Part shown: piece after piece, positions 1-64,000 of the stretch | Numbering within the stretch: the first letter of the stretch is position 1 | How the letters are laid out: each line of letters starts with the position of its first letter | NCBI GenBank assembly: GCA_027491155.1 | Contig: JAIXWR010000022.1 | Coordinates: 1 to 64,000 of the forward strand | Direction: 5' to 3' | DNA length: 64,000 nucleotides | Origin: Verrucomicrobiaceae bacterium | GTDB taxonomy: Bacteria > Verrucomicrobiota > Verrucomicrobiia > Verrucomicrobiales > Akkermansiaceae | Notes under the pieces: generated by a model | The model's database searches: none | Told to the model about the DNA's origin: nothing | Seen by the model: the letters and a program-made list of their open reading frames with translations, nothing else | Made by a program: the position numbers and the translations under genes

Positions 1-1698
1 CTCGACCGCTTCGGTCGGATCGTCGAGACCATCTGGATCAAGGGGACGGGAGACGTGGTGCAAGGAGTCTATGGACGCAACCGCTCTTCGGGCATAGATT
101 GGCGGCGCGACGACGAGGCCAGCAGCACCATTGCCATGGACGCTTACTACGAATACGACGGGCTCCAGCAGGTCACCGTGTGGAAGCGCGGCAACCTGTC
201 GCCGAGCGGCGGCCCGCCCTACACCGGGGTGACCAGCCAGAAGCAGGGCGAGGACTTCACGTATGATCAAACGGGCAACTGGCTGGGCGACGTGAGCGAC
301 AACCCGAACTTCACGCAGAGCCGGACCCACGACGTGAAGAACCAGATCACCTCGATCACCGGGCCGACCGGCGTGATCCAGCCGGACTACGACAATGCCG
401 GGAACACGACCCTCGCACCGAGCCCCGGCTCGTGGACCACCGGCTACACCTACAAGTGGGACGCCTGGAACCGCTTGGTGGAAATCAAGCAGGGCGGCAT
501 CGTGATCGGCAGCTATGCCTACGACGCTCTGATGCGCCGGACCCGCAAGACCGTCGGCGGCGTCACCCGCGACATCTACTACGACCGCCAGTGGCGCTCG
601 GTGGAGGAACGGGACACCAGCACTGGCACGGTCAAGGTCCAGCACGCCTGGAGCCCGCTCGACCGATGGACGCTGATCCGCCGCAAGCGCAACGCCAGCG
701 GCAGCACGCTCAACGAGACCCTGTTCTGCCTGCGCGACTACCTCGACCCGGTGGCACTGGCCAACACCAGCGGCGTGGTGGTGGAGCGCTACAACTACGA
801 TGCGTTCGGGACCGTGCGGATCATGAACGCCGCCTTCGGTGTACTAGGCAACAGCGCCTACGACTGGGACTTCCTCTACCACGGGGAGTTCCGGGACAAG
901 GAAAGCGAACTCTACAACTACGGCTACCGCTACCTCGACACCCAGCTCGGCAGGTGGCTGTCAAGGGATCCGATTGCAGAAAGGGGTGGTTTGAATTTGT
1001 ATGCGATGTGCGGTAACAATTGCGTTACAACCCAAGATGCGTTTGGATTGGCCATTGTTATAACAAAAGACGGCATTTGGACTACGGGGGATGGAGTTAT
1101 TATTGATGGAGGCCTATCTGTGATCGATGGACGGCTTGTTATTCGGGGCGGGATTACCATTGTGCCGGGCCCAAGTGGACCTCTAAGAAGAATTGTCACA
1201 CCGATTGCACCTCAAAGAATGCCGGTTCCCCTAGTCACGCCCGGGCAGACAAGACCAGTAAGAGGGAACAATCCTTCCAGCCCGAGCTCTTCGGTTCCAT
1301 CTGGAGCGGGAGATGCAATTACCGGCGCGGTAGTAAGCATTGTTGGAAGGATTAGAGACTTTGTCGACGATAAAGCGGAGGCGGAGGCATTAGCTGCATG
1401 CGATGTTGCTGCCGCGACCAACCGTGCCGAGTGTATAGGCTGTAGTTCCTGCGATGTCAGGTACACGCGAGGTGTTTATCCTCATGGGCAGCGACTCAAT
1501 CGGGTGTTTCGAAGTGCATTCTTCCGTAGATGTAAAACATGTTCTGAGCCGAGAGATCCAGGTTTTGCTGCAGAACTTGGCCCAGGAATGCCAATTCCTT
1601 ACCGACAGACTGCGGAGAAAACTCCCATTTCTCCTCCGCTGTATGAAGATAGCAATGGTGCAGTTTTCGAGATCGAAGAAGAATGCTATCCATATTAA
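1..1698 (+). CDS. RHS/YD-repeat protein, C-terminal part with variable tip (5' end cut by window)
   Basis: The frame is open from base 1, so the N-terminus lies outside the window; the GTG at 55 is only the first internal start-like codon. YD-type repeat motifs (GSYAYDALMRRTRK, ERYNYDAFGTVR) lead to the conserved RHS core end LYNYGYRYLDTQLGRWLSRD followed by NLYAMCGNN around 905-1020. After about 1050 the protein becomes a unique tip of about 215 residues with a Pro/Ser linker and a Cys-rich end (CIGCSSC, CKTC). Codon choice changes from GC-rich to clearly AT-richer at about 960, inside the conserved core motif, as expected for exchange of the toxin tip. RHS proteins usually deliver a C-terminal toxin. 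The tip is not a toxin family I recognise, so toxicity is inferred. A lipoprotein gene starts 1 bp after the stop. Confidence 0.85.
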   Translation, partial: LDRFGRIVETIWIKGTGDVVQGVYGRNRSSGIDWRRDDEASSTIAMDAYYEYDGLQQVTVWKRGNLSPSGGPPYTGVTSQKQGEDFTYDQTGNWLGDVSDNPNFTQSRTHDVKNQITSITGPTGVIQPDYDNAGNTTLAPSPGSWTTGYTYKWDAWNRLVEIKQGGIVIGSYAYDALMRRTRKTVGGVTRDIYYDRQWRSVEERDTSTGTVKVQHAWSPLDRWTLIRRKRNASGSTLNETLFCLRDYLDPVALANTSGVVVERYNYDAFGTVRIMNAAFGVLGNSAYDWDFLYHGEFRDKESELYNYGYRYLDTQLGRWLSRDPIAERGGLNLYAMCGNNCVTTQDAFGLAIVITKDGIWTTGDGVIIDGGLSVIDGRLVIRGGITIVPGPSGPLRRIVTPIAPQRMPVPLVTPGQTRPVRGNNPSSPSSSVPSGAGDAITGAVVSIVGRIRDFVDDKAEAEALAACDVAAATNRAECIGCSSCDVRYTRGVYPHGQRLNRVFRSAFFRRCKTCSEPRDPGFAAELGPGMPIPYRQTAEKTPISPPLYEDSNGAVFEIEEECYPY

Positions 1699-1699
1699 A

Positions 1700-2113
1700 A
1701 TGAAATCAAAGTTTTTTACCGTGTTCGTGTCCGCCTCCATTCTATGTTCCTGTAAAAAAGAAAATACAGGCGCAGTGATTTACAGCTCTGCTGATCCCGC
1801 CCCCAATCCTACTAAGAGGGAACTTGAGGCTGATCTCAAACAGGATCAGATCGAGATGTCTGATCTTGCTAAGCGCCTAAAGCCAATATTGGACGTAGCT
1901 GTTGCCGAAAAGTGGAACATTGAGGAGTGGGAGTCTCGATTTGGAAATCCGAAGGCTCGCCGTCAGGTCTCTCCGGAATTATTAATTTTCGGATATTACG
2001 AAAGAGGCTCGCCCCCAATCAACAAAAACAAAAAAATAACAGGTGTGGATATATGGATGAGGAATGGAATCACTCATAAATGGGAGTGGCATATAACCAC
2101 TTTTGGGGAATAG
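1700..2113 (+). CDS. putative lipoprotein, candidate immunity protein for the RHS tip
   Basis: 137 aa from ATG 1700, one base after the upstream TAA, implying translational coupling. The frame is open further upstream inside the RHS gene, but only the 1700 start gives a signal sequence (MKSKFFTVFVSASIL) with a lipobox LCSC, so a lipid-anchored envelope protein is expected. The body is charged, with a C-terminal beta-like stretch (GVDIWMRNGITHKWEWHI). Base composition matches the AT-rich RHS tip rather than the chromosome, so both probably arrived together. Immunity function is inferred from position and composition only; I recognise no immunity family. It could also be an unrelated lipoprotein carried on the same exchanged segment. 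Confidence 0.7.
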   Translation: MKSKFFTVFVSASILCSCKKENTGAVIYSSADPAPNPTKRELEADLKQDQIEMSDLAKRLKPILDVAVAEKWNIEEWESRFGNPKARRQVSPELLIFGYYERGSPPINKNKKITGVDIWMRNGITHKWEWHITTFGE

Positions 2114-2835
2114 CCCCCGAAGTGAAGTGAACGCTACACGCCAACCAATGGCATTGGCCGTGCCAACCCATTCGGAAAACGAAGCAGATTCCGCTTCTCA
2201 GCGATTGAACTCCCTTGAACTCACGCGGGAACAAAGCTCGCCGGACAACCCACGAGCGAACTCTCCGTTCCAGATTAGTTGGCCCCATTGCGTCGCTTCA
2301 CGGGAAAAGATCGCCTCCGTCTCACCGAACACCCCAACGCGATGCCCACCTCGTGGCGCTGTCCCCGTCAAACGCGGAAAACCCTGTGCGATGCCTGGGC
2401 GGGTTTCCGGCAAGAACCCGGCAAGAACTCGGTAAGAACCGGAGCGAAGCAGAGATAGACAGCGCAGCGTGCCCGCAGGGCGACGAGGCCACAGGCGAAG
2501 GAGTCAAATGCGACTCGAACCATGCGATGCGGGAGAGACTGGAGCGATCCGCTCGACGTGGCAATCCGACCTTGATCCGACTCGCCGATCTGGCAGACGT
2601 GTGACGGATGGGGTTACACCTTTTATTTCCACTCCGGTCCAGAGCGAGTCGGGCAACGGTCGGACAGGGACGGGAATCGATCCGAATTCCGCGACAGAAT
2701 CCCTGCGATTCCACACGGATTTCACACAAATTGACCGTCCAGGACCGCACTCCGCGCGTCGCCTGGCCAACCCCACAACGCACCAATGCCCATGAAATCA
2801 AAGAAAAGCGCAGCCCCGGCAGGCCTCCCTGCCGA
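2114..2835. other. gene-poor stretch downstream of the RHS locus
   Basis: About 720 bp without a convincing gene. Open frames are short, overlap on both strands and are rich in Arg, Ser and Pro with no family signature. The base composition returns to GC-rich. It may be debris of older RHS tips or an intergenic repeat region, but I could not match it to any protein. Confidence 0.5.
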
Positions 2836-2855
2836 TCCGCCAGTTTTCACCCGTT

Positions 2856-2889
2856 CGGCCTGCAGTTCCCTGCGGGCCGTTTTGTTTTG
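2856..2889 (+). terminator. intrinsic terminator in repeat copy 1
   Basis: Arms CGGCCTGCAG and CTGCGGGCCG pair around a TTCC loop (one G-T wobble) and are followed by TTTTGTTTTG. Plus-strand orientation suits termination of transcripts from the RHS locus. Confidence 0.7.
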
Positions 2890-3048
2890 AGGTGCTGCGT
2901 GACCCACGGACCGGGAGGGATGAGAACCTTGCCGAAGGCCGTAGGGTTCGAACGCAGGAGCGAGCTTCGCGAGCAATTCCGATCCCCGCGAAGCGCAAAC
3001 CGGCATGGCCGAAGGCAATCCCTCCCGGTCCGCCAGTTTTCACCCGTT

Positions 3049-3082
3049 CGGCCTGCAGTTCCCTGCGGGCTGTTTTGTTTTG
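3049..3082 (+). terminator. intrinsic terminator in repeat copy 2
   Basis: Same hairpin as in copy 1, shifted by 193 bp. One C-to-T change turns a G-C pair into a wobble, and the T-rich tail is intact. Together they form a tandem terminator pair. Confidence 0.65.
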
Positions 3083-3255
3083 AGGTGCTGCGTGACCCAC
3101 GGACCGGGAGGGATGAGAACCTTGCCGAAGGCCCGAGGGTTCGAACGCAGGAGCGAGCTTCGCGAGCAATTCCAATCCCCGCGCAGGTCATGGGGGCAGA
3201 GTGTCAGGCCTTGGCGGCTCGAACGTTCGACCCTGCTCCGGACTCTTCAAAATTC

Positions 3256-3299
3256 GGGGGACGGCCAGCGAACCCACCCGGGTCCACCCGCCGTCCCCC
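3256..3299 (-). terminator. probable terminator of smc
   Basis: Perfect 10-bp inverted repeat GGGGGACGGC / GCCGTCCCCC with a 24-nt loop, 29 bp past the smc stop. Read on the minus strand it is followed by GAATTTTG, a weak T tract. Confidence 0.5.
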
Positions 3300-3328
3300 A
3301 TCCCTCTTCTGTCGAAGAATCGGTTGTA

Positions 3329-6300
3329 TCAGGCATCCAGCCTCAGCGCCGCCTTCTGCGCGGCGGTGCGGGCCTCGCCCTTCGATGCGGCCTCGTCGCT
3401 GCTGGTCAGGCGCATGCCGACCGGCTTGGAAACGCCGAACTCCTCCATCGTCACGCCATACATCACGTCGGCGCGGGCCATCGTGCGCTTCGAGTGGGTC
3501 ACGATGATGAACTGGCTGTTGTCGATGAAGCGGTCGAGCACCTTGACGAACTTGCCGATGTTCGATTCGTCGAGCGGCGCATCGAGTTCGTCGAGCACGC
3601 AGAACGGGCTCGGCTTGATCATGTAGATCGAGAACAGCAGCGCGACGGCGGTCATCGAGCGCTCGCCGCCGGAAAGCAACGAAATGCTCTGCAGCTTCTT
3701 GCCCGGCGGCTTGGCGATGACCTCGATCCCGGACTCCAGCGGATCGTTCTCGTCCACCAGCATCAGGTCGGCCTGGCCCTTCTCGCCGAAGAGCTCCTTG
3801 AACATGTCCCGGAAGTTCAGCTTCACCTGGGCGAAGGTCTCGCTGAAGCGGCGCTGGGTCTCCTCGTTGATCTTGTCGATCACCTCGATCAGGTTGGCCT
3901 TCGAGTTGACCAGGTCGTCGTAGTTCGAGCGGACGTCGTTGTAACGCTCCTCGAGCTCCTCGTATTCCTCGATCGCGTCGAGGTTGACCGGGCCCATCGA
4001 GTCGAGGCGGCGCTTGAGGTCGCTGACGATCGACTCGACGAAGTTCCAATCCGGCTCCCCGGCCATCTCGCCCGGCAGAACCGGCACCTCTTCGACCGCC
4101 TTCGAGGCATCGACCACGATGATCGCGGGCTCCTCGTCCTCGCTGTCCTCGCTCTCGACGAAGGTCTGGCGGCCGCCGTTCGACTGCTGAGCTTTCTGCG
4201 AAGCAATGCAGGCCAGCAAGGCATGGGCATCGGGCTCGAAGGCCGCGAGTTCGACCTGGTGGCGCTCGAGGATCGTGTTGACCAGACTCTCCAGCCGCAG
4301 CTCGATCTTGGTGATGGCCACCTCCTCCCGGCCGCGCTGTTCGGCGGCCTTCGAATAGCGGCGACGGGCCTCGGAAAGTTCGGCCTCGGCCTTGTCGATC
4401 GCTTCGATCAACTCGTTGCGGCGGCCGGAGCGCGACTCGATCTCGGCGGCCAGGTCCTCGGCTTCGGCCTGGTGGGTTTCGACTTCCTCGGCCAGCCGAG
4501 CGTTCTCGGCGGCGGCGGCTTCGATGCGCTGGACGAAAGACTCGATCTCCGTCTCGCGGCGGATCGAAAGTTCGCGCAGCTCGCTCAGGCGGGCCTCCAT
4601 CGGCTGCTGCTGGGCTTCGGCGGCCTGCTTGGCCTGGCGCTCGACGGCCAGCGAGGTGCGGAGTTCGTTGAGCGCCTGCTGCAGCTCCGCCTCGTCGCGC
4701 TGCGAAGCCTCGACCTGCGACTGGAGGCGACGCTGGTCCTCCTCGTGGCCTTCGAGCCGTTCGCGGGCCATCGCAAGCTCCGCTTCCAAACTACTACGAC
4801 CCTCGTGGACGATCTGCTCGCGGCTTTCCAGCTCGCCGCGTTCCCAGCGGACGTTCTCGAGCTTGGTCTGCACGCTTTCGACCTCGCGGGTGGCGAGGGT
4901 GAGCTGGCCTTGCAGGGTGGAAAGCTCGACCTTGTGGCGCTGGACCCGCTCGCGGCAGGTTTCAACTTCTTCCTGGAGCTGCGAAAGCTGGGCTTCCAGA
5001 TCGGTGACGCGCTGGCGGGCGGCGGCTTCGGCCTCGGTCAGACCGGCGACTTCGGTTTCGAGGTCGCGGACTTCGTTCTGGAGCTCGAGCACCGAGACAT
5101 TCCCCTCGCCGGCGTCGCCGCCGTGGATCACGCCTTCCGCGCCTAACAGCTCGCCGGCCTGCGTGACCATCGTGATGTCGGGCATCGACGAGTGGAGGCG
5201 CAGGGCGGTGGCGAAATTCGGGACGATCAGGACCTTCTCGAGCAGCTTCTCGATCACCCGGGCCACCCGCGGGTCGGACTTCACCTTGTCGAGCGCCCAA
5301 CCGACGGCGCCTTCCGGCAGTGCTTCCATCTGGGTGCCGACCGCATGGCCGACGAAGGTCTCCGGCAGGATCGCGGCCTGGCCGAGGCGCTTCTCGGTGA
5401 GGCGCGAGATGATGGCATCGGCCAGTTTCTCATCGGACACCAGCACCGCCTGCAAGTGGCTGCCAAGAGCGGTCTCGATGGCGCGGGCGCAGGAGCGGTC
5501 GGCCTCGATGAAGCCGGCCAGCACGCCGTGAATGCCGGGCTTGAAGCGGTCGGCGTCATCGAGACCGTCGAGCACCTTGCGGGTGCCCTTCTGGAAGCCC
5601 TCGCCGCTGGCGACGAGCTGGCGGACGACTTGAAAACGCGATGCGCGCTGGGCGAGCAGCTTGTTGGCCTCGATCGCCGCGGCACGCGAGGCATCGAGGT
5701 CGCCGCGGGTGTGCTGATAGGTCCGCTCGGCCTTCTGGAAGGCTTCTTCCAACTCGGCGCTGCGGGCGGAGTGCTCTTCCAACTCAGCAACGATGCGGTT
5801 CCGTTGCTCCAGGGTTTCCTCGCTCTCAAGGTTCAGCCGCTGTTCCTCGTCGGCCAGCATCCGGGCGCGCTCGCGGCTCGTCTCCAGCTGGGCCAGCGAG
5901 CTTTCGATGCGGGCCTGGGTCGAGGCGATGATGGTCTGCGCGCGGTTCGCCTCGGCACGGGCTTCGCGAAGCTGCGCTTCGATCTCTTCGCGACCGCCGC
6001 GGGCCATCCGGGTGCGCTCCTCCTGATCGGCGAGTTGGATTTCCTGTTCGGCGATGCGCCGGGCAAGCTGCTCCAGCGCCTCGTTGGCGGCGACCACATC
6101 GAACTCCTGCTGTGCCAGCTTCTCGCGGGTCGTTTCGATCTCCTCGCGGTTCTGCGAGATCCGGCCTTCCAGCTCGGCTTTGCGCTCCTCGTTGAAAGCG
6201 ACACGGCCCTGCGCGGCGGCGAGCTGGTTGCGGTGGGCATTGAGCTGCTGGCGGAGGTCGGCGAGTTCCTGCTCGAAATTGCGGGCGTTCAAGCGGGCGT

Positions 6301-7111
6301 CGGCCACCGCTTCTTCCTTGGGCGCCATCAGGCGCTCGAGTTCGGCCTCGGTCGCTTCGAGCGAGCGGATCGAGGTCCGCAGCTCGTCGCGCTCGGCGGT
6401 GAACTCGACGAAGCGCTTGTGGCCGAGGTGGGTGTCGAGGATCCGCACGTCGCCGGCCAGCGCCTGGTAGCGGCGGGCCTTCGCGACCTGGCGCTTGAGC
6501 GAATTCATGCGGCGCTCCTGCTCGGCGAGCACGTCGGACACGCGCAGCAGGTTGGCCTCGGTGAACTCCAGCTTGCGCAGCGCCTCCTTCTTCTCGCGCT
6601 TGTACTTGGTGATGCCGGCGGCTTCCTCGAACACCATGCGGCGCTCTTCCGGCTTCGACGAAAGGATCTGGTCGATCTGGCCCTGCGCCATGATCGAGTA
6701 GGCGGTCCGGCCGATGCCGGTGTCCATCAGCAGGTCGTGGATGTCTTTCAGCCGGCAGAGCGTGCCGTTGATCCGGTACTCCGACTTGCCGTCGCGGAAG
6801 ACCCGGCGGGTCAGCGAGACCTCGTTGTAGTCGACCTTCAGCGCCTGCTCGCAGTCGGCCATCGTCATGGTCACCTCGGCCATCCCGAGCGGCTTGCGCT
6901 TCTCGGTGCCGTTGAAAATGACGTCCGCCATCTCACCGCCGCGCAAGGCCTTGGCGGAGGTTTCCCCGAGGACCCAGCGGATGGCGTCGACGACGTTCGA
7001 CTTGCCGCAGCCGTTCGGCCCGACGATGCCGGTGACGCCTTGGTGGAACTCGATCTTCGTTTTGTCCGCGAAGGACTTGAAGCCGTACATTTCCAGGGAC
7101 TTGAGATACAT
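3329..7111 (-). CDS. smc: chromosome segregation protein SMC
   Basis: 1,260 aa, the usual SMC length. Structural maintenance of chromosomes ATPase, which with ScpA/ScpB loads onto and organises DNA. The N-terminal head has Walker A GPNGCGKS (31-38) and the Q-loop region GQIDQILSSKPEERR. Long coiled coils flank a hinge near residues 510-660 (GVLAGFIEADRSCARAIETA). The C-terminal head has signature LSGGE (1146-1150) and Walker B FCVLDELDAPLD (1170-1181). An acidic insertion (SEDSEDEEP) lies in the C-terminal arm near the head. The Walker B tail reads ELDAPLDE instead of the more common EVDAALDD. No scp genes are in the window. The next gene upstream is divergent. Confidence 0.97.
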   Translation of the reverse strand: MYLKSLEMYGFKSFADKTKIEFHQGVTGIVGPNGCGKSNVVDAIRWVLGETSAKALRGGEMADVIFNGTEKRKPLGMAEVTMTMADCEQALKVDYNEVSLTRRVFRDGKSEYRINGTLCRLKDIHDLLMDTGIGRTAYSIMAQGQIDQILSSKPEERRMVFEEAAGITKYKREKKEALRKLEFTEANLLRVSDVLAEQERRMNSLKRQVAKARRYQALAGDVRILDTHLGHKRFVEFTAERDELRTSIRSLEATEAELERLMAPKEEAVADARLNARNFEQELADLRQQLNAHRNQLAAAQGRVAFNEERKAELEGRISQNREEIETTREKLAQQEFDVVAANEALEQLARRIAEQEIQLADQEERTRMARGGREEIEAQLREARAEANRAQTIIASTQARIESSLAQLETSRERARMLADEEQRLNLESEETLEQRNRIVAELEEHSARSAELEEAFQKAERTYQHTRGDLDASRAAAIEANKLLAQRASRFQVVRQLVASGEGFQKGTRKVLDGLDDADRFKPGIHGVLAGFIEADRSCARAIETALGSHLQAVLVSDEKLADAIISRLTEKRLGQAAILPETFVGHAVGTQMEALPEGAVGWALDKVKSDPRVARVIEKLLEKVLIVPNFATALRLHSSMPDITMVTQAGELLGAEGVIHGGDAGEGNVSVLELQNEVRDLETEVAGLTEAEAAARQRVTDLEAQLSQLQEEVETCRERVQRHKVELSTLQGQLTLATREVESVQTKLENVRWERGELESREQIVHEGRSSLEAELAMARERLEGHEEDQRRLQSQVEASQRDEAELQQALNELRTSLAVERQAKQAAEAQQQPMEARLSELRELSIRRETEIESFVQRIEAAAAENARLAEEVETHQAEAEDLAAEIESRSGRRNELIEAIDKAEAELSEARRRYSKAAEQRGREEVAITKIELRLESLVNTILERHQVELAAFEPDAHALLACIASQKAQQSNGGRQTFVESEDSEDEEPAIIVVDASKAVEEVPVLPGEMAGEPDWNFVESIVSDLKRRLDSMGPVNLDAIEEYEELEERYNDVRSNYDDLVNSKANLIEVIDKINEETQRRFSETFAQVKLNFRDMFKELFGEKGQADLMLVDENDPLESGIEVIAKPPGKKLQSISLLSGGERSMTAVALLFSIYMIKPSPFCVLDELDAPLDESNIGKFVKVLDRFIDNSQFIIVTHSKRTMARADVMYGVTMEEFGVSKPVGMRLTSSDEAASKGEARTAAQKAALRLDA

Positions 7112-7144
7112 TCGACAGAATCAGGTTGGAGGTTTCGCCCGGGA

Positions 7145-7181
7145 GGGATTCCGGACATCGGCGACCTTAACCCGGAATCCC
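7145..7181. repeat. inverted repeat between smc and the divergent repeat-protein gene
   Basis: GGGATTCCGG (7145-7154) and CCGGAATCCC (7172-7181) are perfect inverted arms with a 17-nt spacer, 34 bp upstream of the smc start. It could form a hairpin in the smc leader or be an operator. The rest of 7112-7364 shows no other gene or clear promoter. Confidence 0.45.
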
Positions 7182-7364
7182 CCGCGGGAAAGCCTCCGGC
7201 TGGAAAGCGTCCACATATTGTATCCTTACATCCAAATACCTACCACCTGTGGAGCTTTGTGAACTTTAAGGGATCCGAACCATTTTGCGCCCATCCCTAC
7301 TTTGAATGAAATGGCCGGATCGGGAGTTTACACTTCTGATGCCTTGCGAAGACTCGAACTCAAC

Positions 7365-9092
7365 ATGGGAAATCCCGCAATGGCCCGTCGTTTGATGCCG
7401 TTCCTCGCCGCGGCGGGTGGTGCCGTGCTGGGCTTCGCGATCCGGGGCGGGCTTTCCCGGGCCGGGGACGCTTCCGGACCAGAGGCGGGAACGATCCGGG
7501 AAGCACCGGTTGCCGAATCCAAACCGCTGGATCCCGGGCCGACCAGCCGCTCGATTCGCGACGTTTCATCGCTCGACGCGGCCGGCTGTGAGGAGCGCAT
7601 CAAGGAGTTGGCGGCGGACCACACGAACAAGAACGGGGTCACCGCCGAAGCGATCTTCCTGCGCTGGATTTCCCTCACCAGCGCCGATGAGGTGCTCGCC
7701 TCCCCTTCCCTCCCCCATCTCCGCTTGCACCCCGTCCTTCGCGATGCGCTCTTCAACGCCTGGGTCACGCTCGATCCCCGATCGGCGATGGATCCGGCGA
7801 CCCGACCGGAGTTCGTCCACCCCCGGGCGGTCCATGCGATCGAGTCCGGCCGCGAGGACTTCGCCACGTTCCTGACCGCGGCCTGGCAGGACTATACCAC
7901 CTCGAACCTGGACCTTGAGAAGGCCTTGATCCGGCTGGCCCGGGAGCAACCCGAGATCGCCAGGAAGCTTCCCGACTCGCCGCCCGATCTCCAGCAGCGG
8001 GCGATCGCCGCGGTCGCCCGTGGTTGGGCGCGGAATGATCCGAAGGCGGCGTTGGCGTGGTTGCAGGCGATGGATCCCTGGGTGGATCCGGGCCGGTCCG
8101 GGGCCCAGTCGCTTTTCGAGGTTTGGGCCGAATCCGATCCCGACGCCGCCGGCAAAGCCCTGAATTCAGAAACAGTGGCGACCTGGCTGGGGAGTTATCT
8201 GCCCGGTCGCACGTTGGAGGCCCTCAAGAAGCAGGACACCCCGGATTCCTTGCTTCAGATCGCTCTCCAGCAGGATCCGTTCTTGGACGCGGCCGAACTC
8301 CACCGCCGCTTGTCCGGGCACGAGTTCGACTGGAATCCCAAGGACTCCGCCGCCTTGCCGGTCCATCTCCACGGTTGGTTTCCCCCCGATCCCGCGCAGG
8401 CCGCCGCCGATGCCGGAAATCTGCCACCGGGGCCGACCCGAGACGCCATCATGGACTACTTGTGCGGACTCTGGGCGGAACATGATCCCGACGCCGCACT
8501 GGATTTTGGAAACGGGCACGGACTGGAGACACCCGCCGTAGCCACCCTGCGTGCGAAACCCACGAAAGTGATGCGGGAGGCAGCGTTCGCGGACCCGGAG
8601 GCGACCTTTGCCGCGCTTTTCGATCCAGATCGGGAATTGCCCGCCGGCATGACCCGCGACCACACATTCGCGTTGGTCCGAGAATGGGGAGCCAAAGATC
8701 CCGTCGCGGCCGCGGAATGGCTGGGCAGCGACGCGATGACGTCCCGGCTTCCCCCCATGCTGCTCAACAACATCCTCGGCACCGGATGGGCCCAGCGCGA
8801 TCCCGTTGCCGCCGCCGATTGGGTGCTTTCCCTGCCCGAAGGCCCGGGACGTCAGATCGCGTGGGAGGCGATGAAGGAGCAGGTCACGGACTACTCTCCC
8901 GAACTCGCGTTTTCAGTCGCAGCAAGCTCGGTCGAGGAAGAATACCAACGAGGGGGATCGCTCCAAACCAGCTTGGGACAAGTCCGCGATCGTATCGGAC
9001 GCGAAGCCGCGCTCCGACTTCTCGAAAGCACCGATCTTCCGGAAACCGAACTCGAGGTCCTGCGTGAATTCTTGAACCCCGGCACGCGATGA
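7365..9092 (+). CDS. membrane-anchored W-DP-AA repeat protein
   Basis: 575 aa from ATG 7365 (ATG 7380 and TTG 7302 are alternatives; the 7365/7380 starts place the hydrophobic segment FLAAAGGAVLGFAI at the very N-terminus). The rest is helical with spaced copies of W-x3-DP-x-AA-x2-W between about residues 220 and 485: WARNDPKAALAWL, WAESDPDAAGKAL, WAEHDPDAALDFG, WGAKDPVAAAEWL and WAQRDPVAAADWV. This spacing suggests a superhelical repeat scaffold outside the cytoplasm. I know no named family or function. It overlaps the next gene by 4 bp (ATGA), and the next product has the same architecture, so the two are probably co-translated partners or duplicates. Confidence 0.8.
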   Translation: MGNPAMARRLMPFLAAAGGAVLGFAIRGGLSRAGDASGPEAGTIREAPVAESKPLDPGPTSRSIRDVSSLDAAGCEERIKELAADHTNKNGVTAEAIFLRWISLTSADEVLASPSLPHLRLHPVLRDALFNAWVTLDPRSAMDPATRPEFVHPRAVHAIESGREDFATFLTAAWQDYTTSNLDLEKALIRLAREQPEIARKLPDSPPDLQQRAIAAVARGWARNDPKAALAWLQAMDPWVDPGRSGAQSLFEVWAESDPDAAGKALNSETVATWLGSYLPGRTLEALKKQDTPDSLLQIALQQDPFLDAAELHRRLSGHEFDWNPKDSAALPVHLHGWFPPDPAQAAADAGNLPPGPTRDAIMDYLCGLWAEHDPDAALDFGNGHGLETPAVATLRAKPTKVMREAAFADPEATFAALFDPDRELPAGMTRDHTFALVREWGAKDPVAAAEWLGSDAMTSRLPPMLLNNILGTGWAQRDPVAAADWVLSLPEGPGRQIAWEAMKEQVTDYSPELAFSVAASSVEEEYQRGGSLQTSLGQVRDRIGREAALRLLESTDLPETELEVLREFLNPGTR

Positions 9093-10372
9093 ATAAAAAC
9101 GTCACCCTCCTTGCCGGGATCGCAGGCTTGGCCGCGGGAGCCTTGTTCCCGAGATCATCGGGGCCAGCCTCTCCGCCGCCGGTCGCGGAAACGAAGGCCA
9201 GCGAACGGACGGAGGCATCCGCGAAGAAAGGCCTGTCCCGGCTGGAGCAATTGACCGGGATGGCCGCCAAGCTGAGCCGCTCCGAGTGGCCCGCCTTCTT
9301 TGCCGCGCGACTTCATTCCCCGCAGGAAACCCGGCTCGCGGCACGGCTGTGGGCGGAGGCCGACCCGGGCGGATTCTGGGCATGGCTGCGGGAAAGCCGC
9401 GACCGGGATCACCTCGACCGCTTCAGCGAGGATCTGCTCCTCCTGTGGAGCGTTCAGGATCCCGAAGCCGCGATGGCGGCGGTCATGACGGTCACCGACA
9501 AGGCGCTCAGCGACCGCATGCGGATGATGCTCATCAATGCGGTGCTGGATCAGGATTTCGAACTCGGCATGTCCCTCGTCGCCCGCGCCGGAACCTTCAA
9601 CGGCTTCAGCAGCGGCACAACCTCCTGGATCATGCAGGATCCGGGATTGGCCGTAAGCAAGCTCGCCGGACTTCCGTCTCACAACGCCTACCGCTTCTAT
9701 CTGGACCACGCTTTGCAGCAATGGGCCAGGAAGGACCCGGCCGCCTGTCTCGATTGGCTGAGCAAGACACCACCGGTCGAAAACGAGGATTGGAGAGCCG
9801 ATCCGGTGTCCAAGGGGTTCAAGTCGGTCGCGCATTCCAAGCCCGGCGAAGCGCTTGATGCGGCGCTCCAACTCGCCGATCCCGCCCATCGTTCCCAGGC
9901 CCTTGCCGGGGTGATCGCCAGCGGTAAATTCACGCCGGAAGAAGTTTTGCCACTATTGGAGCAGGTCGGCCTCAAGGAGAAGTTCAGCCTGCCCGGCGAG
10001 CTCGGCTTCGGTCAGGAAGGAGACTTCTCCAACCGCGCCGGGATTCTCGATCTCCTCCCCGCCAACCTGAACAGCCACAACGGCTACCGGGCGGTCGCCG
10101 CGGAGTGGTCCGAGAAGGATCCGGCCGCGGCATGGGAATGGGCGGCGTCCATTGAGGATCCCGTCCAATGCCGGATCGCCATCGCGGCCGTGATCGGGAA
10201 CGCCGACGCTACCCAGCTCGACGCCATTGCCGAACTCCCCTTCCGCGCCCTTTCCGACGACCTCCTCCGCCAGGCCGTGGGGAAAATCCCCGCCGCCCGG
10301 CGCGATGCCTGGCTCGAATCGATGCCGGCCGACCGCGCCGGTTGGGCCCGGCGTCTGGCCGATGCCAGGTAG
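9089..10372 (+). CDS. membrane-anchored W-DP-AA repeat protein, second of pair
   Basis: 427 aa. The N-terminal hydrophobic segment NVTLLAGIAGLAAGALF looks like an uncleaved anchor or signal. Four repeat signatures are visible: WAEADPGGFWAWL, WSVQDPEAAMAAV, WARKDPAACLDWL and WSEKDPAAAWEWA. The start ATG overlaps the stop of the preceding gene (ATGA), fixing the start and indicating an operon. Function is unknown; the similarity to the upstream protein is in repeat layout rather than extended identity, suggesting an old duplication. The gene ends 71 bp before the oxidoreductase. Confidence 0.8.
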   Translation: MNKNVTLLAGIAGLAAGALFPRSSGPASPPPVAETKASERTEASAKKGLSRLEQLTGMAAKLSRSEWPAFFAARLHSPQETRLAARLWAEADPGGFWAWLRESRDRDHLDRFSEDLLLLWSVQDPEAAMAAVMTVTDKALSDRMRMMLINAVLDQDFELGMSLVARAGTFNGFSSGTTSWIMQDPGLAVSKLAGLPSHNAYRFYLDHALQQWARKDPAACLDWLSKTPPVENEDWRADPVSKGFKSVAHSKPGEALDAALQLADPAHRSQALAGVIASGKFTPEEVLPLLEQVGLKEKFSLPGELGFGQEGDFSNRAGILDLLPANLNSHNGYRAVAAEWSEKDPAAAWEWAASIEDPVQCRIAIAAVIGNADATQLDAIAELPFRALSDDLLRQAVGKIPAARRDAWLESMPADRAGWARRLADAR

Positions 10373-10443
10373 CGACACACTCGCCGCTTGAGTTGACCGA
10401 CAAATCCTCCTTTCCTCGCTGCGCCGAAGATTCCCCACCCTGC

Positions 10444-11520
10444 ATGTCCGAATTCCTCACCGTCTCCCGCACCGCCCACGATCAACTGGTGGAAGCCGCC
10501 TACCGCTCCCGCGGTTTCACCGCCGACGAGGCTGCGGAGGGCGCCAAGCTGGCCGCCGAGGCCGCCCGGCACGGGATCCGGACCCACCACGCGCTCAAAG
10601 CCTTGCACCTTGACCACCTGTTCGGCAGCGCGGTCGGCGGCTGCGTCCCGGGCGCGGAGATCGAGGTCGTGAAGTCCCGCTTCCCCGGTTCCGAGATCTG
10701 GAATTCCAACCGCAAGCTCGGCCAGAGCGTCGCCTACCGGGCGATCGACCGTTGCATCGAGCTGGCCGACCAATACGGCATCGGCCAGGTTAGCGTGGAC
10801 AATGCCTTCCACTACCTGTGGGGCGGCGGCTACGTGATGGAGGCCGCCGAGCGCGGTTACATCGCCTATACCAACTGCACCTCCGCCCTTTCCGAGGTGG
10901 TGCCTTTCGGCGGCAAGTTCCCGACTCTCGGCACCAACCCGCATTCCTGGGGCTTCCCGACCACCGCCGCGCTCGGCTACCCGATCGTCAGCGACTGGGC
11001 GACCTCGGTCGTCGCCATGGGCCGGGTCCAGGCCCTCAAGCGCGAGGGCAAGTTGCTGCCGCCGGATGCCGCGGTCGACAAGGACGGCAAGCCGACGATC
11101 GACCCGAACGAAGCCGTCTCGCTGCTGCCCTTCGGCGCCCACAAGGGCTACGCGATGTGCCTGATCAACGAGCTCTACGCCGGCCTGATCGGAGGTTCCC
11201 TTCCGACCCTGCGCGGTCGTCCGGCACTCGCCCCGGCGGGTGAGAAAACCGGCACCGCTTTCTATTTCCAGGTCATCCACCCCGACGCGATCTCCGGCGG
11301 GGCTTTCGCCCAGGGCCGCGACCAGATGGAGAATCTCAAGGCGGTGCTTCAAGACGTCTTCGGCCACGGCAACGAGGGCTGCATCCTGCCCGGCCAGTTC
11401 GAGGCCCAGGCCCGCAAGCGCTCCGACGACGCCGGTGGCCTGCACTTCACCGCCGCGGAGCTGGAGGAGTTCAAGGAGCTCGCCGAGGAAGTCGGCGCTG
11501 AGCCGCTGGTGCCGATGTAG
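10444..11520 (+). CDS. Ldh2-family (malate/L-lactate dehydrogenase-like) NAD(P)-dependent oxidoreductase
   Basis: 358 aa, standard for the Ldh_2/YlbC-type family, which interconverts 2-oxo and 2-hydroxy acids or reduces cyclic imino acids with NAD(P)H. Visible signatures: ARHGIRTHHALKAL near the N-terminus, the active-site region VDNAFHYLWGGGY (His123), LGTNPHSWGFPT in the nucleotide-binding part, and LLPFGAHKGYAMCLINELYAG. The ATG at 10444 was chosen because the family homology starts there; the frame is open upstream without family sequence. Substrate cannot be told from sequence and no pathway genes adjoin it. Confidence 0.88.
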   Translation: MSEFLTVSRTAHDQLVEAAYRSRGFTADEAAEGAKLAAEAARHGIRTHHALKALHLDHLFGSAVGGCVPGAEIEVVKSRFPGSEIWNSNRKLGQSVAYRAIDRCIELADQYGIGQVSVDNAFHYLWGGGYVMEAAERGYIAYTNCTSALSEVVPFGGKFPTLGTNPHSWGFPTTAALGYPIVSDWATSVVAMGRVQALKREGKLLPPDAAVDKDGKPTIDPNEAVSLLPFGAHKGYAMCLINELYAGLIGGSLPTLRGRPALAPAGEKTGTAFYFQVIHPDAISGGAFAQGRDQMENLKAVLQDVFGHGNEGCILPGQFEAQARKRSDDAGGLHFTAAELEEFKELAEEVGAEPLVPM

Positions 11521-11575
11521 CACATCGTTGCACGTTGTGCGCGGGGGCGGGTCGCCGCGCCGGGGTGCTACGAAG

Positions 11576-12406
11576 TCAGGGGGTGAATTCCGACGCACCC
11601 CATCGCAACTTGCAAAGTTGCGCTACTTCGGCCGCCACCGGACCCGCCGGCAGCACCCTCCCATCCACCCTCACCACCGGCACCACCCCACGCGTCGCCG
11701 AAGTCACGAACAGCTCTTCCGCAACTGCCACATCCGCCGCGGTGAGTGGCTGCTCCTTCACCGTAGTCCGCGCCATCACCCGCGCGCGCATCGTCCCCGG
11801 CAAACAACCGGACGACAGCGGCGGGGTCAGCACTTCCCCATCACGGACGAGGAACACGTTCGCCGTCGCCGCCTCGCACAACTCGCCCCGGGTGTTGAAT
11901 AACAAAGCCTCGTCCGCCCCGGCCCGCCGCGCTTGATCCAGGGCGAGCAGGTTCTCGGCATAGGATGCGCACTTGATTCCCGAAAGCGGCGAGCGCTCGT
12001 TGCGTGGAAAGTCCGCGGTGACCAGTGTCACCGACTCCGGTGCTGGCGGACAAGCCGTCGCGGTCATCCAAAGTATCGCGTCACTCCCCGTCTCCAAGCG
12101 CCGCAAGTCCCCCGCCCCGGCGCTCAGCGCCAGCCGGATCCGGGCGCGGCCATCGGCCAAACCAGCGCGCTCTAACAGACCGCTCATCGCTGCGGCAATT
12201 TCCGCTTCTCCCAACTTCCCCGCATCCAAGCCCAGCCTCTCCGCACCGTCCCTCATCCGCGCCAGATGCAAATCCAGCGCCACCGGCTGCCCGTCCAGCG
12301 ACAACAAGGTCTCGAACACTCCCAGCCCGTGCGTCAGGCCACGGTCCGAAGGCGACACCGCCAGCGGGCCTTCGAAATAGCTGCCGTTGCACCAGATCCA
12401 GCTCAT
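11576..12406 (-). CDS. aminotransferase class IV (BCAA aminotransferase/aminodeoxychorismate lyase-like)
   Basis: 276 aa PLP enzyme of fold type IV. N-terminal DRGLTHGLGVFETL matches the class IV active-site entry; Lys145 in GIKCASYAENL is the expected Schiff-base lysine; GELCEAATANVFLV carries the conserved Glu179 and Asn184; PPLSSGCLPGTMRARV matches the PLP phosphate region. The size fits PabC or D-amino-acid/branched-chain aminotransferases. No pabA/pabB or ilv genes are near, so substrate is open. It converges on the oxidoreductase gene and diverges from the ACP phosphodiesterase-like gene. Confidence 0.9.
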   Translation of the reverse strand: MSWIWCNGSYFEGPLAVSPSDRGLTHGLGVFETLLSLDGQPVALDLHLARMRDGAERLGLDAGKLGEAEIAAAMSGLLERAGLADGRARIRLALSAGAGDLRRLETGSDAILWMTATACPPAPESVTLVTADFPRNERSPLSGIKCASYAENLLALDQARRAGADEALLFNTRGELCEAATANVFLVRDGEVLTPPLSSGCLPGTMRARVMARTTVKEQPLTAADVAVAEELFVTSATRGVVPVVRVDGRVLPAGPVAAEVAQLCKLRWGASEFTP

Positions 12407-12525
12407 GCGACGAGCGTGGCGAAGCAGGGCAGCTTTGCAAGTGGCGTGCTGATCTTACCATCAACACTCCGCCCCACCCCACCTGCACCGTTGCACTCGC
12501 CCCTGAAGCACCGATCATCCCGTCA

Positions 12526-13131
12526 TTGAACTACCTCGCCCACCTGCTGCTTGCCGAAAACCACGCCGCCTCCCGCGTCGGCAACCTGCTCGGCGACTTC
12601 GTGCCCGGCCGGCCGGAATCCCTGCGCGGTGACTTTCCCGATGCCGTCCTCAACGGCATCATCCGCCACCGGGCGATCGACCGCTTCACCGACTCCCACC
12701 GGATCACCAACAGCCTCAAGGCCTGCATCTCCCCCGGGCGGCGGCGCTTTGCCGGGGCGATCACCGACATTTTCCACGATCACTTCCTCACCCGTCACTG
12801 GGCCGACCACTGCCCCTGGCCCTTGGGTGAATTCACCGCGGCCTGCAACGCGGCCTTGACCGCTCACCGCGACTTTCTCCCGCCGGAGCTCGCGGACAGT
12901 CTGGACGAACGCATCGCCGACAACTGGCTCGGCCGCTATGGTACGGACGAGGGCTTGGAACAGGTCTTCCAGCGAATGGCGGCCCGGTCCCCGGCCTTCG
13001 CGCCGCTCCGCGATGCGGTCGCGGATCTCATCGCGAGCCGCGCGGTCTTCGAAGCCGCATTCCACGAGTTCTTCCCTGATCTCCGCCGCTGGGTCCAGTC
13101 GCTCGGGCCGGAGGCGGACGCGTGGATTTAG
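12526..13131 (+). CDS. acyl carrier protein phosphodiesterase-like hydrolase (AcpH family)
   Basis: 201 aa from TTG 12526, chosen because the product then begins MNYLAHLLLA, as AcpH-family proteins do; the frame stays open far upstream but without family sequence. Conserved blocks: GNLLGDFVPGRPESL, HRAIDRFTDSH and ITDIFHDHFLTRHW, matching the metal-coordinating His/Asp motifs of this HD-like family. E. coli AcpH removes the 4'-phosphopantetheine arm from holo-ACP in the cytoplasm. The true substrate in this lineage is not shown by sequence. Confidence 0.85.
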   Translation: MNYLAHLLLAENHAASRVGNLLGDFVPGRPESLRGDFPDAVLNGIIRHRAIDRFTDSHRITNSLKACISPGRRRFAGAITDIFHDHFLTRHWADHCPWPLGEFTAACNAALTAHRDFLPPELADSLDERIADNWLGRYGTDEGLEQVFQRMAARSPAFAPLRDAVADLIASRAVFEAAFHEFFPDLRRWVQSLGPEADAWI

Positions 13132-13170
13132 TCCTTCGTCCTTCGCCGTCCGCCGCTCTAACTTCCCCCC

Positions 13171-13548
13171 ATGCGCGCCCTGCTCTTCACCGCCGGATTC
13201 CTGCTTTGCGGTCTGGGATTCCTCGCCTTCCGCAGCTCGGGCGACCCCATGCTCCTGCAAGGCGGTCTCACCCTCGGCGGCGGCTGGATCATCTGCGGGC
13301 TCTTCTCCTTGCGGTCGAAATGGCACGGCATCATCGGTGCCGCAGTGCTCGCCTTCCTCGGCGGGATCCGCTCGCTGCCGGCGGCGACCGGCCTGGCCGG
13401 AGGCGATCCCGCGGCCCCCTTCTCCGCCGCCGCGGCCGCACTTTGCGTGACCGTGTTCATCGCCTCGGCCCGCTCCCTGCTGGCCGAGCGGCGCCGGCGC
13501 TCGATCGAGTCCCTGAAGTCCGGCCAAGACGACCCCGCAGCCCGGTGA
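13171..13548 (+). CDS. small integral membrane protein, unknown
   Basis: 125 aa with four probable membrane segments (MRALLFTAGFLLCGLGFLAF; LLQGGLTLGGGWIICGLFSL; HGIIGAAVLAFLGGI; AAAAALCVTVFIASA) and a basic C-terminal tail (AERRRRSIESL). No family recognised. It lies 39 bp after the AcpH-like gene on the same strand and may be co-transcribed with it. Confidence 0.7.
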   Translation: MRALLFTAGFLLCGLGFLAFRSSGDPMLLQGGLTLGGGWIICGLFSLRSKWHGIIGAAVLAFLGGIRSLPAATGLAGGDPAAPFSAAAAALCVTVFIASARSLLAERRRRSIESLKSGQDDPAAR

Positions 13549-13637
13549 CGCGGCTCCGTCCCTGCACCCTCCGCGATAAGAAACCGTCTGCGCCGGCCGT
13601 AGAGCGGCAGGCTGAAAGGCTGGCCTGCTTTCTCCCC

Positions 13638-14351
13638 ATGATCCCCCGCCTCCTGCTCGCCCTCTTGATCTTCGCCATCCCTTCGCTCGCGGCGGAGAAG
13701 CGCATCGCCGTCTTCGTCGGCCTTTGCGACAACGCCACGCAGGGCATCGTGAAAGTCGGCGCGAAGATCGGCGACGGCGACAAGCCGGACGACAACCTCT
13801 ACTGGGGCTGCTCGGACGGCCTGAAATCGTTTTTCAAGGCCAGCCGCCGCTGGAAGCTGGAGAAGCGCGAGACCGAAACCGGCGACGAAAAGATCCTCGA
13901 ACGCCTGACCTTCCGCCATGTCTCCAACAAGGCCATCCTGGTCGCGGAAGCGTGGCGGGGATCGAAGCTCAAGGAGTGCTACGTCGCCAGCGAAAAGGCG
14001 ATGCTTTCCGGCGAGAACCAGCTCGTCGCCTTCATCGGCCACAACGTGCTGATGGACACCGCGATCGATGCCCCCGCGGCCAAGGCGGCGGGCAAGACCG
14101 ATGCCATCGTGCTTTGCTGCGCCAGCGACCGCTACTTCCGCAATCGGTTGACCACCGCCGGGCTACGGCCGGTGCTGCTGACCACGCAATTGATGTATCC
14201 CGGCTCCTTCATCCTGCACGACGCGCTGGAGCCTTGGCTTGCCGGAAAGGACCCGCAAGCCTTGCGGGCCGCCGCCGGTGCCGCCTATGCGCGCAACCAG
14301 AAGATCAAGCTATCCGCCGCCACGGGAGTCTTCGCCCCGAAGCTGCCCTGA
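13638..14351 (+). CDS. secreted protein with caspase-like His/Cys arrangement
   Basis: 237 aa from ATG 13638; the frame extends upstream but only this start gives a signal peptide (MIPRLLLALLIFAIPSLAAE). After cleavage come KRIAVFVGLCDN and a DDNLYWG segment, then two blocks that look like the catalytic strands of the caspase/gingipain fold: VAFIGHNVLMD (His) and DAIVLCCASDRYF (Cys). The order (strand-His, then strand-Cys) and spacing of about 30 residues fit that fold, but this assignment is mine from pattern, not from a known family. If correct it would be a periplasmic or secreted cysteine peptidase or an inactive relative. It ends 30 bp before the histidine kinase start. Confidence 0.6.
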   Translation: MIPRLLLALLIFAIPSLAAEKRIAVFVGLCDNATQGIVKVGAKIGDGDKPDDNLYWGCSDGLKSFFKASRRWKLEKRETETGDEKILERLTFRHVSNKAILVAEAWRGSKLKECYVASEKAMLSGENQLVAFIGHNVLMDTAIDAPAAKAAGKTDAIVLCCASDRYFRNRLTTAGLRPVLLTTQLMYPGSFILHDALEPWLAGKDPQALRAAAGAAYARNQKIKLSAATGVFAPKLP

Positions 14352-14381
14352 CCCCGCTTGCCCGGGACGCCTCCCCAACCG

Positions 14382-15482
14382 ATGACCGGAGCCGATCCAA
14401 CACCCGCCCAATCCGGCCAGGAGCCACGCGAGCTTCCGGTCATTCCTCCCGCCGGACGGGGCAAGCCGCGGGGCGTGGTGATTCTGGCGATCCTCCTGAT
14501 CCTCGTCATCGGCCTGATCGACCTCTGGATCGAGCCCCAGCTTAGCATCACCTTGTTCTATCTCCTGCCGGTGCTGCTGGTCAGCCGGCACGCCGGACGG
14601 TGGGCAAGTATCGGATGTGCCGCGCTGGCCACGCTGATGTCGCTCATCGCCAGCCTGATGACCTCCAATTACGAGGCCTATCCTTTCATCCCCTACTGGG
14701 ATGCCACGCTGCGCTTCGGCGTGCTGCTGGTGGTGGTCAGGCTGGTCCGTTCGCTGCGCCGTCTGAACGACACGCTGGACCGGCGGGTCCGCGACCGCAC
14801 CGCCCGCCTGGAGGCGGAGGTGAAGGAGCGGCTGAAGCTTGAAAACCGGATCATCGAGGCCAGGGAGTCGGAGCAGGCGCGAATCGGCCAGGATCTTCAC
14901 GACGGGCTTTGCCAGCATCTGGTGGCGACCGCCTTCTCGGCGGGACTGCTCCAGCGGAAGCTCGAGGACGACCGCAGCCCGGAAGCAGCGTCCGCTTCGG
15001 AGATCGTCGGCATGATCGACGATTCCATCACCCAGGCCCGCGACCTGGCCAAGGGGCTTTACCCGGTGCCGCTGGAGGAGGAGGGCCTCGAGACGGCCTT
15101 GCGCGACCTCGCCGCGAAGACCGCCAAGCGGACGGGCATCGCCTGTCACGTGGAAGCAAGCGGCCCACCGTCCCAGCTCGAGAAGGAGACGGCGATCCAT
15201 CTTTACCGGATTTGCCAGGAGGCCCTGAACAACTCGGTCAAGCATTCCGGCGCGGAGAACGTGACCATCGGTTTCCACGCGACGGCCGACGGCTTCAAGC
15301 TGACGGTCGAGGACGACGGCTGCGGCCTGGACGGATCCGCTCGCAGAAGCGGCGGGATGGGGCTGCACATCATGGCCTATCGCGCACGGGCCATCGGCGC
15401 CTCGGTCGAGGTCGTCCGAGGAAAAGCTGGCGGGACCCTCGTCCACTGTGCTTCAAACCGCGGCACCGAGAGCGATGACTGA
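14382..15482 (+). CDS. sensor histidine kinase, NarL/DegS-type (HisKA_3)
   Basis: 366 aa from ATG 14382 (TTG 14358 is an alternative). Three or four N-terminal membrane segments (residues about 31-120, e.g. GVVILAILLILVIGLIDLW) form a small membrane domain without an obvious extracytoplasmic sensor. A coiled linker leads to the phosphoacceptor box RIGQDLHDGLCQHL with His173. The HATPase domain has CQEALNNSVKHS (N box), VEDDGCGLD (G1) and GMGLHIMAYRA (G2). It overlaps the response regulator by 8 bp, so the pair is one operon. The next genes downstream encode two giant surface proteins, a possible regulon. Signal unknown. Confidence 0.93.
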   Translation: MTGADPTPAQSGQEPRELPVIPPAGRGKPRGVVILAILLILVIGLIDLWIEPQLSITLFYLLPVLLVSRHAGRWASIGCAALATLMSLIASLMTSNYEAYPFIPYWDATLRFGVLLVVVRLVRSLRRLNDTLDRRVRDRTARLEAEVKERLKLENRIIEARESEQARIGQDLHDGLCQHLVATAFSAGLLQRKLEDDRSPEAASASEIVGMIDDSITQARDLAKGLYPVPLEEEGLETALRDLAAKTAKRTGIACHVEASGPPSQLEKETAIHLYRICQEALNNSVKHSGAENVTIGFHATADGFKLTVEDDGCGLDGSARRSGGMGLHIMAYRARAIGASVEVVRGKAGGTLVHCASNRGTESDD

Positions 15483-16143
15483 GAACCCCAGCCGAACCCG
15501 GATCGTGCTCGTGGACGATCATCCGATGGTCCGCGAGCGTCTCGCGGAAGTGATCAACCGGGAAGCCGACCTGCTGGTCTGCGGCGAGGCGGAGGACCGG
15601 GGAGGCGCGCTCGACGTGATCAACCGGGAGAATCCCGGCCTCGTGATCGTGGACCTCACCCTCAAGCGTTCCAACGGGCTGGACCTGATCAAGGACTTGC
15701 AGGTGATGCATCCCGAACTCCGGATCCTCGTGGTTTCCATGCAGGACGAGACGCTTTACGCCGAACGCGTGATCCGGGCCGGCGCCCACGGCTACATCAC
15801 CAAGCAGGAGGCCACCCGCAACATCCTGAAGGCGATCCGCCACGTCCTTGCCGGCAATGTTTTCCTGAGTCCCGAACTCTCCGGCGAGATCCTTTCCCGG
15901 ATGCTCGGGCGCTCGAAGGCGACCGTCCGATCCCACGATTTGCTTTCGGACCGCGAGCTCCAGGTTTTCGAACTGGTCGGCCAGGGTTTCTCGACGCGCC
16001 AGATCGCCGAACAACTCGGGCTCGACGTCAAGACGGTCGAGACCTACCGCGGCAGGATCAAGGAGAAGCTGGAGTTGAAAGATGCGTCGGAGTTGCTGCG
16101 AAAGGCGATCGCCTGGAAGCACGAGCAGGCGGCGGAATCGTGA
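15475..16143 (+). CDS. response regulator, NarL/FixJ family
   Basis: 222 aa. Receiver domain with acidic pocket VLVDDHP and phosphoacceptor Asp60 in VIVDLTL; Lys in YITKQEA. The C-terminal LuxR-type HTH is LLSDRELQVFELVGQGFSTR followed by QIAEQLGLDVKTVETYRGRI. The start ATG at 15475 overlaps the kinase stop by 8 bp. A 25-bp perfect palindrome sits 6 bp after its stop, upstream of the large surface-protein gene, and could be its operator. Confidence 0.94.
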   Translation: MTENPSRTRIVLVDDHPMVRERLAEVINREADLLVCGEAEDRGGALDVINRENPGLVIVDLTLKRSNGLDLIKDLQVMHPELRILVVSMQDETLYAERVIRAGAHGYITKQEATRNILKAIRHVLAGNVFLSPELSGEILSRMLGRSKATVRSHDLLSDRELQVFELVGQGFSTRQIAEQLGLDVKTVETYRGRIKEKLELKDASELLRKAIAWKHEQAAES

Positions 16144-16148
16144 GATAG

Positions 16149-16173
16149 TCCTGTAAGTAATTCCCTTACAGGA
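16149..16173. promoter_or_regulatory. 25-bp interrupted palindrome, candidate operator
   Basis: TCCTGTAAG, 7-nt spacer, CTTACAGGA: perfect 9-bp arms. There is no T tract after it, arguing against a terminator. It lies between a LuxR-type regulator gene and the surface-protein gene, where an operator would be expected. Confidence 0.4.
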
Positions 16174-16304
16174 GCATCAGGGTCCTCAAGGTTAGCTTTG
16201 GTCCGGGGGCCGGACAGACAGCGGATCTTGAAAAGGGCAGGATCCGTGCGTTGTTCCGCAGCCCGCCGGGCGGTCACTCCTCGTGGTGTCAATCCGGCCT
16301 GCCT

Positions 16305-16317
16305 CCCCCCCCCCCCC
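16305..16317. repeat. 13-C homopolymer run just before a surface-protein start
   Basis: Thirteen consecutive C residues end 4 bp before ATG 16322. Such tracts slip during replication. If translation began at GTG 16283 the run would be inside the coding frame; if at ATG 16322 it occupies the position of the ribosome binding site. Confidence 0.85.
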
Positions 16318-16321
16318 GTCC

Positions 16322-19300
16322 ATGGCCGCCCCCCTCAAGGCATGGTTCTTCATGATCGCGTGCATGCTTCCGTCTTCCGGAGGCCCGGTGATCAATGAAC
16401 TCCTCTATCGTCCCGGGACCTCTTTCCCGGAGAACACCCAGTTGGAGTTCATCGAACTCCATAACCCGGGAGACCTGGCTGCCGACCTGACGGGGTGGAA
16501 GCTGGTCGATGGTGTCGCCTACTCCTTTCCGGCCGGCACCGTGATGCCTCCGGGGGGCTACCTGGTTGTCGCCGCGAATCCCTCCGCACTCGCCGCCGCA
16601 TCGGGTCACGCCGCCGCGTTGGGGCCCTGGGAAGCCGGCGGCACGCTTTCCAACAGCGGGGAAACCGTCACGCTGGCCCGGCCGGACGGCGCCGGCGGAA
16701 TGATTCCCGCGGACGAGGTCCGCTACGCCGACGAAGGCGACTGGGCCGTCAGCACCCGCAACACGCTCGGCGGTTGGTCGTGGATCAGCCCAGCAAGTAG
16801 CGCGGGCTCGTCGATCGAACGGCGCAACCCGGAACTTCCCTCCGCCAACGGGCAGAACTGGGGCTCGTCCGCCGCCGCCGGCGGCACGCCCGGATCGGTG
16901 AACTCGCGCTTCAGCACGAACCTCGCTCCGGTCATCGCGGAAGTGGCCCACTCGCCCGCGGTGCCGAAGAGCCACGAGATCGTCACCATCTCCTGCCAGT
17001 TGACCGACGAATCCCAGCCCGGGGACATCGCCGCCACCCTCCACTGGCGGGAGGCCGGCAGCATCGCACCCGGTCCTTTCCAGCCGCTCGCGATGACGCA
17101 CGACGGCGACGGGCGCTTCGTCGCCACGCTCGGCGCGAGACCGGACAAGACGATCATCGAGTTCTACATCCAGGCCACCGACGGCGCGGCATCGCGCACC
17201 TGGCCGGCCCCGACTTCCGAAGGCCAGAACGCGAACTGCGTCTATCAGGTCGACAACGAGGTGATCGGCAGTGCCGCCGCGGCCTACCGGCTTGTCCTCA
17301 CGGCCGCCGAGAACGCCGCCTACGAATCGCTGGCCGCGACCAATCCCCAGAGCGACCGAGAGTTTCACCTCACCTTCATCGCCCAGCATGGCGAGGACAC
17401 CACGATCCGCTACAACTCGCGGATGCGGATCCGCGGCCAGAGTTCGCGGAACTTCATCCACAAGCCGCTGCGGATCTCGATCCCGTCCGACCACCGCTGG
17501 GACGGTGTCAGCGATTTCAGCCTCAATCCCAAGTTCCCCTGGGTGCAGTTCCTCGGCATGCGGGCGCTCCAGTCCGCCGGGCTGGCGGCAGCGAACTCGG
17601 TGCCGGTGGAACTCCGGCGGAACGGGATCGAGTCCGTGACCGGGTCGGGCACCAATCCGGACTACGGCATGTGGGTCCGCATCGAGTCCATCAACGGTGA
17701 TTATGCGGAGCGGAATTTCCCCGGCGCACAGGACGTCCAGCTCTACCGCAAGAACGCCGGCAGCACCAAGTGGGCCAGCAATTTCACGCCCCCCTCCCAC
17801 CCCGACGGGACCTACTCCGGATGGACCAAGCAGAACCAGAGCGGCCGCAACGACTGGTCGGACCTCGTGAATTTCTCGACCGTCTGGCAGAATGTCGCCG
17901 CCCCGTACTTTCCGGGAGCCATTCCCGGCGATCTCCGGACCGGCACCTGGAACCAGCAAGCTTTCAGCGATGCCGACGTCGCCGTTCTGGAGACCGTCGC
18001 GGACCTCGACCAGATGGCACGCTGGCTGGCCGTGATGACCATCCTCAACAACACGGAGCACAACATCTCCAACGGCTTCGACAACGACTATGGCGCCGCT
18101 TTCGTGTCCGACGGGGTGCACCGCCGCATGAAGCTGCTGCCCCACGATACCGACAACCTGCTGGGCAAGGGCGATAGCCCGAAGGGTGCCACCGAGGTCG
18201 GACTGTTCGCCATGACCGCGGCTTCCGACAGCTTCACGCCGTTGCTGCCGCTCATCGGCAACAGCCAGTTCCCCGGCCACCCCGGCTTCCGCCAGAAATA
18301 CCTCACCGCCATCCGGGAGTTGTACGGCTCGGTCTTCGATTCCGACACCACCGGGAATCCCAACCCGCCCTTCCACGCTTGGATCGACAACCATCTCGGC
18401 TCCTGGGTGCCCGAAGCGGTGCGCGGCCAACTGAAAACCTACATGACCGCGCGCCAGAACCACCTGTTGGGATTGATCGGTGCCGGCAAGATCCTGCCGC
18501 CGCAGGCCGCCAGCAGCGGCACCCACGAGCGGGCCCCGGCAGGCCAACTGCGGATCAACGAGGTGCTCGCCGTCAACACCGCGACCTACCCGGCGGGCGG
18601 CGCGTTTCCCGACCTGATCGAACTCCACAACAGCGGCACCACCAACATCGCCCTCGCCGGCCACACCCTCGCCGACGAGAACAACTCCTTCACCTTCCCC
18701 TCCGGCAGCGGCAACGTCCCCGCCGGCGGCTTCCGCCTGATCCAGTCCGACACGCTCGGCTTCGGTCTCGGGCGGAACGGAGACACGGTGAAGCTGCTCA
18801 ATCCCTCCGCGGTGATGCTCGACGAAGTCCGCTTCGGGCCGCAGATCGCGGACCTCTCGATTGCCCGGACCGTCGACGGCACCTGGGCCCTCGCCCAGCC
18901 CACGCCCGATACGGCCAACGGCCCGGCGCTGGCGCTCGGACCGGTCGGCTCGGTGCGGCTGAACGAGTGGGCGGGAAACACCCGCTTCCGGCTCGGGGAC
19001 GACTTCGTGGAACTCTTCAACCCGTCGCCGCTCCCGGTCGCCCTCGGGGGCGCGCGGCTCACCGACCACCTCTCGGCCTACCCGTCCCGCCATGAGTTCC
19101 CGCCCCTCAGCTTCATCGGCGCCTCTTCCTTCCTCGAAAGGGATTCCGACCTGTTAGGCTTCGGGCTGGACGGGGATTTCGACACCGTCTGGTTCGCGGG
19201 AGCCAACGGCGCGATCATCGACCAGGCCAGCCTGGTGGCCCAGCACGCGGACACCTCGGTCGGCCGCAGTCCCGACGGGGCGTCCGCCTGGACCATCTTC

Positions 19301-21403
19301 ACGCTACCCAGCCCGGGCATCTCCAACACCACCGCTTCCGATGGTCTGGGCGAACTGCTGGCGGGACTCCGGATCACCGAAATCATGTTCGTGCCGAACG
19401 GAGGATCGGCATTTGAATTCGTCGAGTTCCAGAACATCGGCGGCGCGTCCCTGCCGCTGGGCGGGGTCAGACTCGGCGGCGGCATCGATTACACCTTCGC
19501 CCCCGGCACCACGCTCGGGCCCGGGGATTACCTGGTCGTCTGCAAGGACCGCACCTCGTTCCTCGCCCGCTATCCGGGCACCGCCGGCAAACTGGCATCG
19601 GGCGTGTTCACCGGAAGTCTTTCGGACAGCGGCGAGACCCTCGAACTCTCGCTCCCGGCCCCGCGGAATCTCAACATCCTGCGCTTCGCCTATTCCGCAG
19701 CCTGGCATCCCTCCGCCGCCGGAGGCGGGCGCTCGCTGGCCACCCGTGACCAAGGGATCACCCATCCGGCCGATTGGGACCACCGCGAAACCTGGCAGGC
19801 ATCGACGGCCGTCAACGGCAGCCCCGGCAGCGGCGAGCCGCCCGTGATCACCAGCACCACGTCCGCCGACGGGATCATCGGCGACGCCTTTTCCTACCGG
19901 GTCACCGCCACCCGGTCGCCCGACACCTTCGGCGCCGCCGGGCTTCCCGCGGGACTCGCGCTCGACACCGCTACCGGCCTGATCTCCGGGACACCGCAGC
20001 AAAGCGGCAACTTCCCGGTGCAGATCTCCGCCTCCAGCGGCTTGGCCACCGCCACCGTGACCCTGAACCTGAGCGTCACTCCCTACGGCGAGTTCCACCA
20101 CATCCGCTGGGACCACGTGCCGGCCACCGCCTACACCGGGGTGAGCTTCCCCGTCCGGCTCAGCGCACGCGACATCGGCGGCCGGATCATCCGCGATTTC
20201 AACGGCACCGTGGCACTTGCCGCCGGCACGACCGACGACACCTACGTGCTCAACCCCGGCGGTGCGGCACCGTTGACTCCGCCGCTGATCCCCTCGCCGA
20301 TCCTCGTCACGGAGTTGACCGACGAGCAGGAAGACCAGTTCGAACTCCAGAATGTCAGCGGGCTCCCCGCGCAAACAGCCGGGTGGTTCGTGGTGATCGG
20401 CGACAGCCTCACCAATATCAACACCCGCAACGCCACCACCTTCCTGCTGCCGCCAAGCATGGCTCCCGGCCAACTACTACGGGTATCGGACGTCAACACT
20501 GCCGGCCGCACCTATTTCGGCTCGGCGATCGGCTGGAATCATGCCAGCACCAACCCCTCGCGAGGCTGGGTGATGGTCTTCGACGCCAGCGCGCGGCTCC
20601 GCGACTTCGTCGCCTTCGGCTGGAGTGCCACCCAACTCGGCACGCTTTCCATCACCGTGAGCGGCAGGCCGGTCAATCCCGTGGCCTCCGGACATTGGAG
20701 CGGCCCCGGGCTGGCGGTGGGCACCCGCGGCGTCCCGTTCAACACCACCGACTCGTGGATCCGCAGCGGCGGCAGCGACGCGAACAGCTCGACCTCCTGG
20801 AGCTGGGCCCAGTACGGGACCTCCTTCGGCATCACCAACGCCGGACTCGGATTGCCCTGGGAAGTCGTGTATCCGCTGACCGTCACCCCTTCTTCGGCGA
20901 CCTTTAGCGGCGGCGAGTTCGCTGGGCGGGTGAGCGTCGCGGACGCTTCGGCAAGCGCGTTCCTGACCGCCACCGCCGCCAACGGCCGGAGCGGCCGCTC
21001 GACCTCGATCGTCATTCACCCCGGGACCGATGCCGATCGCGACGGACTTCCCGATGCGTGGGAGGCGCAGCACGGTCTTTCGGGCAGCGACCCCGGCGAC
21101 GGAATGCTGGATGCCGACGGCGACGGGCAGGACAACTTCTCGGAGTATCAAGCCGGCACCCACCCCGGCCAGGCCGGCTCCGTATTGGCCATCCGGGGAA
21201 CCAGCCTCGACCCTGCCGCCGCCACCTTCACGCTGGAGTGGCCCGCCGTCGCCGGCCGGACCTATCAGGTGTCAAGCAGCCCCGACCTCTTGAATTGGAC
21301 GCATCGCGGCACGATCTTTGCAGCGGATTCCGGCACCCGCACCTTCCCGGTTCCCACCCAGGGAGCTTCCCGCTTGTTTTTCCAGATTTCCGTCGAACCG
21401 TGA
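16322..21403 (+). CDS. giant secreted LTD-repeat and CotH-type kinase-like protein
   Basis: 1,693 aa from ATG 16322 with a short signal peptide (MAAPLKAWFFMIACML). Lamin-tail-like (LTD) modules occur at the N-terminus (VINELLYRPGTSFPENTQLE), mid-protein (LRINEVLAVNTATYP; SVRLNEWAGNTRFRLGDD) and later (GLRITEIMFVPNGGSAFEFV), with a weaker one (PILVTELTDEQEDQF). A CotH kinase-like domain spans about residues 330-720, with RMRIRGQSSRNFIHKPLRIS and the metal-site-like MKLLPHDTDNLLG. A putative-Ig module (GLPAGLALDTATGLISGTP) and a C-terminal Asp-rich calcium-binding stretch (DADRDGLPDAW) follow. LTD+CotH proteins are common in this phylum; activity on other secreted proteins is only inferred from CotH. 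Eleven bp separate it from the FG-GAP gene. Confidence 0.88.
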   Translation: MAAPLKAWFFMIACMLPSSGGPVINELLYRPGTSFPENTQLEFIELHNPGDLAADLTGWKLVDGVAYSFPAGTVMPPGGYLVVAANPSALAAASGHAAALGPWEAGGTLSNSGETVTLARPDGAGGMIPADEVRYADEGDWAVSTRNTLGGWSWISPASSAGSSIERRNPELPSANGQNWGSSAAAGGTPGSVNSRFSTNLAPVIAEVAHSPAVPKSHEIVTISCQLTDESQPGDIAATLHWREAGSIAPGPFQPLAMTHDGDGRFVATLGARPDKTIIEFYIQATDGAASRTWPAPTSEGQNANCVYQVDNEVIGSAAAAYRLVLTAAENAAYESLAATNPQSDREFHLTFIAQHGEDTTIRYNSRMRIRGQSSRNFIHKPLRISIPSDHRWDGVSDFSLNPKFPWVQFLGMRALQSAGLAAANSVPVELRRNGIESVTGSGTNPDYGMWVRIESINGDYAERNFPGAQDVQLYRKNAGSTKWASNFTPPSHPDGTYSGWTKQNQSGRNDWSDLVNFSTVWQNVAAPYFPGAIPGDLRTGTWNQQAFSDADVAVLETVADLDQMARWLAVMTILNNTEHNISNGFDNDYGAAFVSDGVHRRMKLLPHDTDNLLGKGDSPKGATEVGLFAMTAASDSFTPLLPLIGNSQFPGHPGFRQKYLTAIRELYGSVFDSDTTGNPNPPFHAWIDNHLGSWVPEAVRGQLKTYMTARQNHLLGLIGAGKILPPQAASSGTHERAPAGQLRINEVLAVNTATYPAGGAFPDLIELHNSGTTNIALAGHTLADENNSFTFPSGSGNVPAGGFRLIQSDTLGFGLGRNGDTVKLLNPSAVMLDEVRFGPQIADLSIARTVDGTWALAQPTPDTANGPALALGPVGSVRLNEWAGNTRFRLGDDFVELFNPSPLPVALGGARLTDHLSAYPSRHEFPPLSFIGASSFLERDSDLLGFGLDGDFDTVWFAGANGAIIDQASLVAQHADTSVGRSPDGASAWTIFTLPSPGISNTTASDGLGELLAGLRITEIMFVPNGGSAFEFVEFQNIGGASLPLGGVRLGGGIDYTFAPGTTLGPGDYLVVCKDRTSFLARYPGTAGKLASGVFTGSLSDSGETLELSLPAPRNLNILRFAYSAAWHPSAAGGGRSLATRDQGITHPADWDHRETWQASTAVNGSPGSGEPPVITSTTSADGIIGDAFSYRVTATRSPDTFGAAGLPAGLALDTATGLISGTPQQSGNFPVQISASSGLATATVTLNLSVTPYGEFHHIRWDHVPATAYTGVSFPVRLSARDIGGRIIRDFNGTVALAAGTTDDTYVLNPGGAAPLTPPLIPSPILVTELTDEQEDQFELQNVSGLPAQTAGWFVVIGDSLTNINTRNATTFLLPPSMAPGQLLRVSDVNTAGRTYFGSAIGWNHASTNPSRGWVMVFDASARLRDFVAFGWSATQLGTLSITVSGRPVNPVASGHWSGPGLAVGTRGVPFNTTDSWIRSGGSDANSSTSWSWAQYGTSFGITNAGLGLPWEVVYPLTVTPSSATFSGGEFAGRVSVADASASAFLTATAANGRSGRSTSIVIHPGTDADRDGLPDAWEAQHGLSGSDPGDGMLDADGDGQDNFSEYQAGTHPGQAGSVLAIRGTSLDPAAATFTLEWPAVAGRTYQVSSSPDLLNWTHRGTIFAADSGTRTFPVPTQGASRLFFQISVEP

Positions 21404-21414
21404 TCCCCGTTTCC

Positions 21415-24400
21415 ATGCCACGACGCCGACTTCTCCAGGGATGGATCCTCGCCTGCCTCGCGGGCACCACGTTCGCCGCCCCGATCCCGCATTCGCTGGT
21501 CGGCACCATCCATTCGCCCGCCACCGCCCGCCAGTCCGGGACCCAGCTCGGATACTCGGTCGCCCTGGACGGCAACCTCGCGGTGATCGCGTCCCCCTTT
21601 GACAACCTCGGTGGCGAGGAAAGCGGGGTCGTCGGCGTCTATTCCGCAAGCACCGGCGCCCTGCTCCACCTGCTCGCCAACCCGCTGCCCGAGAACGGCA
21701 GCCGCTTCGGCTGGTCGGTGGCGGTCTCCGGCAGCCGCATTGCGGTCGGTGTGCCCGGCGGCGACGGCGGGGCGAACGATTCCGGCTTCGTTTGCCTCTT
21801 CGATCTCGCCTCCGCCACCCCGGCGATTCCCCACGTCATCCAGAATCCCAATCCGGCGCTGAACGACCGCTTCGGGACCTCCGTGGCGATCGAGGGCAAC
21901 CGCGTGATCGTCGGCGCGCCCTTTGGCGACTCGGGTGCCGGCGACGCCGGCTGCGCCTATGTTTACGACCTGGCCGGCAGTCTCCCCACGCAGCCCGCGT
22001 TCCAGCTCAACAACCCCGACCCGGCGGGACGAAATTTCGGCCATGCGGTCGCCATCTCCGGTCTCAAGGTCGCGGTGGGGACTCCCCAGGATGCCGGAAC
22101 CGGCGACTCCAGCCGGGTGCATCTCTACGACCTTGCCGGCGCCACGCCGACGGTGCCGGTCCTTTCGCTCGCCGATCCGACCCCGGCCAACAACGAGGCC
22201 TTCGGCCGTGCCGTGGCACTTGCCGGCAACCTCCTTGCGGTCGGTGTCCCGCTGGAAGACGGCGGTGCCGACAACGCCGGCGCGGTCCGCGTCTACCGGA
22301 CCGACTCCGCGACGCCATCGGTCCCCGAGTGGATCCTGCCCAACCCCTCGCCGGCACTCAACGACAGCTTCGGCTCCTCCCTCTCGCTCTCCGGGTCCCG
22401 GCTGGCGGTCGGAAGCCCGCTCGACGATCAGGGCGGGAGCGATTCCGGACGCGCCCATGTTTTCGACCTCGCCTCGCCGACACCCACCGTGGCGACGCAT
22501 GTCCTGGACAACCCCGGGCCGCAGTCGAACGACCAGTTCGGCAACTCGGTGGCACTTTCGGGCAACCGGCTGCTCACCGGAGCCCATGGCGACAACACCG
22601 GCGTCAGCGACAGCGGGAGCGGCTACGTCTTCGAAGTGCCCGCGGGAAGCCCCGCGGCCCTCCAGCAGATCGTCAACACCCCGAGTCCGCCGTCCGAGGA
22701 AAAGTTCGGCAACGCGGTGGCGATTCACGGCTCGCTCGTCGCGGCAGGCGCCTTCAACGACGACAAGGGAAACAGCTCGAACTCGGGCAGCGCCTTCGTG
22801 TTCGACATGAACGCCCCGGACCCGGGCAGCCCGGCACTCTCGTTGGAGAACCCAGCGCCGGCCACCAACGACTACTTCGGCGGGGCGGTCGCCATCGAAG
22901 GCCAGCGGATCGCGGTGTCCGCCTACCAGGACGACATCGGGGCGACCAACGCGGGCACGGTTTACCTCTACGATCGCAACTCGGCCACACCGCAGGTGCC
23001 GGTGCTCACGATCCCGAACCCCGCCCCCCAGTCGCAGGACCAGTTCGGTAACTCGCTCGCCCTTTCCGGCGGACTGCTCGTGGTCGGCGCTTCAAAGAAC
23101 GACGTGGGAGGCTTCTTGGATGCCGGGAGCGCCTATGTCTTCGACCTGTCTTCACCCACTCCCGCCGTGCCCGTCGCCGTGCTCGACAACCCAGCTCCGG
23201 GGACCAACGAGCTTTTCGGCTACGCCGTGGGAATCTCCGGCAGAAGGATCGCGATCGGGGTCCCGGGGAATCCGGTGAACGCCCTCGCATCCGCCGGCAG
23301 CGTTTACGTCTACGACCTCGACTCGGCAACTCCCGCCATGCCGGTCGCGGTGATCGACAATCCCGCCCCGGCCATCGGCGACGAGTTCGGGCATTCGGTC
23401 GGCATCTCCGGTCCCTGGATGGTCGCCGGCAGCCCTTACGCCGATCAGGGTGCCCGCGATGCCGGTCGGGCTTTCTCCTTCCGGATCGATTCCGCCACGC
23501 CTTCCGTCCCGGTGCATCTGCTGAACAATCCCGACCCGGAACCGGAGGACTACCACGGAAGTTCCATCGCGATCTCCGGCACGCGGGTGGTCATCGGTGC
23601 CCCCGAGACCGACTCCGGAGCCGAAGACTCCGGCTCCGCCCTCGTGCACGAGCTTTCCTCCGCCACCGCCGCGGTTCCTGCCGCGATCCTCGATCCGCTG
23701 GCCCGGGACGACGGGGACCTCTTCGGTCACGCGGTGGCGATCGACAACGGCAACATCGTGGTCAGCGCGCTTCTTGCCGACGGCAACACCTTCGACCGCG
23801 GGGCCGTGCATCTCTTCGATCCCGACCCGCCGCTGCCCCTCCTTCAAGTCGAGCAACCGGCCGGCACCGGACTGATCGCCGGCACGGCCAACGTATCGTT
23901 CGGCTACTCGCCGGAGGGAGAAGCGACAGGACCGATGGCGATCGTGATCCGCAATGTCGGAACCGACACCCTCACCGTTAGCGGGATTTCAAACGTGGAA
24001 GGGAGCGATCCGGACTTCACCATCACCGCACCCCCGCTGCCGCTCGTCCTTGAAGTGGACGAGTCCGCGTCCATCTCCGTCGCGTTCGTGCCCGCCACCT
24101 CCGGCAGCCGCTCCGCCACACTCCGCATCATTTCGGATTCGTCCGGCTACAATCCTTTCGACGTCACCCTCAGCGGTCAGGGGCTTTCCGCGGCAGAAGA
24201 CACCGATGGCGACGGCTTGAACGACGTTGTTGAACTCCGCCTCGAGGCGCTCGGCTTCGACTGGCAGGTGAATGACGAGGAATTGGCCGGCATCCTCCTG
24301 TCGGGAGCGAACGCTTCCGGTCTCTATTCCGCGTCCCAGATCCAAGGGATGAATCCGGGCACGACCTACCTGCCACGGGACCCGGGCACCGGGAAATTCA

Positions 24401-24555
24401 AGCTGACGATCGCCGTGAAAGGCTCGCCCGACCTGATGAACTTCCAACTCCGGCCGATGAGCCCCCCGGCGGTGAACATCACGCCTCAAGGCAAGCTCGA
24501 GTTCCGGGTCGCATCACCCGGACCACGCGGTTTCTACCGCCTCGAACCCCGCTGA
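21415..24555 (+). CDS. secreted FG-GAP repeat protein with ASH-type C-terminal domain
   Basis: 1,046 aa from ATG 21415, giving a signal peptide (RRRLLQGWILACLAGTTFA). Fourteen integrin-like FG-GAP blades are recognisable from LGYSVALDGN to FGHAVAIDNG, each about 60-65 residues with FG-x-SVA-x-SG and a following GAP-like loop (IVGAPFGDSGAGDAG). Fourteen blades equal two seven-bladed propellers. Next is a choice-of-anchor/ASH-like immunoglobulin domain (IVIRNVGTDTLTVSG; ISVAFVPATSGSRSATLRI), then an Asp-rich linker DTDGDGLNDVVELRL and a short C-terminal domain ending GFYRLEPR. Likely a cell-surface or matrix adhesin. It is probably co-transcribed with the preceding LTD/CotH gene and converges on the DUF3307 gene, 7 bp away. 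Confidence 0.9.
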   Translation: MPRRRLLQGWILACLAGTTFAAPIPHSLVGTIHSPATARQSGTQLGYSVALDGNLAVIASPFDNLGGEESGVVGVYSASTGALLHLLANPLPENGSRFGWSVAVSGSRIAVGVPGGDGGANDSGFVCLFDLASATPAIPHVIQNPNPALNDRFGTSVAIEGNRVIVGAPFGDSGAGDAGCAYVYDLAGSLPTQPAFQLNNPDPAGRNFGHAVAISGLKVAVGTPQDAGTGDSSRVHLYDLAGATPTVPVLSLADPTPANNEAFGRAVALAGNLLAVGVPLEDGGADNAGAVRVYRTDSATPSVPEWILPNPSPALNDSFGSSLSLSGSRLAVGSPLDDQGGSDSGRAHVFDLASPTPTVATHVLDNPGPQSNDQFGNSVALSGNRLLTGAHGDNTGVSDSGSGYVFEVPAGSPAALQQIVNTPSPPSEEKFGNAVAIHGSLVAAGAFNDDKGNSSNSGSAFVFDMNAPDPGSPALSLENPAPATNDYFGGAVAIEGQRIAVSAYQDDIGATNAGTVYLYDRNSATPQVPVLTIPNPAPQSQDQFGNSLALSGGLLVVGASKNDVGGFLDAGSAYVFDLSSPTPAVPVAVLDNPAPGTNELFGYAVGISGRRIAIGVPGNPVNALASAGSVYVYDLDSATPAMPVAVIDNPAPAIGDEFGHSVGISGPWMVAGSPYADQGARDAGRAFSFRIDSATPSVPVHLLNNPDPEPEDYHGSSIAISGTRVVIGAPETDSGAEDSGSALVHELSSATAAVPAAILDPLARDDGDLFGHAVAIDNGNIVVSALLADGNTFDRGAVHLFDPDPPLPLLQVEQPAGTGLIAGTANVSFGYSPEGEATGPMAIVIRNVGTDTLTVSGISNVEGSDPDFTITAPPLPLVLEVDESASISVAFVPATSGSRSATLRIISDSSGYNPFDVTLSGQGLSAAEDTDGDGLNDVVELRLEALGFDWQVNDEELAGILLSGANASGLYSASQIQGMNPGTTYLPRDPGTGKFKLTIAVKGSPDLMNFQLRPMSPPAVNITPQGKLEFRVASPGPRGFYRLEPR

Positions 24556-24562
24556 GCCGGGG

Positions 24563-24919
24563 TCAGGAGAAGGCCACACCGTTCGCCAGCAGGATCACGT
24601 AAACCACCTTGCACCCGAGGTGCAGGATTTGATCCGCCACGTAACCGTAGTAGCCCTCGCCCTTGCCAAAGTCGATCAGCCAGTGGAGCAACAGCTCGAT
24701 CGCGGCCAGCGTCACGCTCCCGGTGATCAGCCAGACCCCGCCGGCATGGATCAGCGAATGGGCGGTCAGGGCGATGAACCATTCCGACAGGTTGTCCGCC
24801 TTGCGCCGCTGCTTCACCCGCGCCAGGTAATCCCCTTGGAGGGGGAAATCCGCCAGCGCATGGGAAATCGCAAACGCAAAAAACAGGGCGAGCGGTCCGC
24901 TCTGGAGTAAGATCGTCAC
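24563..24919 (-). CDS. DUF3307 family membrane protein
   Basis: 118 aa with several membrane segments and the family's conserved polar positions: ISHALADFPLQGDYLA near the N-terminus, LTAHSLIHAGGVW in the middle and LLHWLIDFGKGEG before a C-terminal helix. Function of the family is unknown; the His/Asp residues within membrane segments suggest metal binding or catalysis. Its ATG overlaps the stop of the upstream cyclic-nucleotide-binding gene by 4 bp, so the two form an operon. Confidence 0.85.
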   Translation of the reverse strand: MTILLQSGPLALFFAFAISHALADFPLQGDYLARVKQRRKADNLSEWFIALTAHSLIHAGGVWLITGSVTLAAIELLLHWLIDFGKGEGYYGYVADQILHLGCKVVYVILLANGVAFS

Positions 24920-25407
24920 GCGTGGGATTTCCAGAAGCTGTGGAGGGCCGATTTCTCTTCCGACTCGGCGAGTTTGGCGTTCATGGCGCGGATCCGGTGA
25001 CCGGCCAGGCGGAGCAGCCCCTTCATGAACGAGACCCCGGCGACCGGATCGGCCTCGAAGAATCCTTCAAGCTCCGTCGCCGAGATGCTCCAGATCAGGC
25101 ACTCGCTGCGGGCGATCACCGAAGCGCTCGCGGTGGCGGGGTCGAAGACATTCACCTCGCCGAGCGAATCCCCCGATCCCAGGGTGGCCACCAGCAGGTC
25201 CCTGCCCCCCGCTCCGGCGACCACGTGAAGTAGTCCTGATAGGACGAGGTAAAGGTTTCCCTGCGGCTTGCCTTCCGCGATCAGCACGTCACCGGCATGC
25301 GGCCGGACGAACGAACCGAAGGACGCGAGGAAAGCCCGGTGGGACTCGTCCACCTCGGCGAGGAAGCCGATCGCGGGAAGCTCTGGGAGAGGGGATGAAG
25401 TGCTCAT
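24916..25407 (-). CDS. single-domain cyclic-nucleotide-binding-like protein with degenerate cassette
   Basis: 163 aa from ATG 25407, where domain homology begins; the longer open frame upstream is Arg-rich without family sequence. Beta-roll motifs: GDVLIAEGKPQGNLYLVLSG and GDSLGEVNVFDPATASASV. The phosphate-binding cassette keeps Gly83-Glu84 but the Arg that holds the cyclic phosphate is absent (Ala93 at that position), so canonical cAMP binding is doubtful. There is no HTH, so it is not a transcription factor; the C-terminal helix ends SALHSFWKSHA. It may act as a protein-interaction or membrane-protein regulator together with the coupled DUF3307 protein. Confidence 0.85.
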   Translation of the reverse strand: MSTSSPLPELPAIGFLAEVDESHRAFLASFGSFVRPHAGDVLIAEGKPQGNLYLVLSGLLHVVAGAGGRDLLVATLGSGDSLGEVNVFDPATASASVIARSECLIWSISATELEGFFEADPVAGVSFMKGLLRLAGHRIRAMNAKLAESEEKSALHSFWKSHA

Positions 25408-25795
25408 GATGCGGCGGGGCGAGAGTGCATGGCGGATCTCCCGCCTGCGAGCCGGAAATTTCGAACTGCCAGAATCCGCATGCTCCAAGGCAGGGAAAGC
25501 CCGCCTGCCGGGGCGATTCGACCGCCACGAAGCGCGATCCCGGCACTCCAAGGCACTTATTGAAAGTTTTAGTTCACTTTTTAACCGATATTGCTGTAGT
25601 GGCCCGTTCCTTGGATCTTCCGTGTCCCCCGCCTCCCCACACGCCGTGATGCTGTCCGTGAAAGAAGTGCGCTTCGATTTCACCGCATGCGTCTTGTCCT
25701 TCTGCAAGGACATCCCCGGCTCGTCTTGGCCGGCGGACTGCTCTCGTTGATCTGTCGCCGCAACCCCAGGAATCTAACAGAAAACTCCCGACCCC
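25408..25795. other. 388-bp divergent intergenic region
   Basis: Separates the minus-strand CNBD gene from the PATRb-repeat gene. It contains an AT-rich patch at about 25555-25600, the likely promoter zone, and a perfect hairpin TGTCCTT-CTGC-AAGGACA at 25695-25712. No gene or clear -35/-10 pair is seen. Confidence 0.5.
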
Positions 25796-28700
25796 ATGAA
25801 AGCCAGACCCTTGATCGATCGCGCCGCCGGCGTGGCTCCCGTCCTGCTCACGCTTTGCCTCGGTGCCCGGGGCGCAACCGTCGTCAAGTCCCCCACGGGT
25901 ACCGACCTCAATGCCGGTGCCAGTTGGGGCGGCACCGCGCCGGCCGCATCGGACATCGCCACCTGGACCGGCTCATCGCTCGGGGCGGCCCTCACCTTGG
26001 GAGCGGACACGGGCTGGCAAGGGATCTCGGTCACGGGAGCGTCTTCGAACATCGACATCAGCGGTGCCGGGGTCCTGACGCTGGGCAACGGCGGGATCGA
26101 CCTTTCGAACGCCACCGTCGACCTTTCGGTCTCCAACAACATCGCCCTCGGTGCCGACCAGTCATGGAAAGCGGCATCCGGCAGGACGGTCACTTCCGCC
26201 GGCACGATCTCCGGCCCTGCGAACCTCACCGCCGGTTCCACCGCCTCCGCCGGCAGCTTCTCGGGATATCTCTCCGCGTCGAGCGGCTCGCCCACCACCG
26301 TCTTCCCGTCCACTTCCGTGGCCACGATCACCTCGGCCGGCGGGGTCATGAACGGCGGCTGGATCGGATCCAACACGCCCGCCGGAACCTACCACTTCAG
26401 CAACAACGGCACCCTGGTCACCTACCAGTTGCAGTTCTACGACGGCGATTTCACCAAGGTCGCCAAGGTCCAGATGTCCCAGTCCGGCGCGAACGTCGTG
26501 GCCCATCAGGTCTATGCGAAGTACAAGTCGGGCAACCATCTGGGGGCGAACTTCGACAGCCCGATCGAAGACGGCCAACCGCCCGTCGGATCCGGCGGCT
26601 ACGGGGTCGTTAGCACCACCGCCGTGTTCGGCAGTTCCCCCTCCGGCGTCGTGCTGCTCTCGGGATCGAACAACTATACCGGTAGTACCACGGTATCGAG
26701 CGGCACGCTGCGGGCCGGCAGCGGTTCCGCCTTCGGCGTGGACTCGGCCGTCAGCCTGTCGGGCACCCCGGGGGCCACGCTGGACCTGAACGGCTTCAAC
26801 AACAGCATCGGATCCCTTTCCGGCGCCGGCACGGTCTCGCTCGCCAATGCCACGCTGACCCTTGGAAGCAACAACACCAGCCCCGCCGCCTTCACGGGGG
26901 TCTTCACCGGTCCGGGAACGGTGGTCAAGACGGGAACCGGCCAACTGACCCTCGGCATGGGGGCGGCCACCGACTTCACGCAACTCGTGGTGCGCTCCGG
27001 ATCCGCCAGCACCACCGTCACCAATCTCGGCACCTCGTCCACCATCGTCCTCGGCGACGCCTCCACCGGCAGCTCGGACGTGCAGTTCACCACCACCGGG
27101 GCCAGCATCACACGCCCGATCACGGTGACCAGCAACGGAACCGGTGCCGCGGTCATCGGCAGCACCGGCGGCGCGGGCAACACCCAGGTCACCGGCCAGA
27201 TCACGCTGGAGCGCGCCGTAACCATCACCGCGGGCGGCACCGACCGCACCTCGTGGACCGGCAAGATCACGGGGAATGTCGGGACGCTCACCTTCGCCGG
27301 AGGGAACCGCACGGTGCTGGAAAGCGCCAGCGGCCTCAACGACTTCACCGGCTCGGTGGTGGTCACCGGCACGGGAACCGTCCTGCAGATCGGCGCGGGA
27401 ACCCTGAGCGGCGAGAACATCCCGGACAGCTCCGATGTCACGGTCGAGGCCGGCACCTTCCTCAAGCTCGCCAACGTGGGCACCTGCATCGAAACCATCA
27501 ACGGCCTGAACGGCGCGGGGATCGTCCGCCGCCACGAAGGCGTGGGCGGGACGCAAACGCTGGTCGTCGGGGCCGCCAACGGCAGCGGCACCTTCAGCGG
27601 CACCCTCCAGAGCGGCGCCGGCCCGCTGGCCTTCGTGAAGGCCGGAGCCGGAACCCAGACCCTCACCGGGGTGAACACCTACACCGGCCCCACCACGATC
27701 AGCGGGGGCATCCTCAAGCTCGGCACGGGCGGGTCGATCGCGAACACCTCGTCGGTCACCGTCGCCGCCGGGGCGACCTTCGATGCCGCCGACACCGGAT
27801 TCACGCTCGGCGCCGGCAAGACCCTCGCCGCCGGCGATTCGGCACCGGGCGACGACGTGACGGGCGCGATCGTTTCGGAAGGCATCCTGCGTCCCGGCGG
27901 CAACGGGGGCCTCGGCACCATCACCGGGATCACCAGCCTTGCCCTCGGCGGCACCATGGACTGGGAACACTCGGCCGGTTCGACCGCGTCCGATTCCATC
28001 GCGATCAACGGCACGCTGACGATCTCTCCCGGCTTCACCTTCAACCCGGCCGGGATCGGGGTGCCTTCGTCCGGAACCCGCAGCTACACGGTGGTGGGCG
28101 GCCTCGCCACGCCCCTGACCCCCGGCGACATCGCGAATCTTCCCACCCTTCCGCCCAACTACACCTGGGACACTTCCGACCCGGTGGCCTTGAAAATCAC
28201 CCATGTCCAGCCGGGGGCGTCGCTGACCTGGAAGGGCACCGTGAGCGGGGACTGGGACCTCACCGATGCCAACTGGACCGGCGGCAGCGGGGTCTTCCAG
28301 AGCGGCGACCTTTGCACCTTCGACGACAGCGCCACCGGGACCACCATCTTGGAGATCCTTTCCGACCTTGAGCCCGGTTCGGTGGTCGTGAACAACAGCA
28401 CGGCAAAGAACTACACGATCGGTTCGGCCGGCGGTTTCGGCGTGGCCGGCACCTGTTCGCTGATCAAGACGGGCAACGGCCTGCTCACCCTGACCGCCTA
28501 CAACATCCACAGCGGCGGCACGATCCTCAGCGACGGCGTGATCGCCTTCGACCTCAACGGGATCAGCACCGCCGGCCCGCTTACCATGGACGGCGGCACG
28601 CTGCGCTGGCACGGCTTCAACTCCCAGGACATCTCCGCGGTCATCGACATGGTGAACGGCAAGACCGCCACCTTCGACACCAATGACAACGATGTCGCCT

Positions 28701-30211
28701 TGGCCGGCGGTCTCGGCGACGGGACCAGCGCCTCGCTGGTCAAGACGGGCGAAGGCAACCTTGCCCTCGGCGGCACGGGCACCTGGACCGGCGGCACCCA
28801 GGTGCTCCGCGGCACCCTGACGGCGGCCTCCAACAGCGCGCTCGGAAGCTCCGGCGTCGTGGTCGGAACCGGAGCGTACGCCTCATCGCTGATGCTCGCC
28901 AACCGCTCTGACATCGGGAACCCGGTGACGGTCTCCGGAGCGGGCACCGGAGCGGTGACCCTCGGCGCCGACGCCAGCGGCTTCGGATTGAATGCCGCGA
29001 CCTACACGGGGCTCGTCACGTTCCAACGTCCGGCCACCCTCTCCAGCGAGGTACCCGGCGACCGCCTGGCCTTCGAAGGCAGGCTCACGGGAGCGGTGGG
29101 CACCCTGACCATCGATGGTGGTTCGCGCACCACCTTCTCGTCGATCCTCAACGACTTCGTCGGCGACATCGTGATCACCGGCAGCGGCACCGTCCTGCAA
29201 GCCAGCGTGGCCTCCGCGGCAGAAACCATCCCCAATGCCAGCAGCGTCACGGTGGATGCCGGCGCGGTCTTCCAGCTCGCCTCGTTCACCGGCGCGGAAA
29301 CGATCAACGGGCTGTCGGGCACCGGCGAGGTGCGCTCATTCCGCGATGCCAACCCGGGCAACACCTTCGGCGGTTCCCTGGTGATCGGCGCGGCCAACGG
29401 CGGCGGCAGCTTCGCGGGATCGATCGCCGACGGGAACCGTTCGCTCTCACTCACCAAGACCGGCAGCGGCACCCAGTTGCTCTCCGGTCTCAACACCTAC
29501 ACGGGAAACACCGTGGTGGACGGCGGCACCCTCCACCTTCAGGAAGACGGGGTGCTGACCTTCCGGGTCACCAACACCTCGAGCAACACCCTGACCGGAT
29601 CGGGCACGGTGCTGCTCGACGGCAGCTTTGCCATCAACGTCGCGGCGGTCACCAACCCCGGAACCTGGCAGCTCGAGAATGCGGCCAGCCTGCCCGGTGC
29701 CTACGGGGCGACCTTCCAGGTGACCACTCCGGCGGGTGTTCCCTGGATCGATGATGGCGGCGAAAGCTGGAGCTTCGCCTCGGGCAGCCTCGAGTTCACC
29801 TTAGACGAAACCACCGGAACCCTGACGGCCGTGCAAGGCGGGTTCGCGTCGTGGATCGCCGGTTTCGACCTCGCCGCGGCAGACCAGGATCCCGGCGACG
29901 ACCCCGATCTCGACGGCGTAAGCAACCTGATCGAGTATGCCCTCGCAGGCCGCAGCCCCAAGACCGCGGAAGGCGCGCCCGGCACCTTCGCCGGCGGCAC
30001 CCTGAGCTTCAACAAGCGTCCGGAAGCGGCGGCGGATCCCAAGATCAGCTACCAGATCGAGGAGTCCGACGACCTCGGCAACCTCGACACCTGGACCGAG
30101 GCGACCGCCGCGCCGCCGACTTATACCAACGACGCCAACGTCGTCTCCTACACCCTCCCCACCGGCAAGACCAAGACCTTCGCCCGGCTGGTGGTCATCC
30201 AGCTTCCCTGA
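25796..30211 (+). CDS. autotransporter-associated beta-strand (PATRb) repeat protein
   Basis: 1,471 aa with signal peptide (MKARPLIDRAAGVAPVLLTL region). Repeated Gly/Thr/Ser-rich beta strands with typical PATRb signatures: VVKTGTGQLTLG, FVKAGAGTQTLTGVNTYTG, LVKTGEGNLALGGTGTWTGG and LTKTGSGTQLLSGLNTYTG, predicting a long right-handed beta-helix. The end has an Asp-rich stretch (DQDPGDDPDLDGVSNLIEYA) and a C-terminal beta domain. No outer-membrane barrel and no PEP-CTERM motif follow, so this is not a classical autotransporter. Its export route beyond Sec is unclear. The PEP-CTERM gene follows after 33 bp. Confidence 0.9.
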   Translation: MKARPLIDRAAGVAPVLLTLCLGARGATVVKSPTGTDLNAGASWGGTAPAASDIATWTGSSLGAALTLGADTGWQGISVTGASSNIDISGAGVLTLGNGGIDLSNATVDLSVSNNIALGADQSWKAASGRTVTSAGTISGPANLTAGSTASAGSFSGYLSASSGSPTTVFPSTSVATITSAGGVMNGGWIGSNTPAGTYHFSNNGTLVTYQLQFYDGDFTKVAKVQMSQSGANVVAHQVYAKYKSGNHLGANFDSPIEDGQPPVGSGGYGVVSTTAVFGSSPSGVVLLSGSNNYTGSTTVSSGTLRAGSGSAFGVDSAVSLSGTPGATLDLNGFNNSIGSLSGAGTVSLANATLTLGSNNTSPAAFTGVFTGPGTVVKTGTGQLTLGMGAATDFTQLVVRSGSASTTVTNLGTSSTIVLGDASTGSSDVQFTTTGASITRPITVTSNGTGAAVIGSTGGAGNTQVTGQITLERAVTITAGGTDRTSWTGKITGNVGTLTFAGGNRTVLESASGLNDFTGSVVVTGTGTVLQIGAGTLSGENIPDSSDVTVEAGTFLKLANVGTCIETINGLNGAGIVRRHEGVGGTQTLVVGAANGSGTFSGTLQSGAGPLAFVKAGAGTQTLTGVNTYTGPTTISGGILKLGTGGSIANTSSVTVAAGATFDAADTGFTLGAGKTLAAGDSAPGDDVTGAIVSEGILRPGGNGGLGTITGITSLALGGTMDWEHSAGSTASDSIAINGTLTISPGFTFNPAGIGVPSSGTRSYTVVGGLATPLTPGDIANLPTLPPNYTWDTSDPVALKITHVQPGASLTWKGTVSGDWDLTDANWTGGSGVFQSGDLCTFDDSATGTTILEILSDLEPGSVVVNNSTAKNYTIGSAGGFGVAGTCSLIKTGNGLLTLTAYNIHSGGTILSDGVIAFDLNGISTAGPLTMDGGTLRWHGFNSQDISAVIDMVNGKTATFDTNDNDVALAGGLGDGTSASLVKTGEGNLALGGTGTWTGGTQVLRGTLTAASNSALGSSGVVVGTGAYASSLMLANRSDIGNPVTVSGAGTGAVTLGADASGFGLNAATYTGLVTFQRPATLSSEVPGDRLAFEGRLTGAVGTLTIDGGSRTTFSSILNDFVGDIVITGSGTVLQASVASAAETIPNASSVTVDAGAVFQLASFTGAETINGLSGTGEVRSFRDANPGNTFGGSLVIGAANGGGSFAGSIADGNRSLSLTKTGSGTQLLSGLNTYTGNTVVDGGTLHLQEDGVLTFRVTNTSSNTLTGSGTVLLDGSFAINVAAVTNPGTWQLENAASLPGAYGATFQVTTPAGVPWIDDGGESWSFASGSLEFTLDETTGTLTAVQGGFASWIAGFDLAAADQDPGDDPDLDGVSNLIEYALAGRSPKTAEGAPGTFAGGTLSFNKRPEAAADPKISYQIEESDDLGNLDTWTEATAAPPTYTNDANVVSYTLPTGKTKTFARLVVIQLP

Positions 30212-30244
30212 TCGAAACACTCCATTTCGAACGACCGATCCAAC

Positions 30245-30928
30245 ATGAAACGAGCCCTCCTCCTGTCTCCCGTCGTGGCGGCATCCGCACACGCGGCAAC
30301 GCTGATGATCAACCCGACGGCGATCACCTACACGAATACCCCGAACCAGGAGCTCACCGGGCTCAACCTCGACAACGAGATCAACATCATCAACGGGAAC
30401 GGTCTCAGCGCGACACCCACCGTGGGCAACGTGACGTCGGTGACGCATGATTCGGTGTCCTTTTCATCGCCGGGCAATGCCTGGGCCACAATCGACCCCG
30501 GACCGGGCGCAGGCGACTTCTTCGCCGAAGGCGGGAATGCCCCGATGTTCACCATCGACCTCGGGGGCACCTACAGCGTCACCGACTTCGTGATCTGGGG
30601 CTACCACTTCGGCTCCAACAACGGGAACCACCCGAAGAACATCACCCTCGAGTTCTCCACCAACGGAGGCGCCAGTTACGGCGCGCCGCTCGGAATCCTC
30701 GTGCCGAACGCCGGAGCCTTCAACAGCGCGGACGTGGTGAACTTCTCCGCCCGGGATGCCAACTTCGTCCGACTTACGGTCACCGACAATTACTTCGGGA
30801 CCTACAGCGGAGGCGATCGCGTGGGCATCTCGGAGATCCGCTTCATGGGCGACGCGATTCCCGAGCCCTCGTCCTCCCTCCTCGGCGCCGTCGGGGTCCT
30901 CGCCCTTCTTCGCCGGCGGAAGAGGTAA
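30245..30928 (+). CDS. PEP-CTERM sorting-domain protein with discoidin-like domain
   Basis: 227 aa. Signal peptide MKRALLLSPVVAASAHAATL, then a single beta-sandwich with features of the F5/8-type (discoidin) fold: FTIDLGGTYSVTDFVIWG, NHPKNITLEFSTNGGASYG and FVRLTVTDNYF ending GDRVGISEIRFMG. The C-terminus is IPEPSSSLLGAVGVLALLRR plus a basic tail, the PEP-CTERM signal recognised by exosortase. No exosortase gene is in the window. Likely exported to the surface or matrix and co-transcribed with the PATRb gene 33 bp upstream. Confidence 0.92.
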   Translation: MKRALLLSPVVAASAHAATLMINPTAITYTNTPNQELTGLNLDNEINIINGNGLSATPTVGNVTSVTHDSVSFSSPGNAWATIDPGPGAGDFFAEGGNAPMFTIDLGGTYSVTDFVIWGYHFGSNNGNHPKNITLEFSTNGGASYGAPLGILVPNAGAFNSADVVNFSARDANFVRLTVTDNYFGTYSGGDRVGISEIRFMGDAIPEPSSSLLGAVGVLALLRRRKR

Positions 30929-30955
30929 GGCAAGGATCCACCGGGCACCGGGATT

Positions 30956-32770
30956 TCAGTTCCGCAGCGCCGAGATCTCGATGTTTGCCTGCCGCAGGCG
31001 GTCGCAGAGCTGGAGGGCGATCTCGTTGAGGATCTTCGCCTTCAAGCCCGGCAGCAGCTTGCCGATGTCCTCGAAGAGCGGGCGCTGGATCACGCGGCAT
31101 TCCACGTCCGCGATGGCCACCACGTCGGCGGATCGGGGCGAGGCGTCGAGGAAGGCCAGCTCGCCGAAGCTCATGCCCGCCGAGAAGACATCGAGCCGCT
31201 GGTAGCGGTTGTTCCCGAGGTTCAGCCGGACTTCCACGCTGCCGGCGGTCAGCACGAAGAGTTCGTCCGCACGGGAGCCGGTCTGGATGATGGTTTCGCC
31301 GGGCTTGTAGGTCTTGACCTCCATCCGCTCGTTGAGGAGCTGCAACTCCGCGGGGTCGCAGTTCGCGAAGAGCGTGCAGCCCGCCAGCAGGACGGGCGGC
31401 GGCTGCTGGACATGGTCGGGCAGCACCTTGGCCAGCACCGCGTTCTCGCAGGATTCCAATGCCGCGTCCTCGCTGAAGAAGAGCACGTCGTCGGGGATCC
31501 CTGAAGCCGCGATCAACTTCCCGAGCCGGCCCGTGTGGCAACAAACCAGGCGCACGCCGGCCCCGGCGAGCTGCTGCCATACCTCGTGCAGCATCCGCAG
31601 GCTGACCGCGTCCACGGAGAACACGTAGCGGAAGTTCAGGATGATGTGCTGGCAGTAGGCCGCCTGCTTGACCAGCTCGCGGATGACCGGCTCGAAGGTG
31701 GAGAACAGCAAGGGCCCCTGCAGTTCCATCACCCGGATCCGGTCGCCGTAGCGCCTTAGCGCGTGGAAGGTGCTCGCCGGCAAACGGCGGCGGGAGTTCA
31801 CCTGGGCGGCGTTGTAGCTCCGGCGCAAGGCCGGCTGCGGGACCGCGCTCGGGTTGAACATGTGCAGCGAGAGCTCCCGGGCGAGATCCATGCAGACGCG
31901 GATTCCGCGGACGCTGTTGCCCTGCTCGTCGAGTGGCGGCGAGAACACCCCGATTCCGAGCTGGCCGGGAAGCACCGCGAGGATACCGCCCCCCACCCCG
32001 CTCTTCGCCGGCAGGCCGACGCGGTAAATCCACTCGCCCGACCAGTCGTACATGCCGGAACTGGCCATCACCGCCAGCACGTTGTCGACATACTCGTGGG
32101 CGATCGCCCGCTCGCCGGTGATCGGGTTGACTCCCTGGTTCGCGAGGGTCGCCCCCATCACCGCCAGGTCGGCGCAGGTGACGCGCAGCGAGCACTGCTG
32201 GAAATAAGTCTCCAGGATGTCGTGCGGATCCTCGTCGATGATCCCGAAGTTCCGCAGCATCCAGCCGATCGCCCGGTTGCGGTGGCCGGTCTCGCTTTCG
32301 GAACGGTAGATCTCCTGGTCAATGTCGAGTTGGCCGCCGGCGCAGCGGGAAAGGTAGGCCGTGATCCGCTCGATCCGCGACTGCCCGCCGGAGGCGAGGA
32401 TCTGACCGCAGGTGGCGATTGCCCCGGCGTTGATCATCGGGTTGAAGGGCGCGCCGCTGCCCGCCTTGAGGCTGATCGCGTTGAAGGCATCGCCCGAAGG
32501 CTCGACCCCGACCCGGGAAAGCACGTGTTCTTCCCCCCGGTCCTCGAGCGCGAGTCCGTAGGAAAGGGCCTTGGAGATCGACTGGATGGTGAACTTCTGC
32601 CGGGTGTCCCCCACCTCGTAGAGATGGCCGTCGCGGGTCGCGATGCAGATGCCGAAGTGGTCGGGATTGGCGTGGGAGAGCTCCGGAATGTAATCGGCCA
32701 CCTTGCCGTCGCGAAGGGCGGCATAGCGGTCGTGCAGGATCTTGAGAACCTGGGAAACAGGGGATTTCAT
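30956..32770 (-). CDS. glsA: glutaminase A fused to STAS and cyclic-nucleotide-binding domains
   Basis: 604 aa; plain GlsA is about 310. Residues 1-310 are a beta-lactamase-like glutaminase converting glutamine to glutamate and ammonia: catalytic Ser64 and Lys67 in TIQSISKALS, then NPMINAGAI, SETGHRNRAIGW and LPAKSGVGGGILAVLPG. Residues about 345-445 are a STAS domain, but the usual phosphorylatable DSSG is DAVS (387-390), so phospho-switching is unlikely. Residues about 465-590 form a cyclic-nucleotide-binding domain with an intact cassette: FGELAF (Glu537) and Arg546 in ASPRSADV. cAMP control of glutaminase activity is therefore plausible, but inferred. It is the last gene of a minus-strand series that also contains an adenylate cyclase, 85 bp after the giant protein. 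Confidence 0.93.
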   Translation of the reverse strand: MKSPVSQVLKILHDRYAALRDGKVADYIPELSHANPDHFGICIATRDGHLYEVGDTRQKFTIQSISKALSYGLALEDRGEEHVLSRVGVEPSGDAFNAISLKAGSGAPFNPMINAGAIATCGQILASGGQSRIERITAYLSRCAGGQLDIDQEIYRSESETGHRNRAIGWMLRNFGIIDEDPHDILETYFQQCSLRVTCADLAVMGATLANQGVNPITGERAIAHEYVDNVLAVMASSGMYDWSGEWIYRVGLPAKSGVGGGILAVLPGQLGIGVFSPPLDEQGNSVRGIRVCMDLARELSLHMFNPSAVPQPALRRSYNAAQVNSRRRLPASTFHALRRYGDRIRVMELQGPLLFSTFEPVIRELVKQAAYCQHIILNFRYVFSVDAVSLRMLHEVWQQLAGAGVRLVCCHTGRLGKLIAASGIPDDVLFFSEDAALESCENAVLAKVLPDHVQQPPPVLLAGCTLFANCDPAELQLLNERMEVKTYKPGETIIQTGSRADELFVLTAGSVEVRLNLGNNRYQRLDVFSAGMSFGELAFLDASPRSADVVAIADVECRVIQRPLFEDIGKLLPGLKAKILNEIALQLCDRLRQANIEISALRN

Positions 32771-32855
32771 GGGTTGGGTCGGCTGCCAATAGCAGCTTGA
32801 ATACCCAAACGCCCCCTCCTTGCGGAAAAAGCGCCGAATTGAGGGTCGAAACCCG

Positions 32856-35800
32856 TCAAGGCCCCGTCGCTTCGGCGGTCACACGGTAGAATCCTTGTGT
32901 CATACTCGCGTCGGGATCGGTCAAAGTCAGGTTCCCGTCGGCCGTCAAGGGGCCCGACGTGATGACATCGGTCCATGGGCCGCTGGCGAGATTGGCGCTC
33001 CGCTGGAGGGTGTACGTCCGCCCCGTCCTGCCCGACACCACTGCCGAGAAAGCGGTGCCGCTCCGTTCGACCGAAATCACCCGGAACACGTCCGCCGGAT
33101 CGAGCGGATCAGTCCCGGCCGAATACTCGTCGAGGTTCGAGCTGCCATCGCCGTCCGGATCCTCGCCGTCGGCCGCGGTGCCCGCATTCGAGGTGGATCC
33201 GAAGTTCTCGACGCGCCAGGAGGCGACCCCTGAAATCTGGGGCACGTAGGTGATGATGAGGGTGGTCAGGTTGTTCGCCAGGACCTTGACCGTCTGCTGG
33301 GGAATCGCCTGGAAGCCGGCGATCTCCCGGAACTGGACGACGTAGTCGCCGGGGGTGAGGTTGTTCTTCCGGGTGCCCGAAGCAAGGAAGCTGGAATCCG
33401 TGCCGAGCTTCCAAAGCGCCCCGGCGGTCCGGGCTTCGGCAGGCTCCAGGATCACCGTCAGCGACCCCTTGGTGGACGTGGTGGAAACGGCGGTGTAGCT
33501 GGTTTGCGAGATACCGCCGCTGTTGTTGTTGTTGCCCGTGTTGGCGGTGGTCTCCGCGCGGTTGAAGAGGTCGATCACGCCGCCGTCGATCACCCGGTAG
33601 AGGTCGTTGGCATTCGTTCCGCCGAGATAAATCGCCACCGGGTAGTAGCTGCCGCCGTCGCGCTGGATCGAGAGCGGTCCTCCCTTCATCCCGTTCAGAC
33701 CCTGGATGGCGGTCGTCCCGAACACGGCGGGTGAAAGCGCGGTGAAGGAACCCGTGGCCGGCCGGGTCGATTGCATCCGGCCGAAGTTCGACGTCGAACT
33801 TCCGCCCTGCACCGGATAAGCGGTCAGAACCTTTCGTGCGGCCGCGTCCAGCAACGGCGAGTCCGCGGTGTCACCGGCGAGGAAGCCCGAGTAACCGCCG
33901 CGTCCGGCATCGCCGAGGAAGTAAAGTGCCGCGGCATTGAGCCCCTGGGCCTCGATGGAGAGACTGCCCGGAGTTTGCTCCGATTCCCGCTGCGCCGCAT
34001 ACCCGTCGAAGACGTAGAAGCCCCGCGGAACCTGCGGCTTGGGCTCGTGGACTTCCCGGTCGCGCTGGAACATCCACTGGACACCCGGGATCTGCGAAAG
34101 GGTCACCTCGTCGAACACGGACTGGGCCACCGTGGCGACGACCCGCGGCTTGACCACGAACCCGCTGTGCGATCCGGCATCGGAACGGACCTGGCCGACG
34201 TAGGCATAGGGCAGGTTGCGGGTGGTCGAGATCGACTCGTAGGACAAGACCCTGAGCGAGCTCGACGGGACATCGAGGTCCGGATTGTAGGCGAAAGCGG
34301 CGGTTCTCAGCTCGCCGGGCGCCACCACGAGCGTGGCCGGAGGAGGCGCGTTCAGGCCCTGGGCCGCCTTGAAGTTCACCAGATAGCTGCCGGGCATCAG
34401 GCCGGTGATGCTGGTCCCGGAATCCCGCCAAACCGACTCGCCGGCCAAGCGCCATTGCACGCGGGACGAGGTGGGAGTGGCCGCCACCCGGCTGGCCGGC
34501 TCGAGGAACACCTGCAGGCCGGAATTCCCCGGCACCGCGGATTGGAAATACTCGCGCTCCAGGACCAGGGTCGGCGCGCCGCTGATCACCCCGACCAATT
34601 CGCGGCCGGGCTGGAGGTAGCCCGCCACGGGCTGGAACTCGATCTCGCGGTCGCCGGTCGTCATGCCGCTGGCAATCGCCCCGGAATCCCGCCACTCGAT
34701 CTCGCCCACGAAGCGCCACTTGCCGGTCCCGGCAGGCAGCAGGTTGACCTGAATCTGGCCCTGGCGCTCGATGACATCGAGCTCCCGGGGGAACTTCTGA
34801 AACAGGCCGACCAAGGCATCGCTCGCGAAGGTCCTCACCAGTCCGGTGCCCGACGACGAGGGATCATCGACCCGCGAGGCCACGGTCCGGTAATGGTAGG
34901 TGATCCCCGCCTGCAGGTTGTCGAGGTCGGCGCGGACCGCGACCTCCGCATCCCCGCTCACCGTGCCTTCGATCGCCCGGATGCGGTTGGGGAAGTTCAC
35001 GCCGTCGGTGCCATACTCGAAGAAGACGTCGACCGCCGAACCCCGCGCACGGACCGAACCGTTGACCCGGACCACGCTGGTGCTCAGCGGGCTGGCGCCG
35101 CCGGTGGTGGCCTGCGGGGCAAGGAACCCGGTGGAGAAGGTCTGGTCCTCCCCTTCGGTGGTGCCGAAGCTGTTGAAGGCGACGAGCCGGAAATGGTAGG
35201 TGCGGCCCGCGAGCAAACCGGATAGCTGCTGCGTGACGAGGGCCGCGTCCATCCCGCTGCCGATGCCCCGCGCAGGGGTCGAATTCCCGTAGTCCGGCGT
35301 CAGGCCGTAATCGAACCGGACAAAGGTGGTCCCTCCCTGGGGATTGGCCGTTCCCTGGAGCAAGGCGGACGAGGGCGTCACGCCGAGGGCCGCGAGCGTG
35401 ACCACCTCCGGCGCGGCGACAGGTGTGCCGCTGCCGCCGTTGGCCTGCCCGGGGATGAAGATCACCTCTTCGCCATAGGCGACTCCCGCGCTGCTCACCC
35501 CCACCAGACGGTAGCGGTAAGCGGTGCCCTCCAGCAGTCCCGAGACCGTCGCCTCGACGTCGATCACGCTGGTGCCGCCCAGATTCTCCTGCGGCGGTGT
35601 GCTTTGACCGAATGGAACCGGGGCATCGAGCTCGCCGTATTCGAAGTAGACCGTGGTCGGCGTCCCGTTCGGATCCACGGCACCGATGAGCCGGACCCCG
35701 CCTCCGGCGAGATCGCTGGCCTGACCCGTGGCCACCAGCGGCGGAGCCTTCGGGGTGACGAAACTCATGGTGCCGCCGAAGATCGTCCCCGCGCCCGTCG

Positions 35801-38800
35801 TGATGCCGATCCGGTAATGATAGGTCGTTTCGGGAGCCAGTCCGGAGAGCGGGGATTCGATCGCGACCGGCGAGGTTCCGCCGATTTCCTGTCCCGGCGT
35901 GGCGCTGCCGAATGCCGTGCTGGTGCCGTATTGGAAGAACACCGTGCCCGGGCCGTTCGGCGTCGCGGTGCCGCGGAGCACCGCGCTGGAATCCGTGATC
36001 CCGGTCGCCGCGGCGGTCGCCACCGATGGCGGCACCGAACGCGTCACCGTCAGCGTGTAGCGCTTGGTCGTGGTGCCGTTGCCCGCGGTCACGTCGATGT
36101 TGATGAGGTTGGAGCCCACCGCGAGTTCGACAGGTTCGCTGGCGGCATCCAGGGGGACGAGGACGCCGGCGACACGCACGGATGATTGGGCGATCTCCGC
36201 GAGCGCGGTCACCTGGATCGCCGAGACGTCATTCGGCACGCTCAGGAAATAAGCCGTGACCCCGAGGTTGAAGGCGGGGGAAACCGGCCCCTCGCTGGTG
36301 AAGAGCCCGAGCAGGTTGGCATTGGAAGAAGGCAACACCGTGATCGCGGTGGCGCTGCTGTCCGCAAAGCCGCTGATGCTGGATGCGCGTACCCAGTAGG
36401 AGGTGTTGGCGGTGGCAGGCGGCGTGTTGAACACGTTGGACGTCGCACCCGGAACCGGGACGTCGGTGTTTCCACTAGGACCTTCGTACCACTGGTAATC
36501 GGGCGCGGGCAGGCCGGTCGCCTCCGCGGCGAGTGCGGTGCTCGTGCCATACTGCAGCGACCGCGCGCTCACCGGTTGCAAGGTGAACACGGGCGGCGTG
36601 CCGGTGACCGTGAGGGTGAGATCCGCCGTGGCGCTGGCACCGCGGGTCGTGACCGTCAGCGGGATGGTGTAGACACCGGGATTCTGCGGGATGCCGAGGA
36701 TCGTCCCGGTCGCCTTCTCGATCGAAAGGCCGGCAGGCAATCCGGTGGCCGACCACTCCGTGCCGGGACCGCTTTCGCTCGAGGCGGGAACGTAGGTCAT
36801 CGGCACCAGGTAAGGCCGCGTCGCCGCCTGCGCCGCGATCACCGGCAACGAGGTGATCGCGAGTTTCCGGCTGACCGCGCCGCCGGAATTGCTGGCACCG
36901 ATGTCCACGGTGAAAACACCGGCCTCACCCGGAGCGCCCGAGATCAGGCCGCTTCCGGGATCGAAGGTCAGGTCCGCGGGAAGAACGCCGCTCAGGGTGA
37001 AGAGCTGCGGCGAGTTCTCCGCCACGATCTGGTAGCTGAAGGGCTCCCCGCGAACCGCCGACGCGGTTCCGGCGGAGGTGATCACCGGCGGGGTCACGGT
37101 GGCCTCGTAGGTGAACGTGACCGTGGTCAAGAGGTCGGAAGCGAGACTGACGGCCAGCGGGGACGGCGGCACGAAGCCTTCGAGCACCGGGAAGCGGACG
37201 GTGTAATCGCCCGGTGCCAGATCGTCCGACTGTGTGCCGGACGGCAGATAGGGCGACGCGGTGCCAAGCCGCCAGCCGGCACCCGCGGCGCGGGCGGAGG
37301 CGGGCTCGATGACGACCTTCAGCGCGGACAGCCCGGGCTTGTCGTAGGCCTCCGTGGCGATGCCCGTCTGCGATCCGCCGTTCACGCCCACCCCGTCGCC
37401 GGAGCTGGCATCGGCGAAGGCGATCAGCTCGACCACCTCGCTGTCGAGGGCCCGGACCACGGTCTGGCCGGTGCCGCCAAGATAGATAGCCGCCGGATAA
37501 TAGGCGCCGTTTTCCGCCTGCACGCAAAGCGGTGCCCCGGAAGCGCCCCCGCTGGAACGGATGCCGGCGCTGGTGTAGGTGCGGCCGAATGCCTTGGTGA
37601 ACACCACGTTCGACGGAGTGGTGGCATGCAGGCGGTCCAGGTCGGCTTCGGGGATGCCGTCGACCGGATAGCCAACCAGGGTCTTGAGCGCGCTGGAATC
37701 CAGGAACTCGTTGACGGACGCGTCGCTGGCGAGGTAGCCGCTGAATCCGCCTCGGCCGATATCCTCCAGGAAGAAGAGCGTCGCCGCATCGAGGTTCTGG
37801 GACTCGGGCGAGGACTCGCCGGGCGAATTGTCGAGGATCCGCTGCGCCGCGTAGCCGGTCATCAGGTAGCTGCCGCGCGGGGTCCGGGGAACCGGATCAT
37901 GCACGCCGCGGTCGCGCTGGAACAGCCACTGCAGGCCGGTCGTGATCGCCAGCGTGCCGTCGTCGAACACCACGTGGCCGACGGTCGCGACCACCCGCGG
38001 GCGGACCACGAAGCCGGTGCCGGATCCGGCATCGCCGCGGATCTGTCCGACGAAGGCGTTGGGCAGGCTGGTGTCGCCGGCGAAGGAATCGAAGGGCACC
38101 ATCGCAGGGGCCTCGCCCACCGGATCGTCGGCGATGAAATAGGTGATCGTGATGGTGGAGGTCGTCCCGTCGTCGACACTGGCGGTCGCCGGCGCGGGCG
38201 TGCTGCGGCCTTCGACCGGCTTGCATTCGATCACGTAGCTACCGGCCGCAAGACCGCTCACCGGCTCGCCGCTCAGCTTCCAGTCGGCCTCCCCTTCCCC
38301 GAAGAAGCGCCAGCGGGCCAGCGCCACGTTCTCGGTCAGATCCTGGGGCTTGAGGAAGACGACCAGGCTGCCGTTCCCCGCATCCGCCGTCGGCTGGTAG
38401 GTCCGCACCAGGGACGCCGGGGCGGGGCTGCTGGTGATGGCCACCGCTTCATTTGCCGGCCTGACGAAACCCGGCACCGGCCGGTATTCCACCACGCGGT
38501 CGCCGGTGGTCAGGCCGGTGGCCGCCACTCCGGACTCCCTCCAGAATTGTTCACCGCTGAAACGCCAGCCGGAACCTTCGACCGCCGGATCGCCGAGCGT
38601 GATGGTCAGCGATCCCTGCCGCTCGCCTGCCGGCACGGCCGGCGGGTACTGCTGGATCAATCCGGAGAGCGACGCGACCTCGAACGACCGGGTCTCCCCG
38701 ATCCCCTGCCCGTTCGCACCGGTCGCCCGGACGCGGAAAAAGTAGGTCACGCCCTGCGCCAGATCCGTCAGATCGGCGCTCACGCCGGTGCTCTGGTCGC

Positions 38801-40958
38801 CACTCACTTCCGCCGGCGTGCCGCGGACACTGTCGAAGGAAATCCCGTCCGTTCCGTAATCGATCCACACCTCGGCCACATCGCCGCGAGCCCGGACCTC
38901 GCCATCGATCCTCACGCTGGTGGTCGTGAGCACCGTCGAATTCCCGGTCACGGCCGTGGGCGGCGGGAAGCCGGTGGTGAAACTCGCCCCCTCGCCAAAC
39001 GTCGTGCCGAGATCGTTGGAGGCGGTGAGACGGTAATAATAGGTCGTGCCGGGCAGGAGTCCCTGGAGTGGAATCGCCACGTCGCCGGGAGTCGTGCCGT
39101 TACCGACGCCCTGCGGGGCGGTGTTCCTGCCGTATGTGGGGGTGGTGCCGTATTCGAACTCGACCAGCGTCGTTCCGCCGTTGGGATTGACCGATCCCAC
39201 CAGCACGGCGGACTCGGTGGCCACCGCCGCGGCCTCACCCGTGGTCACCGCGGGAGCTGCGGTCGGCGCCCCGCTGCCGGATCCGCCGCCCTCCTGCACG
39301 GAGAACAGGACGTCGTTGCCGAAGACGGTTCCCGCGCTGTTGCTCGCGACCAGGCGGTAGTGATAGCTGGCGTTGGGGATGAGGGAGAGATTCGGTGCCT
39401 GGACGCCCACGGTGCTGGTGCCCGCAGGCACCTTCTGGACCGGCGTGGATTGGCCGTAGGCGGTGGTGAGACCGTATTCGAAATAGACCGAAGCCTGGAC
39501 GCCGCTCGGGTTCACCGCGCCGACGAGCGTTGCGGTCGATGCCGTGACGTTGGCAGGCGCACCGGTCGCGGCCACCGGAGGATTCGGCAGTGTCGTGAAC
39601 TGCCGGGTGTTCCCGAAGAGGACGCCGCCCGCATTGAAGAGCACCGCGCGGAAATGATAGGTCGTGGCACCCTTCAGCCCGGAAATGCCGGCCGCAAAGG
39701 CGCGCGACGTATTGCCGGAAACGTCTCGATCCGGGGTCCGGCTGCCGAAATCCGCTGTGGGGCCGTACTCGAAATAAACCGTGGACACCCCGTTCGGGTT
39801 CACGTCGCCGTTCAAGGTGGCACGCGAGGCGTCGATCACCACCGCCGGGGCGGTCGAGACGACGGCCGCCGAAGCCCGGTTGACATTGACCGTGTAGGTC
39901 CGGGTGGTGATCCCGTCCTGCGCGCGGACCAGCGTGGTGATCAGGTTCGGCCCCACGCTCAGGGCGATCGGGCCGCTGGCGGTTCCCGAGGCCACGGCGG
40001 CGCCGTTGACCGTCGCGGTGGCCCCTTCTCCCGCCAGGGTGGGAGTCACGGTGATCGAGCTCACGGTGTTCGGCACCTGGGCCGAGTAGCTGCCGGTCAG
40101 CGGGCTGAAGGCGGGCGAAAGGCTGGCCGTGCCGACCGAAAGCGCGGAGAGGCTGGCATTCGAGGACGGCAGGGGTGTCACCACCCGGATGGATCCCGTG
40201 CCGGTGATCGCGCCGCCGCTGTTGGTTGCGTCGTAAAGTCCGTCGGGTCGCGCGACGCCGGCCAGCACCAGGGCGCCGACGGTGTCGCTGCCGGTGAAGT
40301 CGAGATCGAGGGTGGCCCCCGCCGCGATGCTCAGCACGGACTTGTCGTTGCCCGTGTTCGGCATGGAAAGCCGAAGGGTGCCGCCTTGGACGGTCGTGTT
40401 GCCGCGAAAGCTGTTGGCACCGCTCATCGCGAGCACGCCGGTTCCGGACTTGGTAAGCCCGCCGGTTCCGGTCACCGCCCCGGTGATGGTGACGAGGCCG
40501 CTGCCGGTCCCGCCGAAGGATAGATCCGCCGCAAGGCTGACGGGAACGCCGATCGAGACCGCCGCATCGCCGTCCTGGAGAATTGAAGGAAGCGCCGCCC
40601 CGTTGGTGACAAACTGGATCGTGTTCCCCGCCACGGTGACCTCCGCGCCGGCGAGGCGGAGGAGATTCAAGCGGAATCCCGCATTCAGGTCCTGCTGGAC
40701 GGCGTAAGTGCCCGCAGCCGCGAACTCGAGCGAGTAGTCGGCCTGGCCGGCGGCCACCGGCGCGCTGTCGGGCGCTTGCTCGGAAGTCCACTTCGAAGCG
40801 TCGCTCCAGTTCCCGTCGACCGCCGTGCTCCACGAGAACACCGTGGAGGCTCGTCCTGAAGCCAGCGAAAGCATCAGGGCCGTGAAAGCGATGATCCCGG
40901 ACCGGGTGATCCGGAGGAGGGAATCCGGGGTCATGAGGTGAACGTTGGGGGGATTCAT
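32856..40958 (-). CDS. 2,700-aa secreted protein with tandem trypsin-like and pseudo-trypsin modules
   Basis: Signal peptide near residues 9-38, then a PATRb-like strand region (GLTKSGTGVLAMSG). Two similar halves of about 1,000 residues follow. Each has a cadherin-like beta-sandwich (SLSPAFSPLTGSYSAQVPN; GPVSPAFNLGVTAYFLSVPN), FN3-like modules (LNGDVNPNGVSTVYFEYG; LVGAVNPSGVQASVYFEYG) and a trypsin-fold module. In the first, His995 (VATVGHVVFDD), Asp1057 (NLDAATLFFL) and Ser1140 (GGASGAPL) form a complete triad. In the second the same positions are Gln2279, Asn2341 and Lys2425, so it cannot be a serine protease. PEGA-like and putative-Ig modules lie between them. The C-terminus has an Asp-rich calcium-binding stretch (DGEDPDGDGSSNLDEY). 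The start is 4 bp after the upstream anchored-protein gene. Confidence 0.88.
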   Translation of the reverse strand: MNPPNVHLMTPDSLLRITRSGIIAFTALMLSLASGRASTVFSWSTAVDGNWSDASKWTSEQAPDSAPVAAGQADYSLEFAAAGTYAVQQDLNAGFRLNLLRLAGAEVTVAGNTIQFVTNGAALPSILQDGDAAVSIGVPVSLAADLSFGGTGSGLVTITGAVTGTGGLTKSGTGVLAMSGANSFRGNTTVQGGTLRLSMPNTGNDKSVLSIAAGATLDLDFTGSDTVGALVLAGVARPDGLYDATNSGGAITGTGSIRVVTPLPSSNASLSALSVGTASLSPAFSPLTGSYSAQVPNTVSSITVTPTLAGEGATATVNGAAVASGTASGPIALSVGPNLITTLVRAQDGITTRTYTVNVNRASAAVVSTAPAVVIDASRATLNGDVNPNGVSTVYFEYGPTADFGSRTPDRDVSGNTSRAFAAGISGLKGATTYHFRAVLFNAGGVLFGNTRQFTTLPNPPVAATGAPANVTASTATLVGAVNPSGVQASVYFEYGLTTAYGQSTPVQKVPAGTSTVGVQAPNLSLIPNASYHYRLVASNSAGTVFGNDVLFSVQEGGGSGSGAPTAAPAVTTGEAAAVATESAVLVGSVNPNGGTTLVEFEYGTTPTYGRNTAPQGVGNGTTPGDVAIPLQGLLPGTTYYYRLTASNDLGTTFGEGASFTTGFPPPTAVTGNSTVLTTTSVRIDGEVRARGDVAEVWIDYGTDGISFDSVRGTPAEVSGDQSTGVSADLTDLAQGVTYFFRVRATGANGQGIGETRSFEVASLSGLIQQYPPAVPAGERQGSLTITLGDPAVEGSGWRFSGEQFWRESGVAATGLTTGDRVVEYRPVPGFVRPANEAVAITSSPAPASLVRTYQPTADAGNGSLVVFLKPQDLTENVALARWRFFGEGEADWKLSGEPVSGLAAGSYVIECKPVEGRSTPAPATASVDDGTTSTITITYFIADDPVGEAPAMVPFDSFAGDTSLPNAFVGQIRGDAGSGTGFVVRPRVVATVGHVVFDDGTLAITTGLQWLFQRDRGVHDPVPRTPRGSYLMTGYAAQRILDNSPGESSPESQNLDAATLFFLEDIGRGGFSGYLASDASVNEFLDSSALKTLVGYPVDGIPEADLDRLHATTPSNVVFTKAFGRTYTSAGIRSSGGASGAPLCVQAENGAYYPAAIYLGGTGQTVVRALDSEVVELIAFADASSGDGVGVNGGSQTGIATEAYDKPGLSALKVVIEPASARAAGAGWRLGTASPYLPSGTQSDDLAPGDYTVRFPVLEGFVPPSPLAVSLASDLLTTVTFTYEATVTPPVITSAGTASAVRGEPFSYQIVAENSPQLFTLSGVLPADLTFDPGSGLISGAPGEAGVFTVDIGASNSGGAVSRKLAITSLPVIAAQAATRPYLVPMTYVPASSESGPGTEWSATGLPAGLSIEKATGTILGIPQNPGVYTIPLTVTTRGASATADLTLTVTGTPPVFTLQPVSARSLQYGTSTALAAEATGLPAPDYQWYEGPSGNTDVPVPGATSNVFNTPPATANTSYWVRASSISGFADSSATAITVLPSSNANLLGLFTSEGPVSPAFNLGVTAYFLSVPNDVSAIQVTALAEIAQSSVRVAGVLVPLDAASEPVELAVGSNLINIDVTAGNGTTTKRYTLTVTRSVPPSVATAAATGITDSSAVLRGTATPNGPGTVFFQYGTSTAFGSATPGQEIGGTSPVAIESPLSGLAPETTYHYRIGITTGAGTIFGGTMSFVTPKAPPLVATGQASDLAGGGVRLIGAVDPNGTPTTVYFEYGELDAPVPFGQSTPPQENLGGTSVIDVEATVSGLLEGTAYRYRLVGVSSAGVAYGEEVIFIPGQANGGSGTPVAAPEVVTLAALGVTPSSALLQGTANPQGGTTFVRFDYGLTPDYGNSTPARGIGSGMDAALVTQQLSGLLAGRTYHFRLVAFNSFGTTEGEDQTFSTGFLAPQATTGGASPLSTSVVRVNGSVRARGSAVDVFFEYGTDGVNFPNRIRAIEGTVSGDAEVAVRADLDNLQAGITYHYRTVASRVDDPSSSGTGLVRTFASDALVGLFQKFPRELDVIERQGQIQVNLLPAGTGKWRFVGEIEWRDSGAIASGMTTGDREIEFQPVAGYLQPGRELVGVISGAPTLVLEREYFQSAVPGNSGLQVFLEPASRVAATPTSSRVQWRLAGESVWRDSGTSITGLMPGSYLVNFKAAQGLNAPPPATLVVAPGELRTAAFAYNPDLDVPSSSLRVLSYESISTTRNLPYAYVGQVRSDAGSHSGFVVKPRVVATVAQSVFDEVTLSQIPGVQWMFQRDREVHEPKPQVPRGFYVFDGYAAQRESEQTPGSLSIEAQGLNAAALYFLGDAGRGGYSGFLAGDTADSPLLDAAARKVLTAYPVQGGSSTSNFGRMQSTRPATGSFTALSPAVFGTTAIQGLNGMKGGPLSIQRDGGSYYPVAIYLGGTNANDLYRVIDGGVIDLFNRAETTANTGNNNNSGGISQTSYTAVSTTSTKGSLTVILEPAEARTAGALWKLGTDSSFLASGTRKNNLTPGDYVVQFREIAGFQAIPQQTVKVLANNLTTLIITYVPQISGVASWRVENFGSTSNAGTAADGEDPDGDGSSNLDEYSAGTDPLDPADVFRVISVERSGTAFSAVVSGRTGRTYTLQRSANLASGPWTDVITSGPLTADGNLTLTDPDASMTQGFYRVTAEATGP

Positions 40959-40962
40959 GGGA

Positions 40963-42108
40963 CTATTCTTGGGGCGAAGAGGGTGAGAGAGGATCGCGGG
41001 CGCCGACGAAGCCTTCGAGGCGTGAAATCATGCCGCGGAGATGCTCCGCGACCGGTTCGAACTCCGGATCGGCCGCCCAGGCCTTGATCGTTGCCAGGGC
41101 TTCGCGGTCGTGGGAGGCGAGGTCGTCGCCCGCGGCGGAGGCCTGGACGGTGAGAAGGTTGTTGGAGACGAACTGGTTGTTGTTCGGGTAGATCCCCGCG
41201 AACGATCGCAGTTCGACAGGCGTGCGCGCGGGATCCAGCAGCCAGGCCTTCACCAGCGCCTGCTGGGCGGGATCCCTCACGTCGGCCCGGGCGAACTGCT
41301 GGGCCACCATCTCCGGCCGGCTCTGCTGCAAGGCGGTGTCTTGCGAAAGGCGACCGAGCACCTCGGCCGGCTGGCCTTGCACCAGGCGGTCGAGCGTCAG
41401 GAAACCGGCATGGGCCAGATCCCTGCGGTCCTTGTTGCGGATCAAACCGGACAAAAGCGGCGTGCTGTCGGTGGCACCGATGTGGACCAGCACGTCGAAG
41501 GCGTTCAGGTAGCCGACCGACGGATCCGCCTGCCACGCCGGGTTGGCGATCAGCTCCTCGGTCTTCGCCCTCAGGTAGGAGGCATCCAGGGCCGCCTCGC
41601 CCCGAGCGACGTTCCGGAGCGCGAGCGCCCACTCGTCCGCGGTCGTCGGCGTTTCGAGAATCGAGCGCCCGACCGCTGCCGCCGCCGCCGGGTCCACCGC
41701 CAGCAGGGTATCGAGCAAAAAAGTGCGGAAACTCGGCCATTCGGACAGGCTCCCATCCTTCGCAATTCCGAAAGAAAGTCCGGTTGCACGATCCTTGCCC
41801 CCGTCGAGAAAGCCCTCGATCCGCCGCACCGCCTCGTCTTTCGGCATCGCCAGCAGGGCGGCACGGAGCCCGGCCAGATCCCTCGAAACATCGCTCGCCG
41901 GAGAGTCTTCCGACACCCCGTCGAAAATTTCGGAAATCGTGTCATGCTGGCCTGCCGGAGCGGGATCCGCCTTCCCGGTGTCCGCCGCCTTCGACCCGGA
42001 CGCCCCGGCATCCGCCGGGCCGGCATCCCCGGCCTTCCAAAGTCCGAAGCCAAGCAAGCCTGCGCCCGAGAGGGCCAGAAGGGCCGGGATGGTCTTGATT
42101 CGAGGCAT
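40963..42108 (-). CDS. membrane-anchored helical protein coupled to the giant protease-like protein
   Basis: 381 aa from ATG 42108; the frame is open further up but the upstream part is basic and without family sequence. N-terminal hydrophobic segment KTIPALLALSGAGLLGFGLW, an Ala/Gly/Asp-rich linker, then an all-helical domain (e.g. DLAGLRAALLAMPKDEAVRR; DLAHAGFLTLDRLVQGQPAE). No named family recognised. It ends 4 bp before the start codon of the 2,700-aa protein, so the two are almost certainly translated together. Folding, export or regulatory partner of that protein is a reasonable guess. Its layout (anchor plus helical repeats) recalls the pair at 7365-10372, but it lacks their W-DP-AA signature. 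Confidence 0.78.
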   Translation of the reverse strand: MPRIKTIPALLALSGAGLLGFGLWKAGDAGPADAGASGSKAADTGKADPAPAGQHDTISEIFDGVSEDSPASDVSRDLAGLRAALLAMPKDEAVRRIEGFLDGGKDRATGLSFGIAKDGSLSEWPSFRTFLLDTLLAVDPAAAAAVGRSILETPTTADEWALALRNVARGEAALDASYLRAKTEELIANPAWQADPSVGYLNAFDVLVHIGATDSTPLLSGLIRNKDRRDLAHAGFLTLDRLVQGQPAEVLGRLSQDTALQQSRPEMVAQQFARADVRDPAQQALVKAWLLDPARTPVELRSFAGIYPNNNQFVSNNLLTVQASAAGDDLASHDREALATIKAWAADPEFEPVAEHLRGMISRLEGFVGARDPLSPSSPQE

Positions 42109-42155
42109 GTCGAGGGGTTCGCTCGGGATGGAACCGGGAGAGCGTTTGAAGGGTT

Positions 42156-42341
42156 TTAGAGGACTTCCCCCGGTGGGTTGCCGGGCGAGCGGAAGAACCG
42201 ACTCAGGATAAAGCAGTTCACGAGCCAATCGGAGCACGAGGGCCGCCCGGAGCAGCAGCCGGGGACGGCGTCTCCGGCGAATGCGGAAGCGGCGGCACCG
42301 GGGCACGGGGCACCGGAACAGGCGGGGGTGAGGACCTTCAT
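42156..42341 (-). CDS. possible small Cys-rich peptide
   Basis: 61 codons from ATG 42341: MKVLTPACSGAPCPGAAASA leads to AVPGCCSGRPSCSDWLVNCF and a Pro-rich tail. Six cysteines in 61 residues, clustered around CC. It lies between the cyclase and the anchored-protein gene, same strand, 47 bp before the latter. There is no Shine-Dalgarno sequence and no recognised family. It could be a real small secreted or metal-binding peptide, or chance in GC-rich DNA. The remainder of 42109-42436 holds nothing else recognisable. Confidence 0.3.
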   Translation of the reverse strand: MKVLTPACSGAPCPGAAASAFAGDAVPGCCSGRPSCSDWLVNCFILSRFFRSPGNPPGEVL

Positions 42342-42436
42342 CTTGCGGGGGAAAGACGGGGGGGTGAAGCGCGGGGAGTAAACCCGATTTCCGCCGGACC
42401 GTCGACACCCTTTGCAGGGAAGCAAGATCCGCGCGG

Positions 42437-44494
42437 CTACTTCTCGGTCATCTCGACGATGCCGTCGCGGATCACCTCCCCGGCATCGAGCCGCTTCAGG
42501 AAGAACCGGCTTGGACCGTCCGGCCCGCCCTTGGCGGACTCCGTGGCGAGGAAAAGCTCCCGCGCTTTCGCCGGGTCGTTCGCCGAGAGCGAGGCCTGCG
42601 CCGAGTGGTAGAGCGCGATCCATTCCGGCTCCCCGCCCCCTGGCAGCGGCCCCAACAGCTCGTGGACCACCGTGACTTCACGACGGCCCTTCACTTTCAG
42701 CCGCCCGACCATCCGGGTCAGGAACTCGTCGCCAATCCGCAGCCGGACCTCGTCGCTGACCAGGATGCCGGTGCCGAGGGTCTTGTTGAGCCCCTCCAGC
42801 CGCGCGGCGAGGTTCACCGCGTCGCCGATCATCGTGTAATCGACCCTCCGCGCGCTGCCGATGTTCCCGGCGACGACTTCACCGAGATGCACGCCGATCC
42901 GGGTGTTCAGCGCCACGCCGTCGATCGAGATCTTCTCGGTGTTCCCCAGCTTCCACGCCGCCCGCGCCGCCTTCAGCGCGGCCTGCGGCTCGGCCAGCGG
43001 GGCACCCCACGCGGCGAAGATCGCATCGCCGATGAATTTGATCACCACCCCGTCATCGTCGAAGATGTGGCTGGTGGTCCGCTCGAAGTATTCGTTGAGC
43101 GTGCTCACGATGCGCTCGGGGTCTCCGACCTTCTCGCAGAGGTCGGTGAAGTTCTCGAGGTCGGTGAACATCATCGCCGCCTCGATTTTCTCGCCACCGA
43201 CCCGCATCTTGAAGCCTTCCGCGGTCAGGCGGTCGAGCATCTGCGGCGACAGGTATTTCGCGAAGGCCTCGCGGAGCTGCCGCTGTTCCTCGCCGAGCTT
43301 CGTGCGGAAGAAGCGCTCGATGTAGAAATGCGCCGCAGTGCCCCACCCGAGGGCCACCGGGATCTGCACGAAGGCGGCGATGCTCCACGGGAACCACACC
43401 CCGTCGTGCTGCAGCGACCATGTCCCCGCGGCCAGAAGCCCAAGGATCAGCAGGACCGCCACCAGGATGCCGTGGACCGGCCGCAAACGCGTGAACAGCA
43501 GACCGGCGACCACCCCGGCGACGACAGCCAGCCAGGTGTCGTGCCGCCGGTCGGAGCGGCTCAGCCAGTTGCCCTCGAGCAGGTTCGCCAGCACGGTCGC
43601 CTGCAGTTCCACGCCGCTGGTCGGCGGCAGGTTGCCGCGGATGTCGAGCCGGTGGAAAGGCGTCGAGAAAAGATCGACGCCCAGCGCCGCACCGACGATG
43701 CCGGGCTTCGCGCCGACGACCACGATCTTGTCGCGAAGCAGCCCCGAAGCATCGCCGTTCATCACCTGGTCGGCACCCAGCGACGGGATCGGCGGGCGGG
43801 CGTTCTCGTCCTCGGGATCCGGCGGACGGCCGATGAAGCGGATCCAGCGGGGCTTGAGTCGATCGGCTTCCTCCAGCTTTGCCCCGAGCAAGCTGGCGGC
43901 TTTCCATGTCATCGACGGCTCGTCCTTGGTGCCGGTCATGAGTTCGCGGACCGTGAATTTCTTGTCCCGGATGAAGGCGACCAGACCGAAGTCGTCCGCC
44001 GCCGCCAGCAGTTCGTCGGTCGGCGGGATCAATCTCTCGCCCACCACTCCCGTCTGGCGGATCTCATCGCGGCCGCAGGCGAGCAAGATGGGCCGCAAGG
44101 GCTTGCCGGGGATCGCCATCCCGTTCTCATCCGCGCCGCGGAAACGGATCATCGCCGCGGCGAACTCGCGGTCGACTTCCGGGTCTTCCGAGGGATGCTC
44201 GAAGATCAAGTCGTAGACCACCGCGCGGGCGCCCGCCTCGTTGAGCTTGTCGAGCAGCCTGGCCTGCACCTTGCGCTCGAAGACCTTCCCGTCCGCCTCC
44301 TCCAGATAGACGATCCGCACGTCCTGCGAGTTCTCCTTCGGGTTGAACAGCAGCGGCACGTCGTAGCTGAGCGTGACCACCGAAGCACCGACCCGGAACA
44401 GCGCGAGATAGCCCGCCGCCACCGCAAGCGCCACGCCCACCAGTGCCGTCAGCAACCGGATCGCGCGCTCGTTGTTCCACATCCCCCGCGACAT
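42437..44494 (-). CDS. CHASE2-domain class III adenylate cyclase
   Basis: 685 aa. N-terminal membrane segment (residues about 12-32), extracytoplasmic CHASE2 sensor domain (about 40-320, e.g. IVYLEEADGKVFERK, DKIVVVGAKPG), three membrane segments (about 335-420), then the cyclase domain. Metal-binding Asp445 (MFTDLENFTD) and Asp490 (KFIGDAIFAAWG), the adenine-reading Lys486, and DYTMIGDAVNLAARLEG with Thr, Asn and Arg at the other substrate and transition-state positions indicate an active adenylate cyclase making cAMP. A short C-terminal helical tail follows. It starts 12 bp after the FecR-TPR-barrel gene, so that outer-membrane protein is its likely partner. Possible effectors in the window are the CNBD-glutaminase and, less likely, the CNBD protein at 24916. 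Confidence 0.95.
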   Translation of the reverse strand: MSRGMWNNERAIRLLTALVGVALAVAAGYLALFRVGASVVTLSYDVPLLFNPKENSQDVRIVYLEEADGKVFERKVQARLLDKLNEAGARAVVYDLIFEHPSEDPEVDREFAAAMIRFRGADENGMAIPGKPLRPILLACGRDEIRQTGVVGERLIPPTDELLAAADDFGLVAFIRDKKFTVRELMTGTKDEPSMTWKAASLLGAKLEEADRLKPRWIRFIGRPPDPEDENARPPIPSLGADQVMNGDASGLLRDKIVVVGAKPGIVGAALGVDLFSTPFHRLDIRGNLPPTSGVELQATVLANLLEGNWLSRSDRRHDTWLAVVAGVVAGLLFTRLRPVHGILVAVLLILGLLAAGTWSLQHDGVWFPWSIAAFVQIPVALGWGTAAHFYIERFFRTKLGEEQRQLREAFAKYLSPQMLDRLTAEGFKMRVGGEKIEAAMMFTDLENFTDLCEKVGDPERIVSTLNEYFERTTSHIFDDDGVVIKFIGDAIFAAWGAPLAEPQAALKAARAAWKLGNTEKISIDGVALNTRIGVHLGEVVAGNIGSARRVDYTMIGDAVNLAARLEGLNKTLGTGILVSDEVRLRIGDEFLTRMVGRLKVKGRREVTVVHELLGPLPGGGEPEWIALYHSAQASLSANDPAKARELFLATESAKGGPDGPSRFFLKRLDAGEVIRDGIVEMTEK

Positions 44495-44506
44495 CCGGTG
44501 AGGCGG

Positions 44507-47500
44507 TTAGAAGCTGTAGCGCACCCGCAGCACCGCGGTGCGGTCGCGGACGATCTCGGCGCGCGGGTTGAGCGGGCTGAGCTGGTAGTCGGTGCCGCCG
44601 ATGTTCAGCACCCCGGCGGTGACCTCGCAGCGGTTGTCGTTGAAGCGGTAGCCGGCCAGCGCGTTGAATTGCCAGAAGGTGTCGCCGGAGCGCAGCGGCA
44701 GCCGCGACGGGTCCTCCTCGAGGTCCTGCGAGAAGTAGTTCGCCTCGACCCGCGCGAAGAGCCCGGTCGGCGAGTTCCAGTTCGCGCTGAGCATCACTTC
44801 CGACAGCGTGGCCTCGTCGTCGAGGTTCGCGAAGGGACCTGCCCCGGCGAGTTCCGGCAGCGTGGTATTCAATTCCGACCGCGTCATGCGGAAACCGGCA
44901 CCAACCGAGAACTGGTTGCCGAGGAGCTGGTTCACGGTCAGCGCCAGCGACTGCTCCTCGTAGTCGAGCCGCTCCGCCGTGGTGTCGGCGAAGTAGGCGG
45001 GCGTCGAAGGGAACACTCCCGCGCTGTAGCCGGTGAAGATCCCGCGGCTGCGGTCGACGTCCTGCTCGATGACATTGAACGAGGCTCCCCAGAAGGTCCG
45101 CGAGGGCAGGCTGCCCTCCGCGCTGAGGCCCCAGATCTCATACTCGGGCGCTTCCACCGATCCGGCGATCGATTCCGAAATCACGGTGCGGTAGGCTTGG
45201 TTGAAACCGGCGAGCTGCACCGGTTCCAAGCGCACGCTTTCGTCAAAGCTCGCGCCGCCGAGGCCCTGCGCATACATCCCGCGGACGGTCATCCAGCGGG
45301 CCGGCGCATAGGTGAAGCCGGCCTTGCCGGAGAACTCCTCGCTCTCGCGCTGGAAGTTGTTCACCGGAGGGTTCCGGAAGTTGTCGGGGTGCTCGATGTG
45401 ATCCCACGACGCCCCGCCGATCAGCGTGAGGCAGGGCGTGACCTGCCAGTAGTCGTAGACGTAAAAGCTCATCCGCTCGAAATCGACGACCGAGCTTTGC
45501 AGCACCGCGGGCGTCTCGAAGCCGCCATTGAAGTTCGGCCGCTCGGCGAGCATCCGCACGTCGGTCTCGAACTCGCCGGACTGGTAGCGCCCGCCGGCGA
45601 TGAGCAGGTTCCTGTCCGTCTGCCAGATCTGCTGGACCTCGAAGCTGTCGACTTCAAAGCTCCGCCGGGTTTCCAAGGCGAAGGGAGCACCGCTCACGCT
45701 GAGCACGTCACCCTGGCCCAGGTAGGGCTGGATCGCTTTCAGCAGGTCGGAAGAATAGACCAGCGACTCGCCGTCGGGGCCAAAGGTGACCGAACCGTCG
45801 AGCGAAGGATCGGTGAACCGGTCCACCCCGGCGACGTTCTCGATGAAGCCCGGCCGCAAGCCGTCGGCATCGCGCTCGACCAGGAGCTGGGTCGAGTTCG
45901 GATTCCGGACTACCTGTTCCGCGCTCAGCCGCCCGGCCAGCAGCAGGGTGTGCGAACCCGGGGCCCAGCGGTGATTCCAGCCGCCGAGGATCATGCCGGG
46001 CTCCTGCTGCTCGCTGAAGTCGAGCTCCGGGTTGAGCGGGCGGTTGTCGTAGGTCTGCGAGTTGTCGCCGCTCTGCTGGTCCTGCCACTTGCCCAGGAAG
46101 TAGAAGATGTCGTCCGGCGTGACCTGCCACTTGAACTGCCCGTAGAGTTCCTGGAGTTCCTCCCCGTTGTTGAAGCGGTCGCCGCCGTTGTTGTCGCGGT
46201 AGTAGGCGTCGATGCCGAAGCTGAAGTTCCCCGATTGCCCGAACACCGACGCCGCGGTCCGCGATTCGCCGTCGCTGCGGACCTCGCTGAGAATGCTGCC
46301 GCCGAGACCGTCGGCTTCGAGCAACTTCGAGTATTCCTGCTGCGACACGAACTGTGACAGCGGCCCGCCTCCGACCGGCGAGAGCAGGTTGGAGAGCAGC
46401 AGTTCGTTGAACCACGGCGTCTCGTAGCGCAGCTGGATGCGATCGGGATCGCGCAGGGCGTCGAAGGAGTTGGCGAGGAAGAGGTGGGCGGACGGGTTGG
46501 TGTAGTCGCTTTCCACCGCGCGGGTCGCCTCGCGCACGGCGACCTCCTGCATCCCGGCGTTCTGATAGATCTTCGCCATGTTGGCGCTGCGCACTGCCTT
46601 GTCCTGGTCGAGCAGGAGCTGCGAGCGATAGACCCGGCGGTTGTCGTTGAGCTCGATCGAGCGCTCGAGGTCGGCGATCGCCTCGTTCGGGCGGTTCTGC
46701 CGCTGGAGCTCCAGCGCGGAGTAAAGCCAGGGCGTCGGATCGTTCGGGTCGAGCTGCTTGGCCAGATCGAGGTCCTTGCGCGCCTCGACCGGCTTGTCCT
46801 CCATGCTGAGCGCCTTGCCGAGGTAGCTGTGGAAGACCGACATCGTGGGCTCCACCGTCGCCGCGGTCTGGAGGTCGGCGCGGCCGCCGGCCAGGTCGCC
46901 CTTCTTGGTCTTGGTCAGGCCGAGGCCCAGCCAGCCGTTGCCGAGCGAGCCGTCGAGTTGAACGGCTTGTTCAAACGAAGTCCGCGCTTCCTCGATCCGG
47001 TTGTCCGCGGCGAGGATGAAGCCTTGCAGCGCATGGGCCCGGGCATTGCGCGGCGTGAGTTCCAGCCCCTTCGCCAGCGCCTCGCGCGCCTCCTTCGTCC
47101 GGCCGAAGGAAAACTCCAGTTCCGCCAGCCGGGTCCACGCGTAGCCGTTGCCCGGCGCCTTCTCGGTGGCAATCCGGGCCGCGTCGCGGGCTGCCTTCAA
47201 GTCGGAGCGCGACTGACGGTAATAGCTTTCCGCGATCGCCTCCCCCGCCGTGTTGAGACTTTCATCCGCCCACGCCTCGCGTTCGCGGAACTTCACCGCG
47301 TCGATCATCCGCTCGATCGCACGACGACCCGGATCGCCCGCTGGCACACCCTTGATGATGCCCGCGGCCTCATCCAGGCGACCGACTGCCAGCAGCACCG
47401 CGGCCCGGTAGAGCTTGCCGCTGGTTCCTTGCGTGCTCCCGGAATGCCGTTCGAGCGCCTCTAAGAGATCACCCTCCCGATACGCGGCGACCGACTTCCC

Positions 47501-48121
47501 CTCGCCCTTCAGGCCGAGCTCGTCCGCATCCAGCACCGCCGGATAATAGAGCGCCCACTGGAGCAGGTTGGTCGCCTCGATCACTGCCGTCCGCTTCGGT
47601 GCCCGACCGCGTGCCGCCTCGCCGGCCTCGCCGGGGCCCAGCAGCAGTTTGCCCTGGTCGTTCGCGAGTTCCACCTGCCCCTCCAGCACCTGGAAGCGCG
47701 AGGTGCCGTCGGCCGCGACCTGGACGTAAACCTGGGTGCCGCGCATCGCCCCGTTGGCGGCGGGCGTCTTGATGTCGATCTCGCCGCTCTTCTCGCGGCT
47801 GAAAATGAAGGCCGCCCCGCCGCCGACATCGAGCCGCGGCTTGTCTTCGCTGAACAGCCCCGGCGCAATCTCGACCGTCGTGAATTGCTCCAACCGCATC
47901 GTGTAGAGGTCGGTCAAGCGCAGGGTCGCCCGGCTCCGCTGCCGCGTCCGGATCCGGTCGCCGACTGCCAGAGATTGATCCTTCGCGGCAGGCGTCCAGG
48001 CCCCGTCGGCGCCTTTCGTCGCCTGCACGATGTTCTGAACCTCCAGCAGTTGGGCGTCCTGGCCGGATGCGACGCCGGTCAGCAGGAAGCAGAAAAGAAG
48101 TCGGGGGACACGGGGTTTCAT
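44507..48121 (-). CDS. FecR-domain, TPR and outer-membrane beta-barrel fusion protein
   Basis: 1,204 aa from ATG 48121, which gives a signal peptide (RVPRLLFCFLLTGVASGQ); the frame upstream is Arg/Ser-rich and unrelated. A FecR domain (about 25-170) includes VGDRIRTRQRSRATLRLTD, TRLDV-like KPRLDVGGGAAFIFS and AMRGTQVYVQV. Tetratricopeptide repeats cover about 240-620 (YAWTRLAELEFSFGRTKEA; AHALQGFILAADNRIEEA). The last 560 or so residues are amphipathic beta strands resembling a TonB-dependent-receptor-type barrel, ending in aromatic RVRYSF as outer-membrane proteins do. No plug domain or TonB box is visible, so classical TonB uptake is unlikely. The adjoining CHASE2 cyclase (12 bp) suggests the FecR part signals to the cyclase sensor. 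Confidence 0.88.
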   Translation of the reverse strand: MKPRVPRLLFCFLLTGVASGQDAQLLEVQNIVQATKGADGAWTPAAKDQSLAVGDRIRTRQRSRATLRLTDLYTMRLEQFTTVEIAPGLFSEDKPRLDVGGGAAFIFSREKSGEIDIKTPAANGAMRGTQVYVQVAADGTSRFQVLEGQVELANDQGKLLLGPGEAGEAARGRAPKRTAVIEATNLLQWALYYPAVLDADELGLKGEGKSVAAYREGDLLEALERHSGSTQGTSGKLYRAAVLLAVGRLDEAAGIIKGVPAGDPGRRAIERMIDAVKFREREAWADESLNTAGEAIAESYYRQSRSDLKAARDAARIATEKAPGNGYAWTRLAELEFSFGRTKEAREALAKGLELTPRNARAHALQGFILAADNRIEEARTSFEQAVQLDGSLGNGWLGLGLTKTKKGDLAGGRADLQTAATVEPTMSVFHSYLGKALSMEDKPVEARKDLDLAKQLDPNDPTPWLYSALELQRQNRPNEAIADLERSIELNDNRRVYRSQLLLDQDKAVRSANMAKIYQNAGMQEVAVREATRAVESDYTNPSAHLFLANSFDALRDPDRIQLRYETPWFNELLLSNLLSPVGGGPLSQFVSQQEYSKLLEADGLGGSILSEVRSDGESRTAASVFGQSGNFSFGIDAYYRDNNGGDRFNNGEELQELYGQFKWQVTPDDIFYFLGKWQDQQSGDNSQTYDNRPLNPELDFSEQQEPGMILGGWNHRWAPGSHTLLLAGRLSAEQVVRNPNSTQLLVERDADGLRPGFIENVAGVDRFTDPSLDGSVTFGPDGESLVYSSDLLKAIQPYLGQGDVLSVSGAPFALETRRSFEVDSFEVQQIWQTDRNLLIAGGRYQSGEFETDVRMLAERPNFNGGFETPAVLQSSVVDFERMSFYVYDYWQVTPCLTLIGGASWDHIEHPDNFRNPPVNNFQRESEEFSGKAGFTYAPARWMTVRGMYAQGLGGASFDESVRLEPVQLAGFNQAYRTVISESIAGSVEAPEYEIWGLSAEGSLPSRTFWGASFNVIEQDVDRSRGIFTGYSAGVFPSTPAYFADTTAERLDYEEQSLALTVNQLLGNQFSVGAGFRMTRSELNTTLPELAGAGPFANLDDEATLSEVMLSANWNSPTGLFARVEANYFSQDLEEDPSRLPLRSGDTFWQFNALAGYRFNDNRCEVTAGVLNIGGTDYQLSPLNPRAEIVRDRTAVLRVRYSF

Positions 48122-48220
48122 GGCGGGGAGGGTTGAATGGGCCCGGAGGTGAAGAAGGTCGCGGAAGATCACACGGCTGGGTTTCCCGGGGAAAGATTTA
48201 CCGGGTTTGCTTGCAGCACG

Positions 48221-48251
48221 TTGACTGCCAACTATCCGGACGCGGCATAAG
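48221..48251 (+). promoter_or_regulatory. weak candidate promoter for the pseudouridine synthase gene
   Basis: TTGACT and CATAAG with a 19-bp spacer, about 105 bp upstream of the start at 48357. The spacing is longer than optimal. The remainder of the 235-bp divergent region 48122-48356 shows no gene. Confidence 0.25.
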
Positions 48252-48356
48252 AACAAGGCTAAAGTCGGTCTCTCGAGGCGGGACGACGCCCCCGATTCCC
48301 GGCCACCACGGTGCTTCGGTCTCGCAGGCAAGCCGATCCGAAGCTTGTCTTCCCCC

Positions 48357-49061
48357 GTGAAACTCGACCGCCTCCTCGCCAAACACGATTCGCTCGGCCG
48401 CGGCCGGGCCCGCGAGGCGATCCTCGCCGGCCGGGTCGCCGTCGAGGGAGCGATCACCCGCCGCCTCGACCACCCGGTCGACCGTTTCAAACGCGTCGAA
48501 CTCGACGGCCGCCCGCTGCGCCAGTCGGCACGGCGGCTCCACCTGATGCTCAACAAGCCGGTCGGCATCCTTAGCGCGACGAGCGACCCGGTGCACCGCA
48601 CCGTGATCGACCTCATCGACGATCCCGACCGCCACACGCTGCATCTCGTCGGCCGCCTCGACCGCTCGACCACCGGACTGGTCCTCCTCACGAACGACGG
48701 TAACTGGTCGAAGCCGCTCATGGCCCCGGAGACAAAGGTGCCAAAAGTCTATCTCGTCGAAACCCGCGACCCGATTCCCGCCTCCGCTATCGAGGCCTTC
48801 GCCGCCGGCTTCCACTTCCACACCGAGGATCTCACCACCCTCCCCGCCGCGCTGGAAATCCTCGGCGAACATCAGGCCCGCCTGACCCTCCACGAAGGCC
48901 GCTACCACCAGATCAAGCGGATGTTCCACCGCATCGGCAACCGGGTGGTGAAGCTCCACCGCGAGAGCATCGGCGGGATTTCCCTCCCGCCCGACCTCGG
49001 CCCCGGGGAGTGGCGGATGCTGACGGAGGAGGAGGTCGGATGTGGCTCCCCCAGGCTTTGA
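48357..49061 (+). CDS. 16S/23S rRNA pseudouridine synthase, RsuA/RluB/E/F family
   Basis: 234 aa from GTG 48357 (TTG 48345 possible). The GTG start gives MKLDRLLAKHDSLGRGRARE, the S4-like RNA-binding domain beginning as in RsuA. The catalytic motif GRLDRSTTGLVLLTNDG has Asp102, the same number as the E. coli RsuA catalytic Asp. Further family blocks are LNKPVGILSATSD, KVYLVET and EGRYHQIKRMFHRIGNRV. Converts a uridine in rRNA to pseudouridine; the target position cannot be told from sequence, though RsuA-type 16S modification fits the short linker. Confidence 0.93.
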   Translation: MKLDRLLAKHDSLGRGRAREAILAGRVAVEGAITRRLDHPVDRFKRVELDGRPLRQSARRLHLMLNKPVGILSATSDPVHRTVIDLIDDPDRHTLHLVGRLDRSTTGLVLLTNDGNWSKPLMAPETKVPKVYLVETRDPIPASAIEAFAAGFHFHTEDLTTLPAALEILGEHQARLTLHEGRYHQIKRMFHRIGNRVVKLHRESIGGISLPPDLGPGEWRMLTEEEVGCGSPRL

Positions 49062-49177
49062 AGCACGTGATCACCGCTCTGCTGGCCTCCGGCGAGAAGA
49101 AGGGATTTCTTGAGGAAGCGAGACGTCTCCGCTAACCAGCAACCGAAAGCGGATGGAGATCCGCCCCTCCTCAGCGC

Positions 49178-49999
49178 ATGACACCGCCGACTCCAGAAGA
49201 TCGGTCGGATCCGACGGATCGGACCGATCCCAACAAACCGAGGCCGCGGAAGCTTCGCCCCGTCGGGGGTTACCGCAATCTGCGGAGCTTCCAAGTGACC
49301 ACTATCATCTATGACGCCACCGCGGCCTTCTGCGATCGCTTCATCAGCGGACGCACCCACGATCAAATGGTGCAAGCAGCCAGCAGCGGGCGGCAGAACA
49401 TCGCGGAGGGAAACCGCGCCGGAGGGACCAGCAGCAAGTCGGAACTTCATCTGACCAACGTGGCACGTGCGAGCTTGGAAGAGCTCCTGCTGGACTTCGA
49501 GGACTACCTCCGCCAGAGCCGTCTGCCGCAGTGGGCGAAAGATTCACAGGAGGCGAAAGCCATACGCGCCGTGGGTTGGAGAAGAAAGAATCCGTCCGAT
49601 CCGACGGATCCGACCGATCCATCCACCGCCGGCGACTACGCCCGGCGCGATCTCTATGCGCATTGGCTGGACCATGACGACGCTGCCATCCGCGCCAACG
49701 CCCTGCTGTGCCTGATCCATCAAGCGAACTATCTGCTGGACCAGCAGATCATCGCGCTGGAGCAGGAATTCATCGACGGAGGTGGCTACTCGGAGCAGCT
49801 CGCTGCTGCGAGGATCGCGCAACGGACAAAGGATCGGTCTGATCGGTCGGATCCTTCCGATCATGCCTTTCCCCCTTGCCCACTCTGCGGGAAGCCGATG
49901 TCCCTGCGGACCGCCCGTCAGGGCAAGAACAGCGGGAAGCAGTTCTGGGGCTGCACCGGCTATCCGGACTGCAAAGGTGCTGTGCCGCTCGATCCATGA
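49178..49999 (+). CDS. four-helix-bundle-suffix protein with C-terminal zinc ribbon
   Basis: 273 aa. The core is a four-helix bundle: YRNLRSFQVTTIIYDATAAF, DQMVQAASSGRQNIAEGNRA and LTNVARASLEELLLDFEDYL, then a second helical part with NALLCLIHQANYLLDQQI. The C-terminus is a topoisomerase-type zinc ribbon with CPLCGKPM and FWGCTGYPDC, likely nucleic-acid binding. Three Asp/Ser/Thr/Pro segments (residues about 8-19, 138-150 and 218-230) are encoded by in-frame 9-bp repeats and sit between structured parts as apparent insertions. Related bundles are known from intervening sequences of rRNA genes; function unknown. Confidence 0.85.
   Translation: MTPPTPEDRSDPTDRTDPNKPRPRKLRPVGGYRNLRSFQVTTIIYDATAAFCDRFISGRTHDQMVQAASSGRQNIAEGNRAGGTSSKSELHLTNVARASLEELLLDFEDYLRQSRLPQWAKDSQEAKAIRAVGWRRKNPSDPTDPTDPSTAGDYARRDLYAHWLDHDDAAIRANALLCLIHQANYLLDQQIIALEQEFIDGGGYSEQLAAARIAQRTKDRSDRSDPSDHAFPPCPLCGKPMSLRTARQGKNSGKQFWGCTGYPDCKGAVPLDP
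49199..49230. repeat. 9-bp GATCGGTCG-type repeat, copy block 1
   Basis: Units of pattern GATCSGWCS in tandem, partly palindromic around GGATCC. Translated in frame as RSDPTDRTDP. Confidence 0.75.
49591..49624. repeat. 9-bp repeat, copy block 2
   Basis: Same unit family in the middle of the gene, in the same reading frame (SDPTDPTDP). Confidence 0.75.
49831..49864. repeat. 9-bp repeat, copy block 3
   Basis: Same unit family just before the zinc-ribbon coding part, same frame (DRSDRSDPSD). Confidence 0.7.
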
Positions 50000-50000
50000 A

Positions 50001-50025
50001 TGATCGGACCGGATCCGACGGATCT
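50001..50025. repeat. 9-bp repeat, copy block 4 (outside the gene)
   Basis: Same unit family immediately after the stop codon, showing that the repeats are not confined to coding sequence. Confidence 0.65.
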
Positions 50026-50054
50026 CCGCGCAGTCCTCAAGCAGGCACCGAATG

Positions 50055-50090
50055 AAAAACCGGGCGGCCCCCGCGAGGGAACCGCCCGGT
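50055..50090 (-). terminator. intrinsic terminator of the rhamnulose aldolase/dehydrogenase gene
   Basis: Perfect 9-bp stem ACCGGGCGG / CCGCCCGGT (50059-50067 and 50082-50090), followed on the minus strand by TTTTT, 31 bp after the stop codon at 50121. Confidence 0.8.
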
Positions 50091-50120
50091 CCACGACTCA
50101 CTAACTACCGGGAAAACCGC

Positions 50121-52316
50121 TCAGCGCAGGAAGGCCTCGTGCAAGCCGCCGTCGACGGTGATGACCTGGCCGGTGGTCTTGCTCAGCCGGCTCGTGACGA
50201 GAAGGAAATAGGCTTCCGCCTGGTCGGCCGGGGTGATCGGGGCCTTGGTCAAGGTGCGATCCGCGTAGAACTGCGCGAGCTTGCTCACCAGCGACTCGGT
50301 CGCCTCGTCATCCGCGTAAGGGATGGCATACTTCGCCAGCGAGCCGATGACACGGTCGCGGGGGAACATCGCGGATCCCTGGACCACGGTCGCCGGGGCC
50401 ACGCCGTTGACGCGGACCAGCGGGGCCAGCTCGATGGCAAGCTCACGCACCAGGTGGTTCGCGGCGGCCTTCGAGGTGTCGTAAGCGAGCGAGCCCTTCT
50501 TGGCGACGGCGGCGTTGGCGCTGGTGGTCAGCACCAGGTTGCCGCGCAGGCCCTGCTCCTTCCACGTCTTGGCCGCCTCGTCGGCGACGAAGTAGGAACC
50601 GGTGACGTTGATGTTGAAGGTGAGCGCCCACTTGTCGTCCGGGATGTGGCCGGTGGTGTCGCTCGGCACGAAGATGCCGGCGGTGACGCAGATGTGGTCG
50701 AAGCCGCCGTAAGCCAGCGCGACCTGGTCGAGCATCGCGCGGATGCTGGCGCGGTCGGTGATGTTGGCCGCGAAACCGATCGCCTGGCCGCAGTTGGAGA
50801 CGCCGGTGCCGGCGACGCCGATGCCGACGCCATACTTGTCGGTGATCTCCTTGGCGGTCGCCTCGGCCGCTTCCTTGTTGAGGTCGACGCAGACGATGTG
50901 CGCGCCGTCCTTGACCAGGCGGTGGGCGGTCTCCTTGCCGATGCCGGAGCCGGCGCCGATCACGATGATGATCTGGCGGGCGAGTTCCTTCTCGGCGGGC
51001 ATGCGCTGGAGCTTCGCCTCTTCAAGCAGCCAGTATTCGATGTCGAAGGCTTCCTGCTGCGGCAGCGAGATGTATTCGTCGATCGCCTCGGCACCGCGCA
51101 TGACTTCAACCGCGCAGTTGTAGAACTCGGCGGTCACGCGGGACTCCGACTTGTCCTTGCCCCAGGCGATCATGCCGAGGCCGGGGATCAGCACGACGGT
51201 CGGGTTCGGGTCGCGCATCGCCGGGCTGTTGGCGTGCTTGCAGGCGGCGTAGTAGGACGCGTAGTCCTTGCGATACTGCTCCAAGCCGGCGGCGAGCTTG
51301 GCCTTGAGGGCGGCGGCGTCTTCCGCCTGCGGATTCCAATCGACGTAGAGCGGCTTGATCTTGGTGCGCAGGAAGTGGTCGGGGCAGGAAGTCCCCAGTT
51401 CGGCGAGGCGCGGGGCGTCGGCCGAGTTGACGAAGCGCAGGATCTTGGCGTCGTCCTGGACGGTGCCGATGAAGCGCTTCTGCTGCGAAACCTGGCCGCG
51501 CAGCCAGGGCAGGATGGCGGCAAGCGTGGCCTGGCGCTCGGCTTCCGGAAGCGTCTGGTACTTCTGGCCGCCGAAGGCCTTGGCGTCGCCACCCTTGGCT
51601 TCGTACTTGGCTTCGATGTAGGTGGCGGCCTTCTCGATGAACTCCAGCGTGCGGACGTAGCAGACCTTGTCGTCGTCGTCCCACGAAATGAAGCCGTGCT
51701 GGCCCATCATGATCGCCTTCACGTTCGGCTGGGCCTTGGCGATCTCCTGCATCGCGAGGCCGAGCTCGAAGCCCGGGCGCATCCACGGGACGTAGGCCAT
51801 CTCGCCGCCGAAGATCTCCTTGGTCAGCTGCTGGCAGTTCTTGGAGGCGGCGATCGCGATGATCGCGTTCGGGTGCATGTGGTCGACGTGCTTGCCCGGC
51901 AGGAAGCTGTGCAGCGGGGTGTCGATCGACGAGGCGCGCGGGTTGAGGTTGAAAGTGGTGTGGAAGTACATCGCCACCATGTCGTCCTCGGCCTGCGACT
52001 TGAGGCCCTTGTCCGCGCGGGCTTCGTAGAGGCCCTGCATGGCGATCAGCTTGTCCTGATAGAGAGAAGAGAAATTGTCGCGCTTGCTGGTGCGCAGGTC
52101 GCCGCCGGAGCCCTTCACCCAGAGCACCTCGACCGGCTGGCCGGTGAGCGGGTCGGTCTCGACGATCTTCGACGAGGTGTTGCCGCCGCCGGTGTTCGTG
52201 ACGCGCTGGTCGTCGCCGAGGATGTTGGAGCGGTAGACGAGACGGGCAACCGGATCGAGCGTCGCGGCGTGCGCGTCGTCCCAGGAATAGTTCACGTGCT
52301 TGAAATCGGAAGGCAT
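50121..52316 (-). CDS. rhaEW: bifunctional rhamnulose-1-phosphate aldolase / lactaldehyde dehydrogenase (RhaEW type)
   Basis: 731 aa. The N-terminal class II aldolase (1-430) has TNTGGGNTSSK and the metal ligands in HVDHMHPN (143-148), with a further His in MMGQHGF. It cleaves L-rhamnulose-1-phosphate to DHAP and L-lactaldehyde. The C-terminal short-chain dehydrogenase (about 445-731) has GAGSGIG (454-460), the Tyr612/Lys616 pair in AYDTSKAAAN, and VDGGLHEAF at the end; it oxidises lactaldehyde to lactate. Start ATG 52316 matches the family. It is divergent from the DeoR regulator with an 82-bp shared control region and is followed by a good terminator. No rhamnose isomerase or transporter is in the window. 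Confidence 0.95.
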   Translation of the reverse strand: MPSDFKHVNYSWDDAHAATLDPVARLVYRSNILGDDQRVTNTGGGNTSSKIVETDPLTGQPVEVLWVKGSGGDLRTSKRDNFSSLYQDKLIAMQGLYEARADKGLKSQAEDDMVAMYFHTTFNLNPRASSIDTPLHSFLPGKHVDHMHPNAIIAIAASKNCQQLTKEIFGGEMAYVPWMRPGFELGLAMQEIAKAQPNVKAIMMGQHGFISWDDDDKVCYVRTLEFIEKAATYIEAKYEAKGGDAKAFGGQKYQTLPEAERQATLAAILPWLRGQVSQQKRFIGTVQDDAKILRFVNSADAPRLAELGTSCPDHFLRTKIKPLYVDWNPQAEDAAALKAKLAAGLEQYRKDYASYYAACKHANSPAMRDPNPTVVLIPGLGMIAWGKDKSESRVTAEFYNCAVEVMRGAEAIDEYISLPQQEAFDIEYWLLEEAKLQRMPAEKELARQIIIVIGAGSGIGKETAHRLVKDGAHIVCVDLNKEAAEATAKEITDKYGVGIGVAGTGVSNCGQAIGFAANITDRASIRAMLDQVALAYGGFDHICVTAGIFVPSDTTGHIPDDKWALTFNINVTGSYFVADEAAKTWKEQGLRGNLVLTTSANAAVAKKGSLAYDTSKAAANHLVRELAIELAPLVRVNGVAPATVVQGSAMFPRDRVIGSLAKYAIPYADDEATESLVSKLAQFYADRTLTKAPITPADQAEAYFLLVTSRLSKTTGQVITVDGGLHEAFLR

Positions 52317-52363
52317 GGGTCGTTGAGGTTTGGGATTGACGAGCCGGGGTGTGCGGAACAAAA

Positions 52364-52398
52364 CCCACGAAAGCAAGCAATTTCCCACAGAATCCCAC
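52364..52398. promoter_or_regulatory. phased CCCAC repeats in the rha divergent promoter region
   Basis: CCCAC occurs at 52364, 52384 and 52394, spacings 20 and 10 bp, that is on one face of the helix. The last overlaps the regulator start. An inverted TGGGATT/AATCCCA pair also frames the region (52331-52337, 52391-52397). Plausible operator for the DeoR-family protein. Confidence 0.35.
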
Positions 52399-53163
52399 AT
52401 GCTCGCCGCCGAACGCCAACGCCAGATCCTCGACCGGGTGCGCCGTGACGGCACGGTCCGCACCGCGGATCTCGCCCGTGATTTCGCGGTGACCGAGGAG
52501 ACCGTCCGCCGCGACCTCGACCTGCTCGGCCGCCGCGGTCACTTGCGGCGGACCCACGGCGGTGCGATGGACTCCACCGCCCCGCTCGGGGAGCTGTCGC
52601 AGAGCGAGCGCGAATCGCGCAAGCTGGAGGAGAAACTGGCGATCGCCCGCGAGACGGCACGCATGCTCCTTCCCGGCGAGACCATCCTGCTCGACGCCTC
52701 GACCACCGCGCTCGAACTCGCCGGCCAGGTCCCGCAAGGCATGCCGTTGCGCGTGGTCACCTATTCGCTCGCCGTGGTCGAACGCCTCGCCGCGCGCGAC
52801 GATGTCGAGTTGATCCAGCTGGGTGGCAGCTACGAGGCCCGTGGACGGCGGTTCTCCGGGATGATCACCGAATCGGCGCTGCGGCTCCTGAAGATCGACC
52901 GCTTCTTCTTCTCCGGAGCCGGCCTCGATCCAGCGCAAGGCGTCAGCGAACCGAATCCCGAGCAAGCCCGCCTCAAGCGCATGATGATCGAGCAATCCGC
53001 CTGGAACTGCGCCTTGCTCGACCACTCGAAGTTCGGCATCAAGGCGGACTACTTTTTCGCGCCGCCCGCCGACCTCGATGTCGTCGTGACCGACCGCGAG
53101 TCCAAGGCCTACGCCAAATCCCACCTCAAGAACCCGCCCTACGACCTCCGCTTTGCCCGTTAG
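52399..53163 (+). CDS. DeoR-family transcriptional regulator of rhamnose genes
   Basis: 254 aa from ATG 52399. N-terminal HTH: MLAAERQRQILDRVRRDG, then AVTEETVRRDLDLLGRRG and the family's RTHGGA. The C-terminal DeoRC sugar-phosphate sensor domain has DASTTALELAG, VTYSLAVVERLA and LDHSKFGI. DeoR proteins usually repress neighbours and are released by a phosphorylated sugar intermediate; here a rhamnulose phosphate is the likely inducer. It is divergent from the aldolase/dehydrogenase fusion and upstream of rhaB and glpX on the same strand. Confidence 0.93.
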   Translation: MLAAERQRQILDRVRRDGTVRTADLARDFAVTEETVRRDLDLLGRRGHLRRTHGGAMDSTAPLGELSQSERESRKLEEKLAIARETARMLLPGETILLDASTTALELAGQVPQGMPLRVVTYSLAVVERLAARDDVELIQLGGSYEARGRRFSGMITESALRLLKIDRFFFSGAGLDPAQGVSEPNPEQARLKRMMIEQSAWNCALLDHSKFGIKADYFFAPPADLDVVVTDRESKAYAKSHLKNPPYDLRFAR

Positions 53164-53206
53164 ATTTCAGCATTTCAGTTCTCAGCATTTCAGCTTTTCC
53201 CAACCC

Positions 53207-54679
53207 ATGCCCGTCTTCCTCTCCATCGACCTCGGCGCCGGCAGCGGCCGCGTCATCGCCGGCATCACCGACCTGAAAACCCTCCGGCTCGAGGAGATCC
53301 ACCGCTTCGACAACCCCGGCACCGACCTACCCGGCGGCTCGTTCTGGAACATCGTCGGCCTCTACCGCGACATTGTCGAAGGCCTGCGCCGCTCGGTGGA
53401 CAAGTATGGCGACGAGATCGTGGCGATCGGCATCGACACCTGGGGCTGCGACTTCGGCCTGCTCGACTCCCGCGGCCGCCTCCTCGGCATGCCTCATCAG
53501 TACCGCGACGCCCGCCACGAGGGCATGCCCGCCGTGATGCATGCGAAGCTGAGCGAGGCCGAGATCTACTCGCTCACCGGCATCACCACCAACTTCTACA
53601 ATTCGTCCCTGCACCTGCTGGCCGAGGAACAGATCTCCTCCCCCGCCCTTGCCGCCGCGGACAAACTCCTCTTCATCCCCGACCTGCTCGCCTACTGGCT
53701 CTGCGGCGTTCAGGCGGTCGAGCGGACCATCGCCTCCACCTCCCAGCTCCTCGATGCCGGCACCGGCGACTGGGCCTGGGGCGTGATCGAGGCGCTCGGT
53801 TTGCCGCAGCGGATCTTCGGCAAGATCGTCGCCCCCGGCACCGTCCTCGGGCCGATCCGCAAGGAAGTCGCGCGGATGATCGGCAAGGAAGACATCCCCA
53901 TCGTCGCCAGCGCCTCCCACGACACCGCTTCCGCCGTGGCCGGCATCCCGATGGATGGCGACGACCCGCTGTGGCTCTCCTCCGGCACCTGGTCGATCAT
54001 GGGTCTGGAACGCAAGGATCCGATCCGCACGCCGGAAGCCTTTGCCGCCCGCTGCTGCAACGAGCTCGGTGCCGAGGACAGCGTCCGCTTCCTGAAGAAC
54101 ATCGCCGGCCTCTGGCTGATCCAGGAGTGCAAGCGCCAGTGGGCCCTCGACGGCGAGAACCTCTCCTATGGCGAAATGGCGAAGCTCGCCGAGGAGGCGG
54201 AGCCCTTCACCGCTTTCATCGATCCCGACGATCCGGTCTTCGCCTCGCCCGGCGAGATGCCGGAGAAGATCCGCGCCTTCTGCGAACGCACCGGACAGAA
54301 AGTTCCCGCCGACAAGGGCACCATCCTGCGCGTTGCCTCCGAATCCCTAGCCCTGAAATACCGCGTCGTTTACGAACGCTTCTGCGCCCTCTCCGGCAAG
54401 CGCTTCGAACGCCTCCACGCCGGCGGCGGCGGGATCCAGAACGCCTTCCTCGCCCAGGCCACCGCGAACGCGCTCGGCATCGAGGTCGTCGCCGGCCCGA
54501 TCGAAGCCACCTCCTGCGGCAACCTCATCGTCCAGATGATCGCCACCGGCCACGTCGCCGACCTCGCCGCCGGCCGACGCTTGATCCGGGACTCCTTCGA
54601 CTTCCAGACATACACGCCGCAGGACCCCGACCACTGGCTCCCGGCCTACGAGCGATTCAAAACCTTCATTGTCAGTTGA
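53207..54679 (+). CDS. rhaB: L-rhamnulokinase
   Basis: 490 aa from ATG 53207, the length of E. coli RhaB. FGGY-family sugar kinase: N-terminal ATPase motif SIDLGAGSGRVIAG, GIDTWGCDFGLLD, PHQYRDARHEGMP, SHDTASAVAGIP, LSSGTWSIMGLE and HAGGGGIQNAFLAQATANAL near the C-terminus. Phosphorylates L-rhamnulose at C1 in the cytoplasm, giving the substrate of the divergent aldolase. It follows the regulator by 43 bp; the spacer contains a 12-bp direct repeat TCAGCATTTCAG at 53167 and 53182. Confidence 0.95.
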   Translation: MPVFLSIDLGAGSGRVIAGITDLKTLRLEEIHRFDNPGTDLPGGSFWNIVGLYRDIVEGLRRSVDKYGDEIVAIGIDTWGCDFGLLDSRGRLLGMPHQYRDARHEGMPAVMHAKLSEAEIYSLTGITTNFYNSSLHLLAEEQISSPALAAADKLLFIPDLLAYWLCGVQAVERTIASTSQLLDAGTGDWAWGVIEALGLPQRIFGKIVAPGTVLGPIRKEVARMIGKEDIPIVASASHDTASAVAGIPMDGDDPLWLSSGTWSIMGLERKDPIRTPEAFAARCCNELGAEDSVRFLKNIAGLWLIQECKRQWALDGENLSYGEMAKLAEEAEPFTAFIDPDDPVFASPGEMPEKIRAFCERTGQKVPADKGTILRVASESLALKYRVVYERFCALSGKRFERLHAGGGGIQNAFLAQATANALGIEVVAGPIEATSCGNLIVQMIATGHVADLAAGRRLIRDSFDFQTYTPQDPDHWLPAYERFKTFIVS

Positions 54680-54715
54680 GCCATTTCGGCCCGCAACCTG
54701 CATCCCGCCCTCCCC

Positions 54716-55765
54716 ATGATCGACCCCGAACGCATCTTTGAAATGGACTTCCTCCGCGCGACGGAGGGAGCCGCCATCGTCGCCCACCGCTGGATGGGCC
54801 GCGGCGAGAAGGAAGCCGCCGACGCCGCCGCCTGCGACGCCATCCGCGGCATGTTCGACCTGATGGACATGCGCGGCGAGGTCGTCATCGGCGAGGGCAT
54901 CAAGGACGAGGCCCCCGGTATCTTCAAAGGCGAGAAGGTCGGCACCTGGGCCGAGGGCTCGCCGCAGTTCCACATCGCGCTCGATCCCGTCGACGGCACC
55001 ACCAACGTCTCGAAGGGCATGGCGAACTCCGTCTCCTGCATCGCCGCCGCCATTCCCGTCGATGGCGAGGCCAACGCGCTGGAAGACATCCCCGCCTTCT
55101 ACCTCGAGAAGCTTGCCTATCCCGAGAAGGTCCGCCGCGCCTTCATGGCGGATCCGAAACTGCCGATCAGCGTCGAGGCCCCGACCGAGGAAGTGATCAA
55201 GATCACTGCGAAGATCCTCGAGAAGGACATCCGGGACATCGTGGTCATGGTCCTCGACCGCGACCGGAACCAACCCTACATCGACGCCGTCCGCCGCAGC
55301 GGTGCCAAGCTGCGGATGATCTCCGACGGCGACATCGCCGCCGCCATCGCGCCCGCTCTCCCTGAAAGCAACGTCGACCTCTACATCGGCATCGGCGGTG
55401 CGCCCGAAGGCGTCCTTTCCGCGGCCGGCCTGCGCTGCCTCGGCGGCGGCCTCCAGGCGAAGATCTGGCCGAAGGACAGCCTCGAGAAGCGCGTGCTGAT
55501 TGCCGAAGGCTTCGGCCACCTGCTCGACCGGGTCTATCTTTCCCGCGATCTCGCCAAGGGCGACCGCATCCTGTTCAGCGCCACCGGCATCTCCGACAGC
55601 CCGCTGCTGCGCGGCGTCGAGGTCAACGGCAGCATCGCCCGCACCCACTCGGTGCTGATGCGGGTCAAGAGCCGCACCGTCCGCTCAATCAAGGCCGCCC
55701 ACGACCTCTCCGCCAAGACCTTCCGCCTCCGATCCACGAACGCGGAAGTGCTGCTGCTCGACTGA
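54716..55765 (+). CDS. glpX: class II fructose-1,6-bisphosphatase
   Basis: 349 aa. Metal-dependent phosphatase signatures: RGEVVIGEGIKDEAP (Glu60) and LDPVDGTTN (Asp90, Asp93), with GIGGAPEGVLSAAGLRCLGG in the substrate-binding part. Hydrolyses fructose-1,6-bisphosphate to fructose-6-phosphate in gluconeogenesis. It follows rhaB by 36 bp on the same strand and probably shares its transcript, which fits growth on rhamnose, where DHAP must be converted back to hexose phosphates. Confidence 0.96.
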   Translation: MIDPERIFEMDFLRATEGAAIVAHRWMGRGEKEAADAAACDAIRGMFDLMDMRGEVVIGEGIKDEAPGIFKGEKVGTWAEGSPQFHIALDPVDGTTNVSKGMANSVSCIAAAIPVDGEANALEDIPAFYLEKLAYPEKVRRAFMADPKLPISVEAPTEEVIKITAKILEKDIRDIVVMVLDRDRNQPYIDAVRRSGAKLRMISDGDIAAAIAPALPESNVDLYIGIGGAPEGVLSAAGLRCLGGGLQAKIWPKDSLEKRVLIAEGFGHLLDRVYLSRDLAKGDRILFSATGISDSPLLRGVEVNGSIARTHSVLMRVKSRTVRSIKAAHDLSAKTFRLRSTNAEVLLLD

Positions 55766-55849
55766 TCGACCGGACGACTGCGGTCGTTGATGAGAATCGC
55801 CACAACCGCTTAGAAGGACCCGGTCCGCGTCACGGGTGGTCAGGAACGC

Positions 55850-55879
55850 AAACACCCGCGGCGTCGGCCGCAGGTGTTT
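55850..55879. terminator. bidirectional terminator between glpX and the fasciclin gene
   Basis: 13-bp arms AAACACCCGCGGC / GCCGCAGGTGTTT (one mismatch) around a 4-nt GTCG loop. The outer A/T bases give a short T run on either strand, suiting the convergent genes. Confidence 0.65.
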
Positions 55880-55902
55880 CGGGGAGGGAGAGGCGCGACC
55901 GC

Positions 55903-56463
55903 TCAGTGATCGAGGCCGGCAAAATCCTCGAGCGACTCGGGAACCAGCACGGTGCCGATGCTGTGCATCACGCCGTTGCTGGCCGTCACGTCGGCACTGA
56001 ACACCTTCGACCCGTCGATCTTGATCTCGGTGCCATCGACATCGACCCCGATCTTCTCGGCGTTCATTGTTTTCATCTCGCCCTGCTTCAGGTCGGATGC
56101 GAGCACCTTGCCGGCGACCACGTGGTAGAGGAGCAGCGAACGAAGCTTCTCCTTGTTCTCAGGAAGCAACAGCTTGGCAAGAGTTCCTTCCGGCAGCTTG
56201 CCGAAGGCGTCATCGGTGGGGGCGAAGATGGTGTATTCGCCTTTCGTGCCGAGCGTGCCGTCGAGTCCCGCGGCAACCAGGGCCTTGGACAGGATCGAGA
56301 ACGTCTTGCTATCCCGGATCACCGCGGTGAGCGAGCCGGTTTCGACCACGGCCCTTTCCTCGGTCTTGGCTTTGTCGGCGGCCGCTTCCTCGGAAAAGGC
56401 ATGCGGGGCGAATGCGGCGAGCGTGACCAGCAGCGCGGCATGAATGGTGTGTTTGTTTTTCAT
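55903..56463 (-). CDS. secreted fasciclin (FAS1) domain protein
   Basis: 186 aa from ATG 56463, which gives signal peptide KNKHTIHAALLVTLAAFAPH and cleavage after HAFS; the frame extends 23 codons upstream without signal character. A single FAS1 domain with H1 motif YTIFAPTDDAFGKLP and H2 region LLYHVVAGKVLASDL, ending NGVMHSIGTVLVPES. FAS1 proteins mediate adhesion or protein interaction at the cell surface. It converges with glpX and is divergent from the CsbD cluster. Confidence 0.93.
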   Translation of the reverse strand: MKNKHTIHAALLVTLAAFAPHAFSEEAAADKAKTEERAVVETGSLTAVIRDSKTFSILSKALVAAGLDGTLGTKGEYTIFAPTDDAFGKLPEGTLAKLLLPENKEKLRSLLLYHVVAGKVLASDLKQGEMKTMNAEKIGVDVDGTEIKIDGSKVFSADVTASNGVMHSIGTVLVPESLEDFAGLDH

Positions 56464-56886
56464 CGGTTTCGGATCGTTTGCCGGGAATGCCGGCGGTTCT
56501 TGTCGGGGGGAGAAGCAGACGGGGCCGCGCAATGCCTCGGGGCCTGGTGGCGGACCGTGGTTTGGTTGGCAGCTTGATCCTGCCTCCCCAGCACCATGCC
56601 TTCCGCGGTCCCGCCGCTCAATGGGGTGTATGCCTACCGGCTCCTTGCCGCCCCGATGGACATACCGCGGAGACGCTTCCCCCGGGAATCCGGGTCCCGT
56701 TCATGCGTCCGTCACCGCCTTGCCCGACGCTCTACCGCCGGCGTGAAGCGAGTCGAATCCCGGCGGGATCCACGTGGGGAATCACCCCATAGGAATGCAC
56801 TCCGTGATGACCGAATCTACCCATGCCCTCCATCCGCGGCATCGCGGTGAATCGGGGCACTCCAACCAACACGAAACCGAAAGACC
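56464..56886. other. 423-bp divergent intergenic region
   Basis: Between the fasciclin gene and csbD. Open frames here are short and without family sequence. No clear promoter or operator was found, although both flanking genes need one here. A purine-rich GAAAGA lies just before the csbD start. Confidence 0.5.
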
Positions 56887-57087
56887 ATGAACTCACTCGA
56901 AATCAAAGGCGACTGGAACATCGCCAAGGCCAAGCTGAAGCAAAAGTGGGCCAAGCTCACCGACGACGACCTGGACTACGTCGCAGGCAAGCAGGACGAG
57001 CTGCTCGGCCGCATCCAGAAGCGCACCGGCGAAACCCGTGAAGCCGTGGAGAAGGCCGTCAAGGCTTCCTGCGACCGTTGCTGTTAG
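56887..57087 (+). CDS. CsbD-family stress protein
   Basis: 66 aa. The whole CsbD domain is present: EIKGDWNIAKAKLKQKWAKL, then LDYVAGKQDELLGRIQKRTG. CsbD proteins are small general-stress proteins of unknown mechanism. The C-terminus ends SCDRCC; three cysteines there are unusual for this family as I know it and might bind metal or form disulfides. First gene of a plus-strand series of small envelope and stress genes. Confidence 0.93.
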   Translation: MNSLEIKGDWNIAKAKLKQKWAKLTDDDLDYVAGKQDELLGRIQKRTGETREAVEKAVKASCDRCC

Positions 57088-57120
57088 TGACCGGCTGCCA
57101 TCCCAACACCACCGAATGCC

Positions 57121-57426
57121 ATGAAACCTACCATGAACGTTCTCCTCTCCCTCACCGTGTTCCTCCTCCTGCCGGGTTGTGACCGGCAGAAGAGTCTCAT
57201 CGAGGAAGAGAAGGAGGCCACCAAAGATGCGATCGACGTCCGCAAGGAACAGGTCGACACCGCCGCCAAGCAGGCACAGGAGCGGAACGAGACAGCCGCG
57301 AAGATCGACAAGGCCAGGATCGAGGCCAACCAGGACTCGATGAAAGCCCAGCTCGATGCCGACAAGAAGAAGGCCGACGCCGACGCCAAAGCGGCCAAGG
57401 CGAAAGTGGACGCCGAGAACGAATGA
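57121..57426 (+). CDS. small coiled-coil lipoprotein
   Basis: 101 aa. Signal peptide with lipobox LLPGC (Cys20), then an entirely charged helical region with heptad-like Ala, Lys and Glu (e.g. KADADAKAAKAKVDAE), predicting a periplasmic coiled coil like Lpp-type or YgdI-like spacer proteins. It lies 33 bp after csbD, same strand. ATG 57133 is an alternative start. Confidence 0.85.
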   Translation: MKPTMNVLLSLTVFLLLPGCDRQKSLIEEEKEATKDAIDVRKEQVDTAAKQAQERNETAAKIDKARIEANQDSMKAQLDADKKKADADAKAAKAKVDAENE

Positions 57427-57515
57427 CCGTCGGCAAGGCGAATCCCCCTGAGGCCGGGCGGCTTGTCGGCCGCCCGGCCGCGGTCCCTCGCCAGCCGTCT
57501 CCAACCACCATCCCG

Positions 57516-58004
57516 ATGAAACTTCCCATCTTCCCCCTGCTCTCCGCCATCGCTCTCGCGGTCGCCATGACCTTCGGCTCGTGCATGGTGCCGACGGACG
57601 GCTATCACGGATCCTCGACCACCATCACCACCTACCAGCCCGGGAGCAGAATTGCTTCCCTCCCGGGCGGTTACCGGACCGAGACCATCTCCGGAATCTC
57701 CTACTACTACCACGATGGTTATTACTACCGCTCCGACTCCGGCGGCTACGTGGTCGTGGAGCCACCCCGCACGAGCCGCTACTACGGCGACTACGATCGC
57801 CACCACCACGCCCGGCATCGTGACCGGGCGGAACAGCAGGACTACCGCCGACAGGGCGGTTCGCAAACCGGGGAAGTCCGCACCGTCACCCGCCTCCCCG
57901 ACGGCTACCGGACAATCAACCGCGACGGCATTCAATACTACCAAGCCGGTGATCGATACTACCGCCGCGAGGGCGGCGGCTACGTGATGGTCGACTGGCC
58001 GTGA
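57516..58004 (+). CDS. Tyr/Gly-rich lipoprotein (DUF6515-like)
   Basis: 162 aa from ATG 57516. Signal peptide with lipobox FGSC (Cys23). The mature part has two similar Tyr-rich modules: LPGGYRTETISGISYYYHDG and LPDGYRTINRDGIQYYQAGD, each followed by a Y/R/G stretch (YYYRSDSGGYVVV; RYYRREGGGYVMV). This resembles DUF6515 envelope proteins. Function unknown; the paired modules indicate internal duplication. It lies between the coiled-coil lipoprotein and the kinase cluster. Confidence 0.82.
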   Translation: MKLPIFPLLSAIALAVAMTFGSCMVPTDGYHGSSTTITTYQPGSRIASLPGGYRTETISGISYYYHDGYYYRSDSGGYVVVEPPRTSRYYGDYDRHHHARHRDRAEQQDYRRQGGSQTGEVRTVTRLPDGYRTINRDGIQYYQAGDRYYRREGGGYVMVDWP

Positions 58005-58092
58005 TGCAGCCCTTCTCCGCATGATATGACAACCCCCTATCCCAGCAATCCCCGCCGTGAGCATCAGCCTTACCCCACACAGCCCCCCGGTC

Positions 58093-58323
58093 ATGATCGT
58101 TCCGCTGGTCAGCCGCAATATGGTCCGGGCCAAGACCCTCGAGCACGCCCGCCGGGCCGGCCGCGCGCCACACCAGATCCGGCAATCCGACTACGAACGG
58201 GCGAAGCGCGAACTGACCGGCGAGTCGGACCCCGACCGCCAGGAAGCGATCTTCACCTTTTCCGACAATCTCCGCATCGGGCCGGAAGCGGAAGACCCGG
58301 GGACCGCCCGACGGCGGGCGTGA
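58093..58323 (+). CDS. small conserved-looking protein, unknown
   Basis: 76 aa from ATG 58093 (GTG 58057 possible). Basic helical core HARRAGRAPHQIRQSDYERA followed by KRELTGESDPDRQEA, with size and style of small DUF2934-like helical proteins, though I cannot assign it. It sits in the stress cluster 103 bp before the histidine kinase. Confidence 0.55.
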   Translation: MIVPLVSRNMVRAKTLEHARRAGRAPHQIRQSDYERAKRELTGESDPDRQEAIFTFSDNLRIGPEAEDPGTARRRA

Positions 58324-58426
58324 ACGGATCTTCTCGTGACCCCAGAATCGAATCGCCATCCGGAACTTGCCGTCCCATGGTGGCGATTGCCGGCGGATCG
58401 CTGACATCACCCGCCGGCCCTGATTC

Positions 58427-59587
58427 ATGAGATCCCCCTCCCCAACCTTGCGAGGCTACCGGTCGGCCCTGCGGCAGCACTTGGATGACAACCCGGCACG
58501 CGAGCAAGACGCCGCGGCTTGCCTCGGCGCCCGCGCCGCCAAGCTCGGCCTCGGTGCCTCCGACCTCGTTCGGATCCACGAGGCCTCGGTGATCGCGCTC
58601 GGATCGGAAGCCCCGGGCCGCGACGCCGCCAAGAACACCCGGCGCGCCAAGCGCTTCCTCGCCCTCGCGATGGCAGCGCTCAAGCCACCCGCCGTGAAAC
58701 ACTCCGGGAGCGAGACCAGGCTGAAGGCGACCATCGGATCCCTCCGCCAGCGCGCAGGGGAACTCGCGGCGCGCAATGCCGGACTGAGGGGGGAGATCCG
58801 CCATCACCGGTCGGTCGAAAAAGAAATGAAGGCGGCAGCGATCCGCTCGGGCCGACTCCTCGACGAATCCCGTCGCGAGCAAGAATCGCTCCGGCTTCTT
58901 TCCCGCAAACTGCTCTCCTCCCAGGAGGAGGAGCGCAAGCGGATCAGCCGCGATCTCCACGACGTGATCGCCCAGGCCCTGACCGGCATCAACCTCCGCC
59001 TCGCCGGCATCAACCTCCAAACCACCGCCGACGCGAAGAAGCTGCTCCGGAAGATCGTCATCGCCCAAAAGCTCCTCGAGAAGTCGATGGAGGCGGTCCA
59101 CCGCTTTGCCGTGGACTTGCGCCCGTCGGTGCTCGACGACCTGGGACTGATCCCAGCGCTCAACTCGCACCTGAGGCATTTCTCCGATGAGTGCGGCATC
59201 ATCGTGAACTTCACGGCGACACCGGCGGTCGAGCAACTCGACAGCGCCAGCCGTACCGCCCTCTACCGGATCGTGCAGGAGGCGATGGTCAACATTGCCC
59301 GCCATTCCGCAGCCCGCCGGGCGATCGTGAGGATCTCCGGGCACCAGCGGTCGATCCGCCTCGAGGTCATCGACAACGGCAAAGGCTTCCGGACCGGAAA
59401 GCCCGCCGCCGCGGGAGGTCCGCCACGTCTCGGACTTCTCGGCATGAAGGAGCGCGTGGAGATGGTCGGCGGCACCTTTCAAATCCAATCCAAGCCCGGC
59501 AAAGGAACCTCGATTCAAGTCGAGGTCCCGCGGCCGGTGGAACCGGCCCACCCGAACCAAGGCTCCCATCCGACCCGCCACCGATGA
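58427..59587 (+). CDS. soluble sensor histidine kinase (HisKA_3)
   Basis: 386 aa without membrane segments. The N-terminal about 85 residues form a helical domain (REQDAAACLGARAAKLGLG; LVRIHEASVIAL) resembling the RsbU N-terminal interaction domain. A long coiled coil leads to the phosphoacceptor box RKRISRDLHDVIAQALTGIN with His178. The HATPase domain has IVQEAMVNIARHS, VIDNGKGF and LGLLGMKERVEMVGG. The C-terminus overlaps the response regulator start by 4 bp (ATGA). A cytosolic stress-input kinase is suggested by the N-terminal domain and neighbours. Confidence 0.92.
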   Translation: MRSPSPTLRGYRSALRQHLDDNPAREQDAAACLGARAAKLGLGASDLVRIHEASVIALGSEAPGRDAAKNTRRAKRFLALAMAALKPPAVKHSGSETRLKATIGSLRQRAGELAARNAGLRGEIRHHRSVEKEMKAAAIRSGRLLDESRREQESLRLLSRKLLSSQEEERKRISRDLHDVIAQALTGINLRLAGINLQTTADAKKLLRKIVIAQKLLEKSMEAVHRFAVDLRPSVLDDLGLIPALNSHLRHFSDECGIIVNFTATPAVEQLDSASRTALYRIVQEAMVNIARHSAARRAIVRISGHQRSIRLEVIDNGKGFRTGKPAAAGGPPRLGLLGMKERVEMVGGTFQIQSKPGKGTSIQVEVPRPVEPAHPNQGSHPTRHR

Positions 59588-60336
59588 AACCCATCGCCGT
59601 CCTCCTCGTCGAAGACCACACCATTGTCCGCGAAGGGCTGCGCGCCCTGCTGGAAATGGAGACCGATATCGAGGTGGCCGGCGAGGCCTGCAACGGACGG
59701 GAGGCGGTCCGCGAGGCGCTGCGCCTGCAGCCCGATGTCATCGTCATGGACCTCGCGATGCCCGAACTCAACGGCCTGGAAGGCACCCGGCAGATCCTCG
59801 CGTCCCGACCCCGCACCAGGATTGTCATCCTTTCGGCCCACTGCGACGACTCCTACGTCGAGCAGGCGATGGCGCTCGGCGCCTCGGGATACCTCGTCAA
59901 GCAATCGTCCGCCCATATACTGGCGTCCGCGATCCGGACCGCCCACCGCGGAGGCACCTGCTACAGCCCTTCCATCGCCCGGCGGATCAAGGCACTTCGG
60001 CAACATTCCGGCAGATCTCCCCGCCGCACGACGGAGCCGGACGCCATTCACCTCACGCCTCGGGAGCGGGAGGTCCTGCAACTCGTCGCCGAAGGAAAGC
60101 CTAACAAGGAGACGGCCGGAACCCTCCGCATCAGCATCAAGACCGTGGAGAAGCACCGGCAAAGCCTGATGGACAAACTCGCCATCCACGACACCGCCGG
60201 CCTGACCCGCTATGCGATCGAGATCGGAGTGATCGAAAGCAGCATCCAGGGCACCACTCTCCCACCGGCAAGCGGCCGCCGCCGCGGCAAAGCGGTAGGG
60301 TTACACCCCATCGCGAAACCGGACCGCCGCGGCTAG
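59584..60336 (+). CDS. response regulator, NarL/FixJ family
   Basis: 250 aa. Receiver with acidic pair LLVEDHT, phosphoacceptor Asp56 in VIVMDLAMP and Lys in YLVKQSS. The LuxR-type HTH is HLTPREREVLQLVAEGKPNK followed by ISIKTVEKHRQSL. A 30-residue basic tail (GRRRGKAVGLHPIAKPDRRG) extends past the usual end. It overlaps the kinase by 4 bp. Likely targets are the flanking small stress genes. Confidence 0.94.
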   Translation: MKPIAVLLVEDHTIVREGLRALLEMETDIEVAGEACNGREAVREALRLQPDVIVMDLAMPELNGLEGTRQILASRPRTRIVILSAHCDDSYVEQAMALGASGYLVKQSSAHILASAIRTAHRGGTCYSPSIARRIKALRQHSGRSPRRTTEPDAIHLTPREREVLQLVAEGKPNKETAGTLRISIKTVEKHRQSLMDKLAIHDTAGLTRYAIEIGVIESSIQGTTLPPASGRRRGKAVGLHPIAKPDRRG

Positions 60337-60425
60337 GTTGATCTTCTGGAGACCGGCGGGACGAGGCGCTCGAAGCGACCCACCCCCGCCGGAGCTCTCC
60401 GGAAAACCCTCAACCTCCCACCGCC

Positions 60426-60578
60426 ATGTTATACTACGCCATTGTCTTCCTGGTCATCGCCCTGATCGCCGGCTGGCTGGGCTTCGGTTCCCTCGCCGGA
60501 ACCGCCGCCATGATCGCCAAGATCTGCGTCCTCGTCTTCCTGGTGCTCGCCGTTCTGGCGTTCCTGAGGACCGCCTGA
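60426..60578 (+). CDS. DUF1328 small membrane protein
   Basis: 50 aa: MLYYAIVFLVIALIAGWLGF, then GSLAGTAAMIAKICVLVFLV and AFLRTA. Two membrane helices and the family's GFGSLAGTAAxIAK centre, typical of DUF1328/YtjA-type stress-induced proteins. It is 89 bp after the response regulator on the same strand. Confidence 0.9.
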   Translation: MLYYAIVFLVIALIAGWLGFGSLAGTAAMIAKICVLVFLVLAVLAFLRTA

Positions 60579-60734
60579 AGGCCGGCTGCCTCTTGCCTGG
60601 CCGCATCCGGTCACGCCGAATCCCCCCCCGATAACCCTGACGGCGGCCTGTCGAAAGCCAGGCTGTCGCTCAGCGTACGGGGGAAGCGGGCGTCTGCGTT
60701 TGACTCGGCGTCCGGCGGCGGCAAGCGTCGGGCC

Positions 60735-61820
60735 CTGCTCCTCTACCTCCACATCCCCTTCTGCCACCGGGTCTGCCCGTACTGCTCGTTCTACAAGCAC
60801 ACCCCGGGCGACACGCCGATCGGCTTGTTCATCGACGCCCTGTTAGAAGAAGCCCGCCAGCGCATCGCCAGCCTCCCGGAGAAGCCCCGCACCCTTTATC
60901 TCGGCGGCGGCACGCCTTCGATGCTCTCGCCCACCCATCTCCGGAAGCTCCTCGGCGGGCTGGGTGAAATCCTCGACCTCACCTCGCTCGACGAGGTCAC
61001 GCTGGAAGCCAACCCCGCCACCTTCGACGTCGCCAAAGCCCGGCTGTTCCGCGAACTCGGCGTGACCCGCGTCTCGCTCGGCATCCAGTCCTTCGCCCCG
61101 CACGTCCTCGAAACCCTCGGCCGCGAGCACGACCCCGCCCAGGCCGCGGAGTCGGTCCGCACCCTGCGCGAGGCCGGGATGCCCGCGGTGAACATCGACC
61201 TGATGTTCTCCATCCCCGGGCTCACCCACGACGACTGGCGTCGAACCCTGGAAACCGCGATCTCCCTGCAGCCCGACCACATTTCGGCCTACAATCTCAC
61301 CTACGAGGAAGACACCGCCTTCTTCGAGGGCCTCAAGCGCGGCGATCTCGACGCCGACGAGGACCGCGACGCCTCGCAGTTCCACCTCGCCCACGATCTA
61401 CTAACAGCCGCCGGCTTCGAGCACTACGAAACCTCGAACTACGCCCGTCCCGGTTACCGTTCCACCCACAACCGCGGCTACTGGCACGGCGAGGACTATC
61501 TCGGCCTCGGCCCCTCTGCCGTCTCGACCATTGGAGGAACCCGCACGAAGAACATCCCCGACACCGCCGCCTACGTCCGCATGGTGAATTCGCTCGGGCA
61601 TGCCATCTCCGAAAGCGAATCGCTCGACGCCGCCCAGCGCCGCCTCGAACGCATCGCGCTGATGCTCCGCACCGACGAAGGCGTGCCGCTCGATCTTCTC
61701 GATCCCGCCGCCGTCACCCGCCTCCAAGACCTCGGCCTCGCCGAAACCCGCGGCTCGAACCTCGCCCTCACCCTCGCCGGCTCCGCTCTCGTCGACCCCA
61801 TCGCCGCCGAGCTCGCGTGA
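60735..61820 (+). CDS. hemW: HemW-like radical SAM protein (coproporphyrinogen III oxidase-like), probable CTG start
   Basis: 361 aa if started at CTG 60735. The radical SAM cluster motif CHRVCPYC is encoded at 60762-60785, upstream of the first TTG (60825), so a start at 60825 would remove the catalytic site. An in-frame TGA lies at 60702, and no ATG, GTG or TTG occurs between it and the motif; CTG 60735 gives MLLYLHIPFC, matching HemW N-termini. Other family blocks: LYLGGGTPSML, VSLGIQSFAPHVLETLGREH, DLMFSIPGLT, HNRGYWHGEDYLGLGPSAVS and a short HemN C-terminal domain. HemW is a heme chaperone rather than the oxidase. An upstream frameshift is the alternative explanation. Confidence 0.9.
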   Translation: MLLYLHIPFCHRVCPYCSFYKHTPGDTPIGLFIDALLEEARQRIASLPEKPRTLYLGGGTPSMLSPTHLRKLLGGLGEILDLTSLDEVTLEANPATFDVAKARLFRELGVTRVSLGIQSFAPHVLETLGREHDPAQAAESVRTLREAGMPAVNIDLMFSIPGLTHDDWRRTLETAISLQPDHISAYNLTYEEDTAFFEGLKRGDLDADEDRDASQFHLAHDLLTAAGFEHYETSNYARPGYRSTHNRGYWHGEDYLGLGPSAVSTIGGTRTKNIPDTAAYVRMVNSLGHAISESESLDAAQRRLERIALMLRTDEGVPLDLLDPAAVTRLQDLGLAETRGSNLALTLAGSALVDPIAAELA

Positions 61821-61823
61821 CCT

Positions 61824-61891
61824 CTCCGAGCGATCGGAGTGTCGCCTTGCAGGCGACATGACGGTGGACGGGTGGTTTTCCAACCGCCCGT
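61824..61891. terminator. three consecutive hairpins between convergent genes
   Basis: CTCCGA-GCGA-TCGGAG (61824-61839, GNRA-type loop), TGTCGCCT-TGC-AGGCGACA (61840-61858), and ACGGGTGGTT-TTCC-AACCGCCCGT (61868-61891, one wobble). T tracts are short. Probably a compound bidirectional terminator for hemW and the lipoprotein gene. Confidence 0.55.
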
Positions 61892-61893
61892 GA

Positions 61894-62568
61894 TCAGCGC
61901 CCCTTCCGCCTCACCCTCTCCCAGAACCCCGGCAGTTTCTCCGTCAGCTTGTCCAGCGCCTCCTTCTTCGCGCTCCGCTTCGCCCGCTCGGTCGCGTTGT
62001 AGACATCCATCCCCGCCGTCACACCCTTGGACGTCGCCGATTCCTCCAGCACGCCGTAAAGGTAGCCCGTCCGGGCATCGCGCACCATCAGGGTCGCGGT
62101 CGCCACCGTCGCGAAACTGTTGGTCGGAGCCAGACCCAGCGTCGCCACGGTCAGGGGCACGAAGGCATCGCTCGACCGGTTGCTGGTCTCGAAGCGATAC
62201 ACCGCCACCAGATCCGCCCCCACCTTCCGCGCCTCCGCGTCGAGTTCCCGATATGACTTCACCTCGCTCACCAGCGCCACCCGGTTCAAGCTCACTATCC
62301 CCGCCACTCCCGGCAGCGCCGCTGCGGCCGCCGCGTGCTCGTCCTGCTCGACGTCCGTCTCCCCGATCATCCGGAAGCCGCCATGGGAGCCCTCGATCCG
62401 CGCCACCGCCACCCGGGCGGGAAAGCGGACCGTCGGACGCGCGTTGGAGTTCTCCTGGATCGCGCCCGACGGCCCTGGTGTCACGGGCAGGGAATAGGAC
62501 GAAGGGGTGTCGTAGTGGCAGCTGTTCAGCAGCAGGGTTACCAGAAGGGAGGCGGTGAAGCGGTTCAT
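61894..62568 (-). CDS. putative lipoprotein, unknown
   Basis: 224 aa. Signal peptide with lipobox LNSC (Cys17). The mature part has alternating beta and alpha elements: PARVAVARIEGSHGG, NRVALVSEVKSYRELDAEAR, VGADLVAVYRFET and ATLMVRDARTGYLYG, then a charged helix. The layout recalls CsgG/GNA1162-type lipoproteins that form envelope assemblies, but this is a fold-level impression only. It converges on hemW and is divergent from pyrD. Confidence 0.75.
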   Translation of the reverse strand: MNRFTASLLVTLLLNSCHYDTPSSYSLPVTPGPSGAIQENSNARPTVRFPARVAVARIEGSHGGFRMIGETDVEQDEHAAAAAALPGVAGIVSLNRVALVSEVKSYRELDAEARKVGADLVAVYRFETSNRSSDAFVPLTVATLGLAPTNSFATVATATLMVRDARTGYLYGVLEESATSKGVTAGMDVYNATERAKRSAKKEALDKLTEKLPGFWERVRRKGR

Positions 62569-62695
62569 CGGCGCGCAGGTTAAGCCCCGGCCCTCCCATA
62601 TTCGAAATCGAAAGATGCTTCCTCAACATCGTCAAAACCGATGTCCTGCAACTTCGGGATTGGACCCTTGCTTCACCCCGTTCACGCTCCGCGCC

Positions 62696-63733
62696 GTGCC
62701 CGACGCCTACGACTTCGCCCGCTCGCTGCTCTTCCGACTCGATGCCGAGTCCGCCCATCACCTGAGCCTGCGCGGGCTGCGACTCGCCGAGAACTCCGGG
62801 CTGCTCCGCCTGCTTTTCCCCGCCGCCGAATGCCTCGCGCCGGTCGAACTGATGGGCCTCCGCTTCCCCAACCGCGTCGGCCTCGCCGCCGGCCTGGACA
62901 AGGAAGGCAACACCATCGACGCCCTCGGCCGCCTCGGCTTCGGCTTCGTCGAGATCGGCACCATCACCCCGCGGCCGCAGGCCGGAAATCCCAAGCCGCG
63001 GCTGTTCCGGCTGGTCGAGCACGAGGCGATCATCAACCGCATGGGCTTCAACAATCCCGGCATCGCCGAGGGGGTGGAAAACGTCCGCCGCTCGAAGCAC
63101 TTCGACGGCGTGATCGGCTTCAACATCGGCAAGAACAAGGACACCCCGAACGAGAACGCCGCCGACGACTACCTAGCCTGCCTCAAGGCCGCCTACCCGG
63201 TCGCCGATTACATCGCGGTCAATCTTTCCTCGCCCAACACCCCGGGCCTGCGCGACCTCCAGGGTGCCGAAGCCTCCGCCCGGCTGTTAGAGACGCTGAA
63301 GAAAGAGCAAGCCCGCCTCGCCATGGAACACGGCAAGCAGGTTCCGCTCCTTTTCAAGGTCGCCCCGGACCTCGAACCCCAGCATGTGGCCGATCTGGCC
63401 AAGGTCTTCCGCGACGGCGGGCTCGACGGCCTGATCGCGACCAACACAACCCTCGATCGCGCCCCGGTCGACGGCCACCCGCGTGCCCAGGAAGCCGGCG
63501 GACTGTCCGGCAAGCCCCTCACGCAACGCAGCACCGAGATCATCCGCGCCTTTGCCGGCGAGTTCGGCGGCTGCATCCCGATCATCGGCGTCGGCGGGAT
63601 CTCCTGCGCGCAGGACGCCATCGACAAGATCCGCGCCGGAGCCAGCCTGGTGCAGATCTATTCCGCCTTCATCTACCAAGGCCCGCGGCTGGTCCGGGAG
63701 TGCGCCGATGCCCTCGACCGCCTGGCGGATTAG
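62696..63733 (+). CDS. pyrD: dihydroorotate dehydrogenase (quinone), class 2
   Basis: 345 aa from GTG 62696; an upstream ATG at 62555 would overlap the divergent lipoprotein gene and add sequence without homology. The N-terminal helices (YDFARSLLFRLDAESAHHLS) form the membrane/quinone site of class 2 enzymes. FMN and substrate motifs: VGLAAGLDKEG, GTITPRPQAGNPKPR, NRMGFNN, VNLSSPNTPGL with catalytic Ser179, ATNTTLDR and IGVGGISCAQDA. Oxidises dihydroorotate to orotate in pyrimidine synthesis, passing electrons to quinone. Confidence 0.96.
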   Translation: MPDAYDFARSLLFRLDAESAHHLSLRGLRLAENSGLLRLLFPAAECLAPVELMGLRFPNRVGLAAGLDKEGNTIDALGRLGFGFVEIGTITPRPQAGNPKPRLFRLVEHEAIINRMGFNNPGIAEGVENVRRSKHFDGVIGFNIGKNKDTPNENAADDYLACLKAAYPVADYIAVNLSSPNTPGLRDLQGAEASARLLETLKKEQARLAMEHGKQVPLLFKVAPDLEPQHVADLAKVFRDGGLDGLIATNTTLDRAPVDGHPRAQEAGGLSGKPLTQRSTEIIRAFAGEFGGCIPIIGVGGISCAQDAIDKIRAGASLVQIYSAFIYQGPRLVRECADALDRLAD

Positions 63734-63826
63734 CCCTCCCTCATGCCCTTCGCGACCCGGTGCTTTTCCCACTTGCATCCCGGCCTGATTGCCGAATCTT
63801 GTTCACGAAACCGAACCATTCGAACC

Positions 63827-64000
63827 ATGAAGAAATCCCTGACCCTGCTCGCGCTCGCGACCGCTTTCCTCGGAACCAGCTGCCAGAACTACGGACCCAA
63901 CGCCAACCGCGGTGCCGCGACCGGCGCGCTGATCGGAGCCGGTGCCGGCGCCATCATCGGCAACCAGTCGGGCCGTGCCCTCGAGGGTGCCGCGATCGGT
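63827..64000 (+). CDS. glycine-zipper lipoprotein (3' end cut by window)
   Basis: 58 codons visible. Signal peptide KKSLTLLALATAFLGTSCQN with lipobox GTSC (Cys19), then a glycine-zipper repeat (GALIGAGAGAIIGNQSG). Small outer-membrane-associated lipoproteins of this type (17-kDa antigen/SlyB/OmpA-linked) often have an additional C-terminal domain, which would lie beyond the window. Confidence 0.85.
   Translation, partial: MKKSLTLLALATAFLGTSCQNYGPNANRGAATGALIGAGAGAIIGNQSGRALEGAAIG

Follow-up and report, generated by a model that had tools for sequence, protein, structure and literature searches.

The window, i.e., the whole 64,000-nucleotide stretch of Verrucomicrobiaceae DNA analysed here, contains an open reading frame (ORF) for a giant protein of 2,700 amino acids (aa) that is predicted to carry two trypsin-fold modules in tandem, the first intact and the second inactivated. 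Module 1 is a predicted chymotrypsin-fold (S1-type) module with His-Asp-Ser (HDS) in order and is a putative protease. Module 2 is a predicted pseudoprotease: the fold appears to be kept, the HDS triad is gone, and the loss is conserved as one clade. The live-then-dead order of the modules in relatives, together with gene neighbours of outer-membrane type and cyclase type, suggests that the dead copy probably has a working role in the giant other than catalysis; regulation of module 1 by module 2 would be a plausible role.

The ORF (positions 32856–40958) is read on the minus strand from 40958 to 32856, and all features described below are located on the same strand. The N-terminus (residues 1–40; 40839–40958) is hydrophobic and, by reading of the sequence by eye, resembles an export signal. 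It is followed by one PATR (autotransporter-type) repeat (residues 168–197; 40368–40457; PF12951, E 5.1e-9; TIGR02601, E 4.8e-9). Alignment of the two halves (BLASTP) showed that a stretch of about 1,030 aa, far larger than the protease module alone, is duplicated. Unit 1 (residues 260–1284; 37107–40181), composed of cadherin-like and FN3-like parts, protease module 1 and beta-rich flanks, and unit 2 (residues 1539–2571; 33246–36344) showed 42% identity over 1,042 columns (715 bits, E 0.0). The units are separated by a linker with He_PIG and Ig domains in Pfam (residues 1285–1538; 36345–37106), and the C-terminus (residues 2600–2700; 32859–33161) contains a weak TSP3-type repeat, for which both matches were below cut-off (PF18884, E 0.089; NF042425, E 0.00045). 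For the whole protein, Pfam listed Cadherin-like twice, domains of fn3, PhoD_N and Pur_ac_phosph_N type, He_PIG, Ig and the single PATR repeat. A protease family was absent from the Pfam listing of the full-length giant, and the sole protease-type entry in NCBIfam was a sub-cut-off match to the fusolisin model over the PATR region. As to a type V autotransporter, the giant has the single PATR repeat, but a C-terminal barrel family was absent at E ≤1 in both Pfam and NCBIfam. The giant is probably exported and would be placed at the cell envelope.

Module 1 (residues 955–1185; 37404–38096) contains His995 (codon 37974–37976), Asp1057 (37788–37790) and Ser1140 (37539–37541). In the alignment of the halves, the corresponding places in module 2 (residues 2238–2470; 33549–34247) are occupied by Gln2279 in the place of the catalytic His (codon 34122–34124), Asn2341 in the place of the Asp (33936–33938) and Lys2425 in the place of the nucleophile Ser (33684–33686). 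The two modules were modelled singly with AlphaFold2, which gave a pLDDT of 91.9 for module 1 and 89.8 for module 2 (pTM 0.89 for each). In Foldseek searches, the first row for module 1 was the Bacillus intermedius glutamyl endopeptidase 1p3c (E 2.0e-10, TMt 0.83), and for module 2 factor XIIa (6b74_B, E 3.3e-10) was followed by 1p3c (E 1.1e-9). By VIA-align, 1p3c, which belongs to the V8-like/Trypsin_2 group, was the nearest fold to either module (module 1, Z 25.9, rmsd 2.2, 209 residues aligned; module 2, Z 25.5, rmsd 2.5, 210 aligned); with 15–18% identity to the modules, and glutamyl endopeptidases being small enzymes, this likeness is one of fold only. Matches at the sequence level were weaker. 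Trypsin_2 of Pfam was matched by 40 of 54 aligned modules at E ≤1 (best 6.4e-9); module 1 of the window scored 14.5 bits (E 0.061), under the cut-off of 27.6, with Trypsin absent from its listing, and the distant relative L102 scored 33.2 bits, above this cut-off. A module profile searched against PDB sequences gave weak matches to 7uxg (YdgD; E 0.012) and, over almost the full length, to 1p3c (E 0.016). As no protease family reached the cut-off for the giant in Pfam or NCBIfam, the fold is established by prediction: with weak Trypsin_2 matches and structure prediction as basis, the trypsin fold of the modules is confidently predicted. The original prediction, made from the letters of the window, had given the ORF the right coordinates, here assigned to the minus strand, and had described two similar halves with cadherin-like and FN3-like modules, which agrees with the BLASTP and Pfam results; the six residues that it named were exact, and its proposal of a fold retained in both modules is borne out by the models and the VIA-align results. 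In module 1, the triad was found within the predicted chymotrypsin fold and aligned with the HDS of relatives, as expected for a proper active site.

Sequences similar to module 1 were sought in three sets of genomes, the window's genome being included in each count. They were present in 30 of the 260 family genomes (E ≤1e-5) and, in samples of the order and of the phylum, in 23 of 336 and 6 of 337 genomes, respectively (both E ≤1e-8). The nearest named relatives were Luteolibacter marinus, Haloferula sp. and Akkermansiaceae metagenome genomes, so that the window probably derives from this part of the Verrucomicrobiota. Both modules were whole in 11 proteins from ten genomes, among them one without its N-terminus (L028) and one at a contig end (L069). 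In all 11, the first module had HDS and the second did not, and the distance between the module starts was 1,275–1,294 aa, although the shortest open frame comprised 2,042 aa, its N-terminus being lost at a contig end, and the longest 5,537 aa. After removal of contained duplicates, 81 distinct modules were obtained, of which seven partial ones were dropped and 74 counted. All 14 distinct copies in the module-1 clade contained HDS. None of the 13 distinct copies in the module-2 clade did, the catalytic His and Ser being missing in all of them: the His place was occupied by Gln in 12 copies and Glu in one, the Asp place by Asn in 12 and Asp in one, and the Ser place by eight different residues, none of them Ser. 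Gln and Asn were jointly present in 11 of the 13. Among complete modules other than module-2 copies, 58/61 showed HDS (14/14 in the module-1 clade and 44/47 others), the exceptions being L058 (R-D-E), L059 (S-N-I) and L079 (H-N-S), none of which fell within the module-2 clade when the first tree was built. Triad changes elsewhere in the family are thus rare, and the loss in 13/13 module-2 copies compared to HDS in 58/61 others is not explained by chance.

Phylogenetic analysis placed the module-2 copies in a single clade with support of 100/100 (first tree, 56 rows). When nine columns at or beside the triad were removed, the clade was still recovered with 98/99 (second tree, 69 rows), which shows that the grouping is not caused by the lost residues. 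A joint clade of module-1 and module-2 copies was absent from the best tree and was not rejected (p-AU 0.119); the tandem may have originated by duplication within the gene or by the joining of two related giants. The first tree was built without L033, L035, L038, L039, L043, L045, L046, L047 and L048, which are second fetches of rows that it already contained, without L037, which is distinct and close to L036, and without the partial L075 and L085. From the second tree, the long branches L055, L056, L058 and L059, the second fetches L098–L101, L113 and L138, the broken L144, and L148, which shares its contig with L037, were also left out.

Pairwise comparisons by the NG86 method showed dN well under dS in both modules, with dN/dS of about 0.11–0.39 for module 2 (in the 13 pairs listed); only the sign was used, since dS was about 0.6 to 2.1, with some pairs close to saturation or beyond it. 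Module 2 was also found to have conserved residues of its own. In module-1 numbering, Lys (for Arg) at 986, Phe at 1033 and Arg at 1181 were specific to module 2 and present in 13/13 copies, and Gln at 995, Asn at 1057 and Met at 1139 in 12/13. Gly2423, Gly2426 and Gly2427, which flank the lost serine, were kept in all 13 copies, as were Gly2475, Asn2477, Gly2481 and Gly2482 in the tail after the domain. A triad elsewhere in module 2 was looked for, and no conserved histidine column was found (best column 7/13). These fixed residues and the lack of a conserved histidine indicate that module 2 is one old, retained pseudoprotease. Thus, the sequence comparisons support module 2 as an inactivated protease fold maintained by selection, as had been proposed on the basis of the retained fold, and the order of an active followed by an inactive module, which was to be looked for in orthologues, was kept in every protein with both modules whole.

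The preferred explanation, to which we give about an even chance, is an envelope-sensing model in which an exported giant cuts with module 1, docks or regulates with module 2 and is coupled to CHASE2 signalling. The giant would stand at the cell envelope, where module 1 would act as a chymotrypsin-type endopeptidase on surface or incoming protein. Module 2, with its fold kept and the usual cutting mechanism lost, would serve for docking or regulation instead of catalysis, by holding a peptide, a partner or module 1. The proteolysis or the binding would be sensed by a pair of proteins encoded nearby, a FecR-TPR-barrel protein and a CHASE2 cyclase, and this pair would change the level of a cyclic nucleotide, to be read by neighbouring cyclic-nucleotide-binding proteins.

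Module 2 could also be a binding or adhesion domain independent of module 1, e.g., a receptor for a surface ligand, with the tandem only recording its origin. This is a tentative possibility of lesser probability, consistent with the position of module 2 inside a protein of Ig, FN3 and cadherin-like domains, with its conservation of residues outside the active site and with the approximately 1,285 aa between module starts, which would allow the modules to work separately. It is at odds with the finding that the modules keep company. L029, L067 and L074, the three rows of the module-1 clade whose own contig has no module 2, all run off contig ends, and in genomes G162 and G183 module 2 is carried on a second contig; this company of module-1-clade proteins with module 2 suggests a joint function. 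The contig end of L074 is visible in L033. Modules outside both clades were single per open frame within the stretches fetched, and several single-module giants per genome were found in G334 and G336. With 44/47 of these other modules containing HDS, the wider family evidently does without the pseudoprotease, which counts against the envelope-sensing model.

It is rather improbable that module 2 serves as a structural spacer that lacks a specific function, its fold being kept because an unfolded domain would harm a long protein. Such a role fits with the faster divergence of module 2, which is likewise counted against the envelope-sensing model: among the 11 proteins (55 pairs), identity averaged 64.7% in module 1 but only 56.7% in module 2, which was the lower of the two in 51/55 pairs. 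A spacer role also fits with the mean column entropy, which was 1.11 bits in module 2 compared to 0.91 bits in module 1, and with the variation at the serine place, where eight letters occur in 13 sequences. However, the fixed Lys, Phe and Arg found only in module 2 and the joint presence of Gln and Asn in 11/13 copies seem to go beyond the needs of a generic fold. That module 2 has kept or gained another enzymatic activity through different residues is very improbable: conserved Ser, Thr, Lys and Asp are available (Ser2265, Lys2270, Ser2357 and Lys2376 in 13/13 copies), but a histidine is conserved in no column and the nucleophile place is free. Least credible is that module 2 is in decay, its triad having been lost independently from lineage to lineage. 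In favour of this, one in-frame TGA interrupting module 2 in the close relative G010 (72% complete; the open frame around the broken module starts only at contig base 816) could be cited, which also counts against the envelope-sensing model; against it are the single clade, the shared His-to-Gln and Asp-to-Asn changes (12/13 each) and dN well below dS.

The neighbourhood on which the coupling in the envelope-sensing model is based consists, in order on the same strand, of genes for a FecR-TPR-beta-barrel outer-membrane-type protein (44507–48121; PF04773, E 4.4e-10; TPR_2, E 3.4e-17; PF00593, E 1.1e-6), a CHASE2 adenylate/guanylate cyclase (42437–44494; PF05226, E 7.6e-25; PF00211, E 1.1e-23), a 381-aa protein with a hydrophobic N-terminus as read from the sequence (40963–42108), the giant, and a glutaminase-STAS-cyclic-nucleotide-binding protein (30956–32770). 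The gaps are 12 bp between the barrel protein and the cyclase, 4 bp between the 381-aa gene and the giant, and 85 bp between the giant and the glutaminase gene. A small cyclic-nucleotide-binding protein is encoded at 24916–25410, and in five close relatives its counterpart adjoins the glutaminase gene. Homologues of the 381-aa protein flank 8 of the 11 two-module proteins (the window, G007, G008, G009, G015, G026 twice, and G230); in G012 and G184 the homologue is on a separate contig from the giant, and in G143, where the contig with the giant comprises 9,880 bases, none was found. A CHASE2 cyclase was detected near 9/11 and a FecR-TPR-barrel protein near 8/11 two-module giants, the window included. 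The glutaminase protein directly follows the giant in the window, G007, G008, G009, G012 and G015, as well as the module-2 fragments of G010 and G162, and on G026 contig 13 it is located on the opposite side of the gene group. FecR-TPR and/or CHASE2 homologues were also found alongside the single-module paralogues L057 and L061–L064. Gene order varies, the giant being divergent from the other group genes in G271 and the 381-aa homologue following the giant in G230, and this variation is counted against the envelope-sensing model. Thus, the giant is a member of a conserved gene group with the FecR-TPR-barrel protein, the CHASE2 cyclase and the 381-aa protein, and in close relatives the group also includes cyclic-nucleotide-binding proteins. 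A search for a Crp-type output regulator detected no DNA-binding family in the two cyclic-nucleotide-binding proteins scanned (Pfam, E 0.01), and the barrel protein gave no match in a plasmid collection, whose scope excludes chromosomes. With the gene neighbourhood as sole basis, we infer a link of the giant to cyclic-nucleotide signalling.

A more specific form of the envelope-sensing model, which we consider doubtful, is a protease-gated cassette leading from envelope to cytoplasm, in which the active and the dead module would jointly read a protein signal, with the pseudoprotease as peptide sensor. The giant would hand the signal via a membrane-anchored 381-aa partner and the FecR-TPR-barrel protein to the CHASE2 cyclase, and the cyclic nucleotide would then switch the neighbouring glutaminase-STAS-cyclic-nucleotide-binding protein. 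The presence of intact and inactivated copies in one chain with near-fixed spacing (11 proteins), together with single-module relatives with intact triads as natural controls, makes the role of the pseudoprotease a testable question, and the neighbourhood suggests a tie between cell-surface proteolysis and CHASE2 signalling.

Pairs of active proteases and pseudoproteases are already known. In Clostridioides difficile, CspBA is described as a single gene in which active CspB is fused to the pseudoprotease CspA, and the pseudoproteases CspA and CspC as taking part in a signalling process whose end point is the activity of CspB (PMC12880746). CspBA resembles the giant in that an active protease and its inactive counterpart are encoded together in a single gene, but it is subtilisin-like, its parts are separated by YabG and it functions in spore germination, whereas the giant combines a predicted chymotrypsin fold, an Ig/FN3-type architecture, a separation of the module starts by about 1,285 aa and a cyclic-nucleotide-signalling neighbourhood. 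In Magnetospirillum, MamO is described as a degenerate trypsin-like homologue that non-catalytically promotes proteolysis by MamE, and duplication with loss of this type as having arisen three times (PMC4794232). MamE and MamO are similar to modules 1 and 2 in being a trypsin-like active protease and its degenerate homologue; they differ in being encoded by two individual HtrA-type genes of the magnetosome island, compared to one polypeptide with glutamyl endopeptidase as nearest fold by VIA-align. MamO/MamE and CspA/CspB are thus precedents for a dead protease that serves a live one. Besides, the Sinorhizobium meliloti barrel protein NsrA is reported to work with the CHASE2 cyclases CyaD1, CyaD2 and CyaK in sensing a signal of protein nature (PMC7529298, PMC13001267). 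As described, the NsrA/CHASE2 system and a Campylobacterota CHASE2-FecR-TPR cluster share with the window locus an outer-membrane barrel protein and a CHASE2 cyclase, a likeness of gene types and descriptions, and the cited descriptions do not name a protease, a pseudoprotease or a 381-aa partner as components. Among the papers listed by searches of open-licence literature, judged by titles and abstract openings, neither this protein nor a Verrucomicrobia CHASE2/FecR locus was found, and the same is true of the fold, the setting and the neighbourhood as a set.

The 381-aa gene highlights a protein family that often adjoins trypsin-like proteases. Searches of Pfam and NCBIfam gave no match to the protein at E 0.01, and its best match in PDB had an E-value of 0.35 (the queries took the upstream end at 42120, i.e., 385 residues; the first ATG is at 42108). 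Among the 260 genomes of the family, the 381-aa family was present in 35, the module in 30 and both in 27, giving a Fisher p of 2.4e-26 with kinship ignored. Homologues were found to adjoin five of six distant module matches (G185, G133, G043, G056 and G369, not G522). Nearer homologues fetched apart from giants (G002, G017, G192, G184, G164, G271 and G223) gave a mixed picture, in a neighbourhood survey that leaves out G147, G163 and G251. In G002, a FecR-TPR gene lies between the homologue and the giant, and in G271 both are in one stretch. The giant of G017 is about 60 kb from the homologue, around which no protease was present in 19 kb, and both observations are counted against the envelope-sensing model. 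No protease was seen in G192, where little DNA downstream of the homologue was covered, or on the 13.9-kb contig of G223, and in G184 and G164 the contigs end. All five distant homologues examined (G011, G029, G179, G196 and G015:C20) directly adjoin a small trypsin-like protease with HDS. Of five small proteases scanned, three showed a P-domain above cut-off (L100, L102 and L105, not L098 and L103). The neighbourhoods suggest that a protease with a neighbour of the 381-aa type is probably the earlier organisation. The window's lineage has the protease inside the giant, in two copies, one of them dead.

Altered triads were also found elsewhere in the family. A relative's genome, G008, encodes a further giant protein (L058:1587-9494) that contains Calx-beta domains; its protease module has R-D-E at the triad places and apparently was inactivated separately. 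In another genome, G192 (L079), protease modules were found in two adjacent ORFs, one with the complete His-Asp-Ser triad and the other with H-N-S, the latter possibly representing an early stage in module inactivation. The order-level relatives G334 and G336 (L138-L143) contained several separate giants per genome with one His-Asp-Ser module each, some of them encoded by adjacent genes, and an additional broken protease module (L144) was present in G336.

The 381-aa protein with a hydrophobic N-terminus (40963-42108, minus strand) gave no match in Pfam and NCBIfam searches. Across the order, trypsin-like proteases were often found next to its relatives, and the protein is a candidate protease partner family.

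Directly after the giant, a single fusion protein (30956-32770, minus strand) combines glutaminase, STAS and cyclic-nucleotide-binding domains, and the glutaminase may thus be under cyclic-nucleotide control. In G007, G008, G009, G012 and G015 the fusion gene lies directly next to the small cyclic-nucleotide-binding gene, and in the window the two (the latter at 24916-25410, minus strand) are separated by opposite-strand genes for a PATR-repeat protein and a PEP-CTERM protein (25796-30928, plus strand), apparently an insertion into the giant's gene group. An FG-GAP_2 repeat protein with 13 FG-GAP_2 stretches and a HYDIN-type Ig domain is encoded at 21418-24555 (plus strand).
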